Origin: Blastomussa wellsi | Taxonomy: Eukaryota > Cnidaria > Anthozoa > Scleractinia > Plerogyridae | DNA length: 64,000 nt | Assembly: GCA_947652115.1 (NCBI GenBank) | Contig: OX393561.1 | Location: 41,420,163-41,484,162, forward strand | Direction of reading: 5' to 3' | Part shown: piece after piece, positions 1-64,000 of the stretch | How the letters are laid out: every line of letters starts with the position of its first letter | Position numbering within the stretch: the stretch's first letter is position 1 | Notes under the pieces: model-generated | Database searches by the model: none | What the model was told of the DNA's origin: nothing | Seen by the model: the letters and a program-made list of their open reading frames with translations, nothing else | Position numbers and translations under genes: made by a program

Positions 1-135
1 TAATATATATCGACGATTAATAATTTTACGAAAAAATCGATCCAAAGCTTCGGACTGCACCCGCCATGTTGCTCTTTCATCGCGGGAGCTGAAACGGTCA
101 GCGGATTGAGATGTGACGTCTGATCGTGATGACAA
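1..135 (+). repeat. Left terminal inverted repeat (partial)
   Basis: Inverted match to 5212-5421, with shared blocks at 34-47 and 87-105. A TGACGTC site lies at 114-120, and the opposite repeat has the full palindrome TGACGTCA at 5229-5236. The + strand gene starts 97 bp inside it, so the repeat is the likely promoter. Confidence 0.85.
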
Positions 136-231
136 AGCAAAGGGTTGCGTGTCGCTTCGCCCTTGTTTTGCATGAATCGTTTAGCGAGCTGAAGCATGTT
201 TTTTTAGCTAGTTTAGTCCCATTCGCTCAAA

Positions 232-1721
232 ATGTCTGACGACGAGAACTCCTCGCATTCAGACCAATCAAGTCCGTCAATTGACGACGAAAATGTGCCC
301 GGAAACGTGATTCTACCGTACCAGTTCGAACCAGAGTTTTCTTCCAGCGAAGAAGGTGTGGAAGAAGAAGAATTAGAAGAGCATCAACACGAGGACGAAA
401 ATTCTCGTACCAGAAATCTAGACTGGTAAGAGTTTCTAGATTTATGTGCTATCTTAACAATCCAATTTAACCGGTCCGTAGAAGCGAACCATGAATAATT
501 AAACGGCGTTTAATGTTTTGGAGGTGCTGTGAAGATCAAACACTCGCGCTCAAGAAAATTATTGTAAACAATAAAAGAATAAAGTTCACTCTTGTATGTT
601 TTTGTTCGCTTTATTCATAGCTTTATACATTCTTCAGTGTGATCGCACTAGCATTTAGGAAGGCAATATCCACTGCTATGCTATATTTTTGACGTTACTA
701 AACCAGTTTAAAATCACTTTCTTGGAGTGGAAACAGGCGATTGTACATTTTTATCGAGATTCTATAATGTTGAATCCCTAATTTCCTATCTACAACCCAA
801 TATACTCCATATTTCTTGTAGCACCGCAGCAAGATTATGAAACAGCTTTCTAAGCTATCCTACTTTTTAAAAAAGGAACGATTGCCATCGTTACCTCTGA
901 AACGAAACAAATAACTGTTAATTTCGTTATTATTCGGAACCTGTATTTGTTTTGTTCTAGTAATGACAAACTGTGCAGTGATGGGGCTTGCAAATGGATC
1001 TGGCTGTTATTTAGAGCTCAGAAAAGGCGAATGGGAGACTATTTTTTTTTTATCGCAATCAGAACGAAAAAACCATGTAATTTCAGATTCAATTTTGTTA
1101 TGCTTCTACTAAAGGATAGGTTTGCCGCCACCTAAATTAAATTGTAAAGAAAGTATTACTGACAGAACCTGTTGAAAACCTAACTAGGCCGGATCAGTCT
1201 TAAACATTCAATAACAAAGAACCTTCTAAGCTAACCTGAAAAGTTTGGGGTAGGTTGCTTAGTGTGCAATAAATCCAAGTCAAACAAAGCTTATTTACTT
1301 TAGGTGTACATGTGGAAATTGCCAAATACTGAACAGAAACGAGGAATGTACATGCTGTTCAGAGTTTCCTCAAATGTGTGACAAAAACAGGGAGGCAGTA
1401 GAGATGGGGGAGGTTGCTGACACCCCAGTTTGTATCACTCAGCATCCTGGTTTCCAAGCTGTTTGTCTTAACAGATGGGTACTGCAGACAGCCTGGTACC
1501 AATATAAGCAGCAATATTCGCAGTCGTATGAAGGTCCTCAAGATAAACTGAACAGGCACATAGCCTATCGTCAACTTGTCAGATGGTGCTGGGGTGTTCT
1601 TGGCAAAGAGATAAGAGTCCCTTTGCCATCATGTGCAGTGTGCTGCATAAGAGCACACTTTCCTCCACCAGGACTTGAAGATGACTTTCAATTTGAGGGT
1701 TTCCACTTTCCAGATGAATAA
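232..1721 (+). CDS. P2X7 C-terminal (ballast/zinc-cysteine) domain protein, two exons, transposon-borne
   Basis: Exon 1 is 232-425 (donor GTAAGA at 426) and exon 2 is 1304-1721 (acceptor TTTACTTTAG). The join completes a Trp codon and gives 203 residues with no stop. Residues 1-60 are acidic and Ser/Glu-rich and probably disordered. From the junction come WCTCGNC, a CTCC cluster, HPGFQAVCLNRWVLQTAW, NRHIAYRQLVRWCWG and LPSCAVCCIRAHFP. This is the arrangement of the zinc-coordinating C-terminal domain of vertebrate P2X7 receptors, but there is no channel or membrane segment. In P2X7 this cytosolic domain binds zinc and guanine nucleotide; the role of standalone copies is unknown. A poly(A) signal AATAAA lies at 1822-1827. 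The gene sits inside the same inverted repeats as the transposase and converges on it, so it may be an accessory transposon protein or cargo. Confidence 0.85.
426..1303 (+). other. Intron of the P2X7-C-domain gene
   Basis: 878 bp AT-rich intron with GTAAGA donor and TTTAG acceptor. An AATAAA lies near 580 and could allow early polyadenylation of exon 1. No other coding signal is convincing. Confidence 0.75.
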
Positions 1722-1821
1722 GAAACAGCATTTTCATATGCTAATACAAAATTGATGCATCATTTGTGCTTTGACTGTATGATTTAAATTGGCTTTGTTT
1801 TACGTAAAAACCAGTAATATC

Positions 1822-1827
1822 AATAAA
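1822..1827 (+). terminator. Poly(A) signal AATAAA
   Basis: Canonical hexamer about 100 bp after the stop codon at 1719-1721 of the P2X7-C-domain gene. Confidence 0.55.
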
Positions 1828-2141
1828 GACATCTACAGAAAGTTATTGCTGTTATGTAAACCAGCTATGTTATATTTTAGAGAAAATCCCACAAAGAAAC
1901 ACATTTTCGAATACATGTTCTGTTGTTAAAAGCAAAAAATGATTTTGTCTTTTACCTTATGACACAAAAGAATGTTTTTAGGGGGGGAGGGGGGTTTCAT
2001 TGGATGATAAAGGCCAAGTCAAAACAATCGAAACCCCTGCAGTGTACAGAACTGACTGAATCCCCAGGGAAACAATAACTGTCATTTTTGAATCTCAGTC
2101 ATTTGAGTTGGGGTTGATCACATTTGTAAAATGAATAATTT

Positions 2142-5116
2142 TTATCGGTTAAACCTGGACCGGTGTTTACGAACAAGTTCTTGTTTGCTTGGAGGTGCAG
2201 TCCTTGAGATATTTTTGGGAAGACGGCGTGCTTCCGGTTCAATTTCAACTCCACCTGTTTCACAGACATTAGCAACAGTGTCCATCAAAACTACAACATG
2301 TGCATAGGATTTTTTTTCCTTGATTGGCTTTGCCACCCACTGTTTCTGTGCCTTTGGGAAGCTGACCTTGTACCTGGCTTCACCAGCACGTGGCCCAGAT
2401 TGTACAACTGCCTGCTTTCTTCCACAGTTTGCATTGTGATCGAGTGCTGTGAGTTGTGAACGTGCCACCATGCCTTTATGTGAAAAATGCTCACGCTTAG
2501 GGCAGTACTTCAAATATTCGGAGTGATACACCTCAAGCTCTCCAGTGTGGCAAAATTCAGTCAGCTTCTCGATATCTTTCAAGATCTTCTTGTTGAGCAC
2601 CACCTCCTCCAGTGCAATATAGGCAGGGGTCTCAGGCTTCAGCCACTTCTTTTTCCTGGTCTGAGCACTTGTCAGTCTTGGATGGCAACACTCATGAAAG
2701 TGGGAGTAGCCATTCCACTTGTGCTTGTTGGTGACATGAAAGAGGACTGACTTCCACTTTTCTTTCAGTTCTTCAGCATTGCCATTGCATGTTGCTGAAC
2801 ACCACCACAGGTGGTTTGAGACCGAACGGATCCATGGAAGCAGATCTTTGCAGCCTTTAACCTTAGCCTTCTTGGAAAGCTTTTTTATGACCCACTTTGA
2901 CAAATGCCAAACATCATACTGGTGGTCGATTTCATCATGGTCCTTTTTCATGGAACTTGAGATTGATGTATGGCGGTCTGTGGCAATTCTTTTGATAGTG
3001 ACTTCTTCCCTGACAAGGTCTTGAATGCACCTCTCAAACCCTTCCTTTTCCATCGCATTAGATGAAGTTACCTCTGTTACCTGTACAACATTGATTGCTG
3101 CCACCTTCCCTTCATCTGTCATCATTGTGTAAGTGCAGTACTTAGCATTGTGACCTGGACTGTCACACCTTCCATCTCCAATCAAATTGACTGGCCCATT
3201 GCTTTTCACTTCATCTAACATTGAACTGTTTTCCTCTTTCCAGGCTTTGTTTACTACAGGAAACAAATATTTCTTTTGTATGTTGTAATATGTGTTGTGG
3301 CTGAAGAACTTCAAATTCAGAAAAGATGCAAACTGGGCAATACGAGAAAATGTATTACCACTAAATAGAATGGCAGCCGAAGATAGTAAATTACCTGCTG
3401 CGATATTTTTTATCAGTGGCTGGGAATTCCAGCAAGTCAGGTGGTCATTGACACACAGCATTTTCACTGAGAGCATACTGCCACTGGTTGTTTCGGTGGA
3501 TTCCAAAATGGTTCCACCACATTTTGAGCAGAAGTTCAAAAGTAATTTTAAACAGGACTCAAAAACCAGGAATTTTTGCTCAGGGTGTTCCTCTGAATCT
3601 AACTCATAATCTGTGTCCTCTGAGGATGATCCTGTATTATCAGACATCTCACACTTGTACTCCTCATCATCGTCATCATCATCCACAGCCAAAGGAGATA
3701 CTGGGGGATCGTTTTCAGACTCCTCATCTGATGGATAGACTTGTTCAAACAGGGTAAGTTTCTTTGGTTTAGTGTCAATGTTTAACTTTTCTTCAGAATC
3801 TTGTTTTTTTGCAAGTTTAATAAAATCAACTGGTTGAGAGCCAAAGTAAATTCCACCAGAATTTGTTTTCTTGTCAGCTTTCACAGCACTACTGTGACCG
3901 GAAGGGCCAGGGCTAGCACCATCAGGGGGTTCACTAGTTACCTCAACCTGTGTCCCAGCATCAGCAAAAGTCTTGACTGGCTGTGGCACTGGTGTTGAAA
4001 TTACTGGATCAGTTTGTGTGTACTCAGAACGAGTGATCACAAACCTTGCTCCCACACAACACTGAGTGCTTGCATCTTGAGAAGAAACACTTAATTTACC
4101 CGGGCAGGTTGCCATTGAACTGGCTGACTCGACTGGCTCTTCCATTATGTTGCAAGCTCCTTCTGTTGGAGTGCTTTGTGGCACAGCTCGAAAAATCTTA
4201 AGAAGAAGAAATTGAGATTTGAAAATGCATAGCAAGGTACCCAGTGGCTGAGAATTTATTTAGTCCGAACCATCAAATTAATACAACCAGTGCTTTGTGG
4301 CACAGCTCAAAAAATCTTAAGAACAAGAAAGTGACATTTTTCGAAATGCAGTTGATTTGATTGTTTTGATCTTTGTTTGCCCCATAAATTCATCAATATA
4401 CAGCAATGTAATGACAAATGATTAAATCACAAGGAGAGCCCCTGTTACAACTCAACATTTAGTGAGTAACTTAGACGTGTACATTTGTTAATAGCAAGCT
4501 TACTGACTGAGAATTTGACTCAGAGTCATCAAGTTAATACAGCCAGTGCTTTGTGGCACAGCTCGAAAAATCTTTAGAAGAAAGTGGCACTACTCACGGA
4601 CTGTTAAATCATTTAGTCACCGCTAATATAATCGATCGATTTATGAGGATAGTGCCATGTGAAGAAAGAACAAAGACAAAAGACTACTTGACGAATTTAA
4701 GTTCAGGAAATTTTATTAATTTTAAGCAAAATACAAGCTTTAGTCTGAGTTCGATATTCGACACCCACCTCTTGTTGTAATTCTTCTGCTCGCCGCCGGT
4801 TCTCACGATTCTCGCTACTTAGCCGAGGTTTCTTTGGTTCAGGCCCAAAAGAAAACACCGAGGGTATCGCATCACGTTTAAGACGTCTTTTAACCTTTAC
4901 CTCGGGCATTAACTGTGCTTTCAAGTCCGTTTCAAAGCAATCATCGGTGAAATGTTCACTGCACACGTAACAGTTTTGTAATGGAGGAAGATTATCTCTT
5001 CTGATCCTCGCTAACCAGGCCTTTTGCAATCCTTTATCGTTGGGAATGCGATGGTAACTTATGTTAGAGGTCTTAGTTGAATGGTTAATACAACCAGGCA
5101 CGCAGCAGTGGACCAT
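2142..5116 (-). CDS. THAP-domain DDE transposase, Kolobok-like, two exons
   Basis: Exon 1 is 5116-4769 (116 codons, donor GAG|GTGGGT) and exon 2 is 4196-2142 (684 codons plus stop, acceptor TTCTTCTTCTTAAG). Both join in phase 0, giving 800 residues. Residues 1-88 form a THAP zinc finger: C4/C5 and C9, W34, C52 and H55, and the AIPSVF box. A Lys/Arg-rich stretch and a possible coiled coil (ENRENRRRAEELQQE) follow. Exon 2 starts with a disordered, acidic region holding TQ motifs, then a CxxC...C..H..C zinc-finger-like segment. The catalytic core has GDGRCDSPG (Asp codons at 3176-3174 and 3164-3162), TDRHTS (Asp at 2978-2976) and YDVWHLSKW. This layout agrees with the D, D...H signature of cut-and-paste transposases. 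It should cut the element at TTAA sites in the nucleus. No frameshift or stop is seen. Confidence 0.85.
4170..4600 (-). repeat. Three copies of the exon-2 splice acceptor region
   Basis: The block GTGCTTTGTGGCACAGCTC followed by the poly-A/CTT tract (acceptor on the - strand) occurs at about 4170-4210, 4290-4330 and 4545-4585. The last two also share the flank AAGTTAATACAGCCA-like sequence. The first copy is the used acceptor at 4197. The middle copy would read into a stop after two codons; the third stays open for over 15 codons. Confidence 0.8.
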
Positions 5117-5211
5117 TATTACTATTCCACAGCGAGATTATATGGCAACAAAACGACATAAATATTTTATGAGCTGAGGTTTTGCGATTGAAAAGCCCGC
5201 GAACCTCGCGC

Positions 5212-5421
5212 AATTGTGTTTCACGATATGACGTCAATCGACGTTCCGCTGACCGTTTCAGCTACCGCATTCCAAATCAAGATGGCGGGTAATTCACGGA
5301 ACTTTGGATCGATTTTTTTTATAAAATTATTTCGCGTAGGCAAGATTTATGCCAATATAGGGACTCCAGGTAATATAATTGTTGATATGAAATTCTCTTA
5401 AAATAGGCCTAAGTTCCCCTT
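5212..5421 (-). repeat. Right terminal inverted repeat
   Basis: Inverted match to the left end; contains a full CRE-like TGACGTCA at 5229-5236 and lies about 100 bp upstream of the transposase start at 5116. It ends at 5421 against TTAA. Confidence 0.85.
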
Positions 5422-5759
5422 TAAAAGTTACGAAAACCTTAGCCTTTGTTGTTTCACGACCGAGTCAGAAGGGGCGTGGGTCTATTCCTGGGTTGTCGAC
5501 GTCACAAACTGATTTGCATCGCAACAAGTCTTTGTAAACATGCATACAAATCTTGATCAGTTTGTGACGTCAACCCAGGAATAGACCCACGCCCCATCTT
5601 ACTCGGTCGTGCAACAACTGATGTTCGGTTTTTCGTAACTTTTAAATGCTATAAAAAGACAGCAATTGCTAAAAAGGAGAAAGCTGGAAAGGTGTAACGC
5701 GTTTCGAACTGGTGCAAAGGTTCATTGTAGCGAAAAAATGTTTTGGGGTTAGGTGCACT
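5422..5759. mobile_element. TTAA-type MITE, split by the Kolobok-type element
   Basis: Matches the complete MITE at 53074-53500. It contains a near-perfect palindrome (arms about 5450-5515 and 5550-5615, core GGGGCGTGGGTCTATTCC) and ends GGGGTTAGGTGCACT next to TTAA at 5760-5763. Its left part stops at TTAA 5422-5425, exactly where the larger transposon begins. The missing outer left arm should lie beyond the left window edge. Confidence 0.8.
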
Positions 5760-6622
5760 TTAAGCAGCGGCCAAAAAAAATGTGGAACCGTATTCCTCAT
5801 CTATAGCAGCAGCACAATACCCTAATTAGTAAATTCTCAACCTCGGTTATTCCATTTCACAAAATAGCGAATAACCGAGGTTTTACCTAATATGGAAAAT
5901 GGGAGAAGACGACTGACGGGCTTAGAATGAACTAAATTTCCCGCTCAATTCATAAATAGTCCTACACATCCCATAACAACCCGCGAACTTCCCAAACGTG
6001 CCGTCAGAATATTAATTTCTGACTAATTCATTCAGTCAAACGTCAGAAATTACACTTTTCGTGACAGCGCAGCACTTCTGTCCATAAATGAACGCAGTGA
6101 CGAGACTTCTGTAAATTTACAAATTCAACGATTTTTAGTTGCGGTATTGCGAAAATTACAAATTTTACAATTTTTCTTTACGGCTCTGCAAAAAATGAAG
6201 ATTTTCTTTATTTACGATTTTTCCCAGAGATTTTTCATTACCTCGCTTTGCGCAGTTTTCAAACGCTTTCACACTTTGTTATGTTAATTATAAGACGTCG
6301 GAAAAGTGACGCTGTGGATTTTACAAAATTAACGATTTTAACGATAATAAATTTTTCACCCTTCATGGAAATAAATTAACTGTTAACTGTGAAAGCCACC
6401 ACCCCATTGAGATTCTCATAGCCGTGAACCGTGAACCGACATGTTTTTTTCCCTTTCTTTTCGTAACCAGTGCATGAATGCTTAACAGTCTTGGATTCGT
6501 GCAATGGCTATTTTATTTTGTGTGAGACATGAAATGGCCATTTATTCGAGAAGCATGATCTAGACCCCTCCTCTGCCCTTACCACCCTTTGTATACGGTA
6601 ACATTTCAAGTTATGTCTGTAC
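5760..6622. other. Non-coding, no gene seen
   Basis: AT-rich sequence, probably intronic to the astacin gene. A short palindrome around CCTCGGTTATT lies at 5838-5882 and hairpin-forming AATTTCTGAC at 6012-6052. No exon continuing the discoidin domain is visible here. Confidence 0.6.
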
Positions 6623-6781
6623 CTTGAGTAGCGACAGCCGTGACGAATTTAATTTTTCCAAGATCCACTTGTAGCCACTGACCACTGCTTTTGTCTCTGG
6701 CGCACCAGCCGCCAATTCTCTTTTTAATGCGATCGTCTTGCTTATACAGTCGAGCATTGTATGCACCGAAATCCCATGGAG
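6623..6781 (-). CDS. Astacin gene exon 17: middle of F5/8C (discoidin) domain
   Basis: Phase 1-1 exon, acceptor CTGTTCCAG, donor G|GTACAG. Encodes NARL, GGWCARD, QWLQVDLGK and VTAVATQ. The second half of the domain, with its closing Cys, must lie on a further exon that is not found between 6622 and the left edge, so the gene continues beyond the window. Confidence 0.92.
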
Positions 6782-9700
6782 CTGGAACAGATAGAATGAA
6801 AAGGCTTAGTGGAGTTAAAGGGCCCTAGTCAGCCTCCGCCATTTTCGATGTCATTGAAATTATGAAATTTGTAACGTGAAGCGTAATATTAAAGCATTGC
6901 TGTAAGTTATGTTACTCAAGTGTTTAAAGCACTTTTAGGAAGTTTATCAGTGATTTCTTTCGTTTCGATACGCTCCGAATAAAAAAATAATACTCAAACT
7001 ATTATAATATAATAATGCTCGAATCTCTTTACGGTGGCCAATTCACATTATCAACCCAGTTGATAAAACCAAATTATATTATTATTCCAGTAACTCGTTG
7101 CAATTTCTTTCCGCTTGGCCCAGCCACTTAGCTCGATTAGCTTTTGCTATTTCTAAGTGACTGTGCTCTTTCCTTTTTGTAATTTTCCTTTCGTTATGTA
7201 TTAATTTTATTATTATACGTTTCTGGGCACGAATAAAGATTCCTGTTGTTGTTGAACACTCGACGGCTCCTAAGGTTGGCACGCAAGCATTCCGCTATCT
7301 CCGCGGATTCATAGCCTGAATGCAGACACAAATTTAATTCTGCAAAATAAAACAATAATATAATATTTCCCAGAGCTAAAACATCTCTGTACTGACCTGC
7401 GAAGAGACTGGAAGATGCCGTAAAGGCGCTGTCAGGCAGAGTGAAGTTCCATCCCACACCCAATGGCTCGGAACAGGTTCCTGTGTAAGTGATAAGTCGT
7501 GAGTGAGAGCTCAAACATACGTGTCCTCAAATAGGAAACGCCTACACCTTCCTTGCCTTTCCTTGCCTTTGAATGCTTCAGGGTCTCTTAGGTCCCTTCC
7601 ACTCTATCTGTCGAGTTTTCGACTATATCCACAAATTTGAGCGTGGACGGGCCGATATATTTTCCCAAGTTACACTGTTTCTCATCATTCGCGATCGGTT
7701 ACAAGCTTTATTAGGATCAAACAAAATTAAATCAGGGGCTGATTTAGACGGGGCAGAGTGGGCCGAGGCCCCCTTTTATTCTAAAAGTCATCTTCAAGTC
7801 CATCTTTCGAACTTTTGGTGACTATTTTTTATGTTTCTGGATCCGCCTTTGGTGCGAACTGTATCGCACCAACCGATCTCACCTCGGCGGCCGAGGCCGC
7901 TTTCACTTTCGTTCCGCCTCGTGGTGTCGCTCACCCTGAGACTCGTGCACATGTTAGACTTTAAAGCAAGAAGGATACAGTGTAATTAAGTCTGTTTCAG
8001 TTCTCACCCATGGGTCTCACTGGTTCATCGTCACAGCCTAGAGCTAAACAAGTCCTGATGCAACGCCTTCTCCATTTAGTCGAGCACTGCCCTCGCTCAA
8101 GCCACTTTTTACAAGCTTGATGACACTTAATACCTATGATAAACAATGAGTGAGAATAAGCAAAGCCGGATACTAATAGAAACCAAAAATTCATGGGTTT
8201 AAGGGAAACATCTAATTATTAATTTTTCATAGTTAGTAAAATTCACTCACCCTTCGGCTCAGCTGGCCGTGTTTTGACTGGGTCTGGAAGATTAATGAAA
8301 ACACGATTAAGCTTTATTTACACGGAGAGCATGTGAGCTGCGTCAACTAGTTTTCTGTGTATAGCAGGGTTTGCGCAATGGCGAGAGCGCTCGCCTTCCA
8401 CCAATGTGGCCCGGGTTTGATTCCCGGTCCCGGCGTCATATGTGGGCTGAGTTTGTTGGTTCTCTACTCTGCTCCGAGAGGTTTTTCCCCGGGTACTCCG
8501 GTTTTCCCCTCTCTACAAAACTAACATTTGCATTCGCTTTTATTTGATTGATAATTACTATAATTTGATTTGATTTCATTTGTGCTTTACAGTGTCCCAA
8601 TAGACCAATTCCGATATATTAAAATTCTAACATGGCGCCGAGGCTTAGGGGAATAAAACAAAAGAAAGTATTTATTCATCCCTAAGCCTCGATGCAAAAT
8701 CTTTTGTTTTATTCCCCCAAGTCTCGGTGACATGTTAGAATATTAATATATCGGAATTTGTCTATTAGTACGTCAGTGCTAGATACAGTTGACACTCAAA
8801 TAAAGGTTATTATTATTACTATTATTTTTATATCTCCAGCTGTTTTATAAGTACAACAATTTCACGGTCACGAGTAGTAAACTCGGGAAGAGAATTTTTG
8901 CGGGAAAACACTGCCTGCTTGGTGCCAATGTACTAAAAAATAGGTCCGCCATGTGTACATGTGCATGCTTTCAATTTTGAGTTTAAAAACGCAAGTTAAT
9001 CATAAATGAATCAATAACCCAAAAGTTTTTGTTTTCAACAGTGTGGCCTTGTTACAACCTGTACGTGGTCAAATGGGTCCATTATCTTGTAACATGTTGC
9101 ACAATTGTTGCACATGGTTTTTGAACTCTGAGTACGTGCAGGACGAAAGTTTTACTCGAATCAGACTTTCTGCCAGCACAGGGTGAAAAAACAGGGGTTT
9201 CTCGACCCGTTTGACCAGGTCCGCTAGCTTCCATTATGATACTTATTCCCAATATTTTAAGGTTTAGACAATGTACAGTTACAGGCCAATTTCCATGACT
9301 AACCTTTTGGGCATGAATTACAAGCATGTTGACACTTGTCAATCATAAAGTTAGCTCGGCTTTGACACATGCCAAGCCCCGCCCAGTGCTCGCAGTTTGC
9401 ATCATCCATTTCATTCCTACAGGGCTCCACTGGTTTATTCTCTACCTCTGGAGAAGAAACAAATTGGAATTAAGAGCAATTGACATTATGCAATAAGTTT
9501 CTAAATGAAATAGAAACTGCTATGCTTGTTCAGCGAAACGAGTCTGGCAAGACGTAGAATTTAACGAGTACCTATCAGCTCGATAAATTTTTTAGTTACT
9601 CAACTAAACAATACTGCATGACTCCTAAAAATATACAGCGATACGATACACTAAACTGAATAATGAGGTTTATTTATTATATGGCAAGGAGAATCCGAGC

Positions 9701-12700
9701 GTTATGATTGGTTCTTTCTTGGTCGGGATTTTGCCATACGGACCGTTTCCTTAAAATTTGCAACTAGAACTACAGATAGAAAACTTATAGAAATACACTA
9801 ATTTAAAGAAAAAATGTTTTCAAAATCGTGGTAGCTTGTTCTTTCTGAGTTGTTGGCGGCATCAAACACATTGCGGTGGAAAACCTCTAAATTCAAGTCA
9901 CCAAAAGTGCGTTTTTAACAAGCATGCCTGACCCGAGTGCCATATAATAAACTACTTACTAACCTTGCTTGCTCCAGCCGGTTAGTAAGAGGTTAGTGAC
10001 AAGCTTGTTTATGCGCCAAACGAAAGTCTCCATCTTAAACTATAAGCATCCCAGCTGTGCTTATTACCTGGGTAGCAGGCTTCACAACTGAGCGGGCATT
10101 TCTTGTACATGTAATTGGAATAAATGTCACAGTAACCATCGTCGCTCCATTTTGGACATTTTTCATGTTTATCAACGCATGGCCTCTTTGCACGCGGTGT
10201 ATCTGAAAAGATACGAGCACGGTGCTGTTATGGCCGGAATCAAACACTAGCCCCCAAAAGAGTAGAACTTAGAACTTGCCACACTAGTAGAATTACACGC
10301 TATAGAGCCGATACACAACTACGAAAGGCAAATAGACAAGAATGTTTTCTTCTTTCTCATCTCAGATCTTGAGTATCAGTATTTGGCTTGTCGCGAAAGG
10401 TAGAGAGATGCCTTCGTACGAATCTAAACATGTTTCACTCTTTTACAGTTCAAAAATTGATTAATTCCAGAACTCCTTGAACAACCTTAGAAGAAACCGT
10501 CTCCTCCCCAAACCCTAAGGTATATCATTCAAATGACTTACTTGTCTCGTATAATCCATTCGAGTCACAGAGGTTGCAGCTCTGTTTGCAGTTCTTGATC
10601 ATGAACAGCGCTTTAATGTGGCAGTCACCACGGGCGGCCCAGTATTTACAAAACCTGTGCTTGTCTGTGCACATTGTTGGCATTGCTGAGGAAAACAAGC
10701 GTTAGTCTCTGCGATGACTCAAACGTCCTTCGGGCACGTCAGGAATGCGTGTACCCGAGTACCAATTCTTTTTTCTTAGAATTTGAAAAATCAAAGATGA
10801 AAATTTTAGTTCATTGCCATTTTTCATTGTTGTTTCAAATTGAAAACGACTTTAGCAACCCATCTTTCAAACTTAGTTTTTCCTATGAAAATGACGATTT
10901 CCTTTTTCCATATTTTCAGAAAAATGAAGATGAAAATTTAACAAATTCATTTTTCAATATTCAACTTCAAGAAAAAATGAAAATGGAAATTTTTCACGAA
11001 TTCAATTTTCATTGCTTTTTTGGATAGTCACTTGATCGGCTCGATATTTTCGTTACAGCGAAGCTTTAGAGTCAAACTAAATGCCCCGAAACCACAAAAC
11101 CATTAAGGGAAGGCTGTCTAGGTCTGTCAAAGAAAAACGAAAAATGAAATGAAAAAATTTTCTTTTTCATTTGTTTCCGAAAAATTAAAAAACAATTCGA
11201 ACAATTTATTTTTATGAAAAAATGGAAAACGAATTTTGAAAGAAGGGGTTGCTTAAGTCGTTTTTAATTTTCAACAACAATGAAATGAAAATGAACTAAA
11301 ATTTTTATTTTTCATTTAAAAATTAATTGCGTGACAATGCGTGTTCCTACATGCATTGTCACGCGTTCTTCCCCAAACACGCTCAAGTGGAAGAAAAAGA
11401 TTGCGTGACGAACCCAAAGAAATTCCGCGTAGGAGGCTAAACAAGCGCTAGATTAAAATATTTTAAAGAACTGACATAGAGAATGAAGTTTCTGCAGAAC
11501 AGCTGAATCATGGTTCAAGGACTTTTGAAGGACAAATCACATTTTTTCAAGGACTTGCATGGTTTCTGCTGAATTTGACATAATTAAAGACGATTTCCAG
11601 TCCATACTGTGCTATCTCCGCTTGCAAAATTCATAACGGCTCACAAGGTACGTCAAATAACAGCAATGAACTATGCAGCAAACGACACGTGAAAAAAAAA
11701 CAGTGTCCCATGTGATGTTTCAAGCTGAAAATTGTGTATAGCTGAGCTTTTAAAGTTTTCTTTGCTCAAGACAACGTTGTGATAATGAAGTTTTATTTAT
11801 TCAAGGAGCTTTCGATAAGATTCAAGGACTACTGGGGAAAATTCAATGACTTTTCAAGGACTTCTGCAAATTTTCCAGTTTTCAAATTTCATTTAAAATT
11901 CATTTTCCCGAATCACGAAAATAAGAGAGTAACGTATTAATTTATCCTGCTCTTACGTAAAGAAAAGTGACAAAGAAGGAGTATATAAATAACGAAAAAT
12001 CTAGAAATGCAAATTGAAAATTGTATACCTATTATCATTATCGATAGACGACTCTAACTATTCGTCCGAAACTGTCATCGGGGAATGCTCGTTTAATTTA
12101 GTCACCGGAAATCGAATTCTTTCCTTTTCCAAGGAAACTGAATGGACCCAAGGACTTGGGAATCAATCGTACAAATCTTCTCGTTGAGTGCTACCATGTT
12201 TAAAATCATGGTCCTTTCACTAGGCTTGGAAAATGTCTGCCGACATAATTTGAAGCGAGCATTCTGCTGGCAGAATAAGGCATTTTCGAGCTTTTTCGGG
12301 CATCATTTGAGCTTGGGCTGTCCCTGAACTATCCATTCCGCGCGTCCTATATAGGGGCTGAACCCAGCCGCGAGGGTTTAAATGGAAAGAAAAGAGGTGA
12401 TACTAAATCAGAAAGGAACAAGGATGGTTTAGGATGGAAAAGTTGAGACGGATTGCAAAAGACAAACTTGAAAAATTAAGGCTAAGGTTATCAAAATACA
12501 CAAACAAAGGCTACAGCTCTTACCAATTCTTCTTCGGCACATGTTACATGTTCTCTTGCAGTTGAATGCCATATATGTTTTCTTGTCTTCTCGTTCGCAG
12601 TGACCTCGAGCTTTCATCTCTTCACACAAGATATCATTGTCCAAGCATTTCTCGGCTAAAAAAAAAGCACACATTTTTGTACTAGTGTGATAAATAAAGA

Positions 12701-15700
12701 AGGATGGTAAATGCTCAGCTCGGTGAATAAATGATAAGATGAATTGTTACTTTTTACTAAAAAGCCGAAAGGATATTGGGAAAACAGAGATGACATTGTG
12801 GATTGACGCGATTATCATAAACATTCGTAGTGGTAGTACAATACGAAATCGTTTAGCTTGATTGCGCTGAAAAACGTTTATTTCGATGACCAAATGCTTG
12901 GCCTAACGGGCGACGTTTTGCGTCAAATTCTCCACTATACAATATACAGAACTAATCTCAAGTCAAATGACCGGGGTGGTGACCCATAAGGTCTGTTTAA
13001 ATGCTAAGAGGACCATGAGGGAAGCTTGCTGTCGCAAATTAATTTGTCGCATTTGAAGCTCAGCATTCAGTTGCTTGTCCTATCAGTTCACTGGTACCTA
13101 TTTATACGCCTGGGACGAGAGGGGTATAAATAGGTGACAGTGAACTAATAGGACACTAAGAGTAAAAAGTGTAAGGCCAAGCCGGGGATCAAACGCTGTC
13201 ACTCACCAAGAATTGGCCTGGCCAAACAAAGGCACAAATAGTCGCAAGTTGGATGTGTGTACAGACTTGCGTTGGATAGCCAACAAACGTACTTGTTAGT
13301 GCAAGCATGTTTTAACCTTCTACCGCGTACGCTGCAATTATATTCTGTATTTGAAGTAAACAAAGAAATTGCGCTTGACAAAACGGAGAAAATCTTGCGT
13401 GGACTTCAGTGCGTGCAAATTTGATCTCGAGCAACGTGAACGCGGGTCATCAAGTTCAGAAAACGTGCGTCCACTTGCATTCACTTTGCGTTCACCGTTT
13501 GACCACCCACTGCAAGTTGATACAAGTTGACCCATGTCTTCTTCATGGACAAGAAACAAGCAAAGCTTGACTAAATGCCATTTCACTCTACAAGTGACAT
13601 ACTTATAATCGATGAAAATCACTAAAGCACTAAAGCACTACATGCTTAACGTACTTGTGTATTCTGGATCAATGGAGGTGCACATGTTACAGCTTTTCCT
13701 GCAGTAGTCGCGCATGAAACCCTCTCTGTTATTGGCGGAACAGTATCCAAGTCTAGACCAACCAAAACACGCTTTGAATGTATCCACACAGGGAGGCTTC
13801 CTTGTAGGTTTAGTAACTACAGCGTTTTCAATTTTTCCTGCAGTGAGAGAAAGGACATATATGCTTGTACTAATGAACTGCAGATCTTCTTGTCTGCGTA
13901 GCTAGATGACAGAACCTCGCAGCTTCGTATCCTTGCTAGTAGCTCTGTAGCCGAAGCAGAGCCCTCGCGTCCGAAATCCTGCCAGGAACGCAAGGTACCT
14001 GCTTTCCATTACGCACACGGGTGAAACTACCTCGCTCGCACGCACTGCTCCTTGGTCGTGCGCGATGCACTTTGTGTTATGGGATTAATAGTACGCGTTT
14101 TGCTTGATCTTGTAACCATCTTCTCCCGAGCTCAATGGGCGCGGAAGAAAACTCACTATCTTGAAATCCCGCCTTACAACTCAGCCTTCCGCTTACTGCA
14201 AAACGGAACATTAATTTAATTGCGAAGAATGGCGAAGAGCGAAATTCATTACCGTATAAACTTGAAGTGTTGGGACCCTTAAGCTGTCGCCAAGGCAAAG
14301 TTCAAATGCAAGTAATGGATTCCACTAAGAGATACCAGTGGCCAGTTCTTAGCAGTAGTGTAAAAGCTGTGAGTGTCACTCATATGAGTGACTTCATACC
14401 ATTCGAGGGACTGAATTTAATTGAATAGAAAACAACAACAGGATCAATGCCCTTAGCTCCACAAAAACAATTGAGTATGATAACATCATGAGTAGGATAA
14501 AAAACTTAGAGTTGCTACAAAACTGCTACTTACGGCAGAAGTTGCAAGTCAAAGCGCACATATTTCTCATAGAGAGCCGTTCATCAGGGTTCGTAGACTC
14601 GCAGTATCCCTCGTCCTTGAGCCTTGGGCAACGAGACTTCACACGGTCTTTGCAATCGTTGGTTTCTGAAATAAATTGATCAGAAGTGAAATTCTCTTTA
14701 CAATATCGATACATTGTCAATGTGGAAAAATGCTGAAGAGGTTTGACAAATAAGGCACACTATGTTCATGTACTACCAAATTCTTGGAAGTGACATTAAA
14801 GAAATTTGGCCGTAACGTGTGAGAAATGCCATTATCATCCAATGCATTTTTTACGTTTCATTGGCCGAGAACCCATCACGTGATCATCATCTGCAAACAA
14901 CTACCTACAAATAATTGTCTGCTCATGCGCATAATCCTCCAATAGTGATTTTGCTCACCTTCGTATCCAGTGTCTTCGTTCCCCTTAACTTGCGGAGTAA
15001 GGAACGAAGCCTCGAGGTATGAGACTGTGATTTTGATTTAAACAATATTCTACACAGTCACGCGTAGTTGTGTCCACTTACGTGAAAAAATGACAGTGCG
15101 TTTCTAGAGTTGTCGGTATGGGATACCACAACAAAACCATTGAAAGATAAAACAATTATTGAACACAGTTATCTGTCAGTGTCCAACAGATCAATTATTC
15201 GTCGAAGCCGAAATGACGTATCTAATAATTGTTCAATGGTTTGACAGCAATACAAACTTTACCTAATAGATTCTCAAGCTGTTTCTTAATAACAATAATT
15301 TCTTTGATTAACCTTACACGTCCTACTGGTTTTATATATATATAGATTACTTCATAGAAAGTGCGACGTACGGATTTTTATTCACGAGTTGCAAAACTTT
15401 GGAAAACGAACGAGTGAGCGCAGCGAACGAGTGAGTTTTCCAAAGTTTTGCGACGAGTGAATAATAATCCGTACAAAGCACTTTCTATGCTGTAATTTGT
15501 TTATTAACTCGTTCGTTTTCCAAAGTTTTGCAACTCGTGAATAAAAATCCGTACAAAGCACTTTCTATGCTGTAATTTGTTTATTATATATAACGAGTAC
15601 TCAACCATTGTAAACTTAAAGCGATTTTTCCAGTCTATAATTAAAGAGTTACAGCGCGAGGAAAACAAAGCTGCAAATGCATTCTGATGGCTTTCCAAGC

Positions 15701-18700
15701 GAGATCTCTTTTAAATAGAAAAGAAAAATTACGGCGACGACAAGCTATCGTAAACAAGAACTTTATTTAAACAGCGGTATAAAACACACTGTGTTCATAC
15801 TTTTTAAAAGAAAAGCTTTTGCTATCGCATCGAGAAACGTCGCCATAAGTGAATCAACTACTGCACGCAAATCAACTGGCGAATTTTTGAACAAAACTTG
15901 TGATAACACAAGGAGTCGGTTCATTAAACAATAATTACGACGTAAATCCATATTCAAAAGTGAAATATTTACTTTACCCTGGTGTCCCCAAGAGTGCTTG
16001 AATTTTCTTAGAACGTCCACGGCTGCGTTGTATCAAAGCTACAATGAAAGTCTTTCATTTCTTGGCTTTCCCTTATCGACATTTAGTTTGTCTTCGCTCC
16101 GCCTGGAGAATGATTTTAGCATTTCCATATCATAACTGTGTTCTCAAGGTTTTGCTTGGCGTGTTTCTGATGGCTTTCCTTTCCATAAAGTTCTCAAAAG
16201 TACAAAATTTGTAGCCAAAAAATAAACTGTATTCGAGAGCTTGCAAACTTGCAGCGTGTTGTTTTCACAACCTCGTTGGAAACCATTTAAATTCCCGCGC
16301 TCTGATTGGTTAGGTCGTTCTACTCTTGAAGCTGATTGGTTATATTTTTCACATGTGAAGAAAGCTATACGCGAAGCTGATTGGACGTATCGCTTTTCTC
16401 ACATGTGAAAATATAGCAGATATCGAATTCTATCTGCAAGGTTTATTACCTAAAATTGTCGCTATATATATAATAAAATGATATATCTAATAAGTAATTT
16501 CTTTAATTTATTTTGCTTTGAAGTTATATAAGCTTATTGTCTACGCCCGTTAACTTAACGTGGCAGTGACCAACCCGAAAGCCTTAGCTACTTAGGTCAT
16601 TTGCGCACATTTTCTTTTCTATTCATTATAATTTTATTTCTGTTGCTCTTACTAATATTATATAATAATTATGGATTTGTTGTTAATAATATATAAATAG
16701 TGCAACTCAATAAAAACCTGAAATCTGACAGTTTACGAGTAACGAGTAGAATGCTGTGCGTTTTGTATTATGCGTACGCGACAGGGCGGAAAAACGAAAT
16801 ACGACCTCCCGTTATAAGGACGCCAATGGATATATAAGCTCAATATTTTGTATTCAAGCCCTTTAAGGCTAGGGATAAATAACAAAATATCAAATGGGAC
16901 CAAAATTTTGTGAATGCGAACCTTGAGATATAAGGCCCTGTACTTTGGGAGAGGTGAGAGTTTGATCAGCAAATAACACACTGTTTTCTCAAATATCCCT
17001 GAGTACGGTAAGTTTAGTAAAGATGAACAAATTTTTGTACTACGTTTTGACCTATGTTAACACAAATATAACCCTTTCAATTTTGATATAAAATGGAAAG
17101 TTCAGCGTAAAAAAATTATGAAAAAAGGTGCTTAAGCGTTTTTCCGCCATGTCTGCGTACGCTGAATCAGGACACTCCCTTACCAGCGACGCAAAACGCG
17201 CAGCTCCTCCTACAGGCTTGCATCATTATGTTCTTGTATTTTTCATGGGTGCAGTATTTCCACCTCGCCCAAGCACGGCAGCGCGGATCTCGGTCCATGC
17301 ATCTTTCTTCAGCTAACAAAACAACTTAAGGTCATTCCCCTGTATTGCATTGCGCATCCTTACTGCGCACGATTTATTGCGTCATTAGCGCGCGCACCTA
17401 AAGAAAACTGCGGCGTTTTATTTACGGCTTTGCTCGCGAAGGAGATAAATCGTCGTTTTCTCGCAAACGAGTATGGTGACCTATATTTTTTTACCCTTTT
17501 TCTGAGACTAGCAATAACTTTCTTCCTATAACAGGAATATAAACAAATTCCCATTGCAGAAAAATAAATAATCGACGGAAACGTGAACTTACTGAACAGA
17601 TATTGTGGCCTAGAGATCACTGCATACTAGTAACAAGTTGAATCAAGGTCGACTGGAAATGCGTGGTTTCATAATGAAACATATATTAAATTGTTCCTTG
17701 AAGGCGATACAGTATATCTATAGTTTTTTTCCCTTGTTTTGCTTTCTCCCTATTTTTTTCTTCTCCCATAAGACGTGGCATGAGCTAGTCAAATGAAAAC
17801 ATTTCTGAAGCTGATATTTTAACGAATTATGGGGTATTTTCAAGGTGCTCCTGCTCTTAAACGAATATGGGAACCCCTCTTTTTCATTACAAAATTTAAA
17901 TTCCCTTACGGTGAACAACAAATGGGCAAAGTTTGAACGAAAATCTATTGTCAGTTCTATTTCAGGGGAATGACCTTGAGTTAGACTGTAAGGAAAGGTT
18001 AAGGTTTAAGTTTAAGTCTGTTCTGAAGAATAGAGCAATTGGAATTCCCTCCTCCCCTCCCCCACTACCCCTGGGTGGGATGTAAGTCTATTCAACAATT
18101 AGACTACGAGCCCGACTCACTCACTCTGGCCAATCACATGGATACAACGAGCCAATCAAAACTCGAAGTAATTGCACGTAGCTGACACAAAGCGCGGGAA
18201 AACATGCGCGAGCGCGTCGCGATTGGTTTTGGTTTTACTTCTGATTGGTTCAAAAAGTGGCGCGAGATTTTGTAAACCAATCACTGAGCGCAGTAATGCA
18301 AAACCAAGGCAATCGCGCTATCGTTTGCTCACCGAAGCAAAAACAGGTAGCGAATGCTTAGCTGGATACTTACTGCAAATACGGCAGCTTTTCTTGCATT
18401 TTACGTGCATAAAGTCTGGCTGACTTTCACAGTATCCGTTCTTAGCCCATAACGGGCAGCCATGCTTTGTGTCAACACACTCATCATGAGATTCGTCTAT
18501 AGTCTCTGCATCTGTCAATAAAATAGGAAACTCTCAGCAGGGCAATCGTTGGGTGACGTTGACTTTTTGGATCAATCATCGCTCCTGAGAAAACCCTCAA
18601 CCCACCCTACCCCTGACTTGTGGCTTTAGTGTAGAAACATTGCTTAGAAGTGGAGTGGGTGAGGGCTTTCCCAGGAACGATGATTGATTCATTTGTTTAA

Positions 18701-21700
18701 TACTGACACCAAAACGAGCGTCACGCAGCCTTACCTGTGTCACACGTGTTACAGCTAAGCTTGCAGTCCGTCAGCATGAAATCACGGCGTGTCTCACAGA
18801 AACCCTTCTCGGCCCAAAAGGGGCACGCCTTGCTCGTATCCTTGCAGTTTGGATCTTTATTTGTCTTTGTGTTTTCCACTGTTTAATTGAAAAAGTAAAC
18901 CAATTTTACTTTTAGCCGTGAAAGGATAGTATGGTGGATAATCCCGTACAAAATGTTTGCCGAGATTTTGGTGAGACCTCGGCGAGATTCTCGGCGAGCT
19001 TTTGGCCGCCGAGATTTTCATATAGCTCGCCGAGATCTCGCCATGAATCTCGGCATTGGTGAGACCTCGGTGAGATCGCCAGCGAGACCTCAGCATTCTC
19101 GGTATGAGCTCCTCAGCGATCTCGCCGAAATCCGTGCAAAAAATTTTGCATGGGTTTAACTTTGCATCAGTCACAAGTAACACAAAATTCGCTCACCTTC
19201 ATTTGAGTGGGATCTGGATCCTCTGATGGTTACCAGCCTCCCGGTTACAGATCTCCTAACCGCTCGTCTTGAGCGCTTTATTGCCTCGATATGGGAACTG
19301 TTTGCGGATTGTTCATTTTTACCTGGGAAGAATATAAAGGAATGTCATTATCAACAGCAAACAGAGAATCTTCATTAATATATGACGCCGGGTCTGGGAG
19401 TCGAACCCTGGCCAAATTGGTGGGAGGCGAGTGCTCTCAACACTGCGCCAACCCGGCTCCTCAGAGAGGGTAAAACGCAAGAACCAGGTCGGGATTCGAC
19501 TCCAAGCCAGATCTCTCGACCCATAGCCTGCAAACATATAAAGCAACCACAAACCGAGAGCAATGATGGGCTGCCTCCGCTCAATTATTCCAGCCCCTGT
19601 TACTTGCCCTGGAATTCAAATGACATAGAATAAAACGACGAAATTTTCAAAGGCAGTACCATCACAATTGTACATTCTTTTGACCTGAAGAGCATCAGTC
19701 TTGGAGATCCTCCTGTAGGGACGGGCCCGAACTTTCCTCAGGGGTACTATTGTTTTCCTTCTTGATGATCTTGAGAAGGCGTTTAGTTTGTAATGCATGA
19801 TACTGGAGTAATCATATGGTGTATTCAGTGAGTCAATGTCTTGCCACGTCTTTTTCAGAAAGGCGTGCTCCCAACCTGATAAAATGAAACGAAGTACATT
19901 TACGTTGCGTGACTGTGTTGCATATAGTTGTGGCAGTGACACCATAAGGTTACGCCATAGGTGTGACTTTAAACTGACGGTTATAAATTGAAATACTTGG
20001 TGGACGACCTACGATATGTTCCAATGGGAATTCAAGGGTTTAAAGTCAGTAAACTTTAATACTCAATAGGTAGCAGCTATCCAAAACTACTTTTGTTTGT
20101 TATTGTAAGCAGCTTCTATTGTTTTCAAGACAAAGTCATTGTTTCAATTGTTGAGTCTTTTGTTTAGGGCTAGGGTATCAAACCAATCACATTATATGTT
20201 AGGAAAGCTGCTACATCGCCCCTCAATAGAATACCAGACAGTCTTACAGGAGTTTAAAGTATGGAGCTTGAGAAACGGCAAAGCCAACGGTCACGAGGAT
20301 ATCGCTCATTAGTAAAATCCAACTAGTGGTCTATTATCAATGCTGCGTTCTGATTGGTTGAGCTACTACCAGGCTATATGTTATAGCCCACTAGTAGCGA
20401 AAGCGCCGGCTTTGAAAACCAAAACAATGGCGGCTGAATTGCGTTTTGCTGCAGTTTCGGACGAGTATTAAATAAATCTATACCTTCGGCCTCATGGGCT
20501 ATTGACTCAGAGCCCAATCGGGCTCGAGGAATAATTGTTAATCACAAACGACCTTGTCCTCGGTTGACTAATGTACGCCCTAAAACAGGAGCACGGTGGC
20601 TCGACATGCAATACTTCAGATGCTTGGTGTTTTTGTACCTTTAAAAAACTATTGTTTTTTTCACGTGACGTCATAAAATTTTAAAAACTAAATTCGCTGG
20701 GCCTGCGTAATTTTCATTGTCACCACGTGAAAGAAATCCTAAAAATACACCTATTCACAAGTTTTCAGCTAGATAGTGTCCTTTGCATGATGAATTTTCG
20801 AGATTTCCGCCGTACGTGACCTCACGATGGCACCGTGGCAAAGCTGTCGTGCTCTAAGAAAAGGTCTTTTCGCAGAAGTTTTGCAGTTTAATCAGTTCAA
20901 GTATCAGGAAAGATGTGTATGTGCATATACACTAGATCGTGAGGAATGAGCAGTCGCTTTTATGGCAAAACTCAGTGACAGATGTTTTCTTTGATTTCCG
21001 GCCACAAGTGGCTCTGGGGACACATGATTCGATTGGCTGAAATCTAAAAAAGGGAGTCCAATCGCATCTACCGTTTTAAACGTGCCAATGATTTTGGATT
21101 TTAAAACGGCTCATGTGATTGGACTCCCTTTGTTTGGTTTCAGCGAATCAAATCGTGTGTCCCCAGAGCCACTTGTTTCCTCGCGCACAGGCCCAGCCGG
21201 CTAGGAGGGACAAGTGGCTCTGGGAACGAGAACCCGACGTTAGGCTAGAACCAGACTTTTCGTTCCCTCGTCACCAGACTCGTCTTTAGCCATTCTCGTT
21301 CCTCGGCGCTTGTTCCTTACAAGAAGCAAGTGGCGCCGAGTACACATGATTTGAGTGAAATAAAATCAACCGATTTAAACTCATTTTCGTCCCCAGAGCC
21401 GCTTGTCGCTCTTAGCCGGCTGGGCCTGTGCATGAGGAACAAGTGGCTCTGGGGACACACAATTTGATTCGCTGAAATCAAGAAAAGGAAGTCCAATCAC
21501 ATTGGCCGTTTTAAACATGCTAACGATAAAGGATTTCAAAACGGCTTATGTGATTGGACTCCCTTTGTTTGATTTCAGCGAATCAAATCGTGTGTCCCCA
21601 GAGCCACTTGTTCCTCGTGCACAGGTCCAGCCGGCTAAGAGGGATTAGCGGCTCTAGGACGGGGAGGATTTAAACTTTCTTACGACAAAGAAATTTTAAA

Positions 21701-24700
21701 ACGGCTGATGTGATTGGACTTCTTTTGTTAGATTCTAGCCAATCAAATCATGTGTCCCCAGAGAAACTTGTTCCTCGTGCACAGGCCCAGCCGGCTATTA
21801 AGAGATACAAGCGGCCCTGGGGACGAGTTTGTTTTTTAGCCTGGAACTATGAGGCCGTCTCATCTTCTACAAGTCAAGTTCTTAAGGTACAATTTTAACG
21901 TGATCCAAACTTGAAGACGATGTTAAATATCTTATTAACTAATTTAAATTCTGTGTACGAACTGACCTCTGTTCACGTTTTTCCAAATTATCTTCACGTG
22001 TTCGTCTCTATCGGGTCTGCTCTGCTCGTGCCAGAATCCTATCACGTGACCGATCTCGTGTAACATCACGTGATGATACTCACATCCGAATCCAACAGAC
22101 ACTTCCCTGCGTTCATGTCGCGCCTTGCCCACTGTACTGTAACAGCTGGATTTCAAGACAGCATCAAAAGTTAAAACATTGTTATCGGAATTTCGGTTTA
22201 ATTAATTTGTCACTCCTCTGCTCACTCTATAGAGCGACGTTCTGAGTTTAGCTCTCAACAAAATTATTTTTCCTCCGTTTTCTTTTGATTTTTCTTTATA
22301 TAGAGCTGGAACTGGCGCGTATCAACGGCACCACAATCTTGTGTTATTTTCTAATACGGAATATCTCGTCATCTTCGTAACTCAGGAAAAAAATCACCAT
22401 TTCCTTCATTGGGAAATTGCTTAATTCACGGAAAATTTGTCAAATTTCTTTTTAAGGGCCCCTGTAATTTAAAAGACGTCGTCTTTATCGGAGAAAGCGA
22501 CAGGAGAACACCGCTGAAATTCAGGGTACAGGATAAAATGTTATTGCAGAGTTGGGGATTAACTTTGCAGCGTGGTGGGAGACACTCGTTTAAAGAAGGG
22601 AACGGGGATGGTCATTGGAAAATTGAATTCAAATTTAATTCAGAACATGGCTTAACCTTGGTGTGACCCTGAAAGATACAGTTTTTTGGTTGGCGTACGG
22701 GCCGGGGAGGGGGACTGGGGCTGCAACCTCCCGCCCCCCGAAATTTTGGGAAACTCAGATTTTTTGGCATTTGGGCAGAAAGAGACATTTGGGTACGTTT
22801 GGGCAAATGGTTCACTGCCCTTCCCCCCGGCAAAAAATGCCCGCACGCCTATGTGCCTGAGCAGTAAATAACGCCAAAAAAGTATGGCGGCGTGTTTCTA
22901 TTTTTTCCCGTGCAACCGAAAACAGGACTTCTATGCCGGGCTAAAAGTAGTGGCTTCTGTCATTAACACCCTAAGTTGGACCGAATTAATTCCGTAAAAC
23001 CCTTACTGCATTTACTCAATTAAGCGCCGTCCCCGAATAAGCACCGCCCTTGCACGGAATAAGCGCCAAATATGAGAGCAAATGAGACCAGAAATATTAA
23101 AGAGCGCCGCCTTCGGATAAGCGTCGCATTCATTCTCAACAAAGCGCCGCTTAAACAAAATATATATCATCAGATTGAATTATTCGAGGAGTCAAACAAA
23201 CGAGCATGCACGGCGTAACAGCTCAATATAACCAGCCTCAGAAGTTTATTCTACTGGAAATATTTTTTTCAGTTAGGAGTGTCTGTATTGGTGTTGGAAT
23301 TTGCTTGATATCATTTACAAGTGTTATGGTTTTTAAAGAGCGCCGTCCTCAAATAAGCACAGCAACAGAAACCAAAAAAATTGAAATCGACTAAATGCGA
23401 TAACTGGCGACCAGCTGGCGACCATTCCGTCCCATTCAGATAGAAGCCTCCCCCCCCCCCCAAGAGGGAGGAGGGGGAGGGAGGAAAACTAACTCATTTC
23501 AAAGTGAAATAGCTAATTGTAAGACATTATAAAACGAAGAAAAATGCTCAAAAATGAAAAAAATAAAATATTCTTACTGAGTTCCCCTGAAAAACGTGAC
23601 ATAGTCCTTCTCGTCCTTTCGTTCCACGAACTTGAGGCACGTTTTCGATTCCCAGTCATCCATAGCAAGTCGGATAATACTTTGAAGTTCTGGCATATTT
23701 TCTGTAACACAAGAAATATTAACACACGTACGTCAGAAAAAAGTCAGATGAAAACAATATTGGTTCAAAAATTGATGCAGCAAGTGAGGTTGACATTTTA
23801 ATTTTAATTTGACTTGTTACCCGGGTCGGCTTCTGTTTACATCGGACCAGTTTGAAATCAATCCGGACCGGTCCCAAACGGTTCCATGTAAACATCTGGT
23901 ACATTCTTCTGATTTGCAGATTCGGTTCCAGAACGTTCCCGTGTAAACAAAAGGTCAACTTACTACGGATCGGATCCATTTGAATGCTTTTTGAACCGAT
24001 CCCGTACTCATCAAGATAGTCTGTTCGAGGCTCACGAAAAACGGGTCCTCAGTGGTCCTTATTTGTGGAGGGGGGTGGGGTGGGGTTGGGGGAGGGGGGT
24101 GACAGGATCCAGGCAGAATAGGAGGCTGGAGGAGTACGGGAGGGGGAGAAGAGAAGGCCGGAAGCGGAATTGCAAAGGTGCCGTGTGTAATATTTTTCAA
24201 TAAGAATAAAACAAAGAGGCAGGAGCCCCTAAAGAAGGGACGGGAAGTGAAATGTAATAGAAGCGGGAGTTTCACAACCCCATCCCCCTCCTCCTGTTTC
24301 CCCATTTAATCGACGCAAATACGCCAGTATGATTTTCTTAGATAACTTACTCAAACTGCAGTCAAACACATATGGAATGACTCCTCCCTCCCACAGTAAG
24401 GTCTTCTCTCGGGTGGCAGCTGGGGGTTTTCGCGGGAGATCGAAGTCATCCGCACCGCTCGGTATATCAAGCAACACTTTCTGGTGGTCCGTCAGTTTCA
24501 TGTCACCATACAACCAGAAATCTGGCATGGTCCTTGGGCTGGAATCCTCTTCTGTTTAAAATACAATTAAAAATATACTCTTACAAATTAACTAGAGGAT
24601 GTTAGCTTAGATTTTTCATTTATAAATGGTCATAAAAATTAATTTAAATTTCACATCAAATACACTTATATAGCTATGAACACTGGCCTGAATTAAGTTT

Positions 24701-26447
24701 GTCCTTCGGAATCCGTCGAAAAGGAGCACTGTCGCGGATGTCCTCATTCGAAGCCACACTTATATTTCTTCTCAATTTATTGTTATTTACTTTGCTAAAC
24801 TATTATTTTGAGGTTCCTAAAGATTTCAAAGCAATTTTATACATAACCAAAGAAGGCTTACTTTTATAGCGAATAAGCCCATTTAAATCTTCCTCATACA
24901 GTCTTAGCCATGACAGTTTAATTTCGGTTAATCATTCCGTTGGTGATTTCTCTTGCTAGGAAATTTATTATTTTGGGTTCATTTTTGCTGATTTGTCAGA
25001 CAATTCTACATCAGAAAAAGGTTGTTTACCATTTACATGAGGAAACCGGTTGGTTGACGGTTTGTGCAAATGAAAAGCAAAAATCCCCATTCGAAATTTC
25101 CGTTCGGGATTGACGTGTACCATTTACAAAACAGATCCAATTTACCGAGAGAGAACTGTACGAGTTGGACATATTGGCATAGGGCCTTGGAACTGGATGC
25201 GGATGGCAAATCTAAGCACATTTTCCGTTCGGATATTCCGGCTGGGAATTTTTGACTACCTTTCAAGACGTTCCATTTATTTTGGAACATTTTCGTTCAG
25301 GCAAATCAAAACAGTCTTACCATTTACTTTTTTTTTTTTTTGACATCCCAACCGAAATTTCCGGAAATGACTTGAATATCTTAACGTAGCTGATTTTCAA
25401 AGGAAGCACCGGCTCCTCCCCTCCGGCACAAAACTCCTTCCCATACCTGCCTCCACGAGCACCGCCATGATATTAAAGATCCTGGGTAAGATCGAATAAT
25501 AAAGTGTTCTGGATCTGTTCAGGCCCGCAAATGATCCCGGCCCGCAAATGATCCCCAAATTGGACCGCGAATGATCCCAGGACCGGAAATGATTCCTGCA
25601 AGTGATACCGTAGAAAAATAGAATGGAGGAATGGAATGGAATTTAGGTTCAAATCGTTCAAATACTGTAATTTTGCTCATTTTGCTTGCGTTACCTTTAA
25701 TAACTGTTGTGTTTTAAAGAAAATAAAATGGACTTTGTCATTTTCAATCCACTGTCCAAATTCGTGAGTCCCCACATTGAGTCCCCTTTATGGTGAAGCG
25801 ATCATTTCCGGTCAGGAGATGATTTGCGGTACCATCTGGGGATCATTTGCGGTCCTGGGATCATTTGCGGTCCCGGGATCATTTGCGGGCCTGTTTTTAT
25901 CAGCTGCCCACCAAACCTCACGCAAAGCTCGTGAGGACGGTATTGAATTTTGTATAAACATAGCAAAATACCGCTTTTATATACCAAAATATTAGCCTGC
26001 AAATGTCCGTGAGTTGATTGTCACTACTTTATAATTAGCCGTCTGACCCGGCCGTCTGAAGAAACAATCTACATCATCTTTTGTAAAGCTATAAGTGACT
26101 ACAATGAAAAGGGGATCAAGAACTTCACATTGGTCAAGTTGCCAAATTACAGTCATGAAAAGCACACATGCTTTCCATTTTCGCCAGCAAGTCAGCCACA
26201 CAAGATTTATTTATCCACCAACTTTGAATCTTGTGATGTCGCTAGCCCTTTTTCTACATTTTTATTCCTAGCAACGCGGTTGCTCGCGCTCCATGTTGTA
26301 AGATACCCGGGAGGATACTACGTCCTAAAGAAAACTTTGCAAATACGGGTTTTTACTGTTACCTTCATCGTCGTTGTCACTTGGTAGTTCGGCAGTTGCT
26401 AGAGACACGCTGGATACCAGCAGAATCCAGGAAATGTGAGGCTTCAT
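6623..26447 (-). CDS. Secreted astacin metalloprotease with nine ShKT-type domains and a discoidin domain (3' end outside window)
   Basis: Seventeen exons join in frame from ATG 26447 to 6623, giving 786 residues with no stop. Residues 1-19 are a signal peptide. Residues 20-75 are a propeptide with YGDM (43-46), the place of the FxGD aspartate switch that keeps astacins latent. Residues about 76-267 are the catalytic domain, with the zinc motif HEIGHVIGFWHE (His166, Glu167, His170, His176) and Met-turn SIMHY (221-225). Residues 269-652 hold eight ShKT domains, 664-705 a divergent ninth, and 706-786 an F5/8C domain cut off before its end. After exon 4 every intron is phase 1, which favours domain shuffling. 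The protein should act outside the cell, cutting matrix or other secreted substrates, with the C-terminal domains directing binding. Cnidarian astacin-ShKT proteins are known from development and from nematocysts; the sequence does not decide between these roles. Confidence 0.9.
6819..6975. mobile_element. Partial MITE, AGGGCCCTAGTCAGCC family
   Basis: Begins AGGGCCCTAGTCAGCCTCCGCC after TTAA (6815-6818) and matches the complete copy at 57832-58040. The right end is lost near 6975 where unrelated repeat sequence begins. Confidence 0.75.
7015..7085 (+). repeat. Penelope-like repeat fragment
   Basis: Contains CGAATCTCTTTACGGTGGCC and AACCCAGTTGATAAAACCAA, shared with 32668-32765, 45141-45333 and 58796-58950. 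Only the end of the unit is present. Confidence 0.55.
7397..7480 (-). CDS. Astacin gene exon 16: start of F5/8C (discoidin) domain
   Basis: Phase 1-1 exon, acceptor CACTTACACAG, donor G|GTCAGT. Encodes CSEPLGVG and LPDSAFTASSSL, the typical first strand of a discoidin domain. Confidence 0.9.
8008..8133 (-). CDS. Astacin gene exon 15: divergent ShKT-like domain
   Basis: Phase 1-1 exon, acceptor TTTATCATAG, donor G|GTGAGA. Six cysteines remain, with CKKWLERGQC and CIRTC. The C1-C2 and C3-C4 spacings are shorter than in exons 6-13 and the region is strongly basic (KWRRRC). Confidence 0.82.
8251..8283 (-). CDS. Astacin gene exon 14: 11-residue linker micro-exon
   Basis: A 33 bp exon with strong sites on both sides (acceptor TTAATCTTCCAG, donor G|GTGAGT), phase 1-1. 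Encodes DPVKTRPAEPK, a Pro-rich spacer between the ShKT row and the next domain. Skipping it keeps the frame. Confidence 0.75.
8363..8835 (+). mobile_element. tRNA-derived SINE, interrupted by a MITE
   Basis: The head carries an A box (GCGCAATGGCGAGAG) and a B box (GGGTTTGATTCCC) as in a tRNA gene. A body with GGTTTTTCCCCGGGTACTCC follows, and the tail ends AAATAAAGG with (ATT)n. Positions 8601-8764 are a later insertion that splits the tail. Confidence 0.8.
8603..8762. mobile_element. Mariner-type MITE inside the SINE
   Basis: Inverted arms GACCAATTCCGATATATTAA (8603-8622) and its near complement ending at 8762, with inner arms pairing around CTAAGCCTCG. Flanked by TA on both sides (8601-8602 and 8763-8764), the duplication expected for Tc1/mariner. 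Confidence 0.75.
9304..9447 (-). CDS. Astacin gene exon 13: ShKT domain 8
   Basis: Phase 1-1 exon, acceptor CTTCTCCAG, donor G|GTTAGT. Contains CEHWAGLGMCQS and CQHACNSC. Confidence 0.92.
10068..10202 (-). CDS. Astacin gene exon 12: ShKT domain 7
   Basis: Phase 1-1 exon, acceptor ATCTTTTCAG, donor G|GTAATA. Contains CVDKHEKCPKWSDDGYCD and CPLSCEAC. Confidence 0.92.
10542..10685 (-). CDS. Astacin gene exon 11: ShKT domain 6
   Basis: Phase 1-1 exon, acceptor TTTTCCTCAG, donor A|GTAAGT. Contains CKYWAARGDC and CKQSCNLC. Confidence 0.92.
10690..12523. other. Intron with A/T-rich low-complexity sequence
   Basis: From about 10770 to 11330 the sequence is built of GAAAATGAAAATT-like words in both orientations. 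A perfect hairpin around GCGTGACAATGCGTG lies at 11329-11365. No exon was recognised. Confidence 0.6.
12524..12655 (-). CDS. Astacin gene exon 10: ShKT domain 5
   Basis: Phase 1-1 exon, acceptor CTTTTTTTTTAG, donor G|GTAAGA. Contains CLDNDILCEEMKARGHCE and CKRTCNMC followed by a basic RRR. Confidence 0.92.
13077..13154. repeat. Palindromic MITE fragment
   Basis: Arms 13077-13108 and 13124-13154 are near-perfect inverted copies (GTCCTATCAGTTCAC...). Intronic. Confidence 0.7.
13655..13837 (-). CDS. Astacin gene exon 9: ShKT domain 4 with extended linkers
   Basis: Phase 1-1 exon, acceptor TCTCACTGCAG, donor A|GTACGT. A basic linker (TKPTRKPP) precedes CVDTFKACFGWSRLGYCS and CRKSCNMC. It is about 40-50 bp longer than the sister exons because of linkers on both sides. 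Confidence 0.92.
14534..14665 (-). CDS. Astacin gene exon 8: ShKT domain 3
   Basis: Phase 1-1 exon, acceptor TTTATTTCAG, donor C|GTAAGT. Contains CPRLKDEGYCES and CALTCNFC. The Trp of the usual CxxW position is replaced by Leu. Confidence 0.92.
14666..18373. other. Large intron between ShKT domains 2 and 3
   Basis: 3.7 kb without a recognisable exon. It holds an inverted pair around CAATTATTGAAC (15131-15243), the foldback at 15349-15590, repeated CTGATTGGTT/ACATGTGAAAA words at 16290-16420 and AT-rich filler. An unseen ShKT exon is possible, but no six-Cys reading was found. Confidence 0.6.
15349..15590. repeat. Long palindrome with an extra direct copy of one arm
   Basis: Arms about 15349-15405 and 15430-15495 are inverted copies (GTACGGATTTTTATTCACGAG). 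The right arm reappears as a direct copy at 15505-15590, sharing AAAGCACTTTCTATGCTGTA. Confidence 0.75.
18374..18511 (-). CDS. Astacin gene exon 7: ShKT domain 2
   Basis: Phase 1-1 exon, donor A|GTAAGT. Contains CPLWAKNGYCES and CKKSCRIC, with six cysteines in the ShKT pattern. Confidence 0.92.
18735..18878 (-). CDS. Astacin gene exon 6: ShKT domain 1
   Basis: Phase 1-1 exon with acceptor TTTAAACAG and donor G|GTAAGG. Six cysteines in ShKT spacing, with CPFWAEKGFCE and CKLSCNTC. Confidence 0.92.
18950..19135. repeat. CTCGGCGAGAT repeat cluster
   Basis: About ten direct and inverted copies of the words CTCGGCGAG and GAGACCTCGG in 185 bp, in the intron between the protease domain and ShKT domain 1. 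Confidence 0.7.
19382..19460 (-). mobile_element. tRNA-derived SINE head
   Basis: The reverse complement carries GTTGGCGCAGTGTTGAGAG (A box) and GGGTTCGACTCCC (B box), then CCCGGCGTCATAT as in the SINE at 8363. The sequence after the head differs, so it is a fragment or a related family. Confidence 0.65.
19660..19875 (-). CDS. Astacin gene exon 5: Met-turn and end of protease domain
   Basis: Acceptor CATTTTATCAG, donor G|GTACTG, phase 1 to 1. Encodes YDYSSIMHY (Met-turn and the Tyr that acts as fifth zinc ligand) and closes with KRMYNC, the last disulphide Cys of the domain. Confidence 0.93.
21005..21820. repeat. Cluster of three related foldback MITEs
   Basis: Two full foldbacks at 21005-21175 and 21440-21610 share arms AAGTGGCTCTGGGGACAC and AGTCCAATC. 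A half copy lies at about 21690-21770. Linkers with CAGGCCCAGCCGGCTA recur after each. All lie in the intron just downstream of the active-site exon. Confidence 0.75.
21967..22145 (-). CDS. Astacin gene exon 4: active-site exon
   Basis: Acceptor TTGAAATCCAG, donor G|GTCAGT, phase 2 to 1. Encodes CYSTVGK and the zinc signature HEIGHVIGFWHEQSRPDRD with all three His ligands and the catalytic Glu present. Confidence 0.95.
23010..23365. repeat. TAAGCGCCG-repeat element
   Basis: Short words such as AATAAGCGCCG and AAAGAGCGCCG recur at 23020-23160 and again at 23330-23360, with little between them. It looks like a small element with repeats near its ends; boundaries are not defined. Confidence 0.45.
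23578..23701 (-). CDS. Astacin gene exon 3: protease N-subdomain
   Basis: Acceptor TTGTGTTACAG, donor CA|GTAAGA, phase 1 to 2. Encodes LAMDDWESKTCLKFVER and DYVTFFRG, the usual helix and strand before the active site. Confidence 0.9.
24351..24551 (-). CDS. Astacin gene exon 2: propeptide and start of protease
   Basis: Acceptor TTTTAAACAG, donor A|GTAAGT, phase 1 to 1. Encodes YGDM (aspartate-switch position) and the conserved start of the mature enzyme, LLWEGGVIPYVFD. Confidence 0.9.
25520..25893. mobile_element. Foldback element with GATCATTTGCGG repeats
   Basis: Four or five copies of CCGCAAATGATCC at 25520-25610 face five copies of the reverse word GATCATTTGCGG at 25797-25893. It lies in intron 1 of the astacin gene. 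Confidence 0.7.
26363..26447 (-). CDS. Astacin gene exon 1: signal peptide
   Basis: Starts ATG at 26447-26445 and encodes MKPHISWILLVSSVSLATAE, a classic signal peptide with likely cleavage after Ala19, then an acidic LPSDNDDE. Donor G|GTAACA at 26362; ends in phase 1. The 5' UTR and promoter were not identified. Confidence 0.85.
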
Positions 26448-29400
26448 TTTACCTTACAAGATTAAAATCACATGTTTTTTCACGTGTTACTGAATTCATT
26501 TAGCTGAAATCTGTCATCATCTAAATTAAAATAAATGCGTTATTCTTGTCTGCACGACAAACTTGATACATACCAATTGACGCTGTTTTTATAATTCACC
26601 TAAAAACATGATTTGATTGCAAACTAAGATAAAGCAACCTGGCTGTTTCACTGTAGGATATTTCTAAACGTATTTAAAAAAATGAAAACATTTACCTGAT
26701 TAACACCTTTTCTGACGAGCGTGATGGCTTCAAGAGTTTATGGAGAGAAGGCGGAGTTGAAATAACTTTCCAGGTCGCCGGCAGGGAGGTTGACATTCAG
26801 TGACTGAAATTATGCATAGGAGTTGCTTTTCAAGGACCTCACTGTTACAAAACAAACAGTTTTAAACAGATTTGTATTCCAGAGAGAAATAAAACCGCAA
26901 TTGAGACCTGTTATTGACAAGCTTTTCTAAAGCGGCGTCATCATGCAGCATTGCCAGCTGTTTCATTTACATTATAATTATTCAATTGTTTTTTGTTCGC
27001 AGTTGGGCTAAATTTTTGCAAACAATACTTCTCTTTTTCTGCTATTTAGAATCGATTCAGACCGAAATTAATGATTGCCGAAGTCATTTGTTGGCTATTA
27101 GCACTAACCTTGCCAATTCACTACCAATTGCAAAGGGAAGTCGCTGTAATAAGTTTGCAGTAAAAGTAAGGGTCGATTGAGGTTACAATCAGCGTATTTT
27201 ACAATCATTATAACTATTGGCTGTGCTAATCGCCAACGTAGACATTAATGCTAAATGATGAACACATCTCTGAGATCCTAGGTTATTCAACCAGCAAATT
27301 GCACCATTTCATGATCACTCACCCCTTTTCACAGTGTTGTTCAATAGTTCCAGCAATTTAATTAATTGTCCTTTTGTGAATTCTTTGTCGGTTTACTTTG
27401 AATGGTTTCATTGTTATTCAAAATTATCAGAAGTAATCATCAGTTAAAAAGTGAGTAATTAGTTCCTTAAAATAGTTTCTAATCAACATTTCACTCAGCT
27501 CAGTAACCAACCTTGCGCCATTAATTAGCGTCTTTGGCTTCAAGATAAGTAAAACAGGGTCTAAGCGTTGGTTACCAGACCCACCGACCAAGATATTACA
27601 TTTATTTGACTGCTACTAAGTTTCTGTGAATGAATGAAAAAAGGCACACTGTACAAAACCTTGAAAATTCAAAACATCTGTTTGAAAAGCCAGTAAACAT
27701 GTCTGTTCTGCGAAGGCACGTAAGGATCTTTTGAAAGTGTCTCTACGGTACGGTGCTTATAATAATTTGTTATTCCTTAGTTTGAAACAACTTCGAGATT
27801 ACTTCTCACTCTGTCGACCCTCTGGATGTTAGCCCGTCTCCCCTCCCTTCAGCGTCCGTTTTGTCAGGTGGCACCCACCAAATATGCGTTTATACTTCTG
27901 GATAAAGGAAGGCACATTTTAGAAAAGTGTCGATCTTGCCAAGGAAAACCTTGCAAAAACTCCGGAAATCTTGAGATCAGAAAACGCAGGCCATAAAAAC
28001 ACACAATGATTTCAATGATTTTCACTTTTTAACTCTGTAAGCGATAAGCATGGATAAAGTTTGTTTCTTAAAGATAACTAAAACTAATGCATTATTAACC
28101 AATATTTCACGATCACGGCTGACATCTTTAAATAATTTGAGTACTCAGCTAGAAAACTAAGATTGACAGAATAATACTCCTGAGGCAGCTCACCTGAGGC
28201 TAAAACGCCTGCTAAATAAAGATTAAAGTTTCCATCCACACGAATAATATTAGCCCCTGAATGTATTGTAGAACCGGACAACATCCTGCCTTCCAACTGA
28301 TTTGAAGCTCACGAGCCCGGTTTTACCCTCTGGGATCGAACTAAAACCGATTGAAAGCCTCCAACTGTTCTGTGTCTTCCATAGTTTACAGTATTTTAAG
28401 AAATTTTTGATCTTCATTATTACGTCATTCAGGGCCTTTACTCGGCTATGTTAGACATACCGGGCGGTTTGAGTATCTGTTGTGTTTAAACCCCGAGACG
28501 TTACATATACGTAATGTAAACATATCTAACAAAACCTAACAAACCTAACAACAATTCTTTCCAAAAAATTAAGTTCAATAACGATCTTCTTTCATTTTTT
28601 TTGTTATTTTCATAGCAGCATGCCAACTCGTAAAGATCACTCGAGTTAATATTATCAGAAGATATATGGAATGCAGTACTAAGCTACAAAGAGAAAGCGG
28701 ATTATACAGTATCGTTCGTCACGCAATTATTATCAACATACTCAGAGTAAGTCAGTTGTATCTCGTGTAGAATGGTGAGCATAGTTGCTGGAGGGGAATG
28801 ATCATCATCCTGAATATAAATGAATATCAAGAAGTTGTCGCCGACTTTAAACTGTTCTCTAGCCTGATTTGTCGAGCTCAGTTCCCAGTTGGTAATAATC
28901 TTTTTCAAAGTTCCCCAATTTAAAATTAGACATCCATCTACCAGTTTGGTGTATTGATAACTGCGTTTGAACCACTTTAATAGTGCCACAACGTTATCTT
29001 AAAGCGAAAAAAATCTACGCCATGATAACCTAAACGTACACTGAAAATAAAAGTCTAGTTTTATTAAAAAAGCACCAGATTTTTATCCTAACTACGAAAA
29101 TTCGGGTAGTTGTTTCCACATCAAAGAACTCGTGTCTAGATCTTGGAAAACCATCAAGAAACTGTTACAGTTTGCGCTCCCCGAATATTTTTTAGGATCT
29201 TCATCTTGGAGTTATTGGGGCCTTTCGTGTACAAGCTAAACACCGCTTTGACTAAAAATGTAGCAAACTTCATTCGGAATTTATCAACGATGACAACGGT
29301 CGCAAAGTCTGAAAAGCCGCAAAGCTTACAAACTATGTCAAGAAACTATGTGACGTTAATTCTTTCAAGAGGGCTAATATATCAGCAAAGAAATTCCAAT

Positions 29401-31800
29401 AGTGATAATGTTTCTTTTGGTACAAGATACCATCTGTGAATATAAAATATAATTATTTGGTGCTCGAAAAGTTATTCATCTTTTCGCTTCATGTGTGGTT
29501 GAAAAAGAATAACCGAACAAAAATATAAATAGTTTTATTTCGCAAGCGTTTCGAACACATGTATTTTCTGTTCTTCTGAGCAACTTGAATGCATTTCAGA
29601 AAAGAAAATAGGATTTGTAATTAAAGCTATTTCAGTGATCTTTAATTAACGGTTTTTAGCCATGTAGGAAGATTGTAAATGGGCTAATACAACATGATCC
29701 AATCCACTGCTCAGCTGAAAAAACAAACTCTATAAATTTGATTTGCTCAACTGAGAAACCGGAGATGTTCATGATCAGAGCCACTGCTATCAGCGTGCGT
29801 GATCGTGGATAAGAAACCGAGTTATCTGGCCATTGAGACTTGTTAGTGGAAGCTAACTGCCGGTTTAACTTATGCACTGAATGGGAGTTTAGTTGTTCTA
29901 TATAGCTTGGAAGATCAGTGACTGCTGAGTGACATGAATCCTTTTTAGCAAATCGACATTAATTAGACAATCAAGCAATTGCAAACCGATATGTGGTGCC
30001 AATACAAAAGCAGAAAGTCAAGAGCAAATAATATTCCATTCTTTTTCCAAATTGTCCCGAGTAAACGGACCATTCCATTCCGGAAATGTCCATGATTTGT
30101 TAATAAGCTAATAAATATTTTTTCGCGTTGTCGTGTAAAAGGCCCATACAATACACTACGCGCAGTCCCTTTCTTTCTCAGTCCGTCGAGCGCGAATCGA
30201 AAAAATGGCCGCGCGAAACCTGGGAGACACGCCCAAACGGAAAAAAAGGGACTACTCGTAGTCTACACATACAATGGCCGATGTGAATACCTGGTAGGCA
30301 ATGATACGTGCTTACCGTAGAATTGTTCTGTCGTTTAAGATTAATAAAGCTAGGTCTTTGCATCAGACCTTTCCTCTAAAAGCGGGGATCAACACAAAAG
30401 CTTCGTATGCAGAAAACGTGAACAAAAATCACGAAAACAGCAAATCGTTTGTGCAAAGCACTTTTAACACGTCTTTCTGTAAGTGACTTTTTATAAGTGT
30501 ATTTATAAATGACTGATGCCAGAGAAAATGCAAAGTTGTAATCCTTTAATCCTAAGTGAACCAGCATTAAATTTCTCCTAACTACATAATCACAAGAAAA
30601 GGTCGTGAGAACTTAAAATTTTCACCAAAGATCACCAAAAAAAAAGAAATTTTCTTGATTTTAAAATGTTTCCCAGCTAGCGCCATAAGAAATGCATGGA
30701 GATGGTTGGGTCGACTATCATGCAGTCACATCGCTGATCAGTCCAAAGCATACGGCGATGTTTTTAATTTTGTGGCTAAAAGTTGACTTGCGAGATGACA
30801 AATGATAATGAAAGTATGCTTGTTCTGTTAACATTTCATCGCCCAGAATGCCATTGTCTTTTGCGACATGTACTTGCAGTACCCGGTTTTGGGGCTACAC
30901 ATGGTTACATAACGAAGCAACGATGATTTCTAAACGTATAACAATCTTGCATGGTTTTAAAAGAAACAATTGTTTGTTCGCTATCCACTCTGTTTCAAAT
31001 CGCTTCGAGCTATTCCCAGTTCTAAAACTGAAATGCACGGGAAACAGAGCAGAAATAGTTTATACCCATCGTTGACTGCCGTCATAGAAAACATAGATTT
31101 GTTTGTTAAATAACTTCGGAAACGGATGCAGCCAATTGCGTTTGGCACCTTTTTAAATTTGATGACCAGTTTTGCTTCTTGTGAACATTTGTGGATACAG
31201 ACCTGCCTATCGGCAGACCTACCGCAGATAGCTTGGCCTTTATAAAACGTGAGAGCTACCTACAGTGAGGCACGTAATATGAAGATTTTCCGGTTTAGTT
31301 TCATAGTTCCAAATGCCCAGGGGTCAATGTGCATTAGGACATTGAAGGTTATGGAGTGCTTGGAGGATCAAAATTTAATAAGAGATAATGACAGTTTCTA
31401 TTCGTTTAACTTTTTTATTCGTGTGTATGGCTGTTAGGTAATAAGGCGTTCTGCTTTCGTCAATTTTATTGGGCTAAGTTAACTTTTCTTTTCTGGTAGA
31501 TTCAATGGAGATAGTGCTTCATGCAAACATTTGGGTGATCCGCTGCCAAGGTTAGGCGGACAATCACATTTTTAATACCTTTCAAAAATCAGTTGATCCA
31601 TTAAATCGGTTATTGAGAAAATCTCTAAATGCCAAGCCAGTTTTCTTCTGCATAAAAACTTGCGTACGTGAATTGAACTCGCTTCAGTGATTCGAAACTT
31701 GACCTTGTGCCAAACCATTCACAGTGCACTCTCACTCAAGTCGCATGTTCTTCTCGAAGTTTCCTTTAAAATAATCTCGATGTAACGTCTTAGCTAATTG
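26448..31800. other. Upstream and intergenic region, no gene supported
   Basis: AT-rich sequence upstream of the astacin start. Short open frames on the - strand at 28084-28296, 28702-28989 and 29656-29877 have no recognised domain and no convincing shared splice structure. No TATA box or first non-coding exon could be fixed. Confidence 0.5.
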
Positions 31801-31805
31801 GTAAA

Positions 31806-31857
31806 CATATATTTAACGATTATTCCACGAGCGCGCGTTGGATATGAGATGGTAGAT

Positions 31858-31890
<33 letters not shown>

Positions 31891-31895
31891 AACGT

Positions 31896-31928
<33 letters not shown>

Positions 31929-32075
31929 TTTTATTAAAAATGTCCAATTTATTGTACAAACATTGCGAAAAATGCATTCTTTTTCGCGTACACCTACCAT
32001 ATTTGTAGGTCAGTGGTATATGAGCTCATATACCATTGCCTCTAAATCAATCAAAACTCAGGAAATGTAATGTAA
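31806..32075. repeat. Foldback repeat, copy 1 (GCGCGAGTGGAATAATTG family)
   Basis: Inverted arms around ATTCCACGAGCGCGCGTTGG and GCGCGAGTGGAATAATTGTT, with a palindromic core GGCGCGTAGCGCC. The distal part (ATTGTACAAACATTGCGAAA, ACACCTACCATA) is shared with 50700-50935. Confidence 0.75.
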
Positions 32076-32667
32076 CAAGAAAATGTCTGTACAAGTCAGC
32101 AGGAAGATGTTTCCTTTTAAGAAGCCGACTGAACGAGATTTTAAGGTAAATCTATTGAAGCAGATTCACAACCCTCATTAAGTGATTCGACAATTTGTGT
32201 TTTAGCTTGTGTTTAACAATGAAATATTAATTGTTCATATCATTTTCCTGGACATGATGTGGTGGAGGAAGTGAATTGTCCAAATTGCAAGAAATTTTTT
32301 ATAATCTTGAATAGTCAAATGACAGCCAACATGACCAATCATCACTCCTATTGGTCCTATTGTGCTAAGGGTTACATGTTTTGTAATAGCTACCTCGTAT
32401 TTGTATGTGAAATCGATATCTCCCAAATCATTCTAAGTAGCATATGGCAGTCTGCGGCCTTTCCCTTCACCAAGGAAACACGGAAAGGCGCAAAACTCTG
32501 GAACAAAAATTTATTTTTCAAATCGGCACTCTTAATCCTCACGGTATCAACGAACGCTTTTCATTCAACTAATTTATTCCGTTGTTTTCACTTTACCAGG
32601 CACCAGCCAATAGCGAAGCTCCATCTTTCTGTATATAAAAAACACACGACCCACAATTCCTTGATTC

Positions 32668-32765
32668 GCTCCGACGAAGGGCTAACGCTCGAAACGTCAG
32701 CTCTTGAATCTCTTTACGGTGGCCAATTCACATTTTCAACCCAGTTGATATTCCAAATTATAACA
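32668..32765 (+). repeat. Penelope-like terminal repeat fragment
   Basis: Contains CTCCGACGAAGGGCTAACGC, TCGAAACGTCAGC and CTCTTTACGGTGGCC, matching the inverted copies at 45141-45300 and 58796-58950. CGACGA...GAAAC around a GGGC/GCTC stem resembles a hammerhead ribozyme core, which Penelope-like elements are known to carry. I could not build the whole fold. Confidence 0.5.
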
Positions 32766-32779
32766 TTTTTTTAGCCATT

Positions 32780-35700
32780 CGTGAATATAGTTACACATAC
32801 ATGAATAAAATATCTAAAAAATAACCCTAAAGTTGCAGTTAAATCTTATCTTCAGAAGGTTATCGATCAAGGTGATACTTGTATCGTACATTGATAAATT
32901 TGATCTGCCGTCTTTCAAGCTGTAGTTCCAGGATTCTTTTATCTTATGATTTCAGCGTAATGTTTCCTTACTTACTATCAAACATATAACATTACGACGT
33001 ACAAAACCCAACCACATTTCCGGTACTCATTTGAAACCACTCCCCTGTGGCGAAAAGCGAGCGAAAATAATGAATGGAAACTTATACACCTGACATCGGT
33101 GGATATTAACGAGCAATCAGTTATAGTATACTTCCGAATTTCCGGCATTTTAAAGGTCCATAAATTATTCCTTGGCAAAGTAAATCATTCTTTGCCTACA
33201 AATGCATTAGGCACACTGTTTCATTTCTAAGTGAAGAAAAAATTTGCAGTGAATCATTGTTCATTTCCGGACATAGTTGGAGAGTTGCTGCCAGTTTCGC
33301 GGTATGTTTACAAAAAAAATTGTGACAGGTGAAGATAAGCCTTGAATGGGTTTACTTTTCCGCTGCATAATTCTTACAGCCACTTATGTGCAGGGTACAG
33401 AATTGACAAATCTGCATTACGAAAGTTGAGAAGGAAGCAAAATAAATATCAGAATGGACATTCATCGCCTTTTGATCTATATAAGCCAGGTGATACGCTT
33501 ATATATAAATCTAAGGAAACTCATGCACTGTCGAATTGTTTATTGCTTACTCGTACAATGTTGGAATTCTTTCTGTTTTGCAATTCGGCAGTCGTTGCCG
33601 TCGTTTTCGCGGCATTTCGTGACTGCATTCGTTGCTAATATTCGAGCTATGCCAAAGCAGGTGAAATAGCTCAGGGAAATCCATAAGGCAGCACTGCTGG
33701 GTGCAAAAGTGAAAGGGATTCTAGCTGCGCTGATGATCGGTTCATTGAATCATTTAAGAGCTCAACAAGACCTTTCGCAAGTTTCTGAGAGTTCCATATT
33801 GAAAGAACGACTTTAGAATTGCTTCCATACGATTAGATTATAGAAAATAACGTTTTTGGAATTCCAATCCTAATACGTTTTTGGCTGTACGTTAAAGGGG
33901 CCGATCCAATTGGCTAAGTGAAAAAACACGAGATACATGCATAAAAATACCATTGAAGTGCTTGCAATTTGTAGGCCACCGTACCGGCTTTACAAACAGT
34001 TTCCAAGTTGTCCGTCCCCGAATTTGATCAGTTCCGTGTATAGTGAGACATCTGTTTTGTATAAAAATCCAGGTTGACTTTTGGCGCCTTCTACTGAACG
34101 TTAAGCCCTCCACAGAAAGGAACAGGGAAATCTCCAACATCACGTAACAAGCATAACATGAAAAGAAAAGCGAGGTTCAAATTTCGATTACAGAAGTAAT
34201 CTATAAATGAAACATGGCTGTCGCAACAAATCTTTTAGTGAGCCTTTTCAAAGGAAAGCAGTTTCCTATTTTGTTTCAAAACCACCACTCGCCGGCACAC
34301 CTATGAAATACATATAAACATTGCAACATACAAGGGCTGATACATGGGATAAACTTTCCAATTTTGAGCGCGAAAGTGAATTATGCGTACCTCCTCTTAC
34401 ACGCGCATATCAAAACAACGCCCGGTGGTGCTTCTAAAACTGCGAAAAATGCTGCAAAAAAATTGCAACCCACCTACCTGTACAAGATTCAAACAATTAA
34501 GCTCTTCATCTCTCGGGAAATTCCCAGCCCTCTGATGATCGTTCGTTTATAATATAATGTAATCCGTAGCTGAAAAACAATCTCTCTGACTCTAGTGCTC
34601 GGGTTAAAGGTTAAAACGCGAGGGAAACCCAAGTCTTTGGTTTCAAGCGCGATGTATCATTCTTTTTTCTACATCTAATCCAAAATTGACAAGCTTAAAC
34701 CACGCTAAGCTAGACATTTCTCGATACCGATGAAATGAGGTTGAAAAGTAAAAAAGGGAATTCACCAATTTTTGGATGAACGTCAAAACAGTAGACACGT
34801 ACTCGCGATCGATGTATACGTGTATTTATATCAAACAGGGCTTCCGTATATTAAGATAATGTTGACTAAAATCTGCCTTTCGAAACACTACATCCTAGCT
34901 TCTTTAATTTGGCATAAAAAGCAAGATAGCGGAGAAGCTGTGGCTTCCGTGAAGCAGTTCTGGAGCTTGGTTTGAACACAGCAAGTGACAGCCCAGAACT
35001 CAACACCGTTCCTCGAGTGCATTACTCAAAACAAGACGGCGCTAACAATAGAACAAATCCTGACAAAAATGGACAGGATCCAAATCACTCGATACTCAAG
35101 TAATACACTATATTTTTAGCATGCTAAATACTTGAGGCTACTTCTAGATTTTGTTGGAAGATCTTGGAAAGAGTCGAAGGCAAAATGGGAAAAACTTGAA
35201 AGTTATATCCGTGAACAAGGCCGGTAATAGTCTGACATGCCGGAAAATAATTTCTTCTAATCCTGCAAGCTAAGCTTGACCTTTGGTCGTTTTTGCAGGA
35301 ACCTTTCAGTTTAGAATTATATGCGAATTTCATCCTTACAAAAGTCAAATAAGTTAAGCGGTATTTAATGTCGATGTTTTGTTCCCAAAGGCTAAAAATA
35401 AATAGGTGGGCCCCTCCATATAATGATCGTTTTATAGATGTGTAAGTCAGTTTTCGAATTTTGTCAGTGCCCGAACTCGGGCGAACTTGAGTGGGTGCCA
35501 ACTTTGTGTTTTGCCTTTCCCTTTATAAAAAACTGAAAAGTTAGAAAAAAAAACCCGAGTCAAAGCAAATTGTTTCTTATTATATTATGTTTGATATAAA
35601 AACGAAGACATGACGATTTGTTGAAATCTACCGAAATATTTAGTTCAAATCACAATAAAAATGCAAAGTATGTCTCACAAAGTCACGCACAGCCAAATCA

Positions 35701-37540
35701 CACATGTAATCACGTTTTCGTTGCATGTTTTGGAAGCACGTGGCGAGTCTCAGGTTGTCTATGAAAAGAGCCTTTGTTTCCTTTGACCAGTGGTCAGTGA
35801 TCCCCTTCAGGTCAACGAAAATTTTAAAAGCGTGACAAGGGAGGACAGTCTTGTTAGACAGAGCGGCATGTTACAAATGCAAGTTAGCCAAGGTAAAGAA
35901 AGAAAGAAAAAGAAAACAGTGAGCTACATTGTAAAGCCAAACTCGATTTATAAAAATAAATGTTTACAAGTTCGAAGAAAGTTTCAGAAGATAACTACAG
36001 TTCTCAATTATGTATAATATAATATTGCAAACAATTCAGCAGGGCTGATATAGATACTTCGTAAAAAGTAGACTTTGCGAGCACATGATCGGATAAAGCT
36101 GAGTTGCAAGCGTGGACAGCATTTCGCCCTATTGGGTCTCGTCAGCACGGTGTAGCGAGTATGATAGGACGAAACAGCGCTGTTTACGGTTGAAATCCTG
36201 CTTTATCGGGTCTTGTGTCGTGTTGGTGTCATTTTTGGGCTTATTAGATCTCTTGTAGATCTTACGTCAGTGTATCGTTTGCAGTCAACCTCGTTCCCAG
36301 GGTCTTTTCCCTGGCTTGGGGGCCGTGCGGGAACGAGGTTGGTTTGCAGTCCCTTGGTGTTAACATTATGATACAAGTACAGACGATTTCAGTTTCATGA
36401 CAGCTGCTACAAAGCCTTTGAGGCGAGGACGCGGTATTTAGATCATATGTTTACTACTGCAAGATCTAAACTTCACATTCGCTGAGAAAGTTTTCTATTG
36501 GCCAATTCAGCACGACAACATAAGAAACGATGATAATGAATGACTGCGTTAATATACAAAATGAGATAAATTTGAAAAAAGGTTTTCCCATCTATCCCCC
36601 TACTTGGCCCTTTTGTATTTCTTCCTTTTGAGCTCTTCTAAACCTTAGCCTCCATTTTTTTGATATTTCAACTAATTCAATGAACAGTTGGTAATGGCTG
36701 AAATTGGCTAAAGTTGCCTGACCTGGCCTCTTAATTTATGCTCTCGTTCTCTTGTACATGTGCATCCGGAATAGTTGACATTGGTTACACGTGATCCGTT
36801 GCCAAGGTCCTTTCCATGCCAATAACAGCTTGTGGTTTCCTACTGATATTAATGGGCCCTTTGTACGACCCGGTCACATGGTACAAAATAACACCCTGCT
36901 GTTGAGCAAATTACGCGCTGGAACATCCATCTAACTTGCTCACCAGCGATGTGACTGGGTCGTGCAAAGGGCCTATTATAATTTGACGGCTAATGAAGAC
37001 ACTTGAACTGAGCACGTATCGAAAGCCACTTGACAACCAACTACCGGACCTCGTTCCATTACAAGCCGGTGATCACGCAATTCCTGGGTTCATATTACGT
37101 CGACTCTCTATAAGCCGGACACGTATCTAAGAGGGACAGTTGTGGCCGGTGTTGATGGTGTCCGTCCTAGAGAGAGTTGACTGTATTTCTTATGGCGCAA
37201 TAATGGTGCCGAGTTTCAACTGCATTGCCTTGTTATTTGCAGAGATATTCTTCATTTTGTGTTTTGGAGCTCCGTATTTTTGCTGGTTTTTAATAATTTC
37301 TCTGAAATAAATAATAATTGAAAACGTCAACTCCAATTGCAGAATTTCCGCTAAGGATGACCATAAAAAGTTTAAAAATGCTGCCAGAAGAAAAAAGAAA
37401 GAAAAACATATCACCTCGATCCGCGATCTGATCATGTGATACTGGTCAGCGGATACCTCGATTTGACATCTGTTAATTGACCATAACATGGATGCCCTAT
37501 AACAAAGATGTAAGCTGATAACGCTGACAAGGTGTTGACA
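32780..37540. other. Intergenic, no gene supported
   Basis: AT-rich sequence with scattered short open frames and no domain. A fragment with ATCATTATATGGAGGGGCCC-like sequence at 35400-35480 (read on -) and a palindromic AACCTCGTTCCC pair at 36290-36348 are probable repeat remnants. Confidence 0.5.
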
Positions 37541-37571
37541 AGGCATGGCTATTTATGGCCGCCATGTTGCG

Positions 37572-37608
37572 CGACTCCGTCGTCGTCGTCGTCGCCGTCG
37601 CCGTCGTC
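37572..37608. repeat. GTC/GCC trinucleotide microsatellite
   Basis: Imperfect CGT/CGC triplet run. It makes arginine- and valine-rich frames on both strands, which are not genes. Confidence 0.85.
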
Positions 37609-37945
37609 GTGCGTACGCGCCCACGAGCAATACCGCTAGCCATGATAACCATGAGAAAATCAACTCATGGGTTTCCTTTTCTTTCCCATATGAGTATGGA
37701 GCTCCGCTTGGAGGCCCTTCGGGCCGCCAGAGCTCCGCTATGATACAAAAACGCGTGAATATCCCTGGAAGGAGAGAAAATATCACACAAAGGAAAGCAC
37801 CGTCCTTCCTCATTTTGAAAGCGCTTTTGAAATAAGCTTAAGTTCATAGGCATTTAAAGCCTCTGGTTAAATGTACGAATCCACTAGTTTCATATTCAGC
37901 TTCCGTTACCATTTGAAAATTTAGCAGCTGCATGTTTCAGGGTTT

Positions 37946-38340
37946 CAGGCTACGTTTACATGAACGCGATTTCTAATCGAATCGGTTTCGAAGTCAGTGT
38001 TTACACGGAGCCATCTAGCCGTCTTCCCAAGTCTCCCAAGTGTTTTCCAAAGCGTTTTGGATAACCAAGCGTTGCCTTCCGTGCCAAGTTCACCATGTTT
38101 ACTATTTGAGAGCCGGCCAATTTCACGCTAATTGGCAATCGTTTTCAACTCGATGCGGTTTCTCCATTTCAACCGTTTACGCGAGAGATAAAACCGTGTC
38201 GTTTTGAAAGCTCTCCACTTTTGACAGCGTTTCCAAATTAAAACTACCCGGTTTCAATTCGACGCCGTGTAAACAAAAGGCATAAACGCATTGAAAGCGA
38301 TGCGGTTACAAATGAAACCGCGTTCGTGTAAACACAGCCT
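37946..38340. mobile_element. MITE with CAGGCT-GTTTACA ends
   Basis: Left end CAGGCTACGTTTACATGAACGCG and right end CGCGTTCGTGTAAACACAGCCT are inverted copies; about 395 bp, no coding capacity. Confidence 0.7.
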
Positions 38341-38587
38341 CAGTTCGCTTGTTACTTGAATAGTTTATCAAATCTTGTTCTCTCATCTCGTGTAGCAGCT
38401 ACGGGAAGGGGGGGGGGGGGAGTACTAGACCCATGTTTGGGTATAGGGGTGCCACTGGAGGTCTGAAAGACTAAAACTCTGACCCTGTTTAGGACAAAAA
38501 TAACCTCAAACACATACCCAGTTTAGGACAAAGGAAAACGTTTTGAAGGTCTTGAAGCCATACCCTGTCTAGGACGACAGAAATTAT

Positions 38588-38934
38588 ATTCGCCATTTTT
38601 ACGTTGAGCAGGGGAGTGGGTCGAGTTGGTAGGCGCAAAGCATGCTGGGGCGGGTTTAGGGGACGCGTTTCAAGATGGCGGCAAAGGAGAAGGCAGGTGA
38701 TACGACAATAACGCTTACAGAACAAGATATTCCCGGAGCAGAGCTTCCCAAACCCCCTGAAAATTGCACTGTAGCAATATTGAAGCGTTGGCTGAGCTGC
38801 AGAGGAGCTAAAGTATTAGTCACACTTGTGTTTGTCACAGTAAATTTTGATAATGGCGTCCCCTAAACCCGCCCCACCATGCTTTGCGTCTACCGACTCG
38901 ACCCACTCTCCCGCTCAACGTAAAAATGGCGAAT
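38588..38934. mobile_element. Palindromic element enclosing a SAP-domain first exon
   Basis: Arms 38588-38666 and 38856-38934 are inverted copies (ATTCGCCATTTTTACGTTGA; GGGCGGGTTTAGGGGACGC), with weaker similarity extending outward. The loop holds an open frame from 38675. It looks like a non-autonomous derivative that kept the promoter and first exon of its parent. Confidence 0.7.
38675..38866 (+). pseudogene. Isolated SAP-domain N-terminal exon
   Basis: ATG within GATGGCG opens a 63-codon frame. [10 protein letters not shown] is followed by [15 protein letters not shown], which fits the helix-turn of a SAP DNA-binding motif. As I recall, similar N-termini occur in cnidarian and fish mobile-element proteins linked to YqaJ-type exonucleases. 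No continuation is found, so it is taken as a remnant. Confidence 0.5.
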
Positions 38935-39982
38935 ACCCTGTTCAGGACTGGGGGGTCGAAAACCATACCACTGTATTTTCTTTGTTTAGGACGCATTGGT
39001 TAGCTGTAATGCCTTGTTTGGTCTTTTCTTTTGGCTAATTTTGTTTGCCGATACAAGAAAACAGAAAACTATGTCATTGTGTGTGTACCTCTCTTCAAAT
39101 CTCAGTCACAAATAGTTGCAGTAGTAGTCAAAAGACCAGGATCTGTCTTAATTCCTTATTTTTGTCCCTGCTCTCCAATGTTGCAATGCCACCTTATTCG
39201 GATTATTTGCCAAAATCGTGGCCGCAGACGTCAATTAGCTAGCTGTTCCGCATCTCGCAAGTACGTTCAATTCAATGTATTTCATTTCAGTAAATTGTTG
39301 GTAAAATGATGTTAAAATATATATTGTTTGCTAAATTGTCTTGGTCGTCTTGCGCAAAGTGCGCGTTCTTTCGTCACATTCGTTTCATAAAAAACGGCGG
39401 GAAAAGTTTGAGGCACGTTTTACCATCAACGATGACGTCATTGACGTGACTTAACCATTCACGTGACAAAGGTATAGTTTGTTTCTGCACGGCAAGTTTA
39501 AGAATCTTCAGTCATGCACCGCTAACCTTCTAAAATGGGTGCAACGTTGAACCGCGCATTTCGATTATGAAAAATTCCTGCCAATGGTCACGCTGTCACG
39601 TGACTGGATGCTGGTGAAACTGTACGTGAGTCAAATAAAAACAGCTTACTCTGCGCAGTGTGACCTTGACCTTCTGTCATCAATCAGTTGAATGTACTTG
39701 TATAAAAGGTGAACAGATTATTAGAGATTACAATGCAAAGCCAGAAGCACAAACTGAAGTGAACCGTCTGTTTCCAGTCAACGATAGAAAATCAATCGTG
39801 TTGAAATGCATCTTGGCATTTCGATGTTTGCTGATCAATCATTTCCTTTTTGTGCTGAATCGTTTAAAAAGAAATCTGTACTGCACTGATCGCTTCTCAT
39901 GTTTTCGCTTCTCGTCTCATCTTACGCACAAATGCCATTTTCGCCGTATATGAAGTGCGATATATTGCGAAAAGGATATAGC

Positions 39983-40450
39983 CCGGGGGGGACTAGCATA
40001 TGAAAGGGGTGGGGATTCTTCTCGTCTCGCTTAGGGGTGTAAATTTCGGATTTTGGTCTCACTTACGGTGTTCTGGGCAAACCGCTATTATATTTAGCCG
40101 TGAAGGTCTCGTTTAGGCCAATAAATTTTGCCCTTTTGCCGTAGTACCAGCCTTGCAATCAATTTGGTTCTCTCTTAGGGTTGCACGCGGAGAAATATAA
40201 AAATGTTAACGGACAAACAATGTCGCGTGCTTATGTTGATCAGTGATGTAAACAGAACTGTATTAAAATCCATATGTACTCATATTGAGTAGTCTTCATG
40301 TTGATATTTGATATGTATATTTTTAATTCTCTTTTAGGGATCTAAAAAGCTTGGGACACGCCCAGATCGGTCTCCTCTGCTTTAGGGGTTTAATTCAAAA
40401 TTTCCGACGAGCATCCCCGACCCGCCCCTTTCATATGCGAGTATCCCCGG
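39983..40450. mobile_element. MITE with CCGGGGG...CATATGAAAGGGG ends
   Basis: Left end at 39983 (GACTAGCATATGAAAGGGG) and right end to 40450 (CCCCTTTCATATGCGAGTATC) are inverted copies about 25 bp long. No open frame inside. Confidence 0.75.
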
Positions 40451-43400
40451 AATTATAGCCCTTGATAATCAACATAAGATCACGCGGAAACAAGCGTCAA
40501 AATAAACTTATAAACAAATCAACTTTGTGCGATGTAAAAATGAATTCTTCGTTACGAAAACGCTCCGATTCGGAACATGAGTAGAACCAAATGAAAAATT
40601 TGGCGTAAATATAAACGTATATTATTAATGACATTACATTTCCACGCTCAGCGACTTGGGTACCTGAGGACAAAAGGTTCTATAATTACCTTAGAAACTC
40701 TTACTAATGAAGCGTCACGAATTTAGGGACTGCGGATAGGTTCTTTTCTTTCTCTCAAAGACAGACTAGATCAGACTAGTAGAGGTTGTTACAAGAGCAT
40801 TTCATTGACGAGTTCCTTTCCAACACCGAAACAAATTAGCGTGGTAAATACACACAGTATTCGACGGATATTATGACTGGCTGCAAGCAAGCTGTTGCAG
40901 CTTTGTGCTGCGTCTTCAGTCAACACGAGTGAATCAGCTCGGTGAAATGTGTCGAAAAACGCCGAAAATTATTATCGAATGACTTGATTAGCATGCTGCA
41001 GACCTCGCGCGGACATGTGACAAACTTTCGATGTATTATTTATTTAATAATAAAGCATCTAGATCTTTACCTTTTCAAATGTTCCTTAGGGCTCGCACTT
41101 TCAGATCGTCATCAAGGACTTCGACATCCGTGTGTTTCGCTTCTAAAGCAACGTTGCAGCAGTTTGTTAAGAACGCAAATACTTGTGGCTTTATAATAGT
41201 GTCAAGCTTCATTTCTTAACGATGGATTTGATTAGTGTCCAAAAATCACCAACTTGAACATAACCCTTGACTTCCGTTTCCGCTCAGCGGATCTTATATC
41301 CGGTCTATCTTCCTCCCTCGCACACTTGACTGACTGAGAATGAAGGTTGGGGTGGACATAGCTCGATATGACAAGACAACTAAAGAAAAAAAACTAGACT
41401 TTTCGAACTCGTCCACTTAATTTCTTGTTTTCATTTGAGCCACTTTGGGTACAAAATTATATCGGGGGAGGGGGGGGGGAGCGTTGTGTGCAGCTTTCTG
41501 AATTTTAGTTGGATGTCAAGACACAAAATTACTACCTGAAGTTTGGTTTCTAATTTTCGGCATTGCCATTTTGACCTATTTGGTTAGACCTGGCGTCAAC
41601 AATTTAATCTATCGGTTGAACGCCAATCAAGTTATCCGCAAACTGAATATCAACCGTGAAGTAAGTAATGTTCTACGCTATCAATATAATGAAAGCGTTG
41701 TTCTATTTCCCGCCGCATAGCCTGAGGGTTCAAACAAACTGAAGAGTGTTTAGGATCAGGAACTTTAAATGTGTGGGAATTGGGGAGTCAACAGTAAGTC
41801 ACGCGAAATTTGGTAAACAAGTTAACTTTGTAATTATTTTTTTTCTTGACTGGAAGTTTTTTTAAATTTTTACTGCGGCCGTGGAGCAGTGCCAACCGGT
41901 GGACGCACTTGTCGACGTCCTGAAGCAAGTGAACTTAATACACTTCTCGGGTTTTAGCAGCTGGCAGTTAGGGATGTTAGCTCTATCCTTCATGGACTTG
42001 TTAAATGCGGTGTGGAATGGTTTGGAATGACAGAAAAATTAAAATAAAATCCCGCCTCCGAACAAGATCAAGATCTAAACAAGCAGTACGCGTACGCCCG
42101 GGAGTACATACTTCGTTACGATCTCAGAAATGTACCTGTCTCAGACTCTATTAGAACGAAATGTATCTGTGTGTAAAAAAATGTCCCCGAATTTCAAATC
42201 AGTATGTTTTGTCTTCAAACCCACGGTGGTTTCCTTTTATAAAGAAAAGAAACTCACACGAAATCCAAACCTTTTTTTAAAAAACATTTACATCCAGTGC
42301 TTTACATAATATGACCACAATAACACCGCAAATCTTTTTGAGCTAAGAATAATGTCAATTTCGGGCCTTACTTTTGACCTCATGTGGCTTTTTGCCATCT
42401 TTTTATCAATTACATAAAGCGTTCCCATGTCGTGATAATCCGCAAACCCCGCGCCAAAATGGCGCTCTGGATTTAGAAGCCTTAGAAAACAAGCGATAGC
42501 CAAGCTTGCAAATCCCCTCCTAATCTCCCGAGTGGTATAGATAGTAAATGGGCGCTTCAATTCGATGTGGGATGCGCTGCGAGAACAACAGTACAGCATG
42601 TGTCCGAACATGATAACCAAAATTAATTAAAATACCAAACAATTTTTTCTTCGGCAAGGGGTTTCCTAGAGGTCTCTAATGTGACCTGTACTAACGGAAC
42701 ACAGGTACCGCGAGCGCTTGCCAAGTTATCTTGAGAAGATTGCACCATCATACTTGAAGCCCCCGGGGATGTTCGGGGGGAGGATGTTCTCTTATATAAG
42801 ATATATGACTTATATAGGAATGTGTCCCTCCAAAAGGTAATAATGTTTTGGCAGTTTTGATCCAAACATAAGGTAGGGTTGGGGTTCCCGGAGGTGCGCC
42901 GCACAAGCCGCCGAAAATTTAGGAAAGTTACCCCGGGGGGGACACAAGCTGTGGCTAGCTGTCTAGCAGCTCGTCCCGTTTAGAATTAAAGGAGCTACGT
43001 CACGATATTCTGAGCCATTTTTTTGGGACGAACGAAATTGCCCTTAAAACGTAAGAAACCTGAAACTAATAAACTCAATAGACTGCAAAAACCGTGTACG
43101 AAGATCCTGCTTGATTGATAATAGTTTACTAATAGTTTACTAAGGAAGAAAAACACCAAAGAGGTGATACTAAACCAAAAAGGAACAAGGATGGTTAAGG
43201 ATAGAGAAGATTGAGACGGATTGCAAATGACGAATTTGAAAAAGTTAGGCAAAATTTTTCAAAATGCACAAAGCGTGACGTAGCTCCTTTAACGGGCAAG
43301 AACCTAGTTCTCGGTTTTGTAAGTAAGTCATGTGACCCGCGCCGTTTCTAGATATAGTATAAGTATGGTGGCAAGCCGGTAATTGTAACAAAATATTTTT

Positions 43401-45140
43401 CCTTTTTAACGTCCTTTTATCACTTCGAGTAATGAATTGGCTAAATTTCCGATCGCCGTACTACAGGGCTGGTGGCACGTTAAACACTTTCCAAATTCCT
43501 ATTTCAATCATTTAAGCAAAAAAAAAATCATGACTTCTTACTTTTCAAAGCCGGATTTCACTGCAGACTGATGACTGGGCGACGACCATATGTTCACAAG
43601 CGACAGACTGCGACGATCCTAAGGAAAATAATATACTGCTCTGAATAGAAGATTGCGCGCGAAGAAATGCATGCGAAAAAAATCTAGAAACCCCCTCGTG
43701 CGTCTGTTCCTGGTATCGCTTGCGCCCTTAGCATTCGATTAAAAGAAAATTTGATGTTTTTAAACTTGGCACAATGCGGCACCGTCTGTAATTTGTTAGC
43801 ATGGGGAAGTGGAGTGAGCAATAAAAACATGACATACATTTATGAATGTTGCCTTTTTTGGTAAGTTACTGCTGCCCTTGTGTGGAGCTGGCACTTAAAA
43901 CTGTGGTAGCACTAGAATAACAACAATATTAACCGCGGAAATGATTTAATCCTCTTATTATTTTCTCTCTTGACATAATTACATAGCTAGCATGTGGACT
44001 AGTAAAACAACTAGCTATAAATATTCAGAGTTTTGTTAAAGCCGGTGCAATCGAGACGGTCGGATCGGCGATTAAGGCTTTATATGTGATTGTTTTTCTA
44101 GCCTAAATTGTGTCTTGGAGAAAAACATTGCATGCAGGAGTATAATCTTTTCCGTTAATGTTGTTTTAGGTTTTCATCGTAGTTGTAAAATTAATGCCAC
44201 AAATTGTTGTAACAGCTATTTAACAGTTTTCTGCTCTCTCGATTTCCTCATACCAACGGATGAAAAACACTGATTTGTTTTATTTCCCGCAGTTTCAGCT
44301 TATTCCACTCAGAGTTTTTCTCTGTTGCTCCAAAAATTCCCCACAAGTTTTCTCTGACGTAATAAGTCTTCCAAGTCATTTAACGTGCTGTGGTAGCCCT
44401 TTTTGCGTGAATTTTTATTGCTGGAAAGAAAAACTAACGAATGACGTCTGGACTGAGAATGTATGAACGAGTGATAGCGCTTTTAGGAGGGCTCACAATG
44501 CATGCAGATGGAAACCTCTTGTTTATTAGCTAACAATTGGCTCATTTCCTAACGTACAAGCGGAAACGATATGTTAAGGAGGAAGTTTCCTTCTTGTTTT
44601 CTAAGCCCGAAAACGTGAGAAAAACCGCCACGTTTTAATTTATCGCAACATGCTTTCATCGCGGTAGTTATACTGTACATGTTTTACCACCAACGTGCCT
44701 CACGGATTGAGACAAGACATTTACGTTCGCGTGCCTGCGCTGAAAATCACTGATCGTTACTCGGAAGAATACATGAATAAATTTCATCGAGAAATGTAGA
44801 AAACATTCGTCTGCGGCTCGTGTTTTCTACGTTTTCCTCGTGTTCTCAAATCCCCGTCGTGTTTTATGACAGTGTAATACTGAACATGGCTTAGGCTTCT
44901 TTATTTGTTAAATTACCCAGTCAAATATGAAGTAGTAACTGAGTGAGCAATACTTGGGTTCGATCCTGGACATAAGTGGTTGCTACTCACAATTCGTTTA
45001 CGTTGCACATCAAACATCGAATGAAAACATGATTCAATACTTGTTTGCTTAGTTAGAGAAAAACAAAAAGCTGATAGCTGTGCAACAGTTAGGTCAGCCG
45101 CGACTGAAGCATGTTGTTGGGACGAACTTTCAAAAAAATA

Positions 45141-45141
45141 G

Positions 45142-45186
<45 letters not shown>

Positions 45187-45333
45187 GTATAACAATATAA
45201 TTTGGTTTTATCAACTGGGATGATAATGTCAATTGGCCACCGTAAAGAGATTCAATTGCTGACGTTTCGAGCGTTAGCCCTTCGTCGGAGCGAATCCGCT
45301 CCAACCCAGTTGATAAAACCAAATTATAATATT
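45141..45333 (-). repeat. Penelope-like terminal repeat, head-to-head with a short copy of its own end
   Basis: 45141-45295 is almost identical to 58796-58950 (GGGGGTAAGTTTCTAAAGAA at the outer end). At 45301-45333 AACCCAGTTGATAAAACCAA occurs in the opposite orientation, making a hairpin with 45190-45225. Confidence 0.7.
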
Positions 45334-46584
45334 TCAAAAAAAATACCATGCTACTCTAGTGTTACTTTAATATTTTGGAAAGATATTTTATGAGCGTCAG
45401 TAAAGCATAGGCAACTATGGTTTACTCTTTCGACAACCGTCTAATTTGTAAGTCGGGATACGATAGCTATTTATTATTCAAACAAGAATTTGTCCTGAAC
45501 TCGATCTCTGAAACTGTAGGTGTGAACAGGAGCCTGTGTGTGGTATAAATGAATTAGCGTGATTGGGCTCATCACCGTATAAGCTGGCATGGATTAAGTA
45601 TGCCATATGATTTTGCTCCCCCAACGTTCTTCGATCGTGGTTTGGCAAAGACTTGACAGGAAAACCAATCACTGATCTTAGCAAAGAACATTTTTTTCAA
45701 GAGGAGACCTTCATTAGCATTACACACCTATTATCTACATCACAAGAAACAGATTAAATGGTCGTAAAATCCGGTTGGATGCTAGACCAATTATTGACAC
45801 CAGGGACTTTCTGTGTTCTCTGGGTTCGACAGGGATCTATTTTTTGGCAGCAAATTTCCACCTTGTGATGACAGGATATTACATAATTAATTCGGAGTTT
45901 TTAAACCCTCTCGACTTTTTAAACGACATCCAGTGTGGTGTCGAAAATGATCACCGTCATGGCAACATGAAATAATTAAATTAAAAAAAATAACGAACTA
46001 CGTGCGGCTAAACTTGGCCAGTTCGGTATGGTTTTTCTTGGATAACCTTTCTACCCACGTACATTCTTATCAGGACTCGGCACTTAAATAAGTTGTCCGA
46101 GTTTTTGTGAAATGATGGACAGACACCTCGGAAAAACGCACTGTGCACGCGCATGACGTCACATTTTCTCGAGGTTTTCTCGAGGTGGTCATCGTCAACA
46201 AGGGATACCATGATACATCAAGGCTATAATTTTAGCCCAAACATGCGAACTTTGGAGCTTATAGCAGAAATTGGAAGCAAAATTGTGAAAGTGGAAATTG
46301 AGAGGTAACTGGACATAATACAACCTACCTCTAGTACAAGTCTTAACCTTAAATATTCAGGGTTCCCAAGTTGCCAAAATGTTCACTTTCTCTCGTTATC
46401 CCGCCGTGTCGATGGAGACGGGTACCAATTTTAATCGACGCAAGAACCATACCGAAAGAATTTCCACTCACCCATGAACTCCCGTGGATGCGGGGTTGGG
46501 CCTGTAAGCGTGAAAACCGTACGTTGTTTATCCCAGAAAATACTGTTAATTGCCTGTTTTCAAAGAGAGGGGGGCGAGGTACGA

Positions 46585-46860
46585 GTCAACAAATTATGGG
46601 ATTAGTAGCTATTGATCCACATAGTCAGAAAGCGCACACCGAGATTTTTGGTGTTAATATAATGTGGTGTTATTAAGCGAGATACAGCCAGTTAAAAACG
46701 TCAAAATTTACAAAGAAATGTATGGCCATCCGGACGCTGTTAAATGGATATATCTCAGTCAAAGCTAGCCCGATTAACACCAAACTTGGGGATTTTGTAA
46801 ATTTAGGTGTGCTCTTTCTGACTTTGTGGATCAATAGTTGCTAATCCCATAATGAACAGA
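46585..46860. repeat. Foldback repeat
   Basis: Arms near 46590-46660 (TATGGGATTAGTAGCTATTG) and 46780-46860 (CAATAGTTGCTAATCCCATA) are inverted copies. Confidence 0.7.
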
Positions 46861-48104
46861 CTAATACCAAGACGCTTTCGGTTTGAAACCAGGCAATGAT
46901 ATCACAGAAACAGCAAATGCTGACGAACCCGTCAGGTCGTCAAACCCCAAAACAGGGCTACAAATATTTTTTTTTCCCGTGGAAGGAAATGTCACCATTT
47001 TGATCGGACAAAGCAGTGGTCGGACGGCAGAACAGTTCAAATACTGGTAAGAATCTATGTAGATTTACAAGCAGCAAACACCTTAGGTCACTATGCATTT
47101 ATTTTATGGCTTATTTTAAACCTTCTTTTAACACTTGCGATTATAAATTGAAACTAAATTAATTGCGTTCCAAATAGGCTCCAAAGAAATGTTCCGTTTG
47201 CATCAGGTCATTTGCTCTGAGAAAAAAAGAAACAAGTAATGTTAATAACTTAATGATTTTGTTAAATAACGTATTTTACTACGGGAAACGAAAAGGCAAA
47301 ATAGTCCAAAATAAAGGAAATCGTTACAAGGTGGCTGGATGGACGGGGTTTAGAGGTGCACTAAGAAATAATTCGAGGATTTGAGGTTGCTCTGAACCCC
47401 CTGTGGAAACCTGCTCTGTCAACAAGATGATCATAGCTTCAGATTTTGTGGTCCAGATTGTATTTTTTGACTTCTACTGGTACTGTGCCTGACCATGTCT
47501 CGTTTCGTTTAACTAGTGGAGCATTCATTTCCGGGGTAAGAAAGGCTTACACTGACGGCGTGTTTACAGTTTTATTACTCGTTGGGTGCCCAAGCCTGAA
47601 GATTCAAATGCTCCGTCCTCTTACTAACTGGAGTTTTTTTTCTCGGTCCACCTCCTTCGTCAACCCATGTCAATCAGGGACACTGGTTCACCCCCTTCCA
47701 GTCAAGTAGCGGAAAGTTTCGACAGGAATGTTCTTTTCTTCATGGTCATAGCGCAGCTCCAGCGCTAAGCTGAGTATCAGGCCTTCCTGAGGGGTGGGGG
47801 GAAGGTGGAGGGGAAAATGTGAAGGAAGGTTTGACGCAAAACTTTTCATTGGCTCATGACGAAAGTCCAAATTCTGAACGCTGCGCTGATTGGATAACAC
47901 ACAATGTGGTTTGACGTCACACCACCACCATAGCTTGTGGCAGCGAAATTTGATCTATTTGCTGAATTAATGAGCCCATTTTTGGCCGAGTGATCATTTT
48001 TTGTCCCCACGAGGAAATGGAACTAGAAAATCAGATAACGTCATTTTAACAAATAGACGTGAGCTATTTGTGGTACGTCCTGTAATCGTACATTCTCAGG
48101 AAAA

Positions 48105-48265
48105 AGATTTATCCCATATAATATGTTCGGTCAAGATGGCTGGATACTGGCCTCGTTCTTTTTTTGCGTGGTCATGGGGGTCGACTTCGTCTAGGTACAT
48201 AAACAAGCACAAAAAGAACTTGGCCAATAACATGCAGCCATCTTGACCTCACGCTTGGTCAATAA
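48105..48265. repeat. Foldback MITE
   Basis: Arms around GGTCAAGATGGCTG (48130) and CAGCCATCTTGACC (48235) with a shared GTTCTTTTT...AAAAAGAAC pair. It lies directly below the last recognised exon of the - strand array. Confidence 0.65.
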
Positions 48266-48331
48266 CCCATATATATTATACGTGCTTGAAAGTTGAAACA
48301 ATCTGACAGCAAAATAACAAACTGTGTTTAC

Positions 48332-48654
48332 CTTGAACTCTTTCAAACGGAAAACTTGATCGGCCCAGCTGGGTCCTCCTTTCCCATCGCTTTCACAAAC
48401 TTTTGATTGAACGTATTTGTCGAATGTTAAGTGAGCGTGACGACTGCCAACACAATAACCGTCGCTTTGAACTGAAAACATTTTGAACCCATGTAGTTTT
48501 GCAAATAAAGCGCATTTTCGGACTGCTTGTTGTTTTTCTTTGTAGGCATGGTATGGACTGGAGGAATCGTAATACCATGTCCCACCCACGATCTCGACAG
48601 GTTGTTTGTTAGAGTAGCATCCAACTGACTCGTACTCCATAAACGGAAGTAACC
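48332..48654 (-). CDS. Array exon A (type 1), possibly terminal
   Basis: Acceptor TTTTGCAG; paired with exon F. The only donor-like site (AAG|GTAAAC at 48331) would leave in phase 0, unlike all others. Reading on instead gives an in-frame stop ending at 48191, so this could be the last exon. It has an insertion in the first half and diverges from the GGMC consensus (SDGYC). Confidence 0.75.
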
Positions 48655-50742
48655 CTGCAAAACAAATACAGTTGAACAATAAAAACAGTTGAACGCTAAA
48701 ATAGTACTGGGTAATTTAACGCTCGGAAATAGATAAATTTAAATTGAGGATCAGAAAGGGCGGACTATTTTACAAATCTACATCACTACGTTGATATTAA
48801 ACAATTATTGGATGAGGTCGAGTATGATAGCGAGAATTATCAAAGCCATGGTTTGTGTTTATCCACGGAAGCCGAAGGTTGGGGTTGAGTCTATTAGTCT
48901 ATTAATTAGGCACGGAAATAAAATTTTCTTGAACGATGTCCACAAAAGAAAGCTCAGCCATTTAAAGCCACGTTTATGGATTCCGAATCCAATCCTCAAG
49001 TAGCTTTTAGTGCCTTAAGTCCAAGTCTGATGCTGTTCAGTGTTTTCGATCCTTGCGGAAATAAGAAGTCCCAAAGGCAAATCTGGATAACTCGGCCATC
49101 GCCGGCTTCTGGCAGCGTTTGAACGATGATATGATTTGTAGAAGTGACGCCAGTTCTGCATGTATAATATTGCAATATTGCAAGTATTACGCCATAATTC
49201 GTGTCACCGAGCGTGAATTAGCTGCGTGCTCTCTACCAATGCGAATAGAGATAGTGGCTGCAATGTATTTAATATTGGGGCACTTAAATGAACGTAAAAA
49301 TGGTATTGATATATTGGAAATTCATTAAGAGTAATATCCCTTTGTCACGCATTTGTTATTCTTTTGTGTTCATGCTAATCTGCCCGCCCAACCTTATTTC
49401 TGATCTGAGTACAAATTCTTTTGTTCTTTGTACATGCTGACGAGGCTAGGCGGGCAGATTAGCATGAACACAAAAGAATAACAAATGCGTGAGAAAGGTA
49501 TATTGAATATCTGGAATGCGAGTGACTGAAACATTAAATGCTAGTGATTGCAAACTGAGCTCGGGCCGTTAGAGAATATCAACTGAAATCAGCACTAAAC
49601 ATCGTCAGTAGCACCGTATACCTTCCATGGTTCCTGTGAGATGGTAAACCTGATTAGCCCAGGATCCACCTTTTCCATCATTCTTGCAATCCAGTGATTT
49701 ACCGTACTTGCTAAACGTTTTGTGTGCCCTGGGACTACTAACACACATACCACCATCTTGAATTGCAAAGGTTTTGTATCCCCGTACTTGGGCTGCAACG
49801 GCGCACTTTTGAATCGCATCATTTCGCTGTGAATAGCTGTCTTTGAGAAAAATGTCACTTCTTTCCAAAGATGGAATGGCTCTCATGCGTTGGTCTCTGT
49901 AACAGCCAAGTGATTCGTATTTAATCGAAGAGAGCAAATCTGCAGAAGTTAGAGAGCAGATAAATTATTACTAAAGTTATTGAGATAAGCATGAAGAAAT
50001 TTATATTTTAAGCAAATAATGCTAAATACATCAGTGCTTTATTATAAAAGCCCTTGGAGCAAGCGGAGCTGTCAATTCAACGTATGTTCTCTAATGATAT
50101 CTGTGCTTGCGTCGCCCTTACTTCGGATACTGGTTTTGGGATCACAGTCCCGCGGGTTACGGGATTGAAACCCCCATTGAAGACATCTGACCTGCACTCA
50201 TCATTTGTTACTATACTTGTTTTTTTTCTCCTTTTTTGGATACGCTAGTTCCTGCACGATGTATAAATTTCAAGTACCTGGTATCCATGTTAAAGCATGT
50301 ATTTCATTGGCCCACGTTCCCCCTTTTCCATCACTCTTGCAATTGTTGGAGACGCCATATTTGTTAAAACCTCTGAGCTTGGCGCTACCGACGCACATAC
50401 CACCATCTTGAATACCAACCACTTCATATCCACGACTCCTTCCAACCAGAAGGCATTTTTGGATAGCATCCTTTCTTGATTTATAGTTGCCGTCAAGAAT
50501 GTGGTCTTGTCCTTCAAGACTTTCCATGGCACGCACAGGTAGGTCACTGTAACATCCACGCGGTATGCCGAATTCAGTTCTAGACGTTAGCGCTGCAATA
50601 CAACACACATGAAGACAATGAGTTTTGAGTGTGGTTTGCATGTTCGTTTAGCGAAAAAAACTGTCACTCTCTTCTGTCATCATAGTCCGCTGCAGTTATG
50701 CCAGATAGCCGACGAGGCGCGTGGCGCCGAGTTGGCTGTAAC

Positions 50743-50777
<35 letters not shown>

Positions 50778-53700
50778 TTTTGTTAAAAACGCCCAAAAAA
50801 TATTGTACAAACATTGCGAAAATGCATTCTTTTACGTACGCGTACACCTACCATATTATGTAGGTCAACGGTACATGAGTTCATATACCATTGCCGCTAA
50901 GCCAGTTGAAACTCAGGAAACGCTAGTTTTTTTAACTGAGAATATTCGTCAGCAGTAGTTGACGGATATTGCGAGCATAATGACCATACATGGGCAACGT
51001 GACAATTTGTTGAGATTAAGCATGACGTTATACGGCAAACGGCAAACGCGAAGTTACCTTTCATTTTATTATCTTTTTATTTGATTCCAAAATATATCTC
51101 TCAGAAAAACAGGAAAAATTTCACTAGTTCAAAACAAACACAAACCGACATGACAAGAACTCTTGGGTCGAGAATTCCGCACGACGGATGAGTAGAAGGG
51201 ACAAGGGAGCGGGCTTGTGAGCCCGCAATATTACTGTTCAGCTGTCTTATCCGTAAGCAGGAGAAGAGGGAGGGGAGGGTGAGGCTGTGTCGCGCGATAG
51301 GTAGGGATTGGAAGGGTGTCCCTTTCAAATTCTTTGAAGTATATAAATTAAGGCTCCTTTCATTTATCTGATGGAAAACAATCGTAGGCTCATATGTAGA
51401 CTAAGCCCTTTGCATTCTAATATGCCATTACCTTTAATCCCGCCAATAATATAAACATGAATGGCCCCTGATCCTCCTTTTCCATCGCTTTTACAATCCT
51501 GTGATATTCCATACGTGTTGAACACTGGGATTACAGTATAACTAGCAAGGCATAAGCCACCATCGTAAATGCCAAACACTTCATATCTTTTCTTCATGGC
51601 CGCCAGCGCGCACTTGCTAATTGCATCTGTCCTGCGTTTGTAATCACCGTCAAGAACATTCGCGTCTTTTCCTTCCAGAACGGTCATCCTGCTTCCCGGT
51701 TCATGTTTGTAGCATCCAAGTGATTTGTACCCCTCGGCAAGTCCAGAATAGAGAACTATAACAAAGGAAACAAAAATGCGGCTTCAGAGGATGGCTTCGG
51801 AGTATTCAGCTTTATAGGGCTTTCAGGTTTCTTTGGCATTTTATCATAGCTGCCCCACTATAAATATAATATATTACTTTAATATGAACAAAACGACATC
51901 TCTATAACATCAAAGTTAATAGGCAATACCGAAAGAGGTGAAACATTCAATTCCCTCTTTCACCCTTTCGGAGGAGGCAGCGTCGCCGAGTGACTTAAGG
52001 CGCTGGTGTCGGTCAGGTGGCGGGAAAAGAGAGACCCTGGGAACGAGGTTGGTGGTGACAGCATTCTTAGCAACGAAATAAATTTCCGCCTTTCTATTCC
52101 CACCGGCTTGATTTCATGCATAGTTTTTAAAATACTAAATAGGCAACTTGATCATACCATTCATTCCGCCAATAACGTAAACATGATTGGCTTCATTCCC
52201 TCCTTTGCCATTGCTTTCACAATTATTTGACGTGCCATATTTTTGGAAGGTCATGTGCGCAGTGGAACTGCTCAAGCACATGCCGCCATCTTGAACAGCA
52301 AACACTTTATACCCCCGTTTCTTGGCTACCAATGCACACTTTTCTATTGGATTTATTCTCAAGTTGTAGTCTTCTCCATCCAGAAGCGGGTCTTGTTCCT
52401 CTAGGCTAGGGATAGCCCGTCGCCACGATATGTCGTAGAAACATCCAACTGATGTGAAGTTTACAGACTCACGAGAAACTGAAAATATAACCGAATAACG
52501 TCGTATTAGCATATACAAATTAAAGTACAATTAGCAAGGAAATGGTAACTCGAGACTAAGTAAAGTGCTGAAAACATCGCAGTTTTCTTCTCTGTAGGGC
52601 TTTGCCCTCGGGCTTCTGCGAGACGCTTCTCGCATCAGATAATGCCTGACACAATAGAGTGGCAAGTGATGACGTCACAAAGACTAAATTTATGAAATTA
52701 TGGGATTTACTAAGATATTCTGAAAGTAGATAATGAAGAATCCCCACTTGCCAAAAACCAGCATCTTATTTCAATTTGGGGGTGAGATATTGACAAGTTC
52801 ACGCTTCAGTGACTCCATACAAATCCTTTTAATTTAGAACTTGTAGTTTGGAAGGAAGACAAAATTTCAAGGATTTGTATGGAGTCACTGAAGTATGTCA
52901 GTTAGTATATCTCACCCCCAAATTGAAGTAAGATGCTGATATTTGGCCAGTGGGCATTCTTCATCATGTACTTTCCGAAGACGTTAGGCTTTTTCTTTGA
53001 AAACGCATACACTGGGAAAGGTTCAAGATCACCGGCACCGTTGGAATAACTAAATAAAAGGGCGTTAAATTAAAGTGCACCTAACCCCAAAAGATTTTTT
53101 TTGCTAAAATATACCTTTGCACCAGTTTGAAACGCATTGCACCTTTCGTTTCTCCTTTTTACCAAATTCTGGCTATTTATCGCATTCAAACGTTATGAAA
53201 AACTGTGCATCATTTGTTCCACGACCGAGTCAGAAGGGGCGTGGGTCTATTCCTGATTTGACGTCACAAAATGATTTGCATCACATCAAGTCTTTGTAAA
53301 CATGCATGCAAATCAGTTTGTGACTTCAAATCGGGAATAGACCCAGCCCCTTCTGACTCGGCCGTGGAACAAATGATGCACAGTTTATCGTAACTTTTGA
53401 ATGCTATAAATAGTCAGAATTTGGTAAAAAGGTGCAATGCGTTTCAAATTGGTGCAAAGGTTTATTCTAGCGAAAAAAATATTTTGGGGTTAGGTGCACT
53501 TTAAGCAAACAACTCAACTGAAAAGAAATTACCGCGGTAAACTTAGAGACTTGTTTGCCAAGCTTTCGAAATATTAAAAACACGACAGCGTTCCTCAGTT
53601 CTTTAGCCTACCTAGTCCAGCCCTAATCCTCGACGTAGAAGGTGGGAAGGGGGTGACCAGCTAACAGGGCTCTGACAAACTGTGCGTGGGGTTAACACTG

Positions 53701-56700
53701 AACCCCATGACAGCACAGGACAAGGGGGATTGTTCCCAGTCCGGAACTGGACCAATGTCTACACAGCACTCGAACAGGAAACTTTTGAGCAAAAAGTCAG
53801 AGTGTCGTATTGACACTTGTAATGCCAGGACTATGTTTCAAAATCTACAGGTGGCAAGGACATCGCCACAGTAATAAAGCAAGGAGATATTGATGGTCTG
53901 GGCATGTTATCAGGAAAAACTGTGATAGCATCACAAGAACCGCACTAAATTGCAATTGGACACCGCACAGCAGAAGAAGAAATCGAGAAACATAGAGGAG
54001 AACGAGCGAGGCAGAACTGAATACAATAGAAGACGTGTAAACAATTCCGGGAGAGTTGGCAGGTATGCATAGTAGGTTTCAGGTCGCAGGTTTCATAGTA
54101 TTGTACTCGATAGATCGTGAGACTGAAGATTGTGCAAACCAATTTTATGCTGCGCTAGCGATACTTCGTGCACCGAGTACTGCCATTAAAACTCCGCACT
54201 CCCCAAGCAATGTTGAAAAATTTATGGACTTCTTTTGGTTGCCGGTGGTTACGTCTGTGCTTACCTGAGGGATCCCGGTTACACGTATTAGATGGCTAAA
54301 ACTCACATGTGCCCTTCTGCATCAGCTGCTAGCTAAATTTGAAAGATACAAGCCCCTGTTATATATAAATTCATGAAACATGAACCTACCTGTTGTTCCC
54401 GGTAAACGGTAAACTTGATTGGCCCAAGGTCCTCCTTTCCCATCGTTGTTACAATCTTGTGATTCACCGAATTTGTTGTATGTTTTGTGAGCGGTGGGAC
54501 TGGCGAGACACTGACCGCCATTTTGAATTGCAAACATTTTGTAACCTCGCAGTTTTGCAAAAAGTGCACATTTCTGGATTGGTTGCACTCTTGTTTTGTA
54601 GTCATTCGAAAGCAGAGACGAGTTAGGGAAATCGGAATGGCTTTTACCATCCACACTCTCAATAGCACGTTCAATTGAGTCTTTGTAGCATCCAACAGAT
54701 TCGTACTCCGTAAATGGAAGTAGGCCTGTAAGACAAGAGAAAACAAATAAGCTATCAGTTGTAATGCTCATTAATTTTCGTTATAAGGCAATGACGTGGT
54801 TAGATTGCGTGCAGTCTCCATTTTGCTCCAAATTCCGAAACGAAAGCGAAGATTTGCGAGCGCTATTTTCGTGCGGCGAGCGGCAAAGTTGCACAGGAGC
54901 CAGCCGCGGACGAATCAACATAGAGACGGTAATGACTTCATACATCATTTTTGCCGCTCTTTGACAGCTCACATCAATGTCACCTTGACACCTACGCCCA
55001 CATGATTGACCGGTCTCAATCAATTTTTTCCGGGAATCAGTCGAAGCGGTAAACAAAGCTAAAAATTAGGATATGTGAATGCGATTAGCGGTTCCACTCC
55101 AAAGTTTGGAAATGCTGTATGAAGCAATATGTCGTCACTATTTTGGCCATATGCAGTCACTATTTGCTCGCGCCTCGCGGCTTTTCCGCTCGCCGCTCGA
55201 AAATAGCGCTCACAAATTTTCGCTTTCGTTACGGATTTTTGAGCAAAATAGAGACAGTCACAGTCTTGCTATGACCTGATAATTTCAACATTAAAAAGGC
55301 TGTATAATTATAGCAGTAATTTAAGAGGTGAAAACTGTGATTGAGACTATGTACCAATATAATTACCTTCCTAAGATACCCACGGTACAGCTTTATTAAA
55401 ATGTGCATTGCATTTTTTAACTCACTAGATGGTTAGAAAAGCGCCATTAGTCGACCGAGTATTGGAATCATTTCTGTCAGGCGACGACCATTTTCACGGA
55501 TCGTATCATTTCCAGGTTGGGTAGATATCAGCTAACATTTAAACCAAATTTACCACTGAGTATGATACTGGGTTTATTTTCGGGCCCTATCCCGCAGCAC
55601 ATACCTATATAGTCCATATATTGGAGTACCCCTCTGGGCAACCATTGAAAAAGTGAAGTGAAGTATGACTAATAGTTGTCACGGTAAAAAAAATTACAAT
55701 ATGAACAAACTCAAAAGTATTACGAGTCTTACTTTAATTCTCGATACTAGCTCGATTATCTCGGTTTATAGGATTGCTTTGTTCAAGTCCTCGTAATCTA
55801 TTTTACCTATAGTATTGCCTTGTCCAACAAATTAAAGCTAACCGCAAGCAAACCAGTGTGAAAGCTAAGCATTTCGTAAATGTGTATCAGTCTAATCAGT
55901 CTATCACCAAATATAACCAGTTTCGATTCTATTCCAGACCTAAACTAGAGCAGATATAGCATCGTCCATTCCAAAAAGCCTGGGTCCACCAACGGCGAGT
56001 AGGAATATTCCTTGTTGCTATGGAAACTGGAGTAAGCTCCAGCCCTAGGTTCCAACGCAGAGTTTATACTTTTCGATCCCATGACTTTATGGGGAATGGG
56101 GTTTCCTTTTAAAGAAAAATATTACTGTTCAAAAACCAGAAATCTTGGCTTCCGCTGTATAGTGTGCGCTAAGCGTTTATATTTCTTTCTGGCTTGATTT
56201 AATTTAGCATACAAATCGCTTTGATTACATTCAAATAATTCTTCAAGTTTAAATCAAAATATAAGCTCATACTGATCGTACCATGAACTTCTCCATAGCC
56301 AAGAATATACACCTCGTTGCTAACCGCCATTGTTGAGCACTCAGTCTTGCCAAAACCAAACTTGACAAAGTTCTTGTCAGTATCGGGACCACTGGCGCAC
56401 TGCCCGTCAGCCATAACAGCAAACACTTGATGTCCTCTCCTCTTGGCCGCGAGTGCACACTTCCTAAAAACATCTTTTCTTGTAGTGTGGTTACCGTCTA
56501 GCACAGGGTCCTGCCCTTCTAGGCTAGGGATGGCACGAGCTTCTGTGTCTTTGAAACATCCAAGGTTTGAGTAATAATGATCAAACGACGAAAGGATGTC
56601 TGCAAACAACAACGTTAACAGACCAAATTTAGGTAATATTGCAAAAAAGCATCTGAACATTTTTATCGTTAACAATGTTACAGTTATAAGTACAAAGTAC

Positions 56701-58792
56701 CTGCATGTCATTATGTGGTTGCCATAGCAACGTCGAAAACCATAGATTTCACAACTTCCGGCTGATCATGAATGAGCAGCTAATAAGGTCAATAACAGTT
56801 TCAGCAAAACAGAGTAAACAACCACAATCGGACACGAAACGTTTTGACATGCCAACATCATGCCTATCTCATCACTACACTACCAGGTTGATCCGCCAAA
56901 TCCCCGTAATCTAGCTATTTTACTCATAGTATTGCCTTATCCAGCAAATAAAAGCTAACCGCAAGCAAACCAGTGTGAAAATGAACATTTAAGCATTTGG
57001 TAAGTGTGTATTAGTCCCTCACCAAATTATAACTACTTTCGACCTAGTGCAGACCTAAACTAGAGCAGATAGAATCGTCCATTCCAAAAAGGTTGGTTAG
57101 CAATTAAACCCCCTCCCCCACCCGCTGTATGAAAATAGCCTTATTGGCTGAAATATTTAATTCTAATAAATGCAAATAAGCTGATGCAAAACATCAGCAC
57201 TGCCCTTTCGACAAAAGAAAAATCCAGAGTATCCCACTGCCAGCCTACGATATGAGTGTCGCCGTATACCTTCCATGGTTCCTGTGAGATGGTAAACCTG
57301 ATTATCCCGGGATCCACCTTTTCCATCATTCTTGCAATCCAGTGATTTACCGTACTTGCTAAACGTTTTGTGTGCCCTGGGACTACTAACACACATGCCG
57401 CCATCTTGCATTGCAAACGTTTTGTATCCCCGTACTTGGGCTGCAACGGCGCACTTTTGAATCGCATCATTTCTCTGTGAATAGCTGTCTTTGAGCAGAG
57501 GGTCTCTCATCTCCAGAGATGGAATGGCTCTTACGCGTTGGTCTTTGTAACAGCCAACTGATTCGTATTTCACCGAATTTAGAATATCTGAAGAGATGAC
57601 AGTGTAGTTGTAATATTAATATGCTACGTTATTATAAAACGACATAAAAGCTATTCCGGCAATCCGTACTGCCAACGCAAAAAACTTTTTCTTTACTACT
57701 CATACGAAGTATCTTTCTTGAGGGCTGCCAAATTAAGAATTTTATGTTTATTAAAAATAGTATTAGCCTTGATAGTACAGTGTTTTATTGCCATCAATTA
57801 AATCACTTATATGGCTAATCGTGATTATTAAAGGGCCCTAGTCAGCCACACCTTTTTATTGTTTACATGCGAAAATTTCAGTTATAGTCTGTCGAAACGA
57901 AAGAGATCACTGAGAAACTTGCTAGAAGTTATTTAAATACTTCCAGGAACATAACTTACAGCAATGCAATAAGATTACGCTTCGCCATTCAATTTCCATT
58001 ATTTCGAGGTATCGAAAATGGCGGAGGCTGACTAGGGCCTTTCAAGGTCGAAGAGGATTTCAGTCCCGCGGGTTGCGGGATTGAGACCCGTTGCAGACGC
58101 CTGACGTGCACTTAACAGCACATTTGCAGGATGTCGTCATCTGACTACAATTACCAGAATTCAATTTGGTTTTCCTTTATCATTTAATATTTGTTATCCC
58201 AGCGGGTTTTAAATAACAATTGCCCTAATTAACGCCATTATGCAATCACCTATTGCTGTTCTTATCTTGCTCCATTTTCCTGCGCAATGCTTCGATCTAT
58301 CTTTTATTAATTAATATACCTGGCATCCATGTTAAAGCATTCACATCATTGGCCCACGGTCCTCCTTTTCCATCACTCTTACAATCATGAGAGACGCCAT
58401 ATTTGTTAAAACCTCTGAGCTTGGTGCTACCGACGCACATACCACCATCTTGAATACCCACAACTTCGTATCCACGACCTCTTCCAACCAAAATGCATTT
58501 TTGAATTGCGTCTTTTCTTGATTTATAGTTGTCGTCCAGAAGGTGGTCTTGTCCTTCAAGACTTTCCATGGCTCGCACGGGAAGGTCTTTGTAGCATCCC
58601 AGTCTTATGCCACTTTCAGTTCGAGATATTAGTGCTGCAATGAACATGCATTGGAACAATGAATTATGGCGTGGTATGCATTTAATATACGATAAAGGTC
58701 CACATGTAATAGATCGTCGAAAGTTAATTAACTCGAAACGATACCCCGGAATTTAGCGATCAACTGAGATCGAGCCTCGGCAAAACTTATAC

Positions 58793-58837
<45 letters not shown>

Positions 58838-61800
58838 GTATAACAATATAATTTGGTTTTATCAACTGAGTTGATAATATGTCAATTGGCCTCCGTAAAG
58901 AGATTCAAGAGCTGACGTTTCGAGCGTTAGCCCTTCGTTGGAGCGAATTAGCTGAGCCTAAAAGCGGAGCTTTACAATTTTGGCTGCGTCGTGATGATTT
59001 TTGAAAATACTGTCGTCGTTAAAAAAGAACAGAAAAATCACAAAAGTAAAAAAAAAATAACAAATTTTTAAAGATAAAAAAATGAGAAAGTGAAAATCGA
59101 AACCAAACATGACCTCCTCGTACATGTCACGTGCCTTGCGATCACGAGGTTGCGAAATTAAATCTTGGATCACGATTCTCCAAAATAAATATTCTATTTC
59201 TCCACTACGAAAACGAATAGTTACATATTTGAACATTTATTGTTCGCGTCTCGGGCGAATTAAAACCCGACATTTCAATTAAGACTTCGATACACCTGAA
59301 ACCGACCGAAATGCCTTAGTTATATGAGTTAGCTCACTGAATTCCTTGTTTTGACAGCACTCTTGAACGACGTTGTACGCGTCCGCAAGCTATACCGCTA
59401 GCCATGCATGACGGCCATGAAAAAAAAGCAATGCATGAATATGGGGCGCCACTTGGCCGTTAATTAAGAAGCAATCGAAGTAGCACTTAATAAATAATCC
59501 ATACCAACTTGACCTGATGAGCTCTGATGCTTACCAGACATAACTAATCGATGATTAATGACATCAATTGGTAATCAATGAGTAATCGATGAGCAATCAG
59601 TTGATTAGTCATTGATTATTGGCGATGATCAATGAGTAATCGATGAGTAATCGAAGCCCACAAATTTTGTGGCCTATCGATTACTCATCGATGACATCGA
59701 TTGCTCATCGATGACATCGATTACTCATTGATGTAACTGATTACTCATCGATGACCCATCGATTACTCATCGACTATTATACTGCGCACGAAAGACACTT
59801 TTCTTCCTTTCTTGTACCATTTTTTTTTTCGTTTGTGATTCTTTTATATGTGTTAGAAGCATTTTTCCTTGTATCTGAAGTTCCTGTTGACGATGTCGAG
59901 ACGCAAAGTGCTAATCACAAATACAGATGATTCTAAATTGTGCAATATTTCACTTTACCCAACTCTTTATTTAATAACAAAACAACTGAACAGTAACCAA
60001 CCAGTCTGAAAATGAAACTAACAAGTACGCTGACAAGAATCGACTACTTGGTTGTCCATTTTTTTGTGGGTGTTTGTCAGCAAAGTAAATCGATGCAATC
60101 GATGACCAAAAATTGGGTGGCCTATCGATTGCTCATTGATCATAGGCAATAATCAACGACTAATCATAACCATTACAATGTCCTCACAACTGATTGGTGC
60201 ACTGTAAACTGCTGTATTTTGCATTAATTAATCTGTAAAGTTGTAATCAGACAGTGTAATCGGACAGTTGGATGTAATTGGGCACCTGTAATCGGACAGT
60301 TACATAAGCCAAGACATTGTGTCGTCCAATTCTGTCTGTAATCATACTCGTGATTAACAAATCGGACTCCCGCTTCGCGGTCGTCCGATTTTGTTAATCA
60401 CTCGTATGATTACAGACCGAATTGGACTCCACTCAGTCCTATTACCATTATTAATCAACTGATTACCTATCGATAACCTATTGATTACTCATTGATTTTC
60501 ATTGATGTCATCGATTAGTTATGTCTGGTGCTCAGTACAGGTGCATTACCCTCTTCCAAGACGATGTAATATAAATCATCTCTTCAATTACATTTATTTG
60601 TCTTTGTAAACCAAATTTTTATATTCAAAAGATATATTCAAATTTATAGTGGTGTAGCTGCGATGGAATGCCAAAGACGGGAATGTTCAACCTTTGTCAA
60701 AATTGTAATACAAGCCACCTTAACAAAGTTGCGGTCTAATAATTGGATTCAAGTCATTCTTCAAGTCCGTCAAAACGCGCCAACTTGACCAGAACGTACG
60801 GCCTGCCCAGTGCCGTTGCAAAGTTATCGTTCCCAGTCTCTTACAGTAAACCTGCATTCAGCGTTGGATTTGCTTTTATTAGCAAAATTCAGTAAAGCCA
60901 GATCCGTTTACTTTCTGCACTTAATACAGGAAGAATTATACACTCTAGAGTTGATAATTTTCATTGTTTTTACACCATACCTTGAATCCCCCCAATAATG
61001 TAAACATGAATGGCCCCTGTCCCTCCTCTTCCATCGTTTCTACAGTTCTGTGAAATTCCATACTTGTTGAACGATACGTCTACAATACGTTGGGCAAGAC
61101 ATAAGCCGCTATCTTGAACAGCAAACACTTCATAGCCTTTCTTTATGGCCGCCAGCGCGCACTTTCTAATTGCATCTGTTCTAAGAGTGTAATTACTGTC
61201 AAGAGTATCCGCGTCTTTTCCATCCAGAACAATAATCCTGTTGCCGGGTTCATGTTTGTAACATCCCAGGGATTCGTATTCAATCATGGAATAGAAATCT
61301 ACAACGCAAGCAACAAGAAATGTTATGGGACTTGAGGGGGTGATGCAATTATATTTGAAAAAGTTTCAGTGTTGTCTCAAGAACAACAGTAAGTGACCTC
61401 AGCTCACTGAGATTTTATATTTCTATTGTCCAATCAAATGAAAGTACGAAAACCTCAATACATAACGATAACTATTCTTCATCGATTTCCTAGCAACCTA
61501 CGTGTGAACACCGGCTCCACATACTCTTTGTTTGTCCCCAATATTTTTCATATGCATTGTTTCCAGTTTCTCTTGGTCCCAAGAGAAAACAGAAACAATG
61601 CTTATGTAAATTTTTTGGGACAAGCAAAGAGTATTATGGTATTTTCTGAAATGGCCTATTGGACAGAAACTTATAAAAAGGTAGCAATGTCTGTTTTGTA
61701 AATTAAATTGGACAAAAAATCTAGTTATTAAAAAAGTTGAATTAAGTGATTAGCCTCGAAATGCCAAAATTAGAGTGTGTTTGACCACTTTTTGATGTTG

Positions 61801-62684
61801 TCATGGCAACGCATTTTGACGTTTACAGCTACCTCAGTTTGTTCATTGGTAAAACCTCTACAAATCCACACTAAAAGTTTTTTTTTTTTTTTTAATTTTA
61901 ACATTGCGTTGGTTCTATGGAGTGCCAAAAATGGGGATATCAAAACCATTGCGAGACACTTAATAGCAGAACGGTATAACGCAATGTTTTCGTATGGAGC
62001 TTTCCGGCATTAGCTCAAGTTATTAATCGCAAATTACAGTAACCGTCCAGGTAACCTAACGGAAGACTCTCTTCTAATTTTTTTATGAATTCAACAATAA
62101 ATGTTGGATTAAAATTCCCGCCACTTTTAGCCTGCGAACACAGACGGATTTCCGGCTTTTGTTTCACGCCACCGGAGTTTTATGAGGTTAATTTTGATTG
62201 GTCAAAAAAGCTTGACGTCATGGAAATCAAGTCCTGGCTCGGTATCGCAGACGGTATTTACCGGCGGCGTGAAACAAAAGCCGGAAATCCGTCTGTGTTC
62301 GCAGGCTACGCAACTTTTTAATTGTTTAATGCATTAAAAAAGGAAAAACGCGTTCAGCCATACCTTTCTTTTCTCCAATGACGTAAACGTGATTGGCTCC
62401 AGGCCCTCCTCGTCCATTGTTTTTGCACCGGTCAGCTATGCCAACTATATTGAATGTTTTGTGGGCGGTAGAGCTGCTTAAGCACATGCCACCATCTTGA
62501 ACAGCAAACACCTTGTATCCACGTTCCTCGGCAACCAGCGCACATTTCTGAGTCGCGTTTTCTCTCAGTTTGTAGTTGGCTCCATCCAGACGCGGGTCTT
62601 GTCCCTCGAGACTCGGCATGGACGGATACCAAGAATAGTCGTTAAAGCACCCAATCGATGAATACTTTACAGTGTCGAGAGAAA
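48332..62684 (-). CDS. Tandem array of 11 exons encoding an unnamed four-cysteine domain (partial gene or genes)
   Basis: Eleven exons each encode one ~105-residue domain. Consensus: Y-x-S-[LV]-G-C-[YF]-K-D, then RAIPSLEG.D..LDG.Y, a central [KR]C[AL] with A..RGY.VFAVQDGG.C.SS, then KYG.S..C..DGKGG..AN.VY. Four cysteines are kept, presumably two disulphides. GCY.D, Cys, GY..F..Q.GG.C recalls a shortened WSC domain, but I do not recognise the family. All exons enter in phase 1 and ten leave in phase 1, so any can be skipped or duplicated in frame. An extracellular repeat protein is likely. No signal-peptide exon or membrane segment is seen; the 5' end probably lies right of 62684. Whether this is one gene with 11 repeats or two adjacent genes is open. 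Confidence 0.8.
49334..49503. repeat. Foldback MITE
   Basis: Arms 49334-49390 and 49449-49503 are near-perfect inverted copies (CGCATTTGTTATTCTTTTGT, CATGCTAATCTGCCCGCC), in the intron between exons B and A. Confidence 0.8.
49622..49939 (-). CDS. Array exon B (type 2)
   Basis: Acceptor CTTCTGCAG, donor G|GTATAC. Paired with exon H, same length (318 bp); WAN retained. Confidence 0.88.
50278..50592 (-). CDS. Array exon C (type 3)
   Basis: Acceptor TGTATTGCAG, donor G|GTACTT. Paired with exon I, same length (315 bp). Confidence 0.88.
50700..50935. repeat. Foldback repeat, copy 2 (GCGCGAGTGGAATAATTG family)
   Basis: Matches 31840-32075, with the same GGCGCG..GCGCC core and distal ATTGTACAAACATTGCGAAA; one arm is shortened. 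It lies between exons D and C. Confidence 0.75.
51432..51755 (-). CDS. Array exon D (type 4)
   Basis: Acceptor TTTTGTTATAG, donor G|GTAATG. Paired with exon J; contains KYGIS-like TYGISQDCKSDGKGG and GAIHVYIIGGI. Confidence 0.88.
51974..52020 (+). repeat. Possible tRNA-Leu-like SINE head
   Basis: GTCGCCGAGTGACTTAAGGCGCTGG resembles the 5' half of a tRNA-Leu with A box. No B box follows at the right distance, so it is a fragment at best. Confidence 0.35.
52158..52478 (-). CDS. Array exon E (type 5)
   Basis: Acceptor TATATTTTCAG, donor G|GTATGA. Paired with exon K; contains RRAIPSLEEQDPLLDG and ANHVYVIGG. Confidence 0.88.
52733..52966. repeat. Foldback MITE
   Basis: Arms 52733-52790 and 52910-52966 share CAATTTGGGGGTGAGATAT; an inner pair shares AGTGACTCCATACAAATCC. 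It lies between exons F and E. Confidence 0.8.
53074..53500. mobile_element. Complete TTAA-type MITE
   Basis: Ends AGTGCACCTAACCCC and GGGGTTAGGTGCACT, flanked on both sides by TTAA (53070-53073 and 53501-53504). The centre is a palindrome with GGGGCGTGGGTCTATTCC. This is the complete relative of the split copy at 5422-5759. Confidence 0.88.
54390..54725 (-). CDS. Array exon F (type 1)
   Basis: Acceptor TTGTCTTACAG, donor G|GTAGGT. Starts GLLPFTEYESVGCYKD, as in exon A, and has a longer insertion before the second Cys. Confidence 0.88.
54788..55278. mobile_element. MITE with inverted ends
   Basis: Left arm (54825-54890: CGAAACGAAAGCGAAGATTTG) and right arm (55180-55260) are inverted copies, sharing GCGAGCGGC/GCCGCTCG. 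No coding capacity. Confidence 0.65.
55807..55983. repeat. Direct repeat flanking array exon G, copy 1
   Basis: About 180 bp matching 56925-57103 in the same orientation (AGCTAACCGCAAGCAAACCA; AGACCTAAACTAGAGCAGAT). Confidence 0.8.
56282..56599 (-). CDS. Array exon G (unpaired type)
   Basis: Acceptor GTTGTTTGCAG, donor G|GTACGA. Keeps GCFKDTEARAIPSLEGQDPVLDG but has lost the DGKGG motif and the QDGG (now MADGQC). No counterpart is found in the second block. Confidence 0.85.
56925..57103. repeat. Direct repeat flanking array exon G, copy 2
   Basis: Same sequence as 55807-55983; the two lie on either side of exon G, about 1.12 kb apart. Confidence 0.8.
57270..57587 (-). CDS. Array exon H (type 2)
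   Basis: Acceptor CATCTCTTCAG, donor G|GTATAC. Almost identical to exon B over its 3' two thirds. The conserved WAN before VY has become RDN here. Confidence 0.88.
57832..58040. mobile_element. MITE, AGGGCCCTAGTCAGCC family
   Basis: Ends AGGGCCCTAGTCAGCC and GGCTGACTAGGGCCT are inverted copies. Preceded by TTAA (57828-57831) and followed by TTCA, a one-base decay of the TTAA duplication. Confidence 0.8.
58061..58115. repeat. Intron sequence shared with 50140-50190
   Basis: CAGTCCCGCGGGTTGCGGGATTGA here and CAGTCCCGCGGGTTACGGGATTGA at 50145 lie at the same relative place, between type-3 and type-2 exons. This fits block duplication, though a dispersed repeat is possible. Confidence 0.6.
58320..58634 (-). 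CDS. Array exon I (type 3)
   Basis: Acceptor TTCATTGCAG, donor G|GTATAT. Shares DLPVRAMESLEGQDH, YEVVGIQDGGMCVGS and KLRGFNKYGVS with exon C. Confidence 0.88.
58796..58950 (-). repeat. Penelope-like terminal repeat fragment
   Basis: Nearly identical to 45141-45295. Read on the - strand it gives GAAGGGCTAACGCTCGAAAC followed by TCTCTTTACGGAGGCC. Confidence 0.65.
59533..60528. mobile_element. Element with ATCGATTACTC subterminal repeats
   Basis: The ends CCAGACATAACTAATCGATG (59533-59552) and its exact reverse complement (60509-60528) are 20 bp inverted repeats. Inside each end, words such as TAATCGATGAGTAATCGATG and CATCGATTACTCATCGATG recur many times in both orientations. An internal palindrome at 60303-60435 centres on a CCCGCTTCGCGG hairpin. 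No open frame. Confidence 0.75.
60981..61298 (-). CDS. Array exon J (type 4)
   Basis: Acceptor TGCGTTGTAG, donor G|GTATGG. Shares HEPG, VLDGKDA and GAIHVYIIGGI with exon D, which replaces the usual ANQVY. Confidence 0.88.
62130..62306. mobile_element. Short MITE with GCCTGCGAACACAG ends
   Basis: Ends GCCTGCGAACACAGACGG and CCGTCTGTGTTCGCAGGC are perfect inverted copies with arms over 40 bp, flanked by TA on each side. Confidence 0.8.
62364..62684 (-). CDS. Array exon K (type 5)
   Basis: Acceptor TATTTAACAG, donor G|GTATGG. Closest to exon E: both start VS, have a two-residue longer DG.NY region and SSSTAH. KYG is changed to IVG. Confidence 0.85.
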
Positions 62685-62689
62685 CTGTT

Positions 62690-64000
62690 AAATACGTTAC
62701 AAAAAATTTCACTATGCGTTACTAACAAAATAAATACGTTGTTCTTTTCTCTCTTATATGCATACGGTAGGGTTCAGCCATGCACTCTCTACTGCACTCC
62801 CCCATCTACTCCCAAGGGGTAACCAACTTTCATGTTTACATAAAAAGCCCATATCATGCCATAGTCCGGGTATGATAACCTCAAATGGTCAGCAGCAAAG
62901 TAATTTTGGAGGTAACTGGAGCTAGTTCAGGGCATGTTTCAGAAGTAGGTTTCCGGGAAATTAGTTTCTATCTAATTCCCATACAAGACATACTCAGAAT
63001 TGCCCATGCAGAACATTGCGCCTTGTGCCCACAGTGTAATGTTCAGTATGGCGGCTAATTTGCTTAGAACGCCGGCTTTAACAAGTAGTCCTCCACGAAA
63101 GAAAACATAACCATTAGTCAATAGATGAGGGGCGGCAAGGGGGGTCTTGTCATGAAGTCAGCGATAGTAAATTTTCGAAAACTTCACGGAAATCTGATCA
63201 CATGTACAATGCAATGAAATTCAGCTATGAACTCAACTTTAGACATTCACGATTCATTTCGTATCTATTTACGATTAACAGCCAAGGACTTTTGCATTTC
63301 ACGCATCCCGGAAAACACTTCAATTACGATTCACGGAACAGTTTTTTATCAAATCACGATTCACAGAGCACAAAAAATAGGTCCGCAATGCGTACATGTG
63401 TCTTGTACTAGGTAACTGAAGTCGTGAATGGTAAATATGGCATTTTGCAGAATAGAGTAGAGTTATATCATTTGTTCCATGACCTACTCAGAAAGAACAT
63501 GGGTCTATTCCTGATTTGACGTCACAAACTGATTTGCATGCATATTTAAAAAGACTTGATGGGATGCAAATCTGAATGTCACAGGAAACAGACTTCTGTT
63601 CTGAAGCTAGCTGGAATGAATTTTATTTTTGTATAACATGATAGTTGTACGATTAAGGCCCGGTTAAAATGTCAAACTTTTCATGTTCTGAACCTGATTA
63701 CCAGTATAAGATTTGGCACATGAAAAGTTTGACATATGAATAAATTAAGTTTGACAGTTTTATATTTGTGTCGACCTGTCGTTCTATTCGACCAGGCTTG
63801 TCGGATAGAACAGCAAAAGATCAACTTCAGTTCATATGTCGATCTTTACATGTGTCAAATTATGTGAATTTTCTTCTAAGAAAGCAGTCTAAGATCATGA
63901 ATGGAAATACAAAACAGTTGATGTATATTGAACTAATAGCTTTCTCCAACTTGTGAATTAACAAAAGCAATAAAATGAGGATTCAGTGACAACAACAATA
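62690..64000. other. No gene seen
   Basis: No further array exon is visible upstream of exon K. A partial relative of the TTAA MITE core (GGGTCTATTCCTGATTTGACG) lies at about 63475-63590. The rest is unassigned AT-rich DNA. Confidence 0.55.

Follow-up and report, generated by a model that had tools for sequence, protein, structure and literature searches.

The window analysed here, a stretch of 64,000 nucleotides from Blastomussa wellsi (GCA_947652115.1, contig OX393561.1), carries at its left-hand end two convergent genes enclosed by a single pair of inverted repeats: on the minus strand, a gene of about 800 codons for a THAP/DDE transposase and, on the plus strand, a gene for a protein of 203 codons with the C-terminal (ballast) domain of P2X7. 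A first-pass annotation of this DNA had proposed precisely such an arrangement, a Kolobok transposon in which the THAP transposase is accompanied by a P2X7-C gene, and the repeats, genes and domains are all borne out by our analysis. Kolobok transposons of the Kol0 lineage encode a transposase together with a protein named ‘KolX’ (Kojima and Bao, Mob DNA 2022, PMC9587614), the name that we use here for the second protein. We consider positions 1-5420 to be, very probably, a Kol0-like DNA transposon of the Kolobok superfamily, near-complete and with both of its reading frames open.

The first exon of the transposase gene (4769-5116, minus strand) codes for a THAP DNA-binding domain with an AIPSVF box (Pfam THAP, E 1.4e-19; 71 bits, cut-off 23.9), so that the protein has at its N-terminus a domain described as usual for Kolobok transposases in the available text of PMC6004289. 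The second exon, an open frame at 2142-4196 on the minus strand, encodes the DDE core. Here, motifs matched by eye follow one another in the order GDGRCDSPG (starting at 3179), which holds the first D, TDRH (2981), with the second D, the DxxH motif YDVWH (2918) and GELEVYH (2543), which likely holds the third acidic residue; a C/DxxH motif between the second D and the E is characteristic of the Kolobok DDE domain. The THAP finger, GDGRCDSPG, TDRH and YDVWH had already been picked out by the first reading of the sequence, and all are present in that order. As a possible counterpart of the zinc finger that Kolobok transposases have between C/DxxH and the last E, a cluster of Cys and His residues can be seen in the translation. 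The sole Pfam match in the exon-2 frame was a sub-threshold one to a MULE transposase (E 0.084). A sequence search of exon 2 against solved structures returned no credible relative; its single match at E 0.55, to a phospholipase, was taken as chance.

When the two transposase exons are joined (5116-4769 to 4196-2142), they encode 800 amino acids in which the only stop is the final one. Six GT/AG pairs were tried for this intron, and since three of them preserve the reading frame to its end (giving 798, 800 and 802 residues), the exact splice join is uncertain. In addition, a repeat search identified three copies of a repeat of about 50 bp on the minus strand (4170-4220, 4289-4339 and 4545-4595), which lie around and within the intron, so that the acceptor region of exon 2 may be duplicated.

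The KolX gene likewise consists of two exons on the plus strand. Exon 1 (232-425), which runs from an ATG at 232 to a GT donor at 426, encodes an acidic, serine-rich N-terminal part. Exon 2 (1304-1721), which follows an AG acceptor at 1302-1303 and includes the stop codon, encodes nearly the whole of the zinc-coordinating (ballast) domain, beginning at the Cys residue that comes first after Trp65. Joined at this GT/AG intron, the exons give a protein of 203 amino acids; the earlier claim of intact splice joins thus stands for KolX, while for the transposase it is the open frame of 800 residues that stands and not an exact join.

The open frame that holds KolX exon 2 (1263-1721) matches the Pfam family P2RX7_C over frame residues 56-136 (E 6.7e-12; 46.2 bits against a gathering score of 23.5), a match that spans only profile positions 105-184 of 192. 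Compared with residues 473-594 of rat P2X7 (6u9v), the whole of KolX gave a whole-sequence E-value of 8.3e-4 and a value of 0.0043 for the best stretch alone, which is marginal by itself. Among 177,635 distinct solved sequences, two reached E <= 0.001 for KolX, and both of them were P2X7.

The alignment to rat P2X7 was also read against the cysteine clusters published for P2X7. In the first cysteine cluster (PxWCxCx2C in P2X7), the sequence LDWCTCGNC of KolX aligns to PDWCQCGNC of the rat protein, which confirms the WCTCGNC protein of the first-pass annotation; the cysteines and the W are kept and the P is not. In the second cluster (LCCRx3GxCITTS/T), CIT is aligned and rat C498 and C499 fall opposite an E and a V, with KolX cysteines 80, 82, 83 and 90 lying in an insertion adjacent to this part of the alignment. 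In the third cluster ((L/I/V)PSC(C/S)x3IRx2(F/Y)Px5Y(S/T)G), KolX keeps LPSC, IR and FP (LPSCAVCCIRAHFP), has an A at the C/S position and ends in FEG rather than Y(S/T)G. Overall, KolX cysteines 66, 68, 71, 108 and 175 stand opposite rat C477, C479, C482, C506 and C572, while rat C498, C499, C548 and C573 have no Cys opposite them, other KolX cysteines being found nearby. WCxCxxC, CIT and LPSC...IRxxFP are features that KolX shares with the P2X7 ballast domain (or ZCD) and with Nanor. Among the GDP-contact residues of rat P2X7 given in PMC7016195, the equivalents of R546, H547 and R578 are kept in KolX and those of R574 and K583 are lost; Rump et al. (PMC7016195, in the text available) report that invertebrate ZCDs keep only R546 and R578. 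KolX differs further from P2X7 in standing alone, without a channel part. A single-sequence structure model of exon 2 had a mean pLDDT of 39.4, too poor for the ballast fold to be read from it. Judged by sequence, KolX is a homologue of the P2X7 ballast domain.

The terminal repeats were identified by local alignment and BLAST. The reverse complement of the left end (3-160, plus strand) aligns to positions 5199-5350 (plus strand) with a score of 118; the best of 500 shuffles scored 35, and windows moved stepwise along the remainder of the 64 kb scored 37 at most. BLAST recovered a core in which 19-129 pairs with 5331-5221 (78.9% over 114 columns, E ~9e-17), and, within the window at E <= 0.001, each of the repeats matched only itself and the other. 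A left repeat near the start of the window had been set beforehand as a test of the interpretation; its inner part is present, beginning at about base 3, and, judging by the right end, the outermost 70 bp or so would fall to the left of the window. Repeats matching over some 210 bp had been claimed. What we find is about 155 bp of paired sequence of moderate identity, rather than 210 bp of close match, with the right end running on for a further 70 bp to a TTAA. The longest identical block common to the two repeats (19 nt; 87-105, with its partner at 5245-5263) includes the palindrome GCTGA-N5-TCAGC and is a candidate transposase binding site; the second-longest block has 17 nt (31-47 and 5302-5318).

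The location of KolX between these repeats bears on whether its association with the transposase could be fortuitous, either as a host gene captured by chance by this one element or as a mere neighbour. The idea of a neighbouring host gene was rejected on account of the location inside the repeats. Although a single copy is all that is seen here, as chance capture would have it, only 72 bp separate the KolX ATG (232) from the point where the left repeat stops on its inner side (160), the gene ends 420 bp from the converging transposase gene, and the same pairing has been published for the Kol0 lineage (PMC9587614). We therefore find a chance association scarcely credible.

At its right-hand side, the element ends exactly, with its last base at 5420 followed by a TTAA at 5421-5424 (TTAA|AGGGG...). 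The first reading had proposed a TTAA at this end, which is confirmed and forms the insertion junction, and its end coordinate was correct to one base. A TTAA target site is a Kolobok feature, and the terminus, which reads AG... inward from the TTAA, follows at this end the 5'-RR...YY-3' rule of Kolobok elements. The outermost 70 bp (5351-5420, plus strand) begin, inward from the TTAA, with AGGGGAACTTAGG, and their first nine bases, AGGGGAACT, are the same as those at the left end of the frog Kolobok copy Tr2, as listed in the available text of PMC6004289.

The junction is placed by the sequence into which the element has inserted. Positions 5421-5766 (plus strand) belong to a palindromic repeat that is about 80% identical to 53188-53507 and lacks here the outer part of its left arm. 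An uninterrupted relative at 53070-53504 carries on beyond the position that corresponds to the junction TTAA, through the remaining left arm, until it reaches its own TTAA, and in both copies the opposite arm continues in the same way; this indicates that the Kolobok inserted into the left arm of the repeat at a TTAA. Since the uninterrupted copy is bounded on each side by TTAA (53070-53073 and 53501-53504) and starts with AGTGCACC, this hairpin-forming repeat of about 430 bp is itself probably a Kolobok-type MITE. A partial copy of it is also found at 63467-63572. That the neighbour is of the TTAA kind, and that nothing in the window pairs with the outer 70 bp of the right end, might suggest that the TTAA belongs to the palindromic repeat only and that the boundary of the element lies elsewhere than at 5420. 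However, the other copy of the repeat, as well as its own opposite arm, runs some 115-120 bp past the equivalent point, marking the junction as an interruption, and the sequence just inside it is the AGGGGAACT of a frog Kolobok end. A boundary other than 5420 is therefore very improbable.

We went on to compare the element with named systems. The Kol0 lineage, represented by Kolobok-1_XT (PMC9587614), shares with it a DDE transposase paired with KolX, the homology of KolX to the ballast domain, a TTAA target and a 5'-RR terminus, and a comparison of these features, made by description, shows no difference of kind. The assignment to Kol0 rests on the KolX gene pair, read against the text of PMC9587614 rather than against a KolX sequence, and in those terms the element has the ballast-domain gene of the lineage; we accordingly speak of a Kol0-like element which, as far as is testable, is an ordinary Kol0-like Kolobok. 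The Xenopus Kolobok elements known as XKol (PMC6004289) share the THAP domain, DDE core, AG termini and TTAA, as well as the nine terminal bases of Tr2, but differ in that a KolX-like second gene is not named for them, and ‘P2X’ is absent from the main text of that source, so far as it was available.

In our reading, the transposase would bind the terminal repeats through its THAP domain, and its DDE site would cut the element out and insert it at TTAA. The convergent second gene would supply an accessory protein, KolX, with a zinc-coordinating domain that is a homologue of the P2X7 ballast. Within the Kol0-like reading we lean towards a part in transposition as an accessory scaffold or binding partner; most likely, it would take the form of a zinc-stabilised scaffold or of a partner that binds nucleic acid or the transposase, with the acidic N-terminal part making the contacts.

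The base composition of the element is uneven. CpG is depleted most strongly, for the whole window, in its interior (1201-4500), with CpG-rich ends and a normal right flank. In 300-base bins, the observed/expected CpG ratio is 1.56 at 1-300, 0.87-0.88 at 601-1200, 0.08-0.49 from 1201 to 4500, 1.0 at 4501-5100 and 1.67 at 5101-5400, and the first two bins of the right flank stand at 1.01 and 1.04. Taken by part, the ratio is 1.61 for the left repeat and leader, 1.38 for KolX exon 1, 0.86 for the KolX intron, 0.19 for KolX exon 2, 0.26 for the 420 bp between the genes, 0.29 for transposase exon 2, 0.62 for the transposase intron, 1.03 for the THAP exon and 1.64 for the right repeat region, against references of 0.97 for the rest of the window and 0.87 for nine host open frames taken together. 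The three lowest of these parts (KolX exon 2, the intergenic stretch and transposase exon 2) show an excess of TpG+CpA (1.43-1.54), and, among 310 overlapping segments of 2,055 bases, the 14 lowest in CpG start at 401-3001. Codon choice was discarded as the only cause: the 420 bp that separate the stop codons of the two genes are depleted too.

As an argument from base composition, this is what would be expected if the interior, but not the ends, had long been methylated in the germline, and it resembles gene-body methylation with spared promoters. In cnidarians, a host group that the WSC-like, astacin and F5/8 type C frames of the window would also suggest, methylation is reported to act on transposons, and most of all on the youngest (PMC8857917, in the text available). 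The pattern raises the question of whether this is a co-opted host locus that is no longer mobile, in which the transposase and KolX are expressed as host genes from promoters in the old terminal repeats. Both frames are open despite a CpG-poor interior (0.19, 0.26 and 0.29, versus 1.61 and 1.64 in the repeat regions), the two repeats share just 79% identity in their core, and there are precedents in the domesticated Kolobok transposases reported in the available text of PMC6004289 and in Nanor, reported as a likely domesticated KolX (PMC9587614). Yet the element retains its catalytic motifs, both repeats and the right TTAA junction; the same CpG pattern would be expected in every copy of a mobile family under long methylation; and in frog Kolobok copies, too, the left end differs from the right (PMC6004289, available text). 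On balance we consider co-option of this locus unlikely, and a mobile element the better reading. A broader version would have the transposase and KolX kept together as expressed, body-methylated germline genes with unmethylated promoters in the terminal repeats, whether as a co-opted pair or as a family under gene-like methylation, and we hold this to be doubtful, with some small chance of being right. If it were true of a transposon family, that family would persist under gene-like rather than silencing-like methylation, and the parts spared would be precisely those termini to which the transposase has to bind.

The first-pass annotation had further argued that a mobile element carrying the ballast domain would explain both the spread of the domain and its fusion to a P2X channel. 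This is supported, as the published conclusion of PMC9587614, in which KolX is described as sharing the cytoplasmic ballast fold of P2X7 and P2X7 is traced to the fusion of a P2X4-like gene with KolX; the interpretation is supported yet not new, because Kojima and Bao (2022) reached the same conclusion. The pairing of transposase and KolX is given there for the Kol0 lineage, not for Blastomussa wellsi. Stand-alone ZCD/ballast domains across animals had been found by Rump et al. (2020; PMC7016195), in the available main text of which ‘transpos’ does not occur. In our literature search, KolX was named nowhere besides PMC9587614, and no second report linking P2X7 to Kolobok was found; PMC9319628 was considered as one and rejected, since its available text names Kolobok once and P2X7 only in the title of a reference. 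The element-borne origin of the P2X7 tail is already known, having been in print since 2022; had the link been new, it would have explained that origin. The present copy does add a detail of gene structure: a single terminal exon with a stop encodes nearly the whole zinc domain, and splice capture would therefore be a simple route to exon 13 of P2X7. The element is also useful for testing the role of KolX, being a near-complete Kol0-like copy in which both frames are open and the right junction is exact.

Searches for further copies gave only self-matches in the window (tblastn of KolX, the transposase and THAP parts, E <= 0.01). In contig collections, KolX exon 2 gave six pattern stretches in viral contigs (none confirmed), and transposase exon 2 gave none in viral contigs and seven in genome contigs (none confirmed); these collections consist of viral and prokaryotic sequence and may not include the genome from which the window comes, and such null results are not informative about animal genomes. 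No tandem repeats were found in a search of positions 1-8000. Elsewhere in the window, all on the minus strand, we noted an F5/8 type C domain exon at 6606-6824 (Pfam E 5.3e-7), an astacin metalloprotease exon at 19616-20008 (Pfam E 6.7e-15) and, at 48191-62718, nine open frames whose cysteine motifs are related, with a GCYKD-like start and mostly a GKGG-like end. One of three of these frames scanned matches Pfam WSC with an E-value of 6.4e-5, below the cut-off, and the nine probably represent exons from an extracellular WSC-like gene or from a cluster of such genes.
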